Shown: positions 1 through 36,083 of the stretch, one piece after another | Layout: every line of letters starts with the position of its first letter | Position numbering within the stretch: the first letter of the stretch is position 1 | Origin: a virus | Reading direction: 5' to 3' (one strand) | Virus record (IMG/VR): IMGVR_UViG_3300050011_000138 | Location: 1 to 36,083 of that record | Length of the DNA stretch: 36,083 nt | Notes under the pieces: generated by a model | What the model was told of the DNA's origin: nothing | What the model saw: only the letters and a program-made list of their open reading frames with translations | Databases searched by the model: none | Position numbers and translations under genes: made by a program

Positions 1-3000
1 TACGCACCTCCGGGAGTTTACACCAACGTAATCCTCCAGACCAGTTCGGCTCCTACGCTGGGGACTGCCCGCATTCCCGTGATTATCGGTGAGGGTCAGC
101 AATTTTTCAACAGAAGCAACGTTGAATTGTTCCGTGGTTCCTCCTCAGTTCAGGACGACCAATCGGTCAATGAGAATATCTCGAACCAAGTCACAGGGTT
201 GGCTCGCTGCTTCCAGACAAGCTTCTATCCCGTCACAGACGGTTCTGGCAGAGGCGTTATCACGAATGACCCGACCAAAGTTCAGGTCACGGCAATCGAT
301 CCTCAGGGCAACCTGACCCCCGTTACAGTCATTTCGCTGAACGGTGCAACGGGTGAGTTCTGCACACAACTCATCATTCCTTCGGGCTATGAACTTCTCA
401 TCACCTACAACTTTAAGCGCGGTGATACGTTCGTCGGCATCGGCGGTGTGGCCCCGTATAATGTCCCCGAAAATCTTCTATCACAGGTTCCGAGCACGGC
501 AACTCAGATCGTAAACGGGTTGACAGGTAGCCCGCCTCTATCTGGTCATGTTGTAGTGAGCCTCACCAACCCGGGCTTTGCGGGCAACTTCGTCACCCTG
601 CAATTAGTGGATTCTTCTCCCTCATCAGGTGTGCCCGATGCTCTGGCGGTTTCTGGTGCGGGCACCAACGCCATCGCGATCAATATTCGCAAGTCCGATG
701 GTTCGGCTCGCACCTTGGCCGATCTCGTGAACCTCATCAATGCGGGTATCCCGACGCTTAATGGCGGCGACTTGACAGTGAGCGCCATCACAGGCGATTC
801 CGCAGCGGCACTTTCGGCGACTTTTGTGGTAGTGTCGGTCAGCCCAGTTACTACGGCGCTGGGCTCAGCGGCAAACTACGCCATCCTCGCATACAGCGGT
901 ATCACCAACACTGGTTCATCTGTCATCACAGGCGGTAACATCGGTTCTGCTCCGACACCCGGCCCAGAGGCAGGCTTTACGTTCACGGCCCCAGCCGCGA
1001 TTGACAATACCAACGCAGCAGCGGCACGAATTGCTGGTCAGGCAGCGGTCACCTACTACAGTGGTTTGACCCCAACTCAGTCGGGTCTCGCTAACCTCAG
1101 CGCCAACAATGGCGGCGGCGGGGTAGGTGTATACCACGCTGGCGTTTACTCTGGTGGTGCGCTGGATATCCCAACGAGCATCACGCTGGACGCACAAGGC
1201 AATCCTAACGCCGTGTTCGTCTTCATCGCTGCATCCACAACGGTTCTTGAGAGTGGTGCATCGGTCCTGCTGACTAACGGTGCTCAGGCCGCTAACGTAG
1301 TTTGGGTGGTCGGTAGCAGCTTCACACAGATCGGCAATAACAACACGATGGTTGGTACCATCCTCGCCTACGCCTCAATCTCGCTGGATGGTGGCTCCCT
1401 CAACGGTCGCGCTCTGGCGGTTGGCGGCGGCAATGGCGCTGTAACTATCGCGGCGGCTGAAGCTGTTAATGTGTCTGCGGGTAGTAATTCGACTACCGTT
1501 GGCACGCCGGGTGCGATTCTATTCGCGGGTGGACACGGCGGCAACAGCAATACAGTATTCAAGGTGGCTCATGCCCCAATCACGGACGGCACTAACGGCG
1601 GCGTGGTCACGACCGATGTAACCAAAGTCATTGTTCAGGTGAACGGTAGCAACGTTACAGTTGCGTCATTGAACGGGGCAGCGGGAACCTTCACACTGGC
1701 TTCGCCTGTTTCCGCGCCAATAGCGTTGGGTGGGACCACAACGTCCTTCACGATCCAATACTACTTCAACACATGGCAGAATACCTACGACCTGATTCCA
1801 GCGGCGAATGTCGCTTCGATCACGCAGGTAGGTCTCGGCCCGAACCGTTCGGACTTTGTTCAGGGAACGGATTACGTCCTCGGTACAGTTACTACCCCAG
1901 ACGGAACCGTGCTTCAGACCATCAACTGGGGTGCTTCGGTATCCTTATCTATCGGTCAATCGGCTGCTGGTGAATCTGCGAATTTCACCCCCGCCGAAGT
2001 CACCACCGCATTGCGCGACGACCACGTTTACCTCCAACCATTGGCTGGTGCGGTAAATGGTAAGAACACGGTTTTCTCGCTCCCAGATGTACCGACTGAC
2101 GGAAGCGGCCTCAGCGTTGCGACCGACAACCCCGCATTGGTTCAGGTCTACGTCGGCTCCGATCCACTGGAAGCTTTCCTGAGTGGTGCGAAACAGGTAG
2201 CACAACTTTCTGGTGCAAACCAGCTTGTGACCTTGTACAATCCGCCAGCAGCGGGCAACTTCGTATACGCTTCGTATTACCGCAGCCAGTTGGCTGACCA
2301 CCAATACAGCATCACGGTTGTCAACCCGGGTTATGCAGGCAACGGCACATTCATCATCACCGATGAGCTTGGCCGAGTTATTCCACTTGTAACATTCACT
2401 GGCGGCTCGGTCGCTCAAGCTGGTCCGTTTGCCGACACTGGTGTGGTTTATCCGAACGACTTCTCCGACGCACAGGCTCAGGCTGGTGCGGCGGTCGATG
2501 AAACAGTCACACTGACCTTCAACAACGACGGTAACTCGGTCACGGTTCCTGCGATTCAAGCAACTTTGACGCTGAACTTCAATGCTGGTGCGGGGCATCT
2601 GACTTTCACGGCATCTACCCCGGGCACGGGCGGTAACCTTGTTCAGATCGTAATCGATGCAACCGACACGAATGCAGACCCAATCGTAGTCAACGGTGAT
2701 ATCGTCACCATTTACTCAAGCTGGGCTGGCACTCCTCTGACTCTTGCTCAGATCGCAGCTTTGTTCCCATCTGGCGAAACAATCGATGGTGGACAGGTTC
2801 TCTGCGTAGCAACGGGTACGATCTCAGGTCAAGCTGCGACGACTGGCTCTACGAATTTGGCAGGCGGCACCAACGCAGTCTCCGCTCCCGTCACGCACAG
2901 TTACACGGTCCATTCGAGCGTTTCCAAGGGTTCGGGCTCGATCAACAACACTGGCTACCTCGATCAGACTTACGAAGACCTTGCAACTGGGTTCCGTGTC

Positions 3001-4344
3001 ACGGTTGTCAACCCCGCAGACCACGCTGCATACGGTGTGCCGAGCATCCCGCTGATCTACAATTTCACCCCGGGTGATACCTTAACTTTTACGGTCGCTA
3101 CTGATGCTGCGGGTAGTGCACATCAGGCTGTCCGCAACGCAGGTACGCCGGGTGTTGCTCCAGCACAGGCGAACAATCTGATTGCAATTCAAGGTCTCGA
3201 CACCACGGTTATCTCGGACTTCGGTTCGACCGCTGGCGACTCTGTGATTGTTAGCACATTCAACAAGTCGGGCAATAACCCCAACATCGGTGAGTTCTAC
3301 TATGTCTCGTTCACAACCGCTAAGACGGCGGCTGATTACGCGATCAAGCTGTACACCGATCCAAAGGTTGCTTACGCACAATACGGTGCTCCGAGCACGA
3401 TCAACCGCGTCTCCCTCGCTATCCAGTTGATGGCCGCGAACGGCGTGCAGACCTTCGGCGTCATCCAAGTCCCAGTGGTCCCGGGCACCAATCAGGGAAC
3501 CTCGCAGGACTTCATGAACGCAATCCAAACCCTCACCGTGGCCCTGCCCGGAAACACTACGAAGGCAAACATCATCTGCCCTCTGAGTACCGACCCGACA
3601 GTGCACCAGTTCTTGAGCCGTCAGTTGACGACACAGGCGAACGTTCGTCAGAAGGGCGAGGCAATCGGCTTCGTCGGCTACGACCAGTTCCAGACGCCAA
3701 GCACGATGCGTGCAAACGCTCGCGGTTTGGCAAACAAGCGCATGATCGCAATCGGTGCCCCAGTCGCAGGTATCCTCATTACCAACCCGAACACGGGTGT
3801 GGCGGTGGAATATGCGGTCAGCGGCGAATTCATGGCAGCCGCCATGATGGGCTTGGAAGCAAACCCCTCGAACGATGTGGCTCAGTCCCTCACGTTCCAG
3901 AACTTGGTTGGTTTCAGCCGCTTGCTCGTGACCTACGATGATCCAACAATGGACTCGATGGCTGCGGATGGTTTGACCGACCTGTTGAACAACAACGGCG
4001 CTCTGCTCATTCGTCATTACAAGACCACTGATCCGTCGAATCCGCTCACCAGCGAGCCGACAGTTACCACGATCACGGACTATACCTCACAGGTGTTCCG
4101 TACCGATCTCAACCAGTTCATCGGTCGCAAGCTGCTCGACTCGCTTGTTTCCGACATTCAGGTGGTCTGCAACGCCCGCCTGTCGTCCTTGGTGAACCAG
4201 CAAATTATCAGCGGTTACCAGAACTTGTCGGTTGTGCAAGACCCAACCGATCCGACGCAGGCCGATGTTACCGTCACATTCAAGCCGATGTTCTGCTTGC
4301 TCTACGTCTCCGTGACCTTCATAGTCCAGACGCAGTTGAGCTAA
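1..4344 (+). CDS. Contractile tail sheath protein with inserted DUF3494 (ice-binding-like) domain, 5' partial
   Basis: The frame is open from base 1, where it encodes YAPPGVYTNVILQ, a typical sheath N-terminus, so the true start lies upstream and the GTG at 79 is not the start. The C-terminal part (about 3340-4344) has the sheath layout: a subtilisin-like core segment, then a domain ending in repeated beta strands that would join neighbouring subunits. Sheaths usually have 400-700 residues; this one exceeds 1440. The extra length is inserted beta domains: three Ig-like repeats with the motif TDG..G...T..P..V.V (about 211-420, 1555-1770, 2068-2290), three short V.NP..AGN-type segments (about 552, 2308, 2995), and a DUF3494 domain at about 850-1480 with the hallmark LDAQGNPNAVFVF and NGAQAANVVWVVGSS. 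The sheath polymer contracts during infection, so the insertions probably decorate the tail exterior. Sheath identity is firm; the DUF3494 role is inference. Confidence 0.88.
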   Translation, partial: YAPPGVYTNVILQTSSAPTLGTARIPVIIGEGQQFFNRSNVELFRGSSSVQDDQSVNENISNQVTGLARCFQTSFYPVTDGSGRGVITNDPTKVQVTAIDPQGNLTPVTVISLNGATGEFCTQLIIPSGYELLITYNFKRGDTFVGIGGVAPYNVPENLLSQVPSTATQIVNGLTGSPPLSGHVVVSLTNPGFAGNFVTLQLVDSSPSSGVPDALAVSGAGTNAIAINIRKSDGSARTLADLVNLINAGIPTLNGGDLTVSAITGDSAAALSATFVVVSVSPVTTALGSAANYAILAYSGITNTGSSVITGGNIGSAPTPGPEAGFTFTAPAAIDNTNAAAARIAGQAAVTYYSGLTPTQSGLANLSANNGGGGVGVYHAGVYSGGALDIPTSITLDAQGNPNAVFVFIAASTTVLESGASVLLTNGAQAANVVWVVGSSFTQIGNNNTMVGTILAYASISLDGGSLNGRALAVGGGNGAVTIAAAEAVNVSAGSNSTTVGTPGAILFAGGHGGNSNTVFKVAHAPITDGTNGGVVTTDVTKVIVQVNGSNVTVASLNGAAGTFTLASPVSAPIALGGTTTSFTIQYYFNTWQNTYDLIPAANVASITQVGLGPNRSDFVQGTDYVLGTVTTPDGTVLQTINWGASVSLSIGQSAAGESANFTPAEVTTALRDDHVYLQPLAGAVNGKNTVFSLPDVPTDGSGLSVATDNPALVQVYVGSDPLEAFLSGAKQVAQLSGANQLVTLYNPPAAGNFVYASYYRSQLADHQYSITVVNPGYAGNGTFIITDELGRVIPLVTFTGGSVAQAGPFADTGVVYPNDFSDAQAQAGAAVDETVTLTFNNDGNSVTVPAIQATLTLNFNAGAGHLTFTASTPGTGGNLVQIVIDATDTNADPIVVNGDIVTIYSSWAGTPLTLAQIAALFPSGETIDGGQVLCVATGTISGQAATTGSTNLAGGTNAVSAPVTHSYTVHSSVSKGSGSINNTGYLDQTYEDLATGFRVTVVNPADHAAYGVPSIPLIYNFTPGDTLTFTVATDAAGSAHQAVRNAGTPGVAPAQANNLIAIQGLDTTVISDFGSTAGDSVIVSTFNKSGNNPNIGEFYYVSFTTAKTAADYAIKLYTDPKVAYAQYGAPSTINRVSLAIQLMAANGVQTFGVIQVPVVPGTNQGTSQDFMNAIQTLTVALPGNTTKANIICPLSTDPTVHQFLSRQLTTQANVRQKGEAIGFVGYDQFQTPSTMRANARGLANKRMIAIGAPVAGILITNPNTGVAVEYAVSGEFMAAAMMGLEANPSNDVAQSLTFQNLVGFSRLLVTYDDPTMDSMAADGLTDLLNNNGALLIRHYKTTDPSNPLTSEPTVTTITDYTSQVFRTDLNQFIGRKLLDSLVSDIQVVCNARLSSLVNQQIISGYQNLSVVQDPTDPTQADVTVTFKPMFCLLYVSVTFIVQTQLS

Positions 4345-4354
4345 GGTTTGATGA

Positions 4355-4807
4355 ATGGAAGAGGCAAAGAAGTTTTGTTCGAAATGCGGCGAAGAAAAAC
4401 TCCTTGAGAAGGAATTTTCTAAGCACGCGGGACATGCGGATGGGCGACAGTCCTTTTGCAAGGTTTGTGAAGCCGAGGATAGAAAGATTTATCGGGAAAA
4501 TCCCGATACACGTCCAAAAGCTTTACTTTCGCTAAGGAAAAGCCAGTGTAAGCGGCTGTATGGCATTTCCCTAGAAGAAAAAGAACGAATGTTTCAGGCG
4601 CAAGATTCAGTTTGTGCCAGTTGCGGTTCCACTGAGTCTGGTGGTCAATGGTGTTTAGACCATAATCATTTAACAGACGAGATTCGTGGGGTCGTTTGTC
4701 GGCCCTGTAACTTGATTCTTGGATTCGCTCAAGATTCGATAGAGCACTTGAACAAAGCCGCAGCCTACTTGAGGGCTCGGTTGAAAACAAAGGAAGCAGT
4801 GGCATAA
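4355..4807 (+). CDS. Endonuclease VII-like HNH nuclease, likely free-standing homing endonuclease
   Basis: This 150-residue protein has an N-terminal zinc pair (CSKCGEEK, then CKVC), a middle segment with the YGISLEE motif, and a C-terminal core with CASCGS, the LDHNH metal-binding motif (WCLDHNHLT) and CRPCNLILG. That order matches the recombination endonuclease VII family (PF02945), which cleaves branched or specific DNA with His-Me finger chemistry. An ATG at 4351 is out of frame; ATG 4355 fits an AAGG at 4343-4346. It lies between the sheath gene and a probable virion gene and overlaps the next start by one base (TAATG). Its place inside a structural operon suggests a mobile homing gene, though a role in resolving phage DNA branches is possible. 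Confidence 0.85.
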   Translation: MEEAKKFCSKCGEEKLLEKEFSKHAGHADGRQSFCKVCEAEDRKIYRENPDTRPKALLSLRKSQCKRLYGISLEEKERMFQAQDSVCASCGSTESGGQWCLDHNHLTDEIRGVVCRPCNLILGFAQDSIEHLNKAAAYLRARLKTKEAVA

Positions 4808-5241
4808 TGCAAATACATCCGCAGGTATCACAGGCGAACGGTATTATCAGCGTGAAACTGATAGCTTCATTTGTCGGTGACGCGACTGATGCCGAGGATA
4901 CGGCGAATATTGCGGCTTTTGGTGATCCGCAAGTGAACCTTGCCGGAACGTTTGCTGATCCGAATAACCTCGCGTTTACGTTTTTGTTTCCCGCTACCGA
5001 CATTTATGTGGGGATCACGACGCAGATGGCAGGGAGGGTAGCTCGCTTCATGCTGGCTTTGCCTCGCGCTGGGAATCCGAATCAGCCAGCACCGATTCAG
5101 GGCGAGTTGGATTGCATCACGACGAATCCGAGCGAAGCGGCAGAAGCTTGGTATACAGTTATGTGCACACGTATTCAGCAGCAGATGAACATTCTGCGGC
5201 AGAAGATGCTGGTGCCGACGCTTACGAACTATACGGCTTAA
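4807..5241 (+). CDS. Unknown protein, probable tail component
   Basis: This 144-residue protein matches no family I recognise. It has no signal peptide or membrane helix. Residues 1-90 look beta-rich (ISVKLIASFVGD, AFTFLFPATDIYVGI) and the last 35 residues look helical and end in NILRQKMLVPTLTNYTA. It starts on the TAATG overlap with the HNH gene and is followed 7 bases later by the next gene, so it belongs to the sheath-tube operon. Genes next to the sheath often encode tube, tail-completion or chaperone proteins; I infer a tail role from position only. Confidence 0.6.
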   Translation: MQIHPQVSQANGIISVKLIASFVGDATDAEDTANIAAFGDPQVNLAGTFADPNNLAFTFLFPATDIYVGITTQMAGRVARFMLALPRAGNPNQPAPIQGELDCITTNPSEAAEAWYTVMCTRIQQQMNILRQKMLVPTLTNYTA

Positions 5242-5248
5242 GGGGATA

Positions 5249-6721
5249 ATGATGAGCAAGTTGATGGAACAGCGTAAAGCGGCACAGACAAAGAAGTCAA
5301 CGATTCTCTTGTCCATCGATACGGCTAAGGATGCAGTCAACGTCGGTAAGTCCCTGTTGAATGCATATCAAGCCGAAGGTAAGAACGACCCACAGTTAGA
5401 ACAAGCTGTAAAGCATCTGGAAGAGCTACTTGCTAGTCAGCCAGACCAGATGCAGTCAGAAGGCGCAATGAACGTCGAAGATTATTTCGACGATGCAGTT
5501 TTGCCTGAAATAGCACGTCAAGCCAAGAACGAGGTAGATATGATCGCACAAAAGCGCAGGGAACAACGTCCCGCACAAGTAACTCAGAAGGCACCAGTAC
5601 AAGCCCCAGCCACGCAGCCACAGATGGCTTCTGATGAGAAAACGTCCGCCGTGGGCAACGATGCTTTCACGACTGACCGCGACGAACAGGGTAGCCCCAA
5701 GGCCCCTGAAAAGGCCGAAGTTCCACGTCTCGCTGCCAAGAAGAAGGAAGCACAGCCCGAAGTTGCTCCCATCGCTCCTCCTGCCCCAGCCCCCGCAGCC
5801 CCCGCCGCTGGCGGTGGATCGCTCGACGCCCTCTTCGCCAAATTGCCGTCTGACTTCCTCGCTGACCTCGTGAAGAAGCTGACCAGTCTCGAAGGTTTTG
5901 AACAGGACAAGGATGTACAGGCAGCCGTTGAGAACTTAGCTGGAAAGCTCCAGCAACGTCCAGTGGAAGCGGCTCCCGCTCCCGCAGCGCCCGGTGTTGT
6001 CGCTTCTGCAAAGAAGGCGGACGCATTCGGCGGCAAGCAGGCTCCTCCATTCGGTAAGAAAGACGAAAAGAAAGATGACAAGAAGGATGACAAGAAAGCA
6101 TCCATCAGCCGTCTCGGTTTGAACTTTGTCGCCGCTGAGAAGGAAGCACAAGCCCCGCCCCAGAAGAAAGAATCGAGCGTTGGCAACCCGTTCGCGACCG
6201 CATGGTCGATGTATAGCAATGGTGACAAGATGTCCGCTGTCAAGGCTGCTGCCGATGTACTTGCGAAGATGGCGAGCGGTGCCGCTGGCGGTGCATGGTC
6301 AGCCGATTCGGACAAGGGCAACATCGTCGAAGATGGTGGACGTACACCAGAAGTCGGCGAAGCACACGGCAAGATCGATGAAGCTCCCGCCCATCTGGAT
6401 CGTCCTACGACGACGCTCCCGATCAAATTAGCTGGCGAGATGACGGCCCAAAAAGCTGTAAAGGAGGCGGAAAGGCTGGGCAACGAGTTAAAGAAGACCT
6501 ACCTTGACGCCAAATCAATCTGTACGGTGAACGATAGCCGTCCAGTTCGTGAGTTTGTAGAGAGTATCTTCCGTGCAGGTGACATGGCTGATGAGGCGGT
6601 TAAGACCCTCAACAAGCAGGTTATGCAGGAAGAGTCCGAAGAAGCGGCTGCGAAAGTCCGTGAGAAGAGCAATAAAAAGTCTTCTTTCGGAGGCTTGGCA
6701 CTGGTAGCTTCAGCGGAATAA
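5249..6721 (+). CDS. Lys/Ala/Pro-rich modular virion-type protein with a tag shared with the 29953 gene
   Basis: The 490-residue protein has a helical N-terminus (about 1-120), a long low-complexity linker of Lys, Ala, Pro and Glu, a short helical module around SLDALFAKLPSDFLADLVKKL, a KDEKKDDKKDDKK run, and a helical C-terminus (about 390-490). ATG 5249 and ATG 5252 are both possible starts; AAGGGG lies just upstream. At residues 136-155 it carries GNDAFTTDRD..GSPKAP, nearly identical to a segment of the 29953 gene. Linkers with KKADAFGG, KKASISR and KKSSFGG resemble those in the scaffold-like and 2109-residue proteins. I do not recognise a catalytic domain. Position between sheath and tube suggests a structural or packaged protein, perhaps cut by the phage protease. 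Confidence 0.7.
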   Translation: MMSKLMEQRKAAQTKKSTILLSIDTAKDAVNVGKSLLNAYQAEGKNDPQLEQAVKHLEELLASQPDQMQSEGAMNVEDYFDDAVLPEIARQAKNEVDMIAQKRREQRPAQVTQKAPVQAPATQPQMASDEKTSAVGNDAFTTDRDEQGSPKAPEKAEVPRLAAKKKEAQPEVAPIAPPAPAPAAPAAGGGSLDALFAKLPSDFLADLVKKLTSLEGFEQDKDVQAAVENLAGKLQQRPVEAAPAPAAPGVVASAKKADAFGGKQAPPFGKKDEKKDDKKDDKKASISRLGLNFVAAEKEAQAPPQKKESSVGNPFATAWSMYSNGDKMSAVKAAADVLAKMASGAAGGAWSADSDKGNIVEDGGRTPEVGEAHGKIDEAPAHLDRPTTTLPIKLAGEMTAQKAVKEAERLGNELKKTYLDAKSICTVNDSRPVREFVESIFRAGDMADEAVKTLNKQVMQEESEEAAAKVREKSNKKSSFGGLALVASAE

Positions 6722-6726
6722 AAGAA

Positions 6727-6830
6727 TCGGGGAACGAAAAACGCTGGGTCATCGTGTGGTGAATTTCACTGCCTTAGGTCCGTTAAGGTTACGAGCGATG
6801 AATTGGAACGAAGGTAGTTACGTTCCCCGA
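6727..6830 (+). promoter_or_regulatory. Folded RNA leader upstream of the tube gene, with competing helices
   Basis: The 178-base gap before the tube gene contains a perfect 10-bp inverted repeat, TCGGGGAACG (6727-6736) with CGTTCCCCGA (6821-6830). It encloses a 6-bp helix TCATCG (6749-6754) with CGATGA (6796-6801) and a small hairpin CCTTA/TAAGG near 6772-6789. A second GGAACG at 6805-6810 can instead pair with CGTTCC at 6821-6826, so the outer helix and this hairpin are mutually exclusive. There is no T-run, so it is not a simple terminator. It could be a regulatory leader, an RNA processing site or a small RNA. Confidence 0.45.
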
Positions 6831-6899
6831 GTAGTGATTTCAGTTTTCTGGATTTCGCAACTGTAGTTTAGATACCCCTTTTTAAGGTGGGAGGCAAAC

Positions 6900-7565
6900 A
6901 TGTCCGAAGGTGGATACGTATATCGACAGGGTACATCACCCAACACTGAGACTGTAATTTCGTCTCGGTTCAAAATCTTTACGGATGCCGTTGATGTCGG
7001 CAAGTTCGTAAAGCTGGGCGTAACCTCGTCCTTCACTTACTCAGAATCGAAGACTGTTGATGCGGTTCGTGGCCTCGGCTATGGCGATCAGGTCGCGGAA
7101 CTCGTTCCCGGCGTGACTCAGCCGCTCAGCATCTCGGTCACCCGTACCTGTTTGTATCTGGCGAACCTCATGCAGGTTGTCGGCTACAAGGCAGGCGTGA
7201 GCGGTGCAGTCCGCTCTCTTAAACATCATCGTTGGCCGTTCGACATCAAGCAGGAGATTGTATTCTCCCAACTTGCTACCGAAGACCCGAACGTTGGTCA
7301 GGCAACTCTGGCTGACATCCCGAATGAAGGTGGTCTGAACAACCTTGGCAACCCCGGTCTACTCGCAATCGCGACAGTGTACGAAGGCTGCTGGATGGAG
7401 TCTTACAACACGGCGTTTACGGTTGACACCGCCGCCGTCACCGAAGATTGCACCATCACTGTCACCGACATTTTCGATGTCGCTGGCTCGGTCTACGGCG
7501 AGTTCCTTGACGCAGGTCTTAACAAGGGCGATGCCACGGGACGTTCACTCCTCTACAGCATCTAA
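6900..7565 (+). CDS. Probable tail tube protein
   Basis: This 221-residue protein carries the segment FTYSESKTVDAVRGLGYGDQ followed by VAELVPG, the pattern seen in T4 gp19-type tubes and related phage tube proteins, where a conserved N-terminal beta layer includes a PVRG.G.GDQIAE-like motif. It is beta-rich throughout and has no membrane helix. The GGGAGG at 6889-6894 lies 5 bases before the ATG and is partly covered by a CCTT/AAGG hairpin. In contractile phages the tube gene follows the sheath, as here after two intervening proteins. The tube polymerises inside the sheath and forms the DNA channel. I assign it from the motif and position; no structure comparison was possible. Confidence 0.65.
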   Translation: MSEGGYVYRQGTSPNTETVISSRFKIFTDAVDVGKFVKLGVTSSFTYSESKTVDAVRGLGYGDQVAELVPGVTQPLSISVTRTCLYLANLMQVVGYKAGVSGAVRSLKHHRWPFDIKQEIVFSQLATEDPNVGQATLADIPNEGGLNNLGNPGLLAIATVYEGCWMESYNTAFTVDTAAVTEDCTITVTDIFDVAGSVYGEFLDAGLNKGDATGRSLLYSI

Positions 7566-7579
7566 CGAAACTAGGCTGA

Positions 7580-7610
7580 GGCGGGTACTGGTTATCCGCC
7601 TTTTCCTCTT
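7580..7610 (+). terminator. Probable weak intrinsic terminator after the tube gene
   Basis: GGCGGGTA (7580-7587) pairs with TATCCGCC (7593-7600), including one G-U pair, over a 5-base loop and is followed by TTTTCCTCTT. The T-run is interrupted, so read-through into the next gene, which starts 10 bases later, is likely. Confidence 0.55.
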
Positions 7611-7620
7611 GAGGACTTGA

Positions 7621-9600
7621 ATGAAGCCTAGCAACCCACTCCTACAAAAACAAGCTCTCGACCCTTGGTTTGAACAAATCAACGAGCCCGATTACGCTGA
7701 GCACCAACACCACTCCGACCCCAGTTACACCACTCAAAACGGCAAGGATTACGCGGGACGTGGCACCACTGAGAATGAAGAGGGTGCGCTCCAAGACGGC
7801 ATTCCCGCAGGTCTCCTCTCGGTTGAACTTGGCAAATCCGCCACGGCAGCATCTAATTACGAAGAAGTCTTGAATCAAGCTCTGGAAGCTCTTGAAACCC
7901 TAGCACAAGTAGGTCCAAGTGAAGACATCAAGGGTTGCGCGAGCATGACTGCGGGCGACCTGCGGCAATTCGCCGAGGACTACAAGGCAGGTAGAGCGCG
8001 ACGGTTCTCAAGCGATGTAGATAATCCCAGCGTCACTACGATGCCCAGTGCTCCCGCCCCAGTCGATCCCGACAACGCAAAATTCTTTAAGGAGAGTGAT
8101 CCCATGTCTAATGAATTTTCACCCGCCGAAGAGAAAATCAACGGTATCGTTGGGGGCGAGGGGTTTCACTACGGAGCCCGCGTGACCGATGGGACCACGT
8201 TGTGGTTTAGGGGAAGTAATGAGCGGCTTTCGTTTGATCCTAAGACTGGGAACGTCTCGTACCTGAGGAACGGAAAAGTTGAACTAGAGTGCCCCGTTGA
8301 CCAACTTCAAAAGAATGTCGGTAGGATGCTCAAATCCTCCGCTCGTGAGTTCCACGAAACCCTGAAGAAGGCGTTGGGTCAGACGGCTGCTATTCGTCCA
8401 TCGCCGACCAAAGTATTTGAAGATAAAGTCGATAACGCAACAGGAAAACAGCCCGTAGCACCGACAGAACCTTCCGATGACGATGTGATGAAAGCCAAGA
8501 TGACGCTCGAAAACGCTGGGGTTGGCGATCAGATTGGCGTAAACGCGGCTAATCCCAACATGACCGTGCAGAAATGGCGTCGTAGTCATCCCAAAGAGCC
8601 GATTCCTGAAAGTGAACGTCGTCCACTTGATCCGTTCATTGAGTGGTGGGTTGCTGAGATTCGTGAAGGACGCACGTACAACAGCGACATGGGTGAGGCG
8701 CGTAGGGCGTATGACAACTTACCCACCAAAGACGCGGCTGTCACCAAAACCTACGGCACGGGCACACCCCCGGGCGGAACACCGAACGATCCAAGTGTAG
8801 ATGTCGAAGAAGAGGATGAAGGGAAGACCTCCAGCCAAAAGCAAGCAGATGTTAGCATCCACGAAACACCGAAGTTTCTCCCACCTCGTGACGATATTCG
8901 TAGACACCTCGATGAAGATGTGCAGGATGAGGTGATGGAAGGCGTGATGGATGGTGTGAAAGATAAAACCGCCGACGCTATTGAAGGAGAAGTTGTACGA
9001 GGGGGTAACTGGAAGTTGTACGCTTTTCCTGTGGATACGCCCCTCGGACAATATGGGGAAATCAAGCGACCCGTTCCTCCGCACAGCACTTGGTATGTGG
9101 GTGATAAAGCCAAAGCACTCCCAATCGTGCAAGATAATTGGGGTCCATTGTCTCACGTACAAGAGAACCAACTGTTAGAACGCGGGTCATTGGACATGCC
9201 CGACGCCTTGCTTCGTTTGACCAACATGGACTACTCCAAGCCCATCGTCTGGCCGAAGAAGAAACTTCAAGCTTCAGATGACGATGAGATGGCGAATGAA
9301 TATTACTTGGATAAGGTCCAAGGCATGAAGGCCGAAGCCAAGGAAGCGTTCATGACAGATGGTTCCATGCAGCAAGAAGCTCAAGACGCTGGTATGAGCG
9401 TGGAAGAACTGTGGAAAGAGATCGGTGGGGATTTCACCGAGAACTACTACATGTCGGCCTATTCCAAACACGGATCGATTGAAGTTCAGGAGGGGTTTAA
9501 GTGCCCTAACTGCAAGAGTATGAAGGGGAAAGCGGTTGAGGACGGTACGGACGACGCGGTAAGCTTGCGGGAGTGTTTAACCTGTGGGAGTTTTTACTAA
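7621..9600 (+). CDS. Large unknown virion-type protein with C-terminal zinc ribbon
   Basis: The 659-residue protein is modular: an acidic N-terminal part (1-160), a second part starting at Met162, a Lys/Thr/Ala-containing linker region (about 270-420), an acidic helical stretch with VEEEDEG and DVQDEVMEGVMDG, a folded segment around GGNWKLYAFPVD and PPHSTWYVGDK, and a C-terminal zinc ribbon CPNCKS (about residue 629) with CLTC near the end. GAGG at 7611-7614 supports ATG 7621. An in-frame ATG at 8104 has a stronger GGAG site and could give a 498-residue product. It directly precedes the capsid protease gene and has protease-linker-like sequences such as GKTSSQKQA and KLQASDDD. No family is recognised; a head or packaged role is inferred from context. 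Confidence 0.65.
   Translation: MKPSNPLLQKQALDPWFEQINEPDYAEHQHHSDPSYTTQNGKDYAGRGTTENEEGALQDGIPAGLLSVELGKSATAASNYEEVLNQALEALETLAQVGPSEDIKGCASMTAGDLRQFAEDYKAGRARRFSSDVDNPSVTTMPSAPAPVDPDNAKFFKESDPMSNEFSPAEEKINGIVGGEGFHYGARVTDGTTLWFRGSNERLSFDPKTGNVSYLRNGKVELECPVDQLQKNVGRMLKSSAREFHETLKKALGQTAAIRPSPTKVFEDKVDNATGKQPVAPTEPSDDDVMKAKMTLENAGVGDQIGVNAANPNMTVQKWRRSHPKEPIPESERRPLDPFIEWWVAEIREGRTYNSDMGEARRAYDNLPTKDAAVTKTYGTGTPPGGTPNDPSVDVEEEDEGKTSSQKQADVSIHETPKFLPPRDDIRRHLDEDVQDEVMEGVMDGVKDKTADAIEGEVVRGGNWKLYAFPVDTPLGQYGEIKRPVPPHSTWYVGDKAKALPIVQDNWGPLSHVQENQLLERGSLDMPDALLRLTNMDYSKPIVWPKKKLQASDDDEMANEYYLDKVQGMKAEAKEAFMTDGSMQQEAQDAGMSVEELWKEIGGDFTENYYMSAYSKHGSIEVQEGFKCPNCKSMKGKAVEDGTDDAVSLRECLTCGSFY
8088..8106 (+). 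promoter_or_regulatory. Possible internal in-frame translation start
   Basis: TAAGGAG (8088-8094) lies 9 bases before an in-frame ATG at 8104 (Met162, MSNEFSPAEE). The spacing and match to a Shine-Dalgarno site are better than for the annotated start at 7621, so a shorter second product is plausible. Confidence 0.4.
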
Positions 9601-9626
9601 CTACAGCCCTCTTAAATAGGAACTCT

Positions 9627-10529
9627 ATGCCCTTTACGAAGATAGCCAACGCCGCAGTGCAAGAACCAGTCATCGCACCCGAAGACTGGATTAAGCTACA
9701 CGGAAAACACGTGTTCGGGCAGAAGTCTGCTTCGGGTTCAGCCGCCGCACAGACCTTTAGGAAATCCGCTGATACATCGAAATACCTGTTGTCCCACTGC
9801 ACCATCATGGCGAGCGTTATGGTCGAGTCCGATCCCTACGATTACCTCATCAAGCCCGAATGTAGTCACCTCGTCAATAACAACGATGACGCATGGACGA
9901 ACGAAGTTCTGAAGCTTAGCCACAGCAGCTTTGTTGGGGCCTTCAACTTCGTAGAGCACTTCCAGAATTCCAAATATGCGAAGGGGCACATACTCGATGC
10001 TATTCTTCGCAAGATCAAACTGAACGGCGATGGCTCTGTGTGGGTCTATTTCTGCGACATCCTTGTCGCCACGGACCTCGGACACGAGAAGCTGATTAAC
10101 GACATCCGCAGCGAGAAGGTCAAGTACCTTTCGATGGGCTGCGTGACTGATCTCGTTATTTGCAGCTATTGCGGAGCCCGCGTTACCGATCAAAACACCT
10201 ACTGCAACCACCTGTCGTACCAGAAGGGTATGTTCCTGACGGACGATGACGGTATTCCACGTCGTGTCGCCGAGCTTTGCGGACACAAGACAATGCCGCA
10301 GGGCGGCGTGAAGTTTGTGGAAGCGAGTTGGGTTGCTACCCCAGCTTTCCCCGGGGCTGCGAAGCGCAATACCGTGGCCGAAGAGTGGGTCGGGCCACGC
10401 ACCAAGTACACCAAGTCATCGACTGCTGGCAAGATGGCAAAAATTGCCAGTGTAAATGATGAATTCGAAACCGTTAATTTAGGCGATGCTTTAATGAACG
10501 CGGACCTGCACGGGAGACTAATACGCTAA
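9627..10529 (+). CDS. Capsid maturation (prohead) protease with Cys-rich finger
   Basis: I chose ATG 9627 (300 residues) because AGG at 9618-9620 precedes it; an earlier start at 9573 would overlap the previous gene and add 18 unlikely residues. Residues 96-125 (KLSHSSFVGAFNFVEH then KGHILDA) and 163-171 (EKVKYLSMGC) match the herpesvirus-type protease fold used by phage prohead proteases, with His111 and Ser169 as likely catalytic residues. Immediately after is CSYCG...YC.HL (179-195), a Cys/His finger known in proteases of some large myoviruses. Near the C-terminus ASWVATPAFPGA resembles the conserved closing PA-D-P-A segment. It overlaps the next gene by one base (TAATG), the usual protease-scaffold pairing. 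It should cleave scaffold and N-terminal propeptides inside the prohead. Confidence 0.77.
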   Translation: MPFTKIANAAVQEPVIAPEDWIKLHGKHVFGQKSASGSAAAQTFRKSADTSKYLLSHCTIMASVMVESDPYDYLIKPECSHLVNNNDDAWTNEVLKLSHSSFVGAFNFVEHFQNSKYAKGHILDAILRKIKLNGDGSVWVYFCDILVATDLGHEKLINDIRSEKVKYLSMGCVTDLVICSYCGARVTDQNTYCNHLSYQKGMFLTDDDGIPRRVAELCGHKTMPQGGVKFVEASWVATPAFPGAAKRNTVAEEWVGPRTKYTKSSTAGKMAKIASVNDEFETVNLGDALMNADLHGRLIR

Positions 10530-12691
10530 TGGCAAACGCAACGAAATCAAAGTTGGCAGCGGCGAAAGCCGCACTTAACCGCAAGCAGGCTGATTTGGAC
10601 GCTATTGACGACCAGATCATGGGTCTGGACTCTGGCATTCCAATGGACGCCCCCGCTACCCCCGAATTTGACCTCCTTACCGCGAAGCGCGAAGAGCTTG
10701 AAGAAGAGATTCGCACCATGCGCGAAGGCGTTCAGTTTATCTCCGAGTGGGAGAAACTGAAGGGCGGACAGTGGTCGGAAGGTATTCGGTCCCAGTTGGA
10801 CGGCCTCGACTCAGAGATCGCCAATATAGCTGGCGGCGATGCCGCCGAGCCGGGTATGGGCGTAGGTCCAGATTTGGGAGCCCCAATGGGCGATCCCCTA
10901 GCTGCACCGCCTGCCCCAGATGCCCTAGCAGCACCAGCGGGCGAAGTGGCTCCTGAAGCCGCCCCAGCCCTCGATGCGGCACCCGATGCCGTCGCACCTG
11001 CACCAGAAGCACCTGCACCTGCCTTGGAACCTCCTTTGGCGAGTGCAAAATCCGCAGTAAACAAGAAAAATAACTATCAAACCTCTCAAAAGAGGGGCAA
11101 TTCTGCTCCGCAGATGAAAAAGGAAGGCTCCAACATGGCAAACCCTACAGCTACCAAGCCCTCGAACCTGAAAGAGAAGCTTGCTGAACTGAAAACGAAG
11201 CGCGAGACGATCAAGAAGGAAGCACAGGTTCGCACCGCTGCGGCATATACTATTGCCAACACGATGCTCCCGAGCGCCCCTGTTGAGAAGCGTCAGGCAT
11301 TCGCCTCCTCGCTACTCCAAGGTAACGACACCAAAGCCCTCGTTGCTGCCCTCCGTCAAACCGCGATCAACGCCCACTACTCCAAGGTCGCCGAACAATT
11401 CAAAGAAGTCCACAAAGTCGAACTCAATGATCTCCTCGAAGACCCGTCCGTTCTGAAGTCCGAGCGTTCGGCTGTCGAAAAGGAAATTAAGGGTGATGCG
11501 AAGTCGGCTACTTCGAAGAAGGCCGATGACCGCAAAGACGCTGGTCCGCAAGAAGGCACCTACGAAGATGGTCGCAAGGGCTCCGAGCCGAAGGAAATGG
11601 AAGCCTCGAAAGCTGGCGACCGTCCTGACGCTGGCGAGAAGCCCGGTCAGACCGTGAACCTTAGCGATGGCAAGTCCGCCGCCGCGAAGAAAGCATGTAA
11701 GGACGGCGAAAAGTGCGCTGGCTGCGAGAACTGCAAGAAAGCCGCTGAGAAGAAGTGCGACAAGTGCAAAGGCGAATGCAAGTGCGCTTCTAAGACTGTT
11801 GCAGCCAAGTCAAAGAAGGCCGATGAACCACCGATGGACGCTCCCATGGACGCCCCTGCTGGCGATGCACCCGCAATGGATGCCCCAGCCGCAGATTTAG
11901 GTGCCGAAGTTGATGCTCCCATGGACGCCCCAATGGAAGGTGATGCCCCAGTCGATGACGCAGGTGCGATCCTTACCGACGAGAAGAAGATGGTCGTTCA
12001 AGAAGAGATCGACACCGTTAAGGATGCCGTTCGTGCTCTTGAGACCGAGCTTCTTGAAGAGAACGAAGAGGAAATTCCTCTCGCTCTTGAAGAAGGCGAA
12101 GGCGAACCCTCCGAAGAAGAGCTTGACCTTTCGTCCGTGTTCGATCAGGGCGAGATGGAAGACAAGGCTGCTTCGCTTGCCAACGAAGGTGAAGAGCACA
12201 CCGCAGGCGACGACGGGGATTTCTTTGCCCCAACATCTGCCGCAGGCATGGAATCTGTGCTCGACGACAGCGGTATGCAGGTAGCCAGTATCGAGAGCTA
12301 TTTCGATATGCAAGGCTCCGACGCCGACCCACTGTACAGCTTGATCGCATCTGAAACCAAGGAGGCTGCTGCCGTTGCTGGTTTTGACGTGCTTGAGTCC
12401 TTCACTGGTGAAGTGGCGAACAAGATGAAGCAGGACGGCTCCGAAGGTCGCGACAACGAAGTCGATCATGATGAAGACCTCTTCGTCGAAGCAATGAAGG
12501 ACATCAAGCCTGAGGAACAGGGCGCAAAGCGCACTCCGCAGGATGCACGTCCCGAATTGCAGGCTCCGAAGTCCGCAGCCGCAAAGACCGCAGCCAAGGT
12601 TCCTACAGGCAGCATCAAGCGTGTTCGTCCTGTCGTAGCCTCACCGAAAGCCGTTGACATCGCCACTGCGCTGTTCGGCAACGACGAGTAA
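10529..12691 (+). CDS. Scaffold-like acidic, Ala/Pro-rich prohead protein
   Basis: The 720-residue protein begins on the TAATG overlap with the protease gene, the classical position of a scaffold. Residues 1-95 are coiled coil; 105-175 are an Ala/Pro-rich linker; 203-320 are helical and Lys-rich; about 385-435 contain a Cys cluster (CKDGEKCAGCENCKKA, CDKCKGECKC); then come MDAP repeats (about 435-475), an acidic helical part (485-560), and a C-terminal helical part ending in KVPTGSIKRVRPVVASP and ATALFGNDE. The basic C-terminus could contact the capsid protein. Repeated KSA/KTA motifs (SAKSAVNKK, KSAAAKTAAK) may be cleavage sites. An internal start at 11135 could give a 518-residue form, similar in idea to nested scaffold genes. 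The Cys cluster is unusual for a scaffold, so a packaged protein is an alternative. Confidence 0.65.
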   Translation: MANATKSKLAAAKAALNRKQADLDAIDDQIMGLDSGIPMDAPATPEFDLLTAKREELEEEIRTMREGVQFISEWEKLKGGQWSEGIRSQLDGLDSEIANIAGGDAAEPGMGVGPDLGAPMGDPLAAPPAPDALAAPAGEVAPEAAPALDAAPDAVAPAPEAPAPALEPPLASAKSAVNKKNNYQTSQKRGNSAPQMKKEGSNMANPTATKPSNLKEKLAELKTKRETIKKEAQVRTAAAYTIANTMLPSAPVEKRQAFASSLLQGNDTKALVAALRQTAINAHYSKVAEQFKEVHKVELNDLLEDPSVLKSERSAVEKEIKGDAKSATSKKADDRKDAGPQEGTYEDGRKGSEPKEMEASKAGDRPDAGEKPGQTVNLSDGKSAAAKKACKDGEKCAGCENCKKAAEKKCDKCKGECKCASKTVAAKSKKADEPPMDAPMDAPAGDAPAMDAPAADLGAEVDAPMDAPMEGDAPVDDAGAILTDEKKMVVQEEIDTVKDAVRALETELLEENEEEIPLALEEGEGEPSEEELDLSSVFDQGEMEDKAASLANEGEEHTAGDDGDFFAPTSAAGMESVLDDSGMQVASIESYFDMQGSDADPLYSLIASETKEAAAVAGFDVLESFTGEVANKMKQDGSEGRDNEVDHDEDLFVEAMKDIKPEEQGAKRTPQDARPELQAPKSAAAKTAAKVPTGSIKRVRPVVASPKAVDIATALFGNDE
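11082..11137 (+). promoter_or_regulatory. Leader-like hairpin and internal start inside the scaffold-like gene
   Basis: CCTCT (11082-11086) pairs with AGAGG (11091-11095); downstream AAGGAAGG (about 11120-11127) precedes an in-frame ATG at 11135 (Met203, MANPTATK). The layout resembles the leader before the gene at 22747 (hairpin, then Shine-Dalgarno, then ATGGCA). It may be an old intergenic leader now read through, or an active internal start. Confidence 0.4.
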
Positions 12692-12698
12692 CCATAAT

Positions 12699-12759
12699 AG
12701 AGGAATCCCTCTTACGGGCGTGAGTAATCTCGAACCGAGGATTGCGGTCTCGGACGCCC
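12699..12759 (+). other. Stem-loop-rich intergenic element before the RHS fragment
   Basis: AGAGG/CCTCT (12699-12703, 12708-12712) forms one hairpin. GGGCGT (12716-12721) pairs with ACGCCC (12754-12759) and encloses CCGAG/CTCGG (12735-12739, 12749-12753). There is no T-run. It marks the left edge of the accessory island; function unknown, possibly RNA processing or a recombination scar. Confidence 0.4.
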
Positions 12760-12783
12760 CATTCGACGCTGTTGGTGTAACCG

Positions 12784-13692
12784 ATGCTTAGAGCGCCCCC
12801 ACCGGGCAAAGGAACAGTAGAACTAGGTTCCGCACCCGCTGATTCCTCCGGCGCGGGTTGGAATTTGTACGCCTACAGCACTAACCCCCTTTCGCAGACG
12901 GACCCAACGGGGTTGGACGACATGGCGATAACCGATAGTTCTATTCAACTACTTTTCTCTGATTCCGGTGGGACCCCCTCAGACCCATCAAGCTGGCTCG
13001 GGGCAACCGGACCAGCGGGGCCTACGGACATCCCCGGAAGTGGACTGTGCTCTGCCCCGCCGTGCGCTTTTCAGCCCTCCGACGGATCGACAACACTGCA
13101 ATCAACAACAATAGGGAGTAACAGCGACACCAACAGTCCGTCCTTCACAGGCGCGGGTATTGGGACGGGTTCATTTATATCTGGTCCATCTGCATCTATG
13201 GGTGATGGGGCACCAACAGGAGGCTCAAATTCGTCATGGGGAAGCCAAGACCCCTTGGTTCAACTTATCAACAAGACCTCAAACCTACTAGGTATGTCAT
13301 CTATGGACCCCTCCGTGAACGAACAGGAGCGTTTAACTGGTATGTTGAAGATGGGTGCAGTCGGAGGAGGTGAGGGTACCGCTGCTGCTAAGGCTGCCTA
13401 CGCCAGTGCTGGGGGAGTGCGTGTTTTCAGCGAATTAGATGCTGCTGCTGTCAAATCGGGATCGGACGCTGGTTACAAAGCTATGGACATTATGAGAGCA
13501 GCGGTGGAGAAGGCAGTTAAAATTGATATAGCGAATGGTGTCAAGCCGTTGGCCAACCCATCGCTATCTCACGATGTGGCTAACTTAGCAATGCAAGCCG
13601 CCGCTGATCCAGAATTTGCTCGATGGCAATTGAAGCAGTTATTGAACATACAGGCGCGTTTTGCAGTAGACGACCTCACGTTTAACTATTAG
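12784..13692 (+). CDS. Truncated RHS-repeat protein end with unknown C-terminal domain
   Basis: Residues 24-45 read AGWNLYAYSTNPL..TDPTGLD, the conserved end of the RHS-repeat-associated core (normally N.YAYV.NNP....DPTGL), the point after which RHS proteins carry a variable, often toxic, C-terminal domain. The core itself, normally many hundreds of residues, is missing: a stop codon lies in frame at 12778-12780. After the motif come a Gly/Ser/Thr/Pro-rich stretch (about 50-160) and a helical domain (about 175-302) containing SELDAAAVKSGSDAGYKA. I do not recognise that domain and no immunity gene is evident, though the reverse-strand gene next door is possible. The Shine-Dalgarno site is weak and base use looks unlike its neighbours, which suggests bacterial origin. 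The gene may be a remnant or may produce a domain. Confidence 0.6.
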   Translation: MLRAPPPGKGTVELGSAPADSSGAGWNLYAYSTNPLSQTDPTGLDDMAITDSSIQLLFSDSGGTPSDPSSWLGATGPAGPTDIPGSGLCSAPPCAFQPSDGSTTLQSTTIGSNSDTNSPSFTGAGIGTGSFISGPSASMGDGAPTGGSNSSWGSQDPLVQLINKTSNLLGMSSMDPSVNEQERLTGMLKMGAVGGGEGTAAAKAAYASAGGVRVFSELDAAAVKSGSDAGYKAMDIMRAAVEKAVKIDIANGVKPLANPSLSHDVANLAMQAAADPEFARWQLKQLLNIQARFAVDDLTFNY

Positions 13693-13700
13693 CCGATGAA

Positions 13701-13713
13701 CCCCATGGTGGGG
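13701..13713 (+). other. Small hairpin after the RHS fragment
   Basis: CCCCA-TGG-TGGGG is a perfect short hairpin 8 bases after the stop codon. No T-run follows, so it probably only stabilises the transcript end next to the stronger terminator at 13728. Confidence 0.35.
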
Positions 13714-13727
13714 TCAGAATACACAAT

Positions 13728-13760
13728 GAATGGGTCGCCAAAAGCGGCCCATTCACTTTT
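13728..13760 (+). terminator. Probable bidirectional terminator between convergent genes
   Basis: GAATGGG (13728-13734) pairs with CCCATTC (13748-13754), extended by an inner CGC/GCG, with a CAAAA loop and a downstream ACTTTTG. It lies exactly between the ends of the RHS fragment and the reverse-strand gene, whose stop codon overlaps its right arm. Confidence 0.6.
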
Positions 13761-13962
13761 GTGAGTAGAAAACCTTCGGTCCTCTATAGAGACTGGATGC
13801 CTTTATCAGCGGGGCGTTCACTTCCTCGGAGACGGGCTCGTAGTGGGTGTCCCAGTAGCCAAGCTCATAGCCCTTCCAGCATAGCAGACTGATCGTGTGG
13901 GTCAGCTTGGGGCGTCCGCACTTGATACACCGTGGCTCAATCATCTCTCCATTATATATCAC
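13753..13962 (-). CDS. Small unknown Cys-containing protein
   Basis: The 69-residue reverse-strand protein has CIKCGRPKLTHT near its N-terminus and a further Cys in LLCWKGYELGYWDTHYEP, which suggests a small metal-binding fold, but only three Cys are present. It begins with GTG at 13962, preceded by AGGT; an in-frame ATG at residue 7 has a GGAG only two bases away. It faces the RHS fragment and shares its terminator. No family is recognised. An immunity role toward the RHS domain would be speculation. Confidence 0.5.
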   Translation of the reverse strand: MIYNGEMIEPRCIKCGRPKLTHTISLLCWKGYELGYWDTHYEPVSEEVNAPLIKASSLYRGPKVFYSQK

Positions 13963-13978
13963 TACCTGAATCTTTTAT

Positions 13979-14503
13979 ATGGCGATCCAAGGCAAAATCT
14001 TAGCGGTGCAAATCCAAACCCCCGAGATCAACGTTCAACCTCAAGGCGGACAGGAACAAAGTGGGTACAGGTGCATTCTGGCTGTCAACTCCATTTTAGC
14101 TAAGGTTCAGACTACGGTCTTGTTTGGCGTCGATCTGTATGGTATTGGTCTGATGAGCAACTTTCCCGAAGAACAGATATTCCCGCGTTTTGTGAATTCA
14201 TTCAAGGACAGACCTTGGAAGTGGGCGCAGTTGTCGGCGATTCCCAATCCCCCCATCCCGTACCCACGGTATCTTGCTCCAGCGCGACCTCCCGTTGCAA
14301 CTGGGACTCTCACGGTATTGAACTCAGGCTGGGATGCCATGTACGGATATTGGATCGATTTCAAAGGGAACTACTTCTTGCATTTCCCCTTGTTCAAGGA
14401 CTGGGCGAACATCGTTATTCGCGACGGTCCTGACTATAAGGGATTCCAACCATCCGCATATTCGGGCAGCGGGAAATCGGGCTCGGGTAATTGCAATCGC
14501 TAA
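13979..14503 (+). CDS. Unknown protein of the accessory island
   Basis: This 174-residue protein shows no family I can name. It starts at ATG 13979 after an AT-rich stretch and lacks a clear Shine-Dalgarno site. It has beta-rich segments (QGKILAVQIQ, TGTLTVLNSGWDAMYGYWIDF), many aromatic residues and prolines (PNPPIPYPRYLAPARPP), and a flexible Gly/Ser tail. The layout could suit a virion surface or baseplate accessory protein. Its last four bases overlap the end of the reverse-strand HNH gene. Function unknown. Confidence 0.55.
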   Translation: MAIQGKILAVQIQTPEINVQPQGGQEQSGYRCILAVNSILAKVQTTVLFGVDLYGIGLMSNFPEEQIFPRFVNSFKDRPWKWAQLSAIPNPPIPYPRYLAPARPPVATGTLTVLNSGWDAMYGYWIDFKGNYFLHFPLFKDWANIVIRDGPDYKGFQPSAYSGSGKSGSGNCNR

Positions 14504-14925
14504 ATCGACCTGTTAATCACCGTGTTGAGTAGGTCCTGAGATATTACTGTGTCTTTCCGAGTTCTTTTCTTTTTAGGTACGAATGGTGTGTAGGGAACCC
14601 ACAGGCTGCCGATCTTAACTTGCCATTGCCCATCCACCTGACGACGTTCTTGTCGGGGCTCCGTTTCTTTCCGCTTGATACAGTTGCAGTTGGCGCACAG
14701 AAGTCGATATTTCTTTGTAAATTCCGGGTCCAAAAGCATCTTGTGGTATTTCCATCCCCCAAACTTTTTGGGAAGTGGATCATCGCCGCTCGGAATCACC
14801 TGTAGGCAACGAATATCGGTACAACCACGACTCTCATCCTCGTTGATCCAGTGACAATCGGAAGACTGACAACACCCACCTAAACGTTGAATCGCTTCCT
14901 CTCGGCCCTCCGTACAGTATCCCAT
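14500..14925 (-). CDS. HNH-type homing endonuclease
   Basis: The 141-residue protein has the order expected of a phage HNH nuclease: LGGCCQSSDCHW, then IRCLQVIPSGDDP in place of the usual DH motif, then KKYRLLCANCNCIKRKE, a frequent closing zinc-knuckle and helix of this family. The C-terminal 50 residues are basic and could bind DNA. The central metal-binding His is not obvious (HWINEDES is the nearest), so activity is uncertain. It runs opposite to the surrounding structural genes, with its own probable promoter region at 14926-15000. Confidence 0.65.
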   Translation of the reverse strand: MGYCTEGREEAIQRLGGCCQSSDCHWINEDESRGCTDIRCLQVIPSGDDPLPKKFGGWKYHKMLLDPEFTKKYRLLCANCNCIKRKETEPRQERRQVDGQWQVKIGSLWVPYTPFVPKKKRTRKDTVISQDLLNTVINRSI

Positions 14926-15113
14926 CTCTAATAATACTGAAAATCGCTAATGAACGACCTCTACCAAGGCTCGAAAAGCTACCCAGAAAAATGAGGGGGC
15001 TAACTCTTTGATAGCAAGCCTTTTCCAAGTTCGTGCCAGTATTCATGGCAAAATCTGAATTCGATAATTTGAATTTCCCAGTGTCATCGAAAAATTGAAT
15101 TTTGGTCATTTAT

Positions 15114-15145
15114 GAGTTCCTCCTGTAAGGAGAACAACTCAAATG
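15114..15145 (+). promoter_or_regulatory. Hairpin covering the ribosome binding site of the broken fibre gene
   Basis: GAGTT (15114-15118) pairs with AACTC (15136-15140), and CTCCT (15120-15124) pairs with AGGAG (15128-15132). The AAGGAG Shine-Dalgarno site at 15127-15132 is therefore buried in the stem just before ATG 15143, which would repress translation unless the hairpin opens. Confidence 0.5.
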
Positions 15146-15598
15146 TCTGAATGCATAGTTTACGGTTTCACATGGCAAGGCGCTTGGAACGACACTCAAA
15201 CCTATAACCCATACGATGTGGTTCAACGCAACGGCTCATCGTACAACGCCGTAGCGCCTATGCGTCTGGCTCACTAACAGCGGATGTTGGCGTCTACAAT
15301 ACATCGGGTGCCCTTCAGTGTAGCAATGGGGGGGAAAAGTTTGTCGTCTGGGTTCAGTGTACAAACTTTTGCCATGAGCACTGCAACAACCCTTCCAGCG
15401 GGAGAGTACCTCTTCGCTACAACAGCGAGTACGGGAGGATTTCGTGTTTACGCCTCAAGCAGTGCGGGGATAAGCTATTGGCCCCTCACCACATCCACAT
15501 CGGCGTCCAGTGGGGTACTACCGTCAACAATCACTCTAAGCCCATCGGCGGCATACCAAAGCACTAACGTGTTCACTCCAGTGATGATTATCACTTAA
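15143..15598 (+). pseudogene. Broken tail-fibre-like gene
   Basis: ATG 15143 opens a 44-codon frame (MSECIVYGFTWQGAWND, then YNPYDVVQRNGSSYNAV) that resembles the repeated W.G.W...T.Y...DVV..NGSSY carbohydrate-binding-like module of tail fibres, then stops at 15275-15277. The +1-shifted frame continues as YASGSLTADVGVYNTSGALQCSNGG; at the G7 run (15327-15336 region) dropping one G returns to the first frame, which reads SLSSGFSVQTFAMSTATTLPAGEYLFAT and ends at 15598. That tail resembles the C-terminal domain of the intact fibre at 20801. The simplest reading is an internal deletion plus a 1-base indel. A sequencing error in the G-run or programmed frameshifting are alternatives. The ORF 15284-15598 alone could be translated only from a poor start. 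Confidence 0.6.
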
Positions 15599-15602
15599 TA
15601 AA

Positions 15603-15640
15603 AAACGGGGCGTGACTCTTCATTTAGAAGGTCACGCCTT
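15603..15640 (-). terminator. Terminator of the GIY-YIG gene
   Basis: GGCGTGAC (15609-15616) pairs perfectly with GTCACGCC (15631-15638). Read on the reverse strand it is followed by CCGTTTTTT. The stop codon of the GIY-YIG gene (15624-15626) lies in the loop. On the forward strand only TTT follows, so it may also slow transcription leaving the fibre remnant. Confidence 0.7.
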
Positions 15641-16331
15641 TCCAATTATAGATTGTCGAACGGTGGACGCTGTATTTTTCAGCAAATTCGGCAACAGTTC
15701 CTTCCCACGTTAACCAGACTTTGTACAATCCGCTGTAGTGTAAACAAAAGCGCCGATGACCGCCGTACACGCCCTTAGTGACCTGTTTGAATTCCGTGCC
15801 GCAATCGGGACAGGTGAAATCTCTAAGCTTTGAGTTTTCCACCTTGTTGACGGCTGTGGAGAGTTTGCTCATCTCGTTACGACGGTCGTCATTCCAACTT
15901 GCCGCTATTTTTGCGCGTTGAGCAGCAGACTTGGGTTTACCCTTGAACAATAGGCTGGTGGTCTCTCTCTGCCGTTTAGTTGAAACCCTTCCCAGCGCCT
16001 TTATGCGTAATTTTTCACGTATCTCCTGTGTCGCTGGCACGCCATCCCCGCCCAATGTCATGTTGTAGCCATTGGGCGAAAGGGTTTCGATGGCTAAAAT
16101 CCACAACCGTTCAAGTTGGTTGAGTTCCTCGGTTGTGGTTGCTTCCGCTAATTGCTGGACGTGAAAATTCTCGGAACCGTGCTTACGAATGGCGCGGTAC
16201 AGGTACTCTTGATGGCGCTTCGGTTGCTTTGCGTTTTTCAGGTGTTCGCGCCATCTTCCTCGAATAGTCTTTTCGGTTTTACCGATGTACATCTTTCCGT
16301 CAATCAAGTTGGTTACCAAATAGACAAACAT
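15624..16331 (-). CDS. GIY-YIG homing endonuclease
   Basis: The 235-residue protein starts MFVYLVTNLIDGKMYIGKTEK, the GIY-YIG signature (VYLVT...YIGKT), with the conserved Arg (RWREH) and a Glu in LNQLERLWI, and the GYNMTLGGDG segment typical of phage members. Residues about 100-150 contain NUMOD-type repeats (GRVSTKRQ, GKPKSAAQRAKIAAS). A zinc finger (CPDCGTEFK...RFCLHH-like) and a C-terminal helix-turn-helix (VAEFAEKYSVHRSTIYNWKG) would recognise the target. It lies free-standing on the reverse strand between the fibre remnant and the capsid genes and is probably an intact mobile gene. Confidence 0.9.
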   Translation of the reverse strand: MFVYLVTNLIDGKMYIGKTEKTIRGRWREHLKNAKQPKRHQEYLYRAIRKHGSENFHVQQLAEATTTEELNQLERLWILAIETLSPNGYNMTLGGDGVPATQEIREKLRIKALGRVSTKRQRETTSLLFKGKPKSAAQRAKIAASWNDDRRNEMSKLSTAVNKVENSKLRDFTCPDCGTEFKQVTKGVYGGHRRFCLHYSGLYKVWLTWEGTVAEFAEKYSVHRSTIYNWKGVTF

Positions 16332-16506
16332 AAAAACCCCACACTACTTAATACGGTCAAATCTACAAAATCGCTAGTTAGTGAAAATTTTTGATACGTA
16401 TGCCTTAGATGAGAGTTGTTCAACCTATAGTCCATCGCCCCCAAAAGGCCGGATTGGGAAGGATAATCATACTCTCGTACCAAAAGTACAAACTGGAGAA
16501 ACCAAA

Positions 16507-17085
16507 ATGAGTGTGAAATTACACTATCTGGGTCAGAACGATTCCGTTAACTGCACCCCAGCATTGTTCCTCACTGGCGATCCGGGAACTGACCAACAGA
16601 CGTTAGCTGCTGGCGGGTATGTGGGCGGTGTGATTGTAGCCATCACTGGCGCAAGCACCAACGCAGCGTATCCAATCCAGTCGGCGAACCAACCTGCTTT
16701 CGGACTCATCGGTAACATCGTTCCGTGCGATACAGACGGCGGCAGCGGTGGAGCTTATGGTGCTGGAAACGGTGCAGTGCCCTTCGCAACACTACTCAAT
16801 AACGGCGGCGAATTCGCTGGCGCTATTGGGCCTTCCGGTTCCAAGAAAGCCCCCGTTGTCCGTGCCATGTGGCAAGGCATGGTGGGTAACTCGGACGGAA
16901 AGTGCTACGACTCAGGAGCGACATTCGTCCTTGGCGGATATCTCTACTGCGGTTCAACCACATTCACGAACGTCGGACAGTACACCTCGGCAGCACGCAG
17001 CAATGCGACAGCGATCAAGGTTGGTATCTGCACCCACGTCCCAACCGCGACCGAAGCTTGGCTCGGCGTAGCGTCACTACTGTAA
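16507..17085 (+). CDS. Probable capsid decoration or head protein
   Basis: I chose ATG 16507 (192 residues), 8 bases after GGAG at 16495-16498; the frame extends upstream to 16381 but that part looks untranslated. The protein is Gly/Ala-rich, beta-type and without membrane helices: MSVKLHYLGQNDSVNCTPALF, VGGVIVAITGASTNAAYPI, a Gly-rich turn GGSGGAYGAGNGAVPF, and a C-terminus VGICTHVPTATEAWLGVASLL. It lies 17 bases upstream of the major capsid gene. Small beta proteins in that position often decorate the capsid (lambda gpD-like). I infer this from position and composition only. Confidence 0.55.
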   Translation: MSVKLHYLGQNDSVNCTPALFLTGDPGTDQQTLAAGGYVGGVIVAITGASTNAAYPIQSANQPAFGLIGNIVPCDTDGGSGGAYGAGNGAVPFATLLNNGGEFAGAIGPSGSKKAPVVRAMWQGMVGNSDGKCYDSGATFVLGGYLYCGSTTFTNVGQYTSAARSNATAIKVGICTHVPTATEAWLGVASLL

Positions 17086-17102
17086 AGGAGAAATAGAACA
17101 TT

Positions 17103-18062
17103 ATGGCAAACCTTTCTCGTACACAACAGCAGACGGCTATGCTTGGACAGTTGCTCAAGACTGCGGGTGGTCGTCAGAAATTAGCGGCTTCGTTGGGACC
17201 GTCCCTCCGTCGTCGTCGTGACTATATGAGCATTGCTCGCAAGGCTCTTATGGTTGAAACTCTTCCCGATGGCGCTCTGCCCATCTACGATAAGGAATTC
17301 GATGTAAGCGCGATGACTGTGGGCTCGACCCCCGGCTCGTCCTTCGTTGAAGCCTTTGTGGTAGGTGAAGAAGGCGGCGACATCGTGCGCGTTACCAAGC
17401 CAAAGCGTGTCACGGTTCCGACGTTTGAAATCGTGTCCAACCCGATGATTCCGATCACACAGATCAAGGAACGTCGTTTCGATCTCGTTGCTCGCTCACT
17501 CAACCTCGCAAAGGCTGAAGTAGGCGCGGCAGAAGATGGTTACGTGTTCAACCTGTTTGACGGCGTTGCCGCAGGCGCGGTAGGCCACGCACCAAACGAT
17601 CCGGTTTACAACCCCGACATCGCCATCAACGCTCCCATCGACATCAACTCGTTGGCAGACGGCTTTGGTCAGGTTGCACGCCACGATCTTTCCGTTGCGT
17701 TCATCTTCTTCAATCCCCGTGATTACACGGATTTGTTGAAGTGGACTCAGCAAAACATCGACCGCGAAACACAGCGCAAGCTGTTGAAAACGGGCGTGAT
17801 GGGCTACCTCTGGGGCGCAACGCTTCTCCAGTCTCGTAAAGTCGGCTACGGCTGCATTTACATTCTGGCGGACGCCGAGTTCTTGGGTGTCATCCCCGAA
17901 CGTATTCCGTTGACCGTGATGTCTGCCGACCGTCCTGACCTCCGTCAAATCGGTTTCAGCATCTTCGAGAACTTGGGCTTCTTGGTGTTCAACCCATCAG
18001 GTGTCCAGCGTCTCACCGTCAATGGCCGCTTCAACGCGACCTCCAACTTCGGCGAGAACTAA
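17103..18062 (+). CDS. Major capsid protein, HK97 fold (probable)
   Basis: The 319-residue protein has a helical, basic N-terminus (1-45; QTAMLGQLLKTAGGRQKLAASL) as a possible delta domain, then PDGALPIYDKEFDVSA, VTKPKRVTVPTFEIVSNPMIP, a spine helix region (RFDLVARSLNLAKAEVGAAED), and ATLLQSRKVGYGCIYILADAEFLGVIPER with a C-terminal beta segment. This order fits short HK97-type capsid proteins of large phages. AAAGGAG at 17083-17089 precedes ATG 17103. It follows the likely decoration gene and ends before a strong terminator, as expected for the most abundant virion protein. The KLAAS near residue 28 could be the protease site. Confidence 0.75.
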   Translation: MANLSRTQQQTAMLGQLLKTAGGRQKLAASLGPSLRRRRDYMSIARKALMVETLPDGALPIYDKEFDVSAMTVGSTPGSSFVEAFVVGEEGGDIVRVTKPKRVTVPTFEIVSNPMIPITQIKERRFDLVARSLNLAKAEVGAAEDGYVFNLFDGVAAGAVGHAPNDPVYNPDIAINAPIDINSLADGFGQVARHDLSVAFIFFNPRDYTDLLKWTQQNIDRETQRKLLKTGVMGYLWGATLLQSRKVGYGCIYILADAEFLGVIPERIPLTVMSADRPDLRQIGFSIFENLGFLVFNPSGVQRLTVNGRFNATSNFGEN

Positions 18063-18088
18063 CCTTCTCGTTGTCGTGGTTCAACTTA

Positions 18089-18121
18089 GGGCTCGGAGCA
18101 ATCCGAGCCCTTTTTCTTTTT
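18089..18121 (+). terminator. Strong intrinsic terminator after the capsid gene
   Basis: GGGCTCGG (18089-18096) pairs perfectly with CCGAGCCC (18103-18110) over a 6-base loop and is followed by TTTTTCTTTTT. It is the clearest terminator in the window and separates the capsid operon from the next unit. Confidence 0.88.
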
Positions 18122-18125
18122 CCCC

Positions 18126-18151
18126 AATACCCTTTTCTTGGGTATTAGATA
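18126..18151 (+). promoter_or_regulatory. Hairpin and possible promoter after the capsid terminator
   Basis: AATACCC (18126-18132) pairs with GGGTATT (18140-18146). The right arm overlaps TTGGGTATTAGAT, similar to TTGGGTATAAT at 32095-32105. It lies just before the next gene (AGGGGT, ATG 18165), so it may be a promoter -10 region; no good -35 box is seen. Confidence 0.35.
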
Positions 18152-18164
18152 GCTAGGGGTAAAA

Positions 18165-18644
18165 ATGCAGAAAAGCTACGTCGCGAAGTCCCCCATCAAT
18201 TTTGTGCAGTTTAGTTTTCGTGTCAATACGGGGGATATTCTCGTTCACGACACGACGAATCAACGCCTTACCGTGTACCGCAACGGGCAGATCGTCAAGA
18301 CCCTGAAGCAGTCTTCGCTGGGCATGAGTGCCCTTATCAAAGATCGCTCCGCTGAAGAAGTTGTTACCAAGCCAGTGCCACAACCTATCGACCCTGTAGA
18401 AACCCAGCGGATACTGAAGCTCTCGCTGCCGAAACTCAAACCCGACCTATCAAAAACCCCATCAACGCCGCAAAAACCGACTAAGGAAGAGCTTCAACAG
18501 AAGCGTAAGAAAGCTCAACCGACCGAGGTCAGCACGGATAACCCAGTGTTCCGCGAACGAATGGGTCTCAAAGATGGTGAGGACCTCGAAGACCCAACGG
18601 TACGTAAACGTCTCGGCCTCGGTCTAAAGCCTAAAGCCTTGTAA
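18165..18644 (+). CDS. Unknown protein after the capsid gene
   Basis: This 159-residue protein has a beta-rich N-terminus (VQFSFRVNTGDILVHDTTNQRL, TVYRNGQIVKTLK) and a Pro/Lys-rich linker, and ends in a short module with FRERMGLKDGEDLEDPTVRKRLGL, where the GL.DGED..D..VRKRLGL arrangement may be an internal repeat. AGGGGT at 18153-18158 supports ATG 18165. It is probably a head or joining protein given the neighbours, but no family is recognised. It ends on a TAATG overlap with an HNH gene. Confidence 0.6.
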   Translation: MQKSYVAKSPINFVQFSFRVNTGDILVHDTTNQRLTVYRNGQIVKTLKQSSLGMSALIKDRSAEEVVTKPVPQPIDPVETQRILKLSLPKLKPDLSKTPSTPQKPTKEELQQKRKKAQPTEVSTDNPVFRERMGLKDGEDLEDPTVRKRLGLGLKPKAL

Positions 18645-18982
18645 TGCCCCGCACGCCAAGGAAAACTCAGTGGTGGAAAACCATTCGCAAGTGCGAAGGT
18701 CGTTGTTGGTACTGCGGCTATGCGCCTGCCGAGCTTTGTGACCTCACCGTAGACCACGCAAAGCCCGTCAGCCGAGGTGGGCCGAACGCCGAATGGAACC
18801 TCCTGCCCGCATGTGAATACTGCAACCGATTGAAGGATAACATGACGGTTTCCGAGTTTCGGAAGCTTGTCAAATTGCAGGTTGTCCGCAACCTCATATC
18901 GTTGGGCTATATCGGGGACGGTCTAAGTCGTTTGAAAATAGTATTTTACGGAGAGGGGTACGATTCCGTATTGGGCTTCTGA
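18644..18982 (+). CDS. HNH endonuclease
   Basis: The 112-residue protein has the complete HNH core (PF01844): CWYCG, then LTVDHAKPVSRGGPNAEWNL with the DH pair and the N, then ACEYCNRLKDN. The basic N-terminus (PRTPRKTQWWKTIRK) would contact DNA. It overlaps the previous stop by one base and sits in the structural operon, probably a free-standing homing gene. The core is intact, so activity is likely. Confidence 0.85.
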   Translation: MPRTPRKTQWWKTIRKCEGRCWYCGYAPAELCDLTVDHAKPVSRGGPNAEWNLLPACEYCNRLKDNMTVSEFRKLVKLQVVRNLISLGYIGDGLSRLKIVFYGEGYDSVLGF

Positions 18983-19017
18983 CTTTCAGTTTCTTCAGAT
19001 GAGGGCTTCTGTCTAAA

Positions 19018-20043
19018 ATGAGCATCTTTGTCACCATTCCCCTATCCAAACTGTACCAAAAATTTGGGGTAAAGACTGCGATTTCGTTGCCCGATCTCGT
19101 CCGTCAGACGAACGCCTTCTCGAAAAAATATCGTCCCGGGTGTACGCCGTCGCTGCTCGACTCGAATCCCAAAGCCTTGTTCCTCCACTACAATGTCAAA
19201 TGTAATAAGGAAGACTCCGATCCATCGGGGCACGATGTGCGGGTGCAGTTCGACACGACAAAGGTACAGGAGTCGAGCCAAGCAAAAGACCTCGACGTGC
19301 AGATTAACTGCTCCTGCCCTGCGTTCTTGTATTGGGGTGCCCAGTGGAACCTCCATCAGCGAGATGGGCTGCTAGGGACGCCCAGACCGCAGCTACAGGC
19401 CCCCTCAGAGCAGCTTGACCTCCGTGGGAACTTCGTCATCTGCAAACACCTTCACGCGGTGTTCGAGCGCATCTTACCGAGCGTCCAGCACAACATCGTG
19501 AAGATACTGCGTGAGCGGGTGGTTCAAGAGAATAAGGACGAACTCGATCAGACGCCAGAACGTCTCCAAGAGAAACAGGAGGAGATGAAGAAAAAGAAAG
19601 AACTGGAGAAGATCAGGAAAGTCAAAGACAAAGAGGTTCAAGACAAGTTGTACGAAGCACTGCGTGAACAGGAGGAAGCCCGCCTGATGCACGAAGAAGA
19701 ACTGGAAGATCAAGTGGAGCCCGTGGTGGAACGCGATAAACCAGCGACCGCCCCCGCCGAGGAAGAACCGAAGCCGAAACCCGCTCCTGCACCAGCACCA
19801 AAGCCCGCCCCTAAAGGAGAAGAAGAGGCTATTCAGAACCTTTATCAGGGCGAGCAGGAGAGTATTGAAGAGAAGCACCGTAAGGGCGAGCCGGACGTGC
19901 ACAAGGGTTTACCATACGAGGAAACAGAGGCAAAGCCAGTGAAGGAAAAGAAGTCACCAGAATACATGGAAAAACTTCGAAAGGTCTGGAAGTACGTTAA
20001 GGACCGTGCAAAAGAATTAGCTGTGAGCGAAGAGGGCAAATAA
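19018..20043 (+). CDS. SWIM zinc-finger protein with long charged tail
   Basis: Residues 1-150 form a folded domain with Cys98, Cys100 (INCSCPAF), Cys142 and His144 (VICKHLHAVF), the CxCxnCxH arrangement of SWIM fingers. Residues 155-235 are a Lys/Glu coiled coil (EEMKKKKELEKIRKVKDKE), followed by an Ala/Pro/Lys linker (PAPAPAPKPAPK) and a helical C-terminus (SPEYMEKLRKVWKYVKDRAKEL). SWIM fingers bind DNA or proteins. The start is ATG 19018 with no close Shine-Dalgarno site. It lies between the HNH gene and a tail gene; the long coiled coil and linker suggest a packaged or assembly protein. Confidence 0.65.
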   Translation: MSIFVTIPLSKLYQKFGVKTAISLPDLVRQTNAFSKKYRPGCTPSLLDSNPKALFLHYNVKCNKEDSDPSGHDVRVQFDTTKVQESSQAKDLDVQINCSCPAFLYWGAQWNLHQRDGLLGTPRPQLQAPSEQLDLRGNFVICKHLHAVFERILPSVQHNIVKILRERVVQENKDELDQTPERLQEKQEEMKKKKELEKIRKVKDKEVQDKLYEALREQEEARLMHEEELEDQVEPVVERDKPATAPAEEEPKPKPAPAPAPKPAPKGEEEAIQNLYQGEQESIEEKHRKGEPDVHKGLPYEETEAKPVKEKKSPEYMEKLRKVWKYVKDRAKELAVSEEGK

Positions 20044-20047
20044 CCAC

Positions 20048-20761
20048 GTGCAAATAGTTCAGGCACTCACGAACGGGCCGTACCCGAATAGAATTCAGCT
20101 TGTAGTGAACTCGCCGTACTTTGGCCCGTTCATGCAGATTGGACCTCTTGGTGCATTCAATCCCGCTCGCGACCTGAGCATCTACGTGGACGGGTCACTT
20201 CAGACCGTGCAATCGTGGGCGTTCGACGGAACCAACAACCGCTACCTGATATATCTGGTTCAAGCCATAGACCCTCAGGGCTTCGTTCAAGTCGTTCATC
20301 ACGTGCCCAACCCGCCTTTTGTAGCATTTTTATCGGGGTCGCCAGTCAGCGCCCTATTTGTACCCGGATTTGCACTGGTTGCCACCTACATTCCCACTGG
20401 TGACGTTGTAAGCCCGTTCATGTCGCTGGTCGCCGATCCTAACATTGTTAATGACATCGCTGGCTCACCAGTACCTAACTCCGTATTTTTGTTGTGGTTG
20501 ACTGAGGGTGTACCACAAGTCGTCATAACGGATACAAATGGACTTAATACGATGCTCTTAGGACCGAGTGGCGTATACATTTTGGATATAGTGTTTGGAC
20601 CCGGATGGGGTCAGCAGTGGGGGGTGAGTTGGGGCAGCGGATTGGCTTTAGGCACCATCACCCTGACGATGAATGGCTATCCTGCGACCGCTACAAACGC
20701 CGATTTGGGTCTCCCGATTGCTGGTCTCGCCCCCGTTACCGCGACCATCACTGTAGTCTAA
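20048..20761 (+). CDS. Unknown beta-rich protein, probable tail or baseplate component
   Basis: The 237-residue protein starts with GTG at 20048, 4 bases after the previous stop. It is rich in beta strands and glycine (RDLSIYVDGSLQTVQSWAFDG, GTITLTMNGYPATATNADLG) and lacks membrane helices or known motifs. Its composition and its place immediately before the fibre gene suggest a fibre partner, adaptor or baseplate component. The first half resembles the beta domains inserted in the sheath only in general character. Confidence 0.55.
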   Translation: MQIVQALTNGPYPNRIQLVVNSPYFGPFMQIGPLGAFNPARDLSIYVDGSLQTVQSWAFDGTNNRYLIYLVQAIDPQGFVQVVHHVPNPPFVAFLSGSPVSALFVPGFALVATYIPTGDVVSPFMSLVADPNIVNDIAGSPVPNSVFLLWLTEGVPQVVITDTNGLNTMLLGPSGVYILDIVFGPGWGQQWGVSWGSGLALGTITLTMNGYPATATNADLGLPIAGLAPVTATITVV

Positions 20762-20800
20762 ACGAGGACTAACGAATTCTTACTTGAGGACGGTTAAACC

Positions 20801-22651
20801 ATGAGCATCCACTTCGGCCCCAAAATTCCGCAGTTATTCGTTAGCGCAGCCCTCGGTGACGGCTATTACACCGCAGGCGAAGCGTTGCTGCGCGGGCTTC
20901 AGGCACTCGTTGAGTCGAACGTTATCAGCGTCGGGTTGAACACACCGCCCGTGTCCCCCGCCAACGGAGACTCCTACATCATTGGAAGCAGTCCTACGGG
21001 TGTGTGGTCGGCTCAAGCTAACAATCTCGCCTACTGGTCAACCGACAATCCAGCGGTTCCAAGCGGTGAATGGGAATACTACACACCGAAAAATGGTTGG
21101 GCTGTGGGCAGCGGAAACGCGCTTTACATTTTTAATAACGGAGCTTGGGCTACTACGACTTTGGCTTCGTTGTCCGATGTGTCCCTTCCCTCAGGCCCTT
21201 CGTCTCCCGTCACCACGCAATTAGCTACGGCAGCAACTTACGCCGTACTGGGAACCACGGTCACGAACTCGGATGGTGCGGGCACGGTCATCAGCGGTGG
21301 AAATGTCGGAGGCACAACCATCACCGCAGGCACCCCGCCATGGACTTTGACACCGCCTACGACAGTTATCTCGCCTGTCGCATCTCAAGCCTTGACGGAC
21401 CTCAACACGGCAATCACTCATTACGAAGGTTTGACCTTCATCCAGACACTCACTACAGCAGACATGGGCACCCAGCATTCAGCGGGTGCTCCGACTGGCA
21501 CCTACTATGCGGGCAATTATAAGAGTGGATCGAGCCTTGCAATCAGCACACCAATCATTCTTGATGCACAGGGCAGTCCGAACGCTGTGTTCGTATTCTA
21601 CGCGACCGCTTCGACAATCACTCAGGCTATTGCTGGAACGATCACACTAGCCAATGGTGCTCAAGCTGCTAACGTAGTTTGGGTCGTTGGAAGCTCATGG
21701 ACAACGATTGGTCCGGGTGCTGTTACTGTGGGTAACATTCTCGCTGTCTCGTCGATTACATTGGGCGGTGGGTCGTTGGCAGGCCGGGCACTAGCCAACG
21801 CCGCCGTTACCATGAATACTGCTACCACCATCACCGCCCCACCATCAGGAATACCGACTGGGGCTGTCCTTACTTTCAACGGAACTGAATTCGTTGCTAC
21901 GGTTCCGAGTTCAGGTTTTGCAAACCCCATGACCACCGTTGGGGATATGATCTACGAGGGCTTGACTGGTTCCCCAGCCGTGCTCGGCCCCGAGCGACTA
22001 CCAATCGGTACTTCTGGTCAAGTATTGACGGTGGTTGCAGGTGTACCCGCGTGGGAAACGGCGGCAGGTGGTGGGTCAAAGTTCCAGACAGCAGGACTGG
22101 GTTGGTTTCTTGGCGGTCAGGACTATAGCACAGTTGGGACTGGAGCGGGCGGAAGCATTCACACTAACAATGTCGTGAATGTAATCCAAGTCATTCTCGA
22201 AGTTGAGTTTGTCATATCCCACGTCACGGCTACCACGGTCACAGGTTCGGGTGCTGGCGGTTGGATGACGTGTGCTCTCTACTCAGCGGATGGAAATACG
22301 AAACTGATTGACGCGGGAGCAAATTTTCTCGACACGTCAAATCACAGCCAATGGACTAAACAGGTTGCGGTTGGGCCTGTCACTCTCCCTTCGGGAATTT
22401 ACTGGTTCGCGTGGGGGAGTTACGATGCCTCAAACGGCGGTTCCGTGTTCAGCCATCAGGATTCCACTTCGATGGCGAACCTCCTGAATCAATGGTCGTT
22501 TCCGTACTCGTCTCCAGTCCCACCCGTCCGATTTGGTTCAGCCGCAAATGCAATCACAGGCGGTGGGGTTATGCCCACCACTCTGGGCACGATTACGCCA
22601 TTCTCGTTCGGGGGAGAGCCAGTCGTGCCTGTTGTAATGTTTAGCGTTTAA
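20801..22651 (+). CDS. Tail fibre with DUF2793-like and DUF3494 domains
   Basis: The 616-residue protein starts at ATG 20801 after GAGGACGG. Domains in order: a DUF2793-like module at about 20-115 (PPVSPANGDSYIIGSSPTGVW, W..YTPKNGWAVG, NNGAW), a DUF3494 ice-binding-like domain at about 137-345 with LDAQGSPNAVFVFYA and NGAQAANVVWVVGSSW, a linker (NPMTTVGDMIYEG...LPIGTSGQVLTVV) common in phage fibres, and a C-terminal beta domain (MTCALYSADGNTKLIDAG, LPSGIYWFAWGSY) like the receptor-binding ends of fibres. It probably trimerises and contacts the host; DUF3494 is a beta-helix also found in bacterial adhesins. The DUF3494 part is close to that of the sheath, including 17 identical bases. Confidence 0.8.
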   Translation: MSIHFGPKIPQLFVSAALGDGYYTAGEALLRGLQALVESNVISVGLNTPPVSPANGDSYIIGSSPTGVWSAQANNLAYWSTDNPAVPSGEWEYYTPKNGWAVGSGNALYIFNNGAWATTTLASLSDVSLPSGPSSPVTTQLATAATYAVLGTTVTNSDGAGTVISGGNVGGTTITAGTPPWTLTPPTTVISPVASQALTDLNTAITHYEGLTFIQTLTTADMGTQHSAGAPTGTYYAGNYKSGSSLAISTPIILDAQGSPNAVFVFYATASTITQAIAGTITLANGAQAANVVWVVGSSWTTIGPGAVTVGNILAVSSITLGGGSLAGRALANAAVTMNTATTITAPPSGIPTGAVLTFNGTEFVATVPSSGFANPMTTVGDMIYEGLTGSPAVLGPERLPIGTSGQVLTVVAGVPAWETAAGGGSKFQTAGLGWFLGGQDYSTVGTGAGGSIHTNNVVNVIQVILEVEFVISHVTATTVTGSGAGGWMTCALYSADGNTKLIDAGANFLDTSNHSQWTKQVAVGPVTLPSGIYWFAWGSYDASNGGSVFSHQDSTSMANLLNQWSFPYSSPVPPVRFGSAANAITGGGVMPTTLGTITPFSFGGEPVVPVVMFSV

Positions 22652-22707
22652 GGAAGGTCGTCATGAGACAGCGTACCTTCGCAAGTATAACGAAACTCAA
22701 CTACAGT

Positions 22708-22749
22708 CCCCCTTTGCAGGGGGTATTCCTCCCTTCGGAGCTTAAAATG
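22708..22749 (+). promoter_or_regulatory. Hairpin and ribosome binding site before the 22747 gene
   Basis: CCCCC (22708-22712) pairs with GGGGG (22719-22723). GGAG (22737-22740) lies 6 bases before ATG 22747. The layout matches the internal leader of the scaffold-like gene at 11082-11137. Confidence 0.45.
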
Positions 22750-22980
22750 GCAAAGAAAATCGCAGCAGCAGACGCAACGGCAATGAATTCGCTCTACAAG
22801 GGTGAACTCGGTCGCCTCGGCCTCAAAGTCGCACAGAAGGACGCGAAGGACTCCCCAGCGGGGCAATCTCACGATCCTCAGGCTTTCGAGGACCACGAAG
22901 ACTACATGAAGACCCTTGAGTCAGTCTTGAAGGAAGACGAAAAGACTGGCGGCGACCCTAACGACGAGATCACCGACTAA
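22747..22980 (+). CDS. Small acidic protein, possible head component
   Basis: I chose ATG 22747 (77 residues, MAKKIAAADATAMNSLYKG) because of its own GGAG and the leader hairpin. An in-frame ATG at 22663 with AAGGAAGG would add 28 residues that look like translated leader. The protein is Lys/Ala-rich at the N-terminus and acidic at the end (EDEKTGGDPNDEITD). The GL...KVAQKDAKDSPAGQSHDP segment resembles linkers in other modular proteins here. It precedes the 2109-residue gene by 12 bases; role unknown. Confidence 0.6.
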   Translation: MAKKIAAADATAMNSLYKGELGRLGLKVAQKDAKDSPAGQSHDPQAFEDHEDYMKTLESVLKEDEKTGGDPNDEITD

Positions 22981-22992
22981 GAGAGGGAAAGA

Positions 22993-25900
22993 ATGAAGCT
23001 GGACGCCACACAAGCGGCGGCTGCCAAGCTTTCCCACCTAATCGAGCCCGGGCGTACCGTCTATTCCACGGACGGACGCGCCTATCGGGTTCTGTCTAAG
23101 ATCGCCTCTGGGGGCTCCCTGAGCTTCCGTCTGGCAAATCTTCAGGGACAGCCTGTAACCCCCGTAACCTTCTTCCCGATTGACGGGACTCGGATGCGTT
23201 TCGCGTCCTTCCTGAAGTTCGCCTACAACAAAGACATCACCAATATCGTCAACGAAATGATTCAACAGGCGGGCCTACCCATCGACCCCAAGATGGACTG
23301 GTCTGCGTACCTTACGAAGACCTACGCAGCAAACCTCAGGTCCGTAACCACCGATCCAGACATTCAGGATGAGGTGATCTATCGGACTGTCATCTATCTT
23401 TTGTTTGAACGAAAGAACAAGAACGGTAAAAAGGTTCTGGAGAACTTCGCCGAAAAACTTAAGAACTTCGATGTAAAAACCCAGAAAAAGCCACTCGCAG
23501 AACAGGTCAGCGACTATTTGAAGGGTACCTTCCTTTACTACGCCAAAGATCACGCCAAGCAGGACGCGATTGCCTTGATGCGTCCCGAAGAGTTGAGTAT
23601 GGAACAACCCGGCGAAGAGGGTGAGACATACAACATTCTCGACACCGAAGAACACGCCACACTTCCGGGCGTTGGACAGGGCGAGGCCGACCGAGACATC
23701 GATCAGTTTATCGAACAATTCCAAGAATGGGTGAAGACCAAGGAGACCCCGAAGTCCGCCCCCAACTATGCCGCATTGCTCAAGATTTACTGGGAACAAG
23801 CCCAGCAGTCCGAGCGTGGCGATGTTAAGATCAGCGATTTGACTCAAGAGTGGATTCGCCGCACGGGTCTGAGCTTTGACTCCCTGAAGCAGTATCGGGA
23901 TAAGATTGGCGGCTTGATTCGGGACTTCGTTTACGAGAACAAAGCCCAATTGGGCAACTCTTATAAACTCGTGGACCTGTTGCAGCACATGTTCCCGCCG
24001 CCTCCGAAGGCGAAAGCACGTCCAGCCAAAGCTTCGTCCGATCAGTCAAAGCAAGCGATGAACGCACCGGATTTGAGTATAGAGACGCTGAACAGGATGT
24101 ATCGCATTCAACTCGAAGGACTGGCACAGGGGGACTGTGAAGGCGATGGCACAGAAACCTGTGATTGCGAAACGTGTGAAGCACGGGAAGAGTTAGAGCG
24201 ACTCACGGGAAAGCAAGCTACAAAGAAACCCAAGTGCCCACACTGTGGCTCGTCCGACTACGGTTTGATGCCCACGGATTTCGAGACCGCTAAATGCAAC
24301 GGTTGCGGTAAGAACTGGGAGCACGGCATCGTCAAAGGTATTAACGACCCCAAGACGGCTGCTCAATTGTGCAAGAATTGCGGGATTTATTATGGGGGGT
24401 ATACATGCCTTAATTGCGGGCGAGCGGGGAATAAGCTGGAAGAAGCCGTCTCCCGCTTCAGCAAAGAACTCAAGAAATTTCCGAAGGGACCAACGGGCAT
24501 GACACCCGACGATGTGAAGGCTACCCCAGAATGGCAGGAAGCGAAGCGTAACTACAATCAGGCTTTTGAAAAGCTGCGGGAATTCAATTCTCAAAAGCAA
24601 GGTGCGGAGAACCTCGGCCAATGCTCTTGTGAGTGGTCGGAATGTCCACTGGGTCACCAAGCAGGTGGCTGTCCGAATCCCGCCGTCCACATGCTCGAAA
24701 TTTATGGGTTCAAGACCCGCTACTGCCAACCATGCACCGACGAAACTATCGAGTACATCCGTCTGGAACACGGTACGGGCGACCCTGACGATACGGTTAA
24801 GATTCTGTCGAGTGAAGATGATGATCCACCAGCGCCCGACTCCCCAACCAAGTGCGGCACGTGCGGTAAGGAATGCGGAAGTAAGGTCTGCGATGAATGT
24901 CGTGCTCGTTATACGAAGTCTTCGGCGTTAGACCCATCTGACGAATCTTACGACAAGAAGTGTGCGGTATGTGGTGAGAAAAATTTCGACCGTATTAGCG
25001 GACGGCTGGTCTGTCAAACTTGTCACCCCGAAAAGCATGTAAAGGAATCGAGCAAGTATGGCGACAAGATCAAGAAGAAGATGGAGGCTCGTCGCGGTGA
25101 GTCTATTGAGACAACTCTTAAGAAGGCGGACGACGAGGAGAAGACCACTCTTCAGAAACTCCCCAACGATGGCGGCTTTACACCCGTTGCAGGTATCGAG
25201 AAAGAAGGGATGCTCGGTCACGATTTCGTGGACGCCGATCAGCAAACGATCCGTCCCGACATCACGCCCGGAGATACGGGACGTGTGCCGCACGGACGCA
25301 CGCAGGGCAGCGGCAGCGGTATGTCACGTTGCAATTGCGGCATCACGCCGTGGGATTCAGGAATCCACAAGGAATGGTGCTACGTTTCCCAACACCCCCG
25401 AGAAGAAAACGATTTGACCGCAGGTTCGAAGGAAGCTGCGGAATCGACGGGCTGCGGCTGCGTACATTGTGGTACGCCGCACTCGGCATGTATCGGATTC
25501 AAACACAAGGTCGGCCCATGTGATTGCAGAGAGAAGTGGGACAGTCGGCAAAAACTTGACGACCAGCATAATCCAGCAAAGCGAGATTGGCAGTCTGGAG
25601 AATGGTTCAATCGCAATCGTGTTAAGGAATCTGCGGACGCACTACGCTTCGTTGTAATGCCGGGTCCATACCCACTGGAAGTACACAAAGAAAACTGCCG
25701 TGACATGAACATGCCGAAGTACCGCAGCGCACCCAAAGATTGGGTTCTTACGGGGAACTCGGTTGACGAAGTGGTGAACGAAGAGGCAAGCGAGTTGAAT
25801 AGTCAGTTCGACCATCCGTATGAGACCAAAGAACTTTTCCGTATCATGCCTTGCTGCCGTAAGAAAGTTGCGACATCGTTGCAGGTGTTAGAATGCTGCG

Positions 25901-28900
25901 GCTCGGTCACTGGGCATCACAAGCCCGACTGCAAGGTGTACAATGAGAACTTCAACAAGACCCTGACTCAGTTGTACCCAGAAAAGTTCAAGACTGACGA
26001 GAAGATCGTATCCGCAACGAAGACAGCGGGTAAATGGAAAGTCCTCCTGCGTGATTCCAAGGGTCAGCAGCGTGAGCAACAGGTTTCAGGCGTGGATTAC
26101 AGTTCAGCCTCCCGTGCCGTGAGAAAGTACATGAAGGAAGGCGAGAACGTTGTGTCGATGACTATCGCGAGCAAGAAAAAGACGGCAGCACCCGCATCGG
26201 CGGCTCCAGCAAAGGCTGCACCAGTACCCGTACCAACGCCAATGCCCGCTGCTCCGGGCGGTGTAGTCGGGCAACAACCCGGCGTACCTATCGCTCTACC
26301 AAGTCAACAAGAAGATCGTATGCGGAAGACCGTTCCACCTGAGCTTCCCGGAAAGAAGTGGCACATGAGTTCAAAGACAGCGAGCATTCTCGAAGACGCC
26401 TTCCAGTATTTTATGGAAAGTAAGAAAGATGGCGGACTAGCCGACGTGTTTAACGAGACGTACACCCGCACGGGCAAGGGCGAAGACAAGTACATGGCCG
26501 TCAGCAAGCTCATGATGGACTTTGAGTACGCTTTCCAGCGCGAAGAGGACGGCTCCCTGAGCGACATCGACGACTACCGTGAGGACGCGGAGAACGCCCT
26601 GCGTGAGATCGTTGGCGACGACCCGAACTACAGTGAGAGGACCGACAAGACTGCGGATAGTGAGGGACTTAAGAACTTGATGAATACCCCGTGTATGCTG
26701 AATGAAGAGTCGGGAGAACGCTTAAAGTCTGAACAGAATACGCCCGGGATGGAAGCTGAGGTCGCTACATTGGCACAGACCCACCCCGAGACCGAGATTC
26801 ACGAGAACTGCAATCCATACTTTGAGCACGATCAATGGTGGGTGGTTTGCGGCCCGTGCGGTGCCATTTGGTCCGTTGTCGATGTCGGTAATTTAGCCGA
26901 GAGCGGTCTTGATCTGGAAGCAGTTGAGATGGGCGATGATTCGTGCCAAGATAATTTCCATGAGTCTTCTACGATTCAGGTTCCACCGTCGTTGGCGACT
27001 CAAGCACAGAAAGTAACTTCATCCAAGGAAGTTGACTGTGCGGGCTGCGGTAAAGTGTTTGACCCCACCGATGTTGAGGAGCAGGGCCACGAGTCCGAAG
27101 GTAAATGGTACTGTGGAGATTGCAGCAAGGAAGCCTCGGGCTCAAAGACAGCATGGACTGACGAGGGTGAAGAGGAAGAGACAATTGAAGATCGTTTGGA
27201 ATACCTCCGAGGCGAACTCCGCGCCGAGCGGATCAGTCAGGGGGAGTTGATGGAATTACAGGGTCTTGTCGATTACATTGATCCCGGCGATGTGGAGTTG
27301 TTGGAAGCTGCTGGTGTCGAAGAAGTTATACCTCAGCCTGATATACCCATTGAGACACCTACGTTCGATGAAGCCGATAAAACTCGTCTGAAGGGTCTTG
27401 GTGTAATCGGAAAGAAAAAGAAAGCGTTCGAGCCCGACGCCAACAGTGGCATCCGTGGGTCGAATGACGGCACGTACATCTATCAAGCGGAACTGTGGTG
27501 CCCGACTTGTGCGAAGGAGATCGCAGCCGACATCCAGCAGAACTATCCTCAGCAGGTTCCCGCTGATCCAACGGACGAGCGTTCCTATGATTCGGACAAC
27601 TACCCGAAGGGACCTGAGTTTGAGGGCGAGTCCGATTCACCCGATCATTGTGCGGGCTGCAAGATTTTCCTTGAGAACCCCCTGACCACGGACGGCTACG
27701 AGTACATGAAGTCGATGGTTGATGAGGCTCTGGCAAAGGGTCGCGGCGAAGAGCCGCACATTAAGGAGTGGATGGATTTCTACGGCTATCACGGTCCTGA
27801 GGTAGAGGAAACCGAAGAGCATGAGGCGTCCGATGCCTCCGATAAAATCAACGCGATGCCGCAACGCGGCAGACCAAAGAGCCCATCACAGTTGGGTCTT
27901 CAGGAAAAGTCAGAACTCGATCTGCGTAACGAGGGAATCCCTCTAAGAAGCAGCGAGGATAAGGAAGCAGCCATGGACAACAAGAAAGCAGCAATCGCAC
28001 AGCCCACGTCTGGCGAAGACGAAGGGTTCAACGTCAAGGTCGTCTACAACAAGTACGGCATCACGCTGGAGCCGACCGCAAATCTGCTCAGTGATGTGCA
28101 GGGTATCGGCGAAATGATTAACAAGCCGAACATCTTCGAACTCATGGAGGACTTCTTCACCAATGGCTGGGAGATGGTCAACCCTGAGGACATCGGAGCA
28201 CTGACATCCGGCGAACTCATGAGCGACCAAGATGGCAACGTCTACTGGCATGAGCGTTACCAGATCGAGGACATGGTTGAAGAACTCATGAACGGCAACA
28301 AGGTCAACTTGCAGTACGGCGGCAACCTTTTCGAAATGGACGAGGGCAGCGAGATCGCCCCGCCCGCCGAGCCCGACCCGAATCAGATGGACCTGCCGCT
28401 CCAGTCTTCCGCTGAAGACACCGACTACAAGGACTGGCAGTACGAGGTCGCTAACGGTGACACCAAGCTGAATTTTGAGGATTGGAAAATGCACAAAGAG
28501 GAGGCCGACAAGTTCAGTCCAACGAGTTCCGAGGATACTGACCACAAAGACTGGCAGTATGAAGTTGCCAACGGCGACACCAAACTGAATTTCGAACAGT
28601 GGAAAGAACACAAGCGGGAAGCCGATTCGTTTGGTCCGAATAAAAAGGAAGCCACGGGCGAGATGAGTCAGGGCGAGCTTGACGCCACTGGTCGCGAGGA
28701 ATGGCCGATGCACTACAACATCGCCGATGCTCTCGGGGCTGAAGTAAAGCCGTTCGATCAGTATCAGGGTCCGTATGTTCGCGTACCCGAGGGTCGTCTG
28801 TGGGTCACCACCCCTGAAGGGGCTGGCGACGGAGCAGAACTCATTGTTTGGAACGAGCACAATCGTAAGTCAAGCGAGCCGTTTATGTGGGATGATGAGA

Positions 28901-29322
28901 ACGCGGCAGTCGATGCCGCCCTCAGCGTCATGGACAATCCCCCAGCAAACACTTTGCCTTGGGGCGCGGAGCGCGAGGAGCAGTTGAAGAACGGACCTGA
29001 CACGTCGGATGTTGAGGACACAGTTCCAGCGGAACATCCCAAGGACTGGACGCCAACGTATGACGAGGGCGACAAAGCCCGTCTGAAAGGACTCGGCGTC
29101 AAGGGTTCAAAGAAGCGGGCCGCACCCGGCGACGGTGGGCTACAACGCGACGTGCAGAACCAGTACGAGAACCACCCCGTGGTTCAGATGCTTTGGGATT
29201 CTCTGAAGCGTGATCCCCAGCACAAGGATCGCGTCCAGACGGCATGGGGCACCAAGACGAAGCAGGGCTTAGTGTTGAGCATTGCTCGCGCTATGAAAGA
29301 GAGCCCAGCTTCGGGAGAATAG
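22993..29322 (+). CDS. 2109-residue modular protein: sigma-like N-terminus plus many zinc-ribbon modules
   Basis: GAGAGGG precedes ATG 22993. Residues about 90-320 (TTDPDIQDEVIYRTVIYLLF, YLKGTFLYYAKDHAKQD, then an acidic part and WIRRTGLSFDSLKQYRDKIGGL) look like sigma-factor regions 2 and 4; this is inference. Then come Cys-rich modules near residues 391, 415, 460, 544, 621, 657, 780, 820, 950, 1282 (WWVVCGPCGAIWSVVD), 1349 and 1503-1566 (WCPTC..., CAGCKIFLENPLT), with an Ala/Pro linker at about 1063-1090. Helical and acidic modules follow, including a tandem 39-residue repeat and two RLKGLGV segments. Linkers carry KTA motifs (KKTAAP, SSKTAS, GSKTAW). Several modules resemble stand-alone small phage proteins from memory. 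It may be a polyprotein cut by the maturation protease and carried in the head. I recognise no catalytic site. Confidence 0.75.
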   Translation: MKLDATQAAAAKLSHLIEPGRTVYSTDGRAYRVLSKIASGGSLSFRLANLQGQPVTPVTFFPIDGTRMRFASFLKFAYNKDITNIVNEMIQQAGLPIDPKMDWSAYLTKTYAANLRSVTTDPDIQDEVIYRTVIYLLFERKNKNGKKVLENFAEKLKNFDVKTQKKPLAEQVSDYLKGTFLYYAKDHAKQDAIALMRPEELSMEQPGEEGETYNILDTEEHATLPGVGQGEADRDIDQFIEQFQEWVKTKETPKSAPNYAALLKIYWEQAQQSERGDVKISDLTQEWIRRTGLSFDSLKQYRDKIGGLIRDFVYENKAQLGNSYKLVDLLQHMFPPPPKAKARPAKASSDQSKQAMNAPDLSIETLNRMYRIQLEGLAQGDCEGDGTETCDCETCEAREELERLTGKQATKKPKCPHCGSSDYGLMPTDFETAKCNGCGKNWEHGIVKGINDPKTAAQLCKNCGIYYGGYTCLNCGRAGNKLEEAVSRFSKELKKFPKGPTGMTPDDVKATPEWQEAKRNYNQAFEKLREFNSQKQGAENLGQCSCEWSECPLGHQAGGCPNPAVHMLEIYGFKTRYCQPCTDETIEYIRLEHGTGDPDDTVKILSSEDDDPPAPDSPTKCGTCGKECGSKVCDECRARYTKSSALDPSDESYDKKCAVCGEKNFDRISGRLVCQTCHPEKHVKESSKYGDKIKKKMEARRGESIETTLKKADDEEKTTLQKLPNDGGFTPVAGIEKEGMLGHDFVDADQQTIRPDITPGDTGRVPHGRTQGSGSGMSRCNCGITPWDSGIHKEWCYVSQHPREENDLTAGSKEAAESTGCGCVHCGTPHSACIGFKHKVGPCDCREKWDSRQKLDDQHNPAKRDWQSGEWFNRNRVKESADALRFVVMPGPYPLEVHKENCRDMNMPKYRSAPKDWVLTGNSVDEVVNEEASELNSQFDHPYETKELFRIMPCCRKKVATSLQVLECCGSVTGHHKPDCKVYNENFNKTLTQLYPEKFKTDEKIVSATKTAGKWKVLLRDSKGQQREQQVSGVDYSSASRAVRKYMKEGENVVSMTIASKKKTAAPASAAPAKAAPVPVPTPMPAAPGGVVGQQPGVPIALPSQQEDRMRKTVPPELPGKKWHMSSKTASILEDAFQYFMESKKDGGLADVFNETYTRTGKGEDKYMAVSKLMMDFEYAFQREEDGSLSDIDDYREDAENALREIVGDDPNYSERTDKTADSEGLKNLMNTPCMLNEESGERLKSEQNTPGMEAEVATLAQTHPETEIHENCNPYFEHDQWWVVCGPCGAIWSVVDVGNLAESGLDLEAVEMGDDSCQDNFHESSTIQVPPSLATQAQKVTSSKEVDCAGCGKVFDPTDVEEQGHESEGKWYCGDCSKEASGSKTAWTDEGEEEETIEDRLEYLRGELRAERISQGELMELQGLVDYIDPGDVELLEAAGVEEVIPQPDIPIETPTFDEADKTRLKGLGVIGKKKKAFEPDANSGIRGSNDGTYIYQAELWCPTCAKEIAADIQQNYPQQVPADPTDERSYDSDNYPKGPEFEGESDSPDHCAGCKIFLENPLTTDGYEYMKSMVDEALAKGRGEEPHIKEWMDFYGYHGPEVEETEEHEASDASDKINAMPQRGRPKSPSQLGLQEKSELDLRNEGIPLRSSEDKEAAMDNKKAAIAQPTSGEDEGFNVKVVYNKYGITLEPTANLLSDVQGIGEMINKPNIFELMEDFFTNGWEMVNPEDIGALTSGELMSDQDGNVYWHERYQIEDMVEELMNGNKVNLQYGGNLFEMDEGSEIAPPAEPDPNQMDLPLQSSAEDTDYKDWQYEVANGDTKLNFEDWKMHKEEADKFSPTSSEDTDHKDWQYEVANGDTKLNFEQWKEHKREADSFGPNKKEATGEMSQGELDATGREEWPMHYNIADALGAEVKPFDQYQGPYVRVPEGRLWVTTPEGAGDGAELIVWNEHNRKSSEPFMWDDENAAVDAALSVMDNPPANTLPWGAEREEQLKNGPDTSDVEDTVPAEHPKDWTPTYDEGDKARLKGLGVKGSKKRAAPGDGGLQRDVQNQYENHPVVQMLWDSLKRDPQHKDRVQTAWGTKTKQGLVLSIARAMKESPASGE
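27358..27420 (+). repeat. RLKGLGV module, copy 1
   Basis: Encodes PTFDEADKTRLKGLGVIG followed by Lys residues. A second copy at 29053-29115 differs at only a few residues. Both end in a Lys-rich stretch (KKKKAF, KKRAAP), as if marking a module boundary. Confidence 0.75.
28414..28647 (+). repeat. Tandem 117-bp (39-residue) repeat, two copies
   Basis: Copies at 28414-28530 and 28531-28647 both encode EDTD.KDWQYEVANGDTKL followed by NFE.WK.HK.EAD.F. The period is exactly 39 codons. The two copies differ in many synonymous positions, so the duplication is not recent. Confidence 0.9.
29053..29115 (+). repeat. RLKGLGV module, copy 2
   Basis: Encodes PTYDEGDKARLKGLGVKG followed by SKK and RAAPG, matching copy 1 at 27358-27420. 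Located near the C-terminus of the 2109-residue protein. Confidence 0.75.
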
Positions 29323-29326
29323 TCGG

Positions 29327-29866
29327 TTAAGAAAGGTGTTTTGCCATTTTTAAGATGGATGTAATGAAGTCTTCATAAGACATTGAGCCTTTCATGTGGT
29401 TACAGATTTTGCAACAAGAGACGACATTCCCAGTGATATAGCCTTGTGAGTTATTTTTACGGTCAATACCGCTGTATGTGATTCTTCGACAACAATTTTT
29501 GGGGGGATCATCGCAGTAGTGGCAATTGCTAGAAGTTAGAATTTTGAATTCGTCATCGGTAAGAGACCATTCGAGTTTGCGTATCGTGGCTTGGTACTTG
29601 TACTTCCAGTACACTTGATTTCGGTTTGGTTGGGGTGTGATTCCAAGCCGCCGACAACTTTTTTCGATGCGGATGCAACCGCAGCTTTTGGTGTTGCCGT
29701 TAAGTAATGAGGAAGCTCGAACTTTTTTCTCGGGACTCCCACAGGAACAGCGAACCCACCACATGGTGCGACGTGTCCCCGAAGCATTTGTTTCAATGCC
29801 GTGAAATCGGTCAACGATTAGATTACCGAATTTTCGACCTTTCAGATTTTCAGTTTGACGAGGCAT
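29327..29866 (-). CDS. HNH homing endonuclease with N-terminal zinc-binding domain
   Basis: The 179-residue reverse-strand protein starts with a domain MPRQTENLKGRKFGNLIV ... WWVRCSCGSPEKKVRASSLLNG ... SCGC, common at the N-terminus of phage AP2/HNH homing nucleases. The C-terminal HNH core has CHYCDDPP, then YSGIDRKNNSQGYITGNVV and CCKICNHMKGSMSYEDF. In this subgroup GIDR.NN.GY replaces the classical DH. It converges with the 2109-residue gene, ending 4 bases from that stop, and has its own start ATG at 29866. Probably an intact, free-standing mobile gene. Confidence 0.85.
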   Translation of the reverse strand: MPRQTENLKGRKFGNLIVDRFHGIETNASGTRRTMWWVRCSCGSPEKKVRASSLLNGNTKSCGCIRIEKSCRRLGITPQPNRNQVYWKYKYQATIRKLEWSLTDDEFKILTSSNCHYCDDPPKNCCRRITYSGIDRKNNSQGYITGNVVSCCKICNHMKGSMSYEDFITSILKMAKHLS

Positions 29867-29906
29867 AAAACCATTATCTCACAATAAGGTGTGCGAAAGA
29901 TGGTTT

Positions 29907-29936
29907 TTGTGATTTGTAGACTATTGCACATATATT
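29907..29936 (+). promoter_or_regulatory. Possible promoter before the 29953 gene
   Basis: TTGTGA (29907-29912) and TATATT (29931-29936) are 18 bases apart and lie just before GGTGGAGG and ATG 29953. The region is AT-rich compared with its surroundings. Confidence 0.4.
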
Positions 29937-29952
29937 TAGGTGGAGGAACACC

Positions 29953-30915
29953 ATGGCAAAAGAAAAGAAAGCAGATCGTGAGGCCGTCCGTAAGGCTATT
30001 GTAGCCCGCCGCGAAGCCCGCAAGCAGGAAAAGACCGCCCAATACACGAAAATGCGTGAGACAGCGGTATCCCCAGCGAAGTTCGCCAAGATTCTCGACG
30101 ATCTCGTAGCGAAGACCGCTCGTCAAGCCGACAGTATGGAAGCTCTCCGTTACAACCTCGGCCTTGCTAGGGTCGCCAAGGAAGCTCCCACCAAAATTCG
30201 CATCGCCGCCGCCAAGAACTACGGCAAGAAGTTTGTCCGTATCGCCGACGAGCAGCCCGATGTTCTGGCTGACGCTCTCACGCAAGCTTATAAGGGCTTG
30301 GATGAGCAGGCAGCGGCCATGGAAATCGCCGCCGAAGCTCTGGGTATCGATCTCGGTGCCACGTCCGCTGAAAAGGCATTCACCGACGAAGGCAAGCACG
30401 AGCTTGAGCTTGGTGAAGACAAGGGTGAAGCTGTAGCCGAAGTCGAAGGGCCTGACTTCGAAGCAAAAGAAGAGACCGAAGCTGAAGACGCCGCCGAGCC
30501 TGCTGACAAACCCGCAGCCGAACCTGAGGAAGATAAGGAAGCCAGTGGCAACGATGCTTTCAGCACCGACCGCGACCCATCGGGTGCACCCAAGGCACCG
30601 CAAAAAACTCAGAGTCCACAAGCTCAAGGTCAATCCGAACAAAACAAGGCAGGCTCCAGTAAGACTGCAATGTCACGTAAGGATTATATCTTACTGGCAG
30701 ACGCGATCAAGACTAGCCAGTTAAGCGGTGCTGACAAAGAAGCTTTCGCCAACCATCTATCGTCGTCCCTCAAGGGAGACAATTCCGCGTTTAACCCGAC
30801 CACCTTCGTCGAATACACGATGGGACGGGCGGGTAATCGTGGCGGACCAGTGAAACCACAAGGCCAACCGCGTAAACCACGCCCTGCCCCAATCACCGCT
30901 CCCGCAGGCGTCTAA
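29953..30915 (+). CDS. Modular Ala/Glu/Lys-rich protein with a small phage domain at the C-terminus
   Basis: The 320-residue protein starts at ATG 29953 after GGTGGAGG. Residues 1-145 are helical and basic (KADREAVRKAIVARREARKQEK); 146-198 are acidic; 199-218 are GNDAFSTDRD..GAPKAP, the tag shared with the 5249 gene; then a Gln/Ser/Lys linker ends in SSKTA. Residues about 237-290 (MSRKDYILLADAIK ... FANHLSSSLKGDN..FNPTTFVEYTMG) look like a small phage protein family (MTRKDYELIA..I) often found alone. The Arg/Pro C-terminus is basic. I infer fusion of a small protein to a longer precursor, with SSKTA as a possible cleavage site. No enzyme activity is recognised. Confidence 0.65.
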   Translation: MAKEKKADREAVRKAIVARREARKQEKTAQYTKMRETAVSPAKFAKILDDLVAKTARQADSMEALRYNLGLARVAKEAPTKIRIAAAKNYGKKFVRIADEQPDVLADALTQAYKGLDEQAAAMEIAAEALGIDLGATSAEKAFTDEGKHELELGEDKGEAVAEVEGPDFEAKEETEAEDAAEPADKPAAEPEEDKEASGNDAFSTDRDPSGAPKAPQKTQSPQAQGQSEQNKAGSSKTAMSRKDYILLADAIKTSQLSGADKEAFANHLSSSLKGDNSAFNPTTFVEYTMGRAGNRGGPVKPQGQPRKPRPAPITAPAGV

Positions 30916-30916
30916 A

Positions 30917-31150
30917 ATGTTCTTCGTCTTCACAGGTGAGGAATACTACCCGGGAGGAGGCTGGACGGATTTCCAAGGCACCGCCGCCACTATCGAGGAA
31001 GCTCACACTGTGGCGGAATCCGTGCTAGGCACCGATGAATGGTATCAGATCGTTGACGCGGACTCACTCAAAATGATTGAAGAGGGTCAGATTGCGGATG
31101 TAACCACGTATGACCCCTACGAAGAAAAACGACAGACGAACCCAAAATGA
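30917..31150 (+). CDS. Small unknown phage protein
   Basis: The 77-residue protein (MFFVFTGEEYYPGGGWTDFQG, then TIEEAHTVAESV and DEWYQIVDADSLKMIEEG) resembles small phage proteins that combine a Y.PGG..DF.GT start with a DEWYQIVD core. Function is unknown. It follows the previous stop by one base and overlaps the next ATG by four bases (ATGA). Its last codons lie in the first copy of a 21-bp direct repeat. Confidence 0.6.
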   Translation: MFFVFTGEEYYPGGGWTDFQGTAATIEEAHTVAESVLGTDEWYQIVDADSLKMIEEGQIADVTTYDPYEEKRQTNPK

Positions 31151-31356
31151 ATCCTCATCCGCATACGCCGTTCTGCCAGTCCAATGCATCAATCCAAGCT
31201 TGTTGCATCGCTTGTAAATGGATCGTCGATCAGCAGGCAGGTCCCACGCCAAAATTCGTTGAGCCTCAGAGTTTTGAGGAACGAATAACATCCGACGATA
31301 TTCAAGCTCTAAGGGGTATGCACATCAAATTTTAATATGACCCCTACGAAGAAAAA
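31109..31356 (+). repeat. 21-bp direct repeat flanking a 62-codon gene
   Basis: Bases 31109-31129 and 31336-31356 are identical over 21 bases, 227 bp apart. The first copy lies in the last codons of the 77-residue gene (YDPYEEK); the second, in another frame, supplies the start of the 128-residue gene (MTPTKKN). The 62-codon gene sits between them, so the block looks like a duplicated or inserted cassette. Confidence 0.9.
31147..31335 (+). CDS. Small Cys-rich unknown protein
   Basis: The 62-residue protein has a Cys/His-rich N-terminus (HPHTPFCQSNASIQACCIACKW), possibly a small zinc site, and an acidic second half (EERITSDDIQALRGMHIKF). It starts on an ATGA overlap, which suggests coupled translation; no Shine-Dalgarno site is seen. 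It lies between the two copies of the 21-bp repeat. Function unknown. Confidence 0.5.
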   Translation: MNPHPHTPFCQSNASIQACCIACKWIVDQQAGPTPKFVEPQSFEERITSDDIQALRGMHIKF

Positions 31357-31723
31357 TGCCGATCCGTCCCCAATACTCCCGATAAAGGCGTCTGAGCCAC
31401 CGTCCGTGCCTGCACCCGTCGTAGAAAAAATCGGATACTTGCACAGAATCATTATATTCATTGCCCGTGCGTTCTCCGAAAAAGGAGAACCCAGCAGCGC
31501 CCGCATTCTCAGCGGTTGGCTGTGCGTATCCAGCATGGCACTGATTTGGTTCATGGTGCGGCACATTTTCTACACCGATAATCTAGAAAAACTCATCACG
31601 TGGGTTGGCGGGATGCCCGCGATCATTTACGCTCTGGCAGCGTTCGCCATCAGTCCGTTTGGTCTAGCGAAGATCAGCAGCATTTGGAACAAAGACAAGG
31701 ACAAAGACGAGAGCAAGGGATGA
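31337..31723 (+). CDS. Two-helix membrane protein, possible holin
   Basis: The 128-residue protein has a soluble N-terminus (1-50), two membrane helices at about 60-78 (GWLCVSSMALIWFMV) and 92-110 (GGMPAIIYALAAFAI), and a highly charged C-terminus (NKDKDKDESKG). Size, two helices and a charged tail fit holins or other phage membrane proteins. No endolysin gene is recognised nearby, so the lysis role is tentative. Its stop overlaps the next ATG (ATGA), which points to a pair of membrane proteins. The start lies in the second copy of the 21-bp repeat. Confidence 0.6.
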   Translation: MTPTKKNADPSPILPIKASEPPSVPAPVVEKIGYLHRIIIFIARAFSEKGEPSSARILSGWLCVSSMALIWFMVRHIFYTDNLEKLITWVGGMPAIIYALAAFAISPFGLAKISSIWNKDKDKDESKG

Positions 31724-32064
31724 AAAAATACTACAGCAGCGTGATTTTCTGGTGCTGGACGTGGTATGTGCTGGCGCACGTTGCCGACATGATTACGTCA
31801 CTCAGGCGTTGGGGTTGCTTCGAGTTGAACCCCTACTTTCGTGACGCCTCTCACCGTTTTGTCGCACTGCACGGGTTCATCGGCAAGTCAACGCTCTCCC
31901 TTCTACTGGCGGGTGTGAGCTATCTTGCCTACCGCCTCGTCGCCCCGCTGGACAAGCGTTGGGCGACTCTCCTAGCCAGTATCCTTCCACTCTGGTACGG
32001 GTGGCTCATTTGGCGGGTCGTGGACAGCAACCTGTTCGTTATCATGCGTTGGGTTAACCCGTAG
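31720..32064 (+). CDS. DUF5658-like membrane protein
   Basis: I chose ATG 31720 (114 residues), on the ATGA overlap and after CAAGGG; the frame extends upstream but only antisense to the previous gene's frame. The protein has about three membrane helices: YSSVIFWCWTWYVLAHVADM, the STLSLLLAGVSYLAYRLV region and TLLASILPLWYGWLIWRVV. The AHVADMITSL..WGCFELNPYF segment matches the DUF5658-type D..T......G..E.NP motif. The function of the family is not known to me. It pairs with the possible holin. Confidence 0.65.
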   Translation: MKKYYSSVIFWCWTWYVLAHVADMITSLRRWGCFELNPYFRDASHRFVALHGFIGKSTLSLLLAGVSYLAYRLVAPLDKRWATLLASILPLWYGWLIWRVVDSNLFVIMRWVNP

Positions 32065-32094
32065 TCCAAAATTCCTATCGATTCTTGCCTATTT

Positions 32095-32105
32095 TTGGGT
32101 ATAAT
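32095..32105 (+). promoter_or_regulatory. Probable promoter -10 region before the winged-helix gene
   Basis: TATAAT at 32100-32105 is preceded by TTGGG. No matching -35 box is found (TTGCCT at 32085 is too close). AGGGGG and ATG 32138 follow. The gap from 32065 to 32137 has no gene. Confidence 0.5.
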
Positions 32106-32137
32106 AGTCTTTCAGGCTCTTCTATAGGGGGCTGCTT

Positions 32138-32878
32138 ATGCATGGGACTGGCGATGTTCTCGGTGATCTGCTCAAAGTTGCCGAGACAGTAAAGAAGGTA
32201 GCCGTCAGTGTAGGCGAAGAAGTCCGTGGCCGATTGCCGAATGGCTCAATGGTTCACGGAGACCTCGAAGAGATTCAAGGCGATAAAGCAATCATCAGGG
32301 ACAAACGTGGCAAATCATGGACGGTAGACCTCAACACCGTACACCCCACCGATGAGCTTGCACAAACCCAAGTCGTAAATCAGCGCCAACTCCGTGAAGA
32401 CATGGCACGTCCTTCCTACCATTTGACCCCCGAGCAAGAAAACATCCAACAGACGCTTCTGTCGTTGGGAAACGCCACGATTGAAGAGTTAATGGATGTG
32501 ACCGACACCAAATACAACGAAGACACCGTTGCGGTCGTCGTGAGAAAAATGAGAGAAGACGGTCACATCGTCGATGTGCGGAGAGACGCTAGTGGGAGTT
32601 CTCGCTACTACGTTGACCAGCCACTCGGCACCGTACCCGACGACGAAGGTCAAGGCGTCAACGTGGCACGTAGGGATGAAATCCTCGCATGGTTGAGAGC
32701 AACCCCGGGCTGGTGGTATGATGCGGACATCGCCGCTGGATTGGGACTGAATCGAAACGCCGCTACATCCATCGGAAGGACTACACGGACTCTCGTGATG
32801 AGTGGCGAGTTGGAAAAGCGCCTATTCGAAGGTCGGCGTCAAGTGCGATTCGCTGGCGTCCGCCCTCAGTCTTCGTAG
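32138..32878 (+). CDS. Tandem winged-helix DNA-binding protein
   Basis: The 246-residue protein has an N-terminal beta segment (EEVRGRLPNGSMVHGDLEE, DKAIIRDKRGKSWTVDLNTV) like a small SH3/KOW-type barrel, and two winged-helix domains. The first is at about 98-160 (QQTLLSLGNATIEELMDVTD...VAVVVRKMREDGHI) and the second at about 178-240 (RRDEILAWLRATPGWWYDADIAAGLGL...RTTRTLVMSGELEKRL). Each has a recognition-helix-like segment and a wing. It has its own promoter and likely regulates phage genes or binds phage DNA. It converges with the methyltransferase gene, overlapping by 13 bases. Confidence 0.7.
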   Translation: MHGTGDVLGDLLKVAETVKKVAVSVGEEVRGRLPNGSMVHGDLEEIQGDKAIIRDKRGKSWTVDLNTVHPTDELAQTQVVNQRQLREDMARPSYHLTPEQENIQQTLLSLGNATIEELMDVTDTKYNEDTVAVVVRKMREDGHIVDVRRDASGSSRYYVDQPLGTVPDDEGQGVNVARRDEILAWLRATPGWWYDADIAAGLGLNRNAATSIGRTTRTLVMSGELEKRLFEGRRQVRFAGVRPQSS

Positions 32879-33660
32879 TTCCGCCACATGCATTCCATCT
32901 TGACGGTGGGTATGTGTTTCGCCCCCGCCTTGCCATTCTCGTCGAAGGTGTTCTGCCCGTGGTAAATCCCACGAGTCCAGAACGGCGGGCCTAACTTGCT
33001 TGAGTAAAACTGATCGTGGTCGTACTCACTCAGCAGCCATTTGAACTTCGCCCCAAGCAAAAACCGCACGAGTTCATCGTGATCCAAATCCTGCTTTTTG
33101 TAGCCATGCACCTGTGATTTGCGGTACGGCGGATCAAGGTAGGCGATGTCATCAGGCCCTAGATCGGCACATGCGGCTTGATAGTCGAGGGACGTGATAA
33201 TCACGTTGTGCTTAATCAAGATGTCCCGTGTGTTCCGCAGGCTCGCACGGTAGTATTTCTCGTTCAACCCACGATTCAACGGTCGAGCCCCCGCTGACCA
33301 TCCGCCGCCACTGAACGTCACCCACGGCTCAATGGCCTCATAGTACGGATCGCCATCAAGTTCCCCCCGCCGCCCGCGCAGGATGATGTCGCGGAACTCC
33401 GTGGTGGGCGGCAACCGTAGGTTGTCCCCCAGCGCCCTGACTGCCTCGAAGAACGGAGCGGTACGCAGGTCGTTGAATATGACTTTTGCGTAATCCTTGG
33501 TTTGGGATGCGAGAACGTTGAGGCCGACGTTGCCCTTCCCAGCAAAAGCATCGAGGAACACGGGAGCTTGACTTGGTAGGGCGGCGGTGATATATTTCAC
33601 CCAGCGAGATTTCGCACCGGGGTACTGGTACGAGATTTTGACGGGCTTCGGCTTGTCCAT
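32866..33660 (-). CDS. D12-class (Dam-like) adenine-N6 DNA methyltransferase
   Basis: I chose ATG 33660 (264 residues, MDKPKPVKISYQ), although the AAAAGGA lies directly before it; a longer form from 33795 would overlap the divergent gene. Motifs: YPGAK at 13-17 (AdoMet region), FLDAFAGKGNVGL at about 35-47 (motif I), FNDLRT (62-67), and DIAYLDPPYRK with DPPY at 176-179 (motif IV). These define an adenine-N6 methyltransferase. It likely protects phage DNA from host nucleases or marks it. It shares YPGAK, F.D.FAG.GNV and ND..T motifs with the partial gene at 35823. No restriction nuclease is next to it. Confidence 0.88.
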   Translation of the reverse strand: MDKPKPVKISYQYPGAKSRWVKYITAALPSQAPVFLDAFAGKGNVGLNVLASQTKDYAKVIFNDLRTAPFFEAVRALGDNLRLPPTTEFRDIILRGRRGELDGDPYYEAIEPWVTFSGGGWSAGARPLNRGLNEKYYRASLRNTRDILIKHNVIITSLDYQAACADLGPDDIAYLDPPYRKSQVHGYKKQDLDHDELVRFLLGAKFKWLLSEYDHDQFYSSKLGPPFWTRGIYHGQNTFDENGKAGAKHIPTVKMECMWRNYED

Positions 33661-33741
33661 TCCTTTTAATACTGGCTTTCGGCCCTCCCTCCCATGGCCG
33701 TAAATAATTGTCGATTTTCCTAGCCAAAACTTCAACTTTTT

Positions 33742-33750
33742 TGGTAAAAT
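33742..33750 (+). promoter_or_regulatory. Possible extended -10 promoter of the 33774 gene
   Basis: TGGTAAAAT (TG, one base, TAAAAT) at 33742-33750 fits an extended -10 element. The expected transcript start near 33757 would leave room for GGGAG and the TTG start at 33774. A reverse-strand promoter for the methyltransferase gene probably lies in the same 113-base gap. Confidence 0.4.
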
Positions 33751-33773
33751 GTAGACATCATGGGAGAAGTGGC

Positions 33774-34403
33774 TTGAAAAAGCTTGGCTATTCATCGTCG
33801 CAGATTATGGACGCAGAAGAGAAGCAGGTAGCTCGGGAAGAGCTTCACAGCATTTTAGCGCCCCAACGCCACGGGAATCTCCTAATCCTACCCGGTACTC
33901 GCGACCACGAAACACGCACCGCTATGAGAAACGGCTGGGCTCTTGACCACATTTTCCTCGTCGATAAAAGTCAGGCGGTTCTCGCCCTCCACACACGGAA
34001 TTTCACCAAACGTGAACGACCCTTTCTTCAAAAGCACACGGGATTAGTTTCCGAGGTTGCGTCCAGACTGGCACGAAGGGGTAAGCGCATCACAGCCGCC
34101 CATATTGATTTCTGTCAGCCTATTTTCGCCCTCATCGCAGGTTCGCCTGCTATCGAAATTCCCAAGATCGTTCAAAGCGGCGTCATGGACGAAGGACTCT
34201 TGGCGATCACGGTCGAAAGCGGTCATGACCCGGGATGCTACAGCAATGAGGAAAGGTATCTCCGCATAACGAGGCTGGTTAAGCGTGGACTTAAGCTGGC
34301 GGTAATCCCTCGAATCGCTGAATTATTCAAACAAGGTGAGTACACCAACCCCAGATCAAACAACACAATGCTCTGGGCTGTATTCCAAATCAGGAGGAAG
34401 TAA
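33774..34403 (+). CDS. Unknown protein, possibly Rossmann/methyltransferase-like
   Basis: I chose TTG 33774 (209 residues), which has GGGAG at 33762-33766; ATG 33807 (MDAEEKQVAREEL) is an alternative. The core reads NLLILPGTRDHETRTAMRNG, HIFLVDKSQAVLALHTR, HTGLVSEVASRL and ITAAHIDFCQPI, a beta-alpha alternation where a Gly-rich first loop and VDK after the second strand resemble a Rossmann-type AdoMet fold. I cannot confirm a methyltransferase. It directly precedes the ParB-like gene and may be linked to DNA modification. Confidence 0.5.
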   Translation: MKKLGYSSSQIMDAEEKQVAREELHSILAPQRHGNLLILPGTRDHETRTAMRNGWALDHIFLVDKSQAVLALHTRNFTKRERPFLQKHTGLVSEVASRLARRGKRITAAHIDFCQPIFALIAGSPAIEIPKIVQSGVMDEGLLAITVESGHDPGCYSNEERYLRITRLVKRGLKLAVIPRIAELFKQGEYTNPRSNNTMLWAVFQIRRK

Positions 34404-34404
34404 A

Positions 34405-35415
34405 ATGGCGAGAGCGAAGATGGACCCGTGCTACATGGCTAAAGTAGTGGATGCCCTTGCGCCCGACGTAACAAGGTCGAAGCAGGACAAGATCGTGCAG
34501 AAAATCTTCGACGATAAAGCGGAGAAGGGGGAAGACGGTAAGGTTCGTGAAGTGATGATCCCTCTTGCCGATATCGCAGACCAGAGCGACGGGCTGCCGG
34601 GATCGCTGGACATACGAATCAAGAGCATTGTCCCCGAGAACGTAGAGCATTTCTACGGTCTGTTTGTGCGATCAGCCAACCCCGATATAGACCCCATCTA
34701 CCTCGAATATCGGCAGGAAAAGGATGGGACGGTGTATCTCGTCCTAGTCGATGGACGGCACCGCACGGCAGCGGCACGGAAGGCTGGTTTGGAATCCATC
34801 CGCGCCGTAATTTTCTACAACCTGACCTATATCGAAAAGCGCATATTAGGGCTTAACGACGGCTGCCAGCAGGGGTTGGGATTACAGGTTAAAGACCTCG
34901 CCATGAACGTCACCGACTTCATGAAGCGTGGTGTCGCTTCGTCCGTAATTCGGGAATACATGTCCAACGTCCCGAAGACCGAACTGGACAAGGCGATGCG
35001 TATGGGCAACAAGGCTTACGGCGTGTTTCAAATGAATCGAGCCCTCGAAGCCATCAACGTTGCCATAAACAAGGGTCAGATGCTCGATCCCCGCAAAATC
35101 GCCACAGATTTTGGCGTCAGCCCTAAGCGACTGGTAAAAGCCAACAATCAGAGGAAAAAGGGTATTCACACAGGGAGAGGCGAGAATCCATTGAATGCGG
35201 CGGGCAGTGTTGCCTTGCAGTTCAGGGATTTCAGCAGAAAGCTCGACGAAATCTCTGCGGATATGATCCAGCACACCAAAACTGGTGCCGTACCAACGGA
35301 AAGTGTCGCCCTCCTGTTCAAGCGGATGTACGCTCAGATCAACGGTCTGACGGAGCGTGTTCATCTGGCAGAGGGCAAGTTGAAGTCGTTGCAGTACGAG
35401 GAAGACGAGGAATAG
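34405..35415 (+). CDS. ParB-like nuclease-fold protein
   Basis: I chose ATG 34405 (336 residues), which follows AGGAGGA; a longer frame exists upstream to 34336 but overlaps the previous gene. The ParB/Srx domain is at about 35-145 and includes VPENVEHFYGLFVRS, then V115-DGRHRTAAARKAG, the conserved nucleotide-binding D-G-H-R motif (here DGRHR), and IRAVIFYN. A C-terminal helical region (about 230-336) carries PRKIATDFGVSPKRLVKANN, a helix-turn-helix-like stretch, and a charged coiled coil. Such proteins in phages are linked to genome partition or to DNA-modification genes. Here two methyltransferase genes lie on either side. Confidence 0.75.
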   Translation: MARAKMDPCYMAKVVDALAPDVTRSKQDKIVQKIFDDKAEKGEDGKVREVMIPLADIADQSDGLPGSLDIRIKSIVPENVEHFYGLFVRSANPDIDPIYLEYRQEKDGTVYLVLVDGRHRTAAARKAGLESIRAVIFYNLTYIEKRILGLNDGCQQGLGLQVKDLAMNVTDFMKRGVASSVIREYMSNVPKTELDKAMRMGNKAYGVFQMNRALEAINVAINKGQMLDPRKIATDFGVSPKRLVKANNQRKKGIHTGRGENPLNAAGSVALQFRDFSRKLDEISADMIQHTKTGAVPTESVALLFKRMYAQINGLTERVHLAEGKLKSLQYEEDEE

Positions 35416-35420
35416 TTTTT

Positions 35421-35573
35421 ATGATAGTATCTAAGAAGCAGCGGTTGTCAACTGACGAAGTGACGAAGTTGGTTCGAGCCCACGAAGACGGGGACACGGC
35501 ACGGGAGTTGGCGAAGCAATACGGTATTTCGCCCCGCAGTGTCGCCGCTTATGTGGCGAATGCTCATCGGTAA
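35421..35573 (+). CDS. Small helix-turn-helix protein
   Basis: The 50-residue protein MIVSKKQRLSTDEVTKLVRA, then HEDGDTARELAKQYGISPRS and VAAYVANAHR, is a homeodomain-like/Hin-type helix-turn-helix (DGDTARELAKQYGISPRSV). It starts at ATG 35421, 5 bases after the ParB-like stop, and has no strong Shine-Dalgarno site, so translation may be coupled. It may act as a small DNA-binding regulator. Confidence 0.7.
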   Translation: MIVSKKQRLSTDEVTKLVRAHEDGDTARELAKQYGISPRSVAAYVANAHR

Positions 35574-35592
35574 ATCTGAGGAAGGAGGCACC

Positions 35593-35721
35593 ATGGCAAT
35601 TTCAAAAGCTTCGAAAGCAGCGTTCAAGGCTAATGCTACCCGCAAGGCAGCAGCAGCGAAGCGTTCAGCGGCGGCTCGCAAAGCGGCAAAGACCCGCAGA
35701 CTGAATACTGTATATGCGTAA
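35593..35721 (+). CDS. 42-residue Lys/Arg/Ala-rich basic peptide
   Basis: ATG 35593 follows GGAGG at 35584-35588 and fits MAISKASKAAFKANATRKAA then AAKRSAAARKAAKTRRLNTV. The peptide is strongly basic and resembles the C-terminal tail of histone H1 or a nucleoid-type protein. A longer frame from 35539 lacks a good start. It could bind phage DNA or pack it, or be a small regulator. It ends directly before a terminator. Confidence 0.65.
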   Translation: MAISKASKAAFKANATRKAAAAKRSAAARKAAKTRRLNTVYA

Positions 35722-35743
35722 GTAAGTCGGCCCGAAAGTTTGA

Positions 35744-35774
35744 AACGCCCACCTGTGAGGGTGGGCGTTTTTGT
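35744..35774 (+). terminator. Strong intrinsic terminator
   Basis: AACGCCCACC (35744-35753) pairs perfectly with GGTGGGCGTT (35760-35769), followed by TTTGTTT. It ends the ParB-HTH-basic peptide unit. Confidence 0.88.
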
Positions 35775-35786
35775 TTCAGAGTATAC

Positions 35787-35816
35787 TTGACTTTTCCGTG
35801 TTCTCTCTGGTATCCT
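35787..35816 (+). promoter_or_regulatory. Promoter of the second methyltransferase, possibly leaderless
   Basis: TTGACT (35787-35792) and TATCCT (35811-35816) are 18 bases apart, with TGG just before the -10 box. The expected transcript start near 35823 coincides with the ATG, so the mRNA may have almost no leader. The upstream terminator isolates it. Confidence 0.55.
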
Positions 35817-35822
35817 CTTCAA

Positions 35823-36083
35823 ATGCAGTCAAACGTGAAACTTCCCATCATCGCATACCCCGGAGCAAAGGGCCGTATGGCGAAAGAGCTTGTCGCCTTC
35901 ATGCCCGAACGCGGCAACTACTTCATTGATCTTTTTGCTGGCCGGGGAAACGTGGCATTCTCGCTCATGGCAATGCACCCTGAACGATTCAAACGATGGT
36001 GGTTGAATGACATTCAGACCGCCGACTTTTTCGAGAAAACTCGAACGCATGGAAGTCTCATCCGCGTACCTGCAAATCTGCGT
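35823..36083 (+). CDS. Second Dam-like adenine DNA methyltransferase, 3' partial
   Basis: Open to the window end (87 residues visible). It starts MQSNVKLPIIAYPGAKGRMA, with YPGAK at residues 12-16, YFIDLFAGRGNVAF (33-46, motif I) and WWLNDIQTADFFEK. These match the first methyltransferase at 32866 (YPGAK, FLDAFAGKGNV, FNDLRTAPFFE), so the two are paralogues, though they differ widely. The DPPY motif IV would lie beyond the window. No Shine-Dalgarno site is seen; the start lies next to the predicted transcript start. Confidence 0.8.
   Translation, partial: MQSNVKLPIIAYPGAKGRMAKELVAFMPERGNYFIDLFAGRGNVAFSLMAMHPERFKRWWLNDIQTADFFEKTRTHGSLIRVPANLR

Follow-up and report, generated by a model that had tools for sequence, protein, structure and literature searches.

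We analyzed a 36,083-nt window of IMG/VR record IMGVR_UViG_3300050011_000138, in which a soil jumbo phage encodes a giant modular protein at 22993-29322 on the plus strand. The gene is one uninterrupted frame that runs from an ATG at 22993 to a stop at 29320-29322 with no internal stops, giving a product of 2109 residues. It sits among virion and late genes (head protease, capsid, and tail), including the maturation protease and capsid genes that an earlier, sequence-only reading had placed nearby. The gene order is the same in relatives; the one cultured relative found was Tunturiibacter phage Tunturi_5 (PMC11924767), and the others are designated here by L numbers. The features of the locus, with modules of the giant protein numbered M1 to M25, are as follows.

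5249..6721, +, head-cluster protein of the gp328 family with K-x-A linkers, placed by reading its shared C-terminal segment
9573..10529, +, head maturation protease, candidate processing enzyme (phrog_18299, E 9e-15)
10529..12691, +, scaffold-like Ala/Lys-rich protein with 16 K-x-A sites (restricted form), assigned from its position after the protease and its composition only
17103..18062, +, major head protein (phrog_2522, E 5e-43), LLKTA at residues 17-21
22663..22980, +, small protein whose homologs precede the N-terminal-domain gene in every relative examined (Tunturi_5 gp344 among them)
22993..24000, +, M1, residues 1-336, conserved N-terminal domain (relatives table, AF2 model)
24034..24675, +, M2-M5, variable Cys segment, two zinc ribbons (residues 408-479), and helical module (480-538, phrog_7560) (presence/identity table)
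24610..25860, +, M6-M12, residues 540-956, Cys-rich modules, a double zinc ribbon (616-683), and M8 and M9, both short and conserved
25870..26184, +, M13-M14, residues 960-1064, CCGSV module and KWKVLLRD module (presence/identity table)
26185..26370, +, Ala/Pro/Lys linker, residues 1065-1126 (sequence; kept in all near relatives)
26374..27138, +, M15-M17, residues 1128-1382, helical module, WC module, and zinc ribbon (presence/identity table)
27148..27423, +, M18, residues 1386-1477, helical module with the first RLKGLGV segment at its end
27424..27810, +, M19, residues 1478-1606, compact Cys4 module, usually a solo phage protein
27823..27984, +, M20, residues 1611-1664 (presence/identity table)
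27997..28407, +, M21, residues 1669-1805, IGALT module, common to two further kinds of large late protein
28411..28644, +, M22, residues 1807-1884, two copies of a 39-residue tandem repeat
28648..28956, +, M23, residues 1886-1988 (presence/identity table)
29026..29319, +, M24 with the second RLKGLGV segment and the conserved C-terminal module M25, residues 2012-2109
29953..30915, +, late protein downstream, its N-terminal half matching the C terminus of Tunturi_5 gp345 (27% over 77 aa, E 6e-5)

Composition of the giant protein and its N-terminal domain

The sequence-only reading had described the product as a beads-on-a-string protein with a dozen Cys-rich modules, and this description held. 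One conserved N-terminal domain of ~330 aa is followed by ~25 modules, and the chain contains 55 Cys and 16 CxxC pairs, compared to 1.4 pairs expected by composition (p 4e-12). The dozen modules with at least three Cys are M2, M3, M4, M6, M7 (the double ribbon), M10, M11, M12, M13, M16, M17, and M19. Also recovered were the tandem repeat it had reported, with copies beginning at residues 1809 and 1848, and its two RLKGLGV segments, at residues 1465 and 2030. An assembly artefact, chimera, frameshift, or set of fused genes was ruled out because homologs of 1931-2002 aa are present on other IMG/VR contigs and because the shared modules measured are all under purifying selection, dN being well below dS in all comparisons that were computable. 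A Pfam search returned no family at the cut-off (the best was Zn_ribbon_RRN7 at residues 653-678, E 1e-4), a sequence search of the PDB gave no matches, and scans of genome contigs for integrated or host copies found no relative. No enzymatic domain was found with Pfam and PHROGs, searches that enzymes of an unrecognised type could escape.

The N-terminal domain is 62-91% identical in near relatives. It occurs as a standalone 301-aa protein in L061-L065 and L090 and elsewhere carries other loads, such as a BRCT domain in L060. It does not belong to the interchangeable modules; other phages have it standalone, and it probably has a role of its own. Its AF2 model (pLDDT 76) has a predicted small beta-barrel and two helical bundles. 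When parts of the model were submitted to VIA, sigma/TFIIB chains were listed at Z 4-5, as were cyclin chains at Z <5, and Foldseek against PDB and BFVD gave nothing better than E 0.1; the predicted domain may be sigma-like, in outline only. Sigma-70 membership by sequence was not supported: the Pfam models PF04542 and PF08281 had no match to the domain in the nine records searched, and hhalign against true phage sigma factors gave a probability of 0.3%.

Solo counterparts and exchange of modules

At least two modules exist elsewhere as small solo proteins, so that a resemblance suggested from the sequence was borne out for residues 1494-1599 and 481-537; the 39-residue repeat has a weak match to phrog_11556 (E 4e-4). 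Residues 1494-1599, in M19, match solo proteins (~100-160 aa) of Erythrobacter phage XM05 (gene XM05_117) and of about 30 IMG/VR contigs, and the module is also embedded in the giant proteins of L111 and L113; its AF2 model is confident (pLDDT 94), and a PDB fold search with it gave no match. Residues 481-537 match phrog_7560 (E 3e-5), with counterparts in Pantoea phage Phynn and Stenotrophomonas phage RAS14. M21 is also carried by a DarB-like-family protein of L173 (two copies) and by the gp328 family (Tunturi_5 and L175), so that related phages have it in three kinds of large late protein, and another module was found in two large late proteins of a single phage. The Tunturi_5 annotation of gp328 is DNA ejection protein; gp350 of the same phage was deposited as "DarB-like," a name for which Pfam and PHROGs gave no support.

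Modules have been gained, lost, moved, and exchanged among relatives. M13 and M15 are missing from L012, M14 is present in every near relative, and M10-M12 are patchy; M17 was found only in the window and L111, and M18 only in the window, L007, L009, and L111. Both copies of the M22 repeat are present in L007 and neither in L009, L012, or L015. M21 and M22 are 97-100% identical to L007, but the adjoining M23 is only 56% identical to L007 and 96% identical to L009, for which the pattern is reversed. Similarly, M3 shares 90% identity with L111, where the N-terminal domain is only 33% identical. These comparisons show that adjoining modules have differing histories. The ortholog in Tunturi_5, gp345 (PP885688), has the same N-terminal domain and gene order but is 667 aa with a different, smaller load, and the counterpart of its C-terminal part is encoded separately in the window. 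It is called a virion structural protein by annotation alone.

K-x-A at the module joints

The KTA and KSA linkers pointed out earlier generalise to K-x-A, and no residue pair in the protein is more strongly tied to module boundaries. Of the 20 K-x-A sites, 17 are no more than 8 residues from a boundary, compared to 4.7 expected by composition. The motif was initially chosen by eye, and an unbiased test of 215 residue pairs, made afterwards, ranked it first (p 2.5e-5); an earlier boundary test that drew in distant relatives had been discarded as too noisy. None of 2000 composition-matched shuffles reached 17 boundary sites, the reversed pair A.K was at boundaries in 4 of 9 cases, and a circular-shift test on the window protein alone gave p 0.003. 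The association was not significant in L111 and, among the few, distant relatives compared, was not replicated in the K-x-A-rich gp328, DarB-like, and gp348 families, L175 excepted; in these families the pair is enriched within conserved stretches as well. K-x-A is a short motif that Ala/Lys-rich linkers will in part generate by themselves, and SS takes its place at some joints, among them those of the 39-residue repeat. Cutting at K-x-A would leave some multi-module fragments (256 and 220 residues).

This short motif occurs in all four of the capsid, protease, scaffold-like, and giant proteins. K-x-A lies near the protease N terminus in the window, Tunturi_5, and L063, and K[TS]A near the capsid N terminus is kept in all relatives examined, a conservation that says little by itself because the surrounding N terminus is highly conserved overall. 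Among the 279 ORFs of Tunturi_5, the highest K.A enrichment belongs to three late-cluster products: gp348, gp328, and the one encoded next after the protease (gp331). The motif is over-represented in the scaffold-position protein (gp332) and other head-cluster proteins of this phage. None of the papers searched described a Lys-X-Ala head-protease motif.

Possible roles of the module array

We consider it about an even chance that the giant protein is a late head polyprotein, cut at K-x-A by the maturation protease to leave module-sized cargo in the head that is perhaps ejected. The conserved N-terminal domain would be followed by a string of some 25 small modules bounded by flexible K-x-A linkers. 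The protease would cut after K-x-A, probably likewise in the scaffold, in itself, and in the capsid protein, so that the prohead would contain freed pieces some 50-250 residues long, and some pieces would remain in the head, be ejected with the DNA, and act early in infection. The string would be a cargo array that solo proteins of other phages could join by acquiring linkers, with cargo exchanged among several large late proteins. The interpretation offered in the sequence-only reading is supported in part, through the architecture, solo counterparts, late-cluster location, and K-x-A linkers; the SS joints and the three families in which the association was not replicated count against the proposed cutting.

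P1 DarA and DdrB and the T4 internal head proteins are processed, packaged in the head, and injected. Each of these is one protein per gene, in contrast to the array described here, and no sequence match to them was found in the giant protein. In SPN3US, a jumbo phage, the head protease gp245 cuts ejection proteins repeatedly after A-X-E (PMC10052503). The likeness of such SPN3US/phiKZ-type proteins to our proposal lies in a head protease, a short motif, and several cuts per precursor, but SPN3US cuts remove N-terminal propeptides, whereas K-x-A, as a putative cut site, lies between unlike modules from one end of the chain to the other. Most fragments released in SPN3US are propeptides that leave the head, so a cut protein is not necessarily a delivered one.

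That observation (PMC10052503) also favors a scaffold or core protein whose modules occupy the prohead, are cleaved, and exit before DNA packaging, the pieces having no function in the host. The giant protein indeed has a linker style in common with the scaffold-like ORF at 10529-12691, but expendable filler would not be expected to consist of individually conserved, folded, Cys-rich modules that unrelated phages have as solo homologs, and we regard this explanation as improbable. A less remote alternative, though still an unlikely one, is an uncut head protein of the polyvalent type, packaged and ejected whole with its modules acting while tethered and K-x-A being mere linker composition. Phage polyvalent proteins are very long, comprise 2-15 domains, are encoded near virion genes, and are thought to be injected, with processing credited to built-in zincin-like peptidases (PMC5512222, Iyer et al. 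2017). Like the giant protein, they have mosaic architectures with solo versions of their domains elsewhere, and Tunturi_5 itself encodes one, gp273, with ART-PolyVal, NUDIX, and GNAT domains. Unlike them, the giant protein has ~25 small Cys-rich or helical modules and no detected ART, peptidase, methylase, primase, or other listed enzymatic domain; it may work like a polyvalent or ejection protein, yet without the known enzymatic domains of that class. The lack of a detected enzyme and the excess of K-x-A at joints (17 versus 4.7) both argue against an uncut protein of that type. Least probable of all is a late cytoplasmic hub, such as a transcription regulator, that is never packaged and joins the sigma-like N-terminal domain to zinc-ribbon partners. 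Zinc ribbons are numerous and the domain outline resembles sigma, TFIIB, and CarD chains in the right order, but VIA scores were below Z 8, Foldseek E values exceeded 0.1, neither the Pfam sigma models nor the phage sigma factor profiles supported it, and the gene lies among virion genes and has modules in common with other late-cluster giants.

If the polyprotein reading is correct, a tailed phage would be filling its head with many different small proteins at a fixed ratio by means of a polyprotein, and Tunturi_5, being cultured, would allow a test. K-x-A would then be a cleavage code that could be checked across a large group of jumbo phages not yet cultured, and orphan proteins that are common in phages, for instance the M19 family, would be tied to a role in early infection. 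The array would amount to a natural inventory of proteins that are useful to deliver ahead of any gene expression. More tentatively, and with the odds somewhat against it, this jumbo phage lineage may gather small phage proteins as K-x-A-bounded cassettes within several of its large late proteins, cassettes that its head protease separates and that are delivered pre-made with the DNA, in the manner of RNA-virus polyproteins.

The giant protein and its neighborhood

Positions 22993-29322 of the window, a 36-kb IMG/VR virus record, form a single unbroken frame for a 2109-residue protein that contains 55 cysteines, 16 CxxC pairs (1.4 expected), and about a dozen Cys-rich modules, which bears out the beads-on-a-string protein proposed in the sequence-only reading. 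The tandem repeat of 39 residues described there was present, and so were the two RLKGLGV segments and the nearby maturation protease and capsid genes:

9573-10529, strand of the giant-protein gene: head maturation protease
neighbor of the giant-protein gene, same strand: scaffold-like Ala/Lys-rich protein
17103-18062, strand of the giant-protein gene: major head protein
within the window, strand of the giant-protein gene: tail genes

An Ice_binding domain (PF11999) was identified with Pfam in a tail-sheath-like protein (79-4344; E 3e-28) and also occurred in a second tail-region protein (20801-22651; E 1e-25); it is unusual for tail proteins of phages to carry such an insertion. Between the scaffold-like and capsid genes, the N-terminal part of an ORF at 12784-13692 reads as RHS-core-end-like (NLYAYSTNPLSQTDPTGLDD), and a Pfam search of this ORF gave no match. 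The late cluster also contains endonuclease VII and HNH endonuclease genes (4355-4807 and 18644-18982), possibly of the homing type.

Module exchange and the N-terminal domain

The giant protein is genuine and has a modular build. Scanning viral contigs recovered 11 relatives, with full-length homologs of 1931 to 2002 residues spread over four further architectures, and when the five architectures were aligned, the linkers were the places where modules come and go. Sequence comparison indicates that neighboring modules have differing histories. M21 (the IGALT module) and M22 (the tandem repeat) were 97 to 100% identical to those of the near relative L007, versus 56% for the adjoining M23; in L009, M23 was 96% identical and M22 was absent. 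The zinc ribbon M3 was 90% identical to that of the 455-kb contig L111, versus 33% for the N-terminal domain. A WKSPIGT module sits at different sites in L012 and L015; the L012 phage has a related copy in another of its giants. dN was well below dS in all computable module comparisons, a few with saturated dS values.

At least two modules resembled small proteins that stand alone in other phages, the kind of likeness that had been claimed. The compact Cys4 module M19 (residues 1494-1599) occurred mostly as solo proteins of about 100 to 160 residues in some 30 viral contigs, as well as in Erythrobacter phage XM05 and within the L111 and L113 giants; its structure model was confident (pLDDT 94), and a Foldseek search of the PDB gave no match. 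Residues 481-537 matched phrog_7560 and small proteins of Pantoea phage Phynn and Stenotrophomonas phage RAS14. M21 was common to the giant-protein family, the family of gp328 (annotated as a DNA ejection protein in the cultured Tunturiibacter phage Tunturi_5), and, in two copies, the L173 member of the Tunturi_5 gp350 family (gp350 is deposited as DarB-like). Searches of genomes with the query (P0001) hit its own homolog gene, plus other giants rich in Lys-x-Ala (K-x-A) in the genomes that have them, with a 208-residue frame in G010 as a weak exception. Genome G002 (214871-223279; L044, L045) encodes three adjoining large K-x-A-containing proteins of 726, about 803, and 1082 residues, one with a module in common with the same phage's candidate polyprotein.

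The N-terminal domain is separate from this module load. It occurred as a solo 301-residue form in L061-L065 and L090, with two Cys-rich segments in the 570-residue L059 protein (judged by reading), and with differing loads in L066, L093, L113, G009, and Tunturi_5 gp345. A homologous 1364-residue giant (L060, 8929-13023) joins it to zinc ribbons and a BRCT domain (Pfam E 3e-10) nearest to those of phage NAD-dependent DNA ligases. All relatives examined carried a small gene upstream of the domain (gp344 in Tunturi_5, homologs in the others). In the AlphaFold model of the domain (pLDDT 76), only the outline and the order recall sigma, TFIIB, and CarD/tudor chains (Z <8), and sequence tests for a sigma factor gave no support; a sigma-like nature is a lead suggested by the model.

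Lys-x-Ala at the module joints

Module boundaries were defined as the points where relatives cease to align. Past residue 345, 17 of 19 K[TSEAVIKRQ]A sites fell no more than 8 residues from a boundary, where circular shifts would place 7.3 (p 0.003). K.A had the strongest boundary association of the 215 gapped residue pairs tested (17/20; p 2.5e-5, runner-up 1.6e-3). When residues were shuffled separately inside and outside boundaries, 4.7 were expected and none of 2000 shuffles reached 17; the mirror pair A.K lay near boundaries in 4 of 9 cases. Pooling five near relatives with L111 gave 67 boundary sites versus 33 expected, from sequences that are not independent, and L111 alone was not significant. 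By these sequence measures, K-x-A marks the joints of the giant protein.

The KTA/KSA-type linkers of the earlier proposal held for the giant protein. The boundary association was not replicated in the gp328, DarB-like, and gp348 families, which have few, distant relatives and where K.A was enriched inside and outside conserved stretches alike. The exception was L175 (1662-3788), in which a roughly 50-residue unit is duplicated in tandem with AKTA ahead of each copy. Among 279 Tunturi_5 ORFs, the three most enriched in K.A were the protease-adjacent protein, gp348, and gp328. K-x-A also occurred near the N termini of capsid proteins and proteases in relatives, the capsid N terminus being conserved as a whole.

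A proposed late polyprotein and its known counterparts

As the most economical interpretation, we propose a late polyprotein from which the head protease would release modules by cutting after K-x-A; cuts at every site would give pieces mostly of about 50 to 250 residues. We consider the chances evenly balanced that the head protease cleaves the giant protein, and we infer its cleavage, packaging, and delivery. Overall, the polyprotein interpretation is partly supported. A precedent comes from jumbo phage SPN3US, whose head protease cleaves abundant ejection proteins wherever one short motif, A-X-E, recurs in them, at several places (PMC10052503). The polyvalent proteins of phages combine several domains and are proposed to be injected (PMC5512222). 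Tunturi_5, a relative of the window phage, encodes one: gp273 (L069, 13802-18271), with 1489 residues and NUDIX, ART-PolyVal (E 3e-42), and GNAT domains, is annotated only as a MutT/NUDIX hydrolase. The giant protein would be of a known kind, that of polyvalent and ejection proteins; what appears to be new is that a single chain punctuated by K-x-A strings together many small modules that can be exchanged, including some that are solo orphan proteins in other settings.
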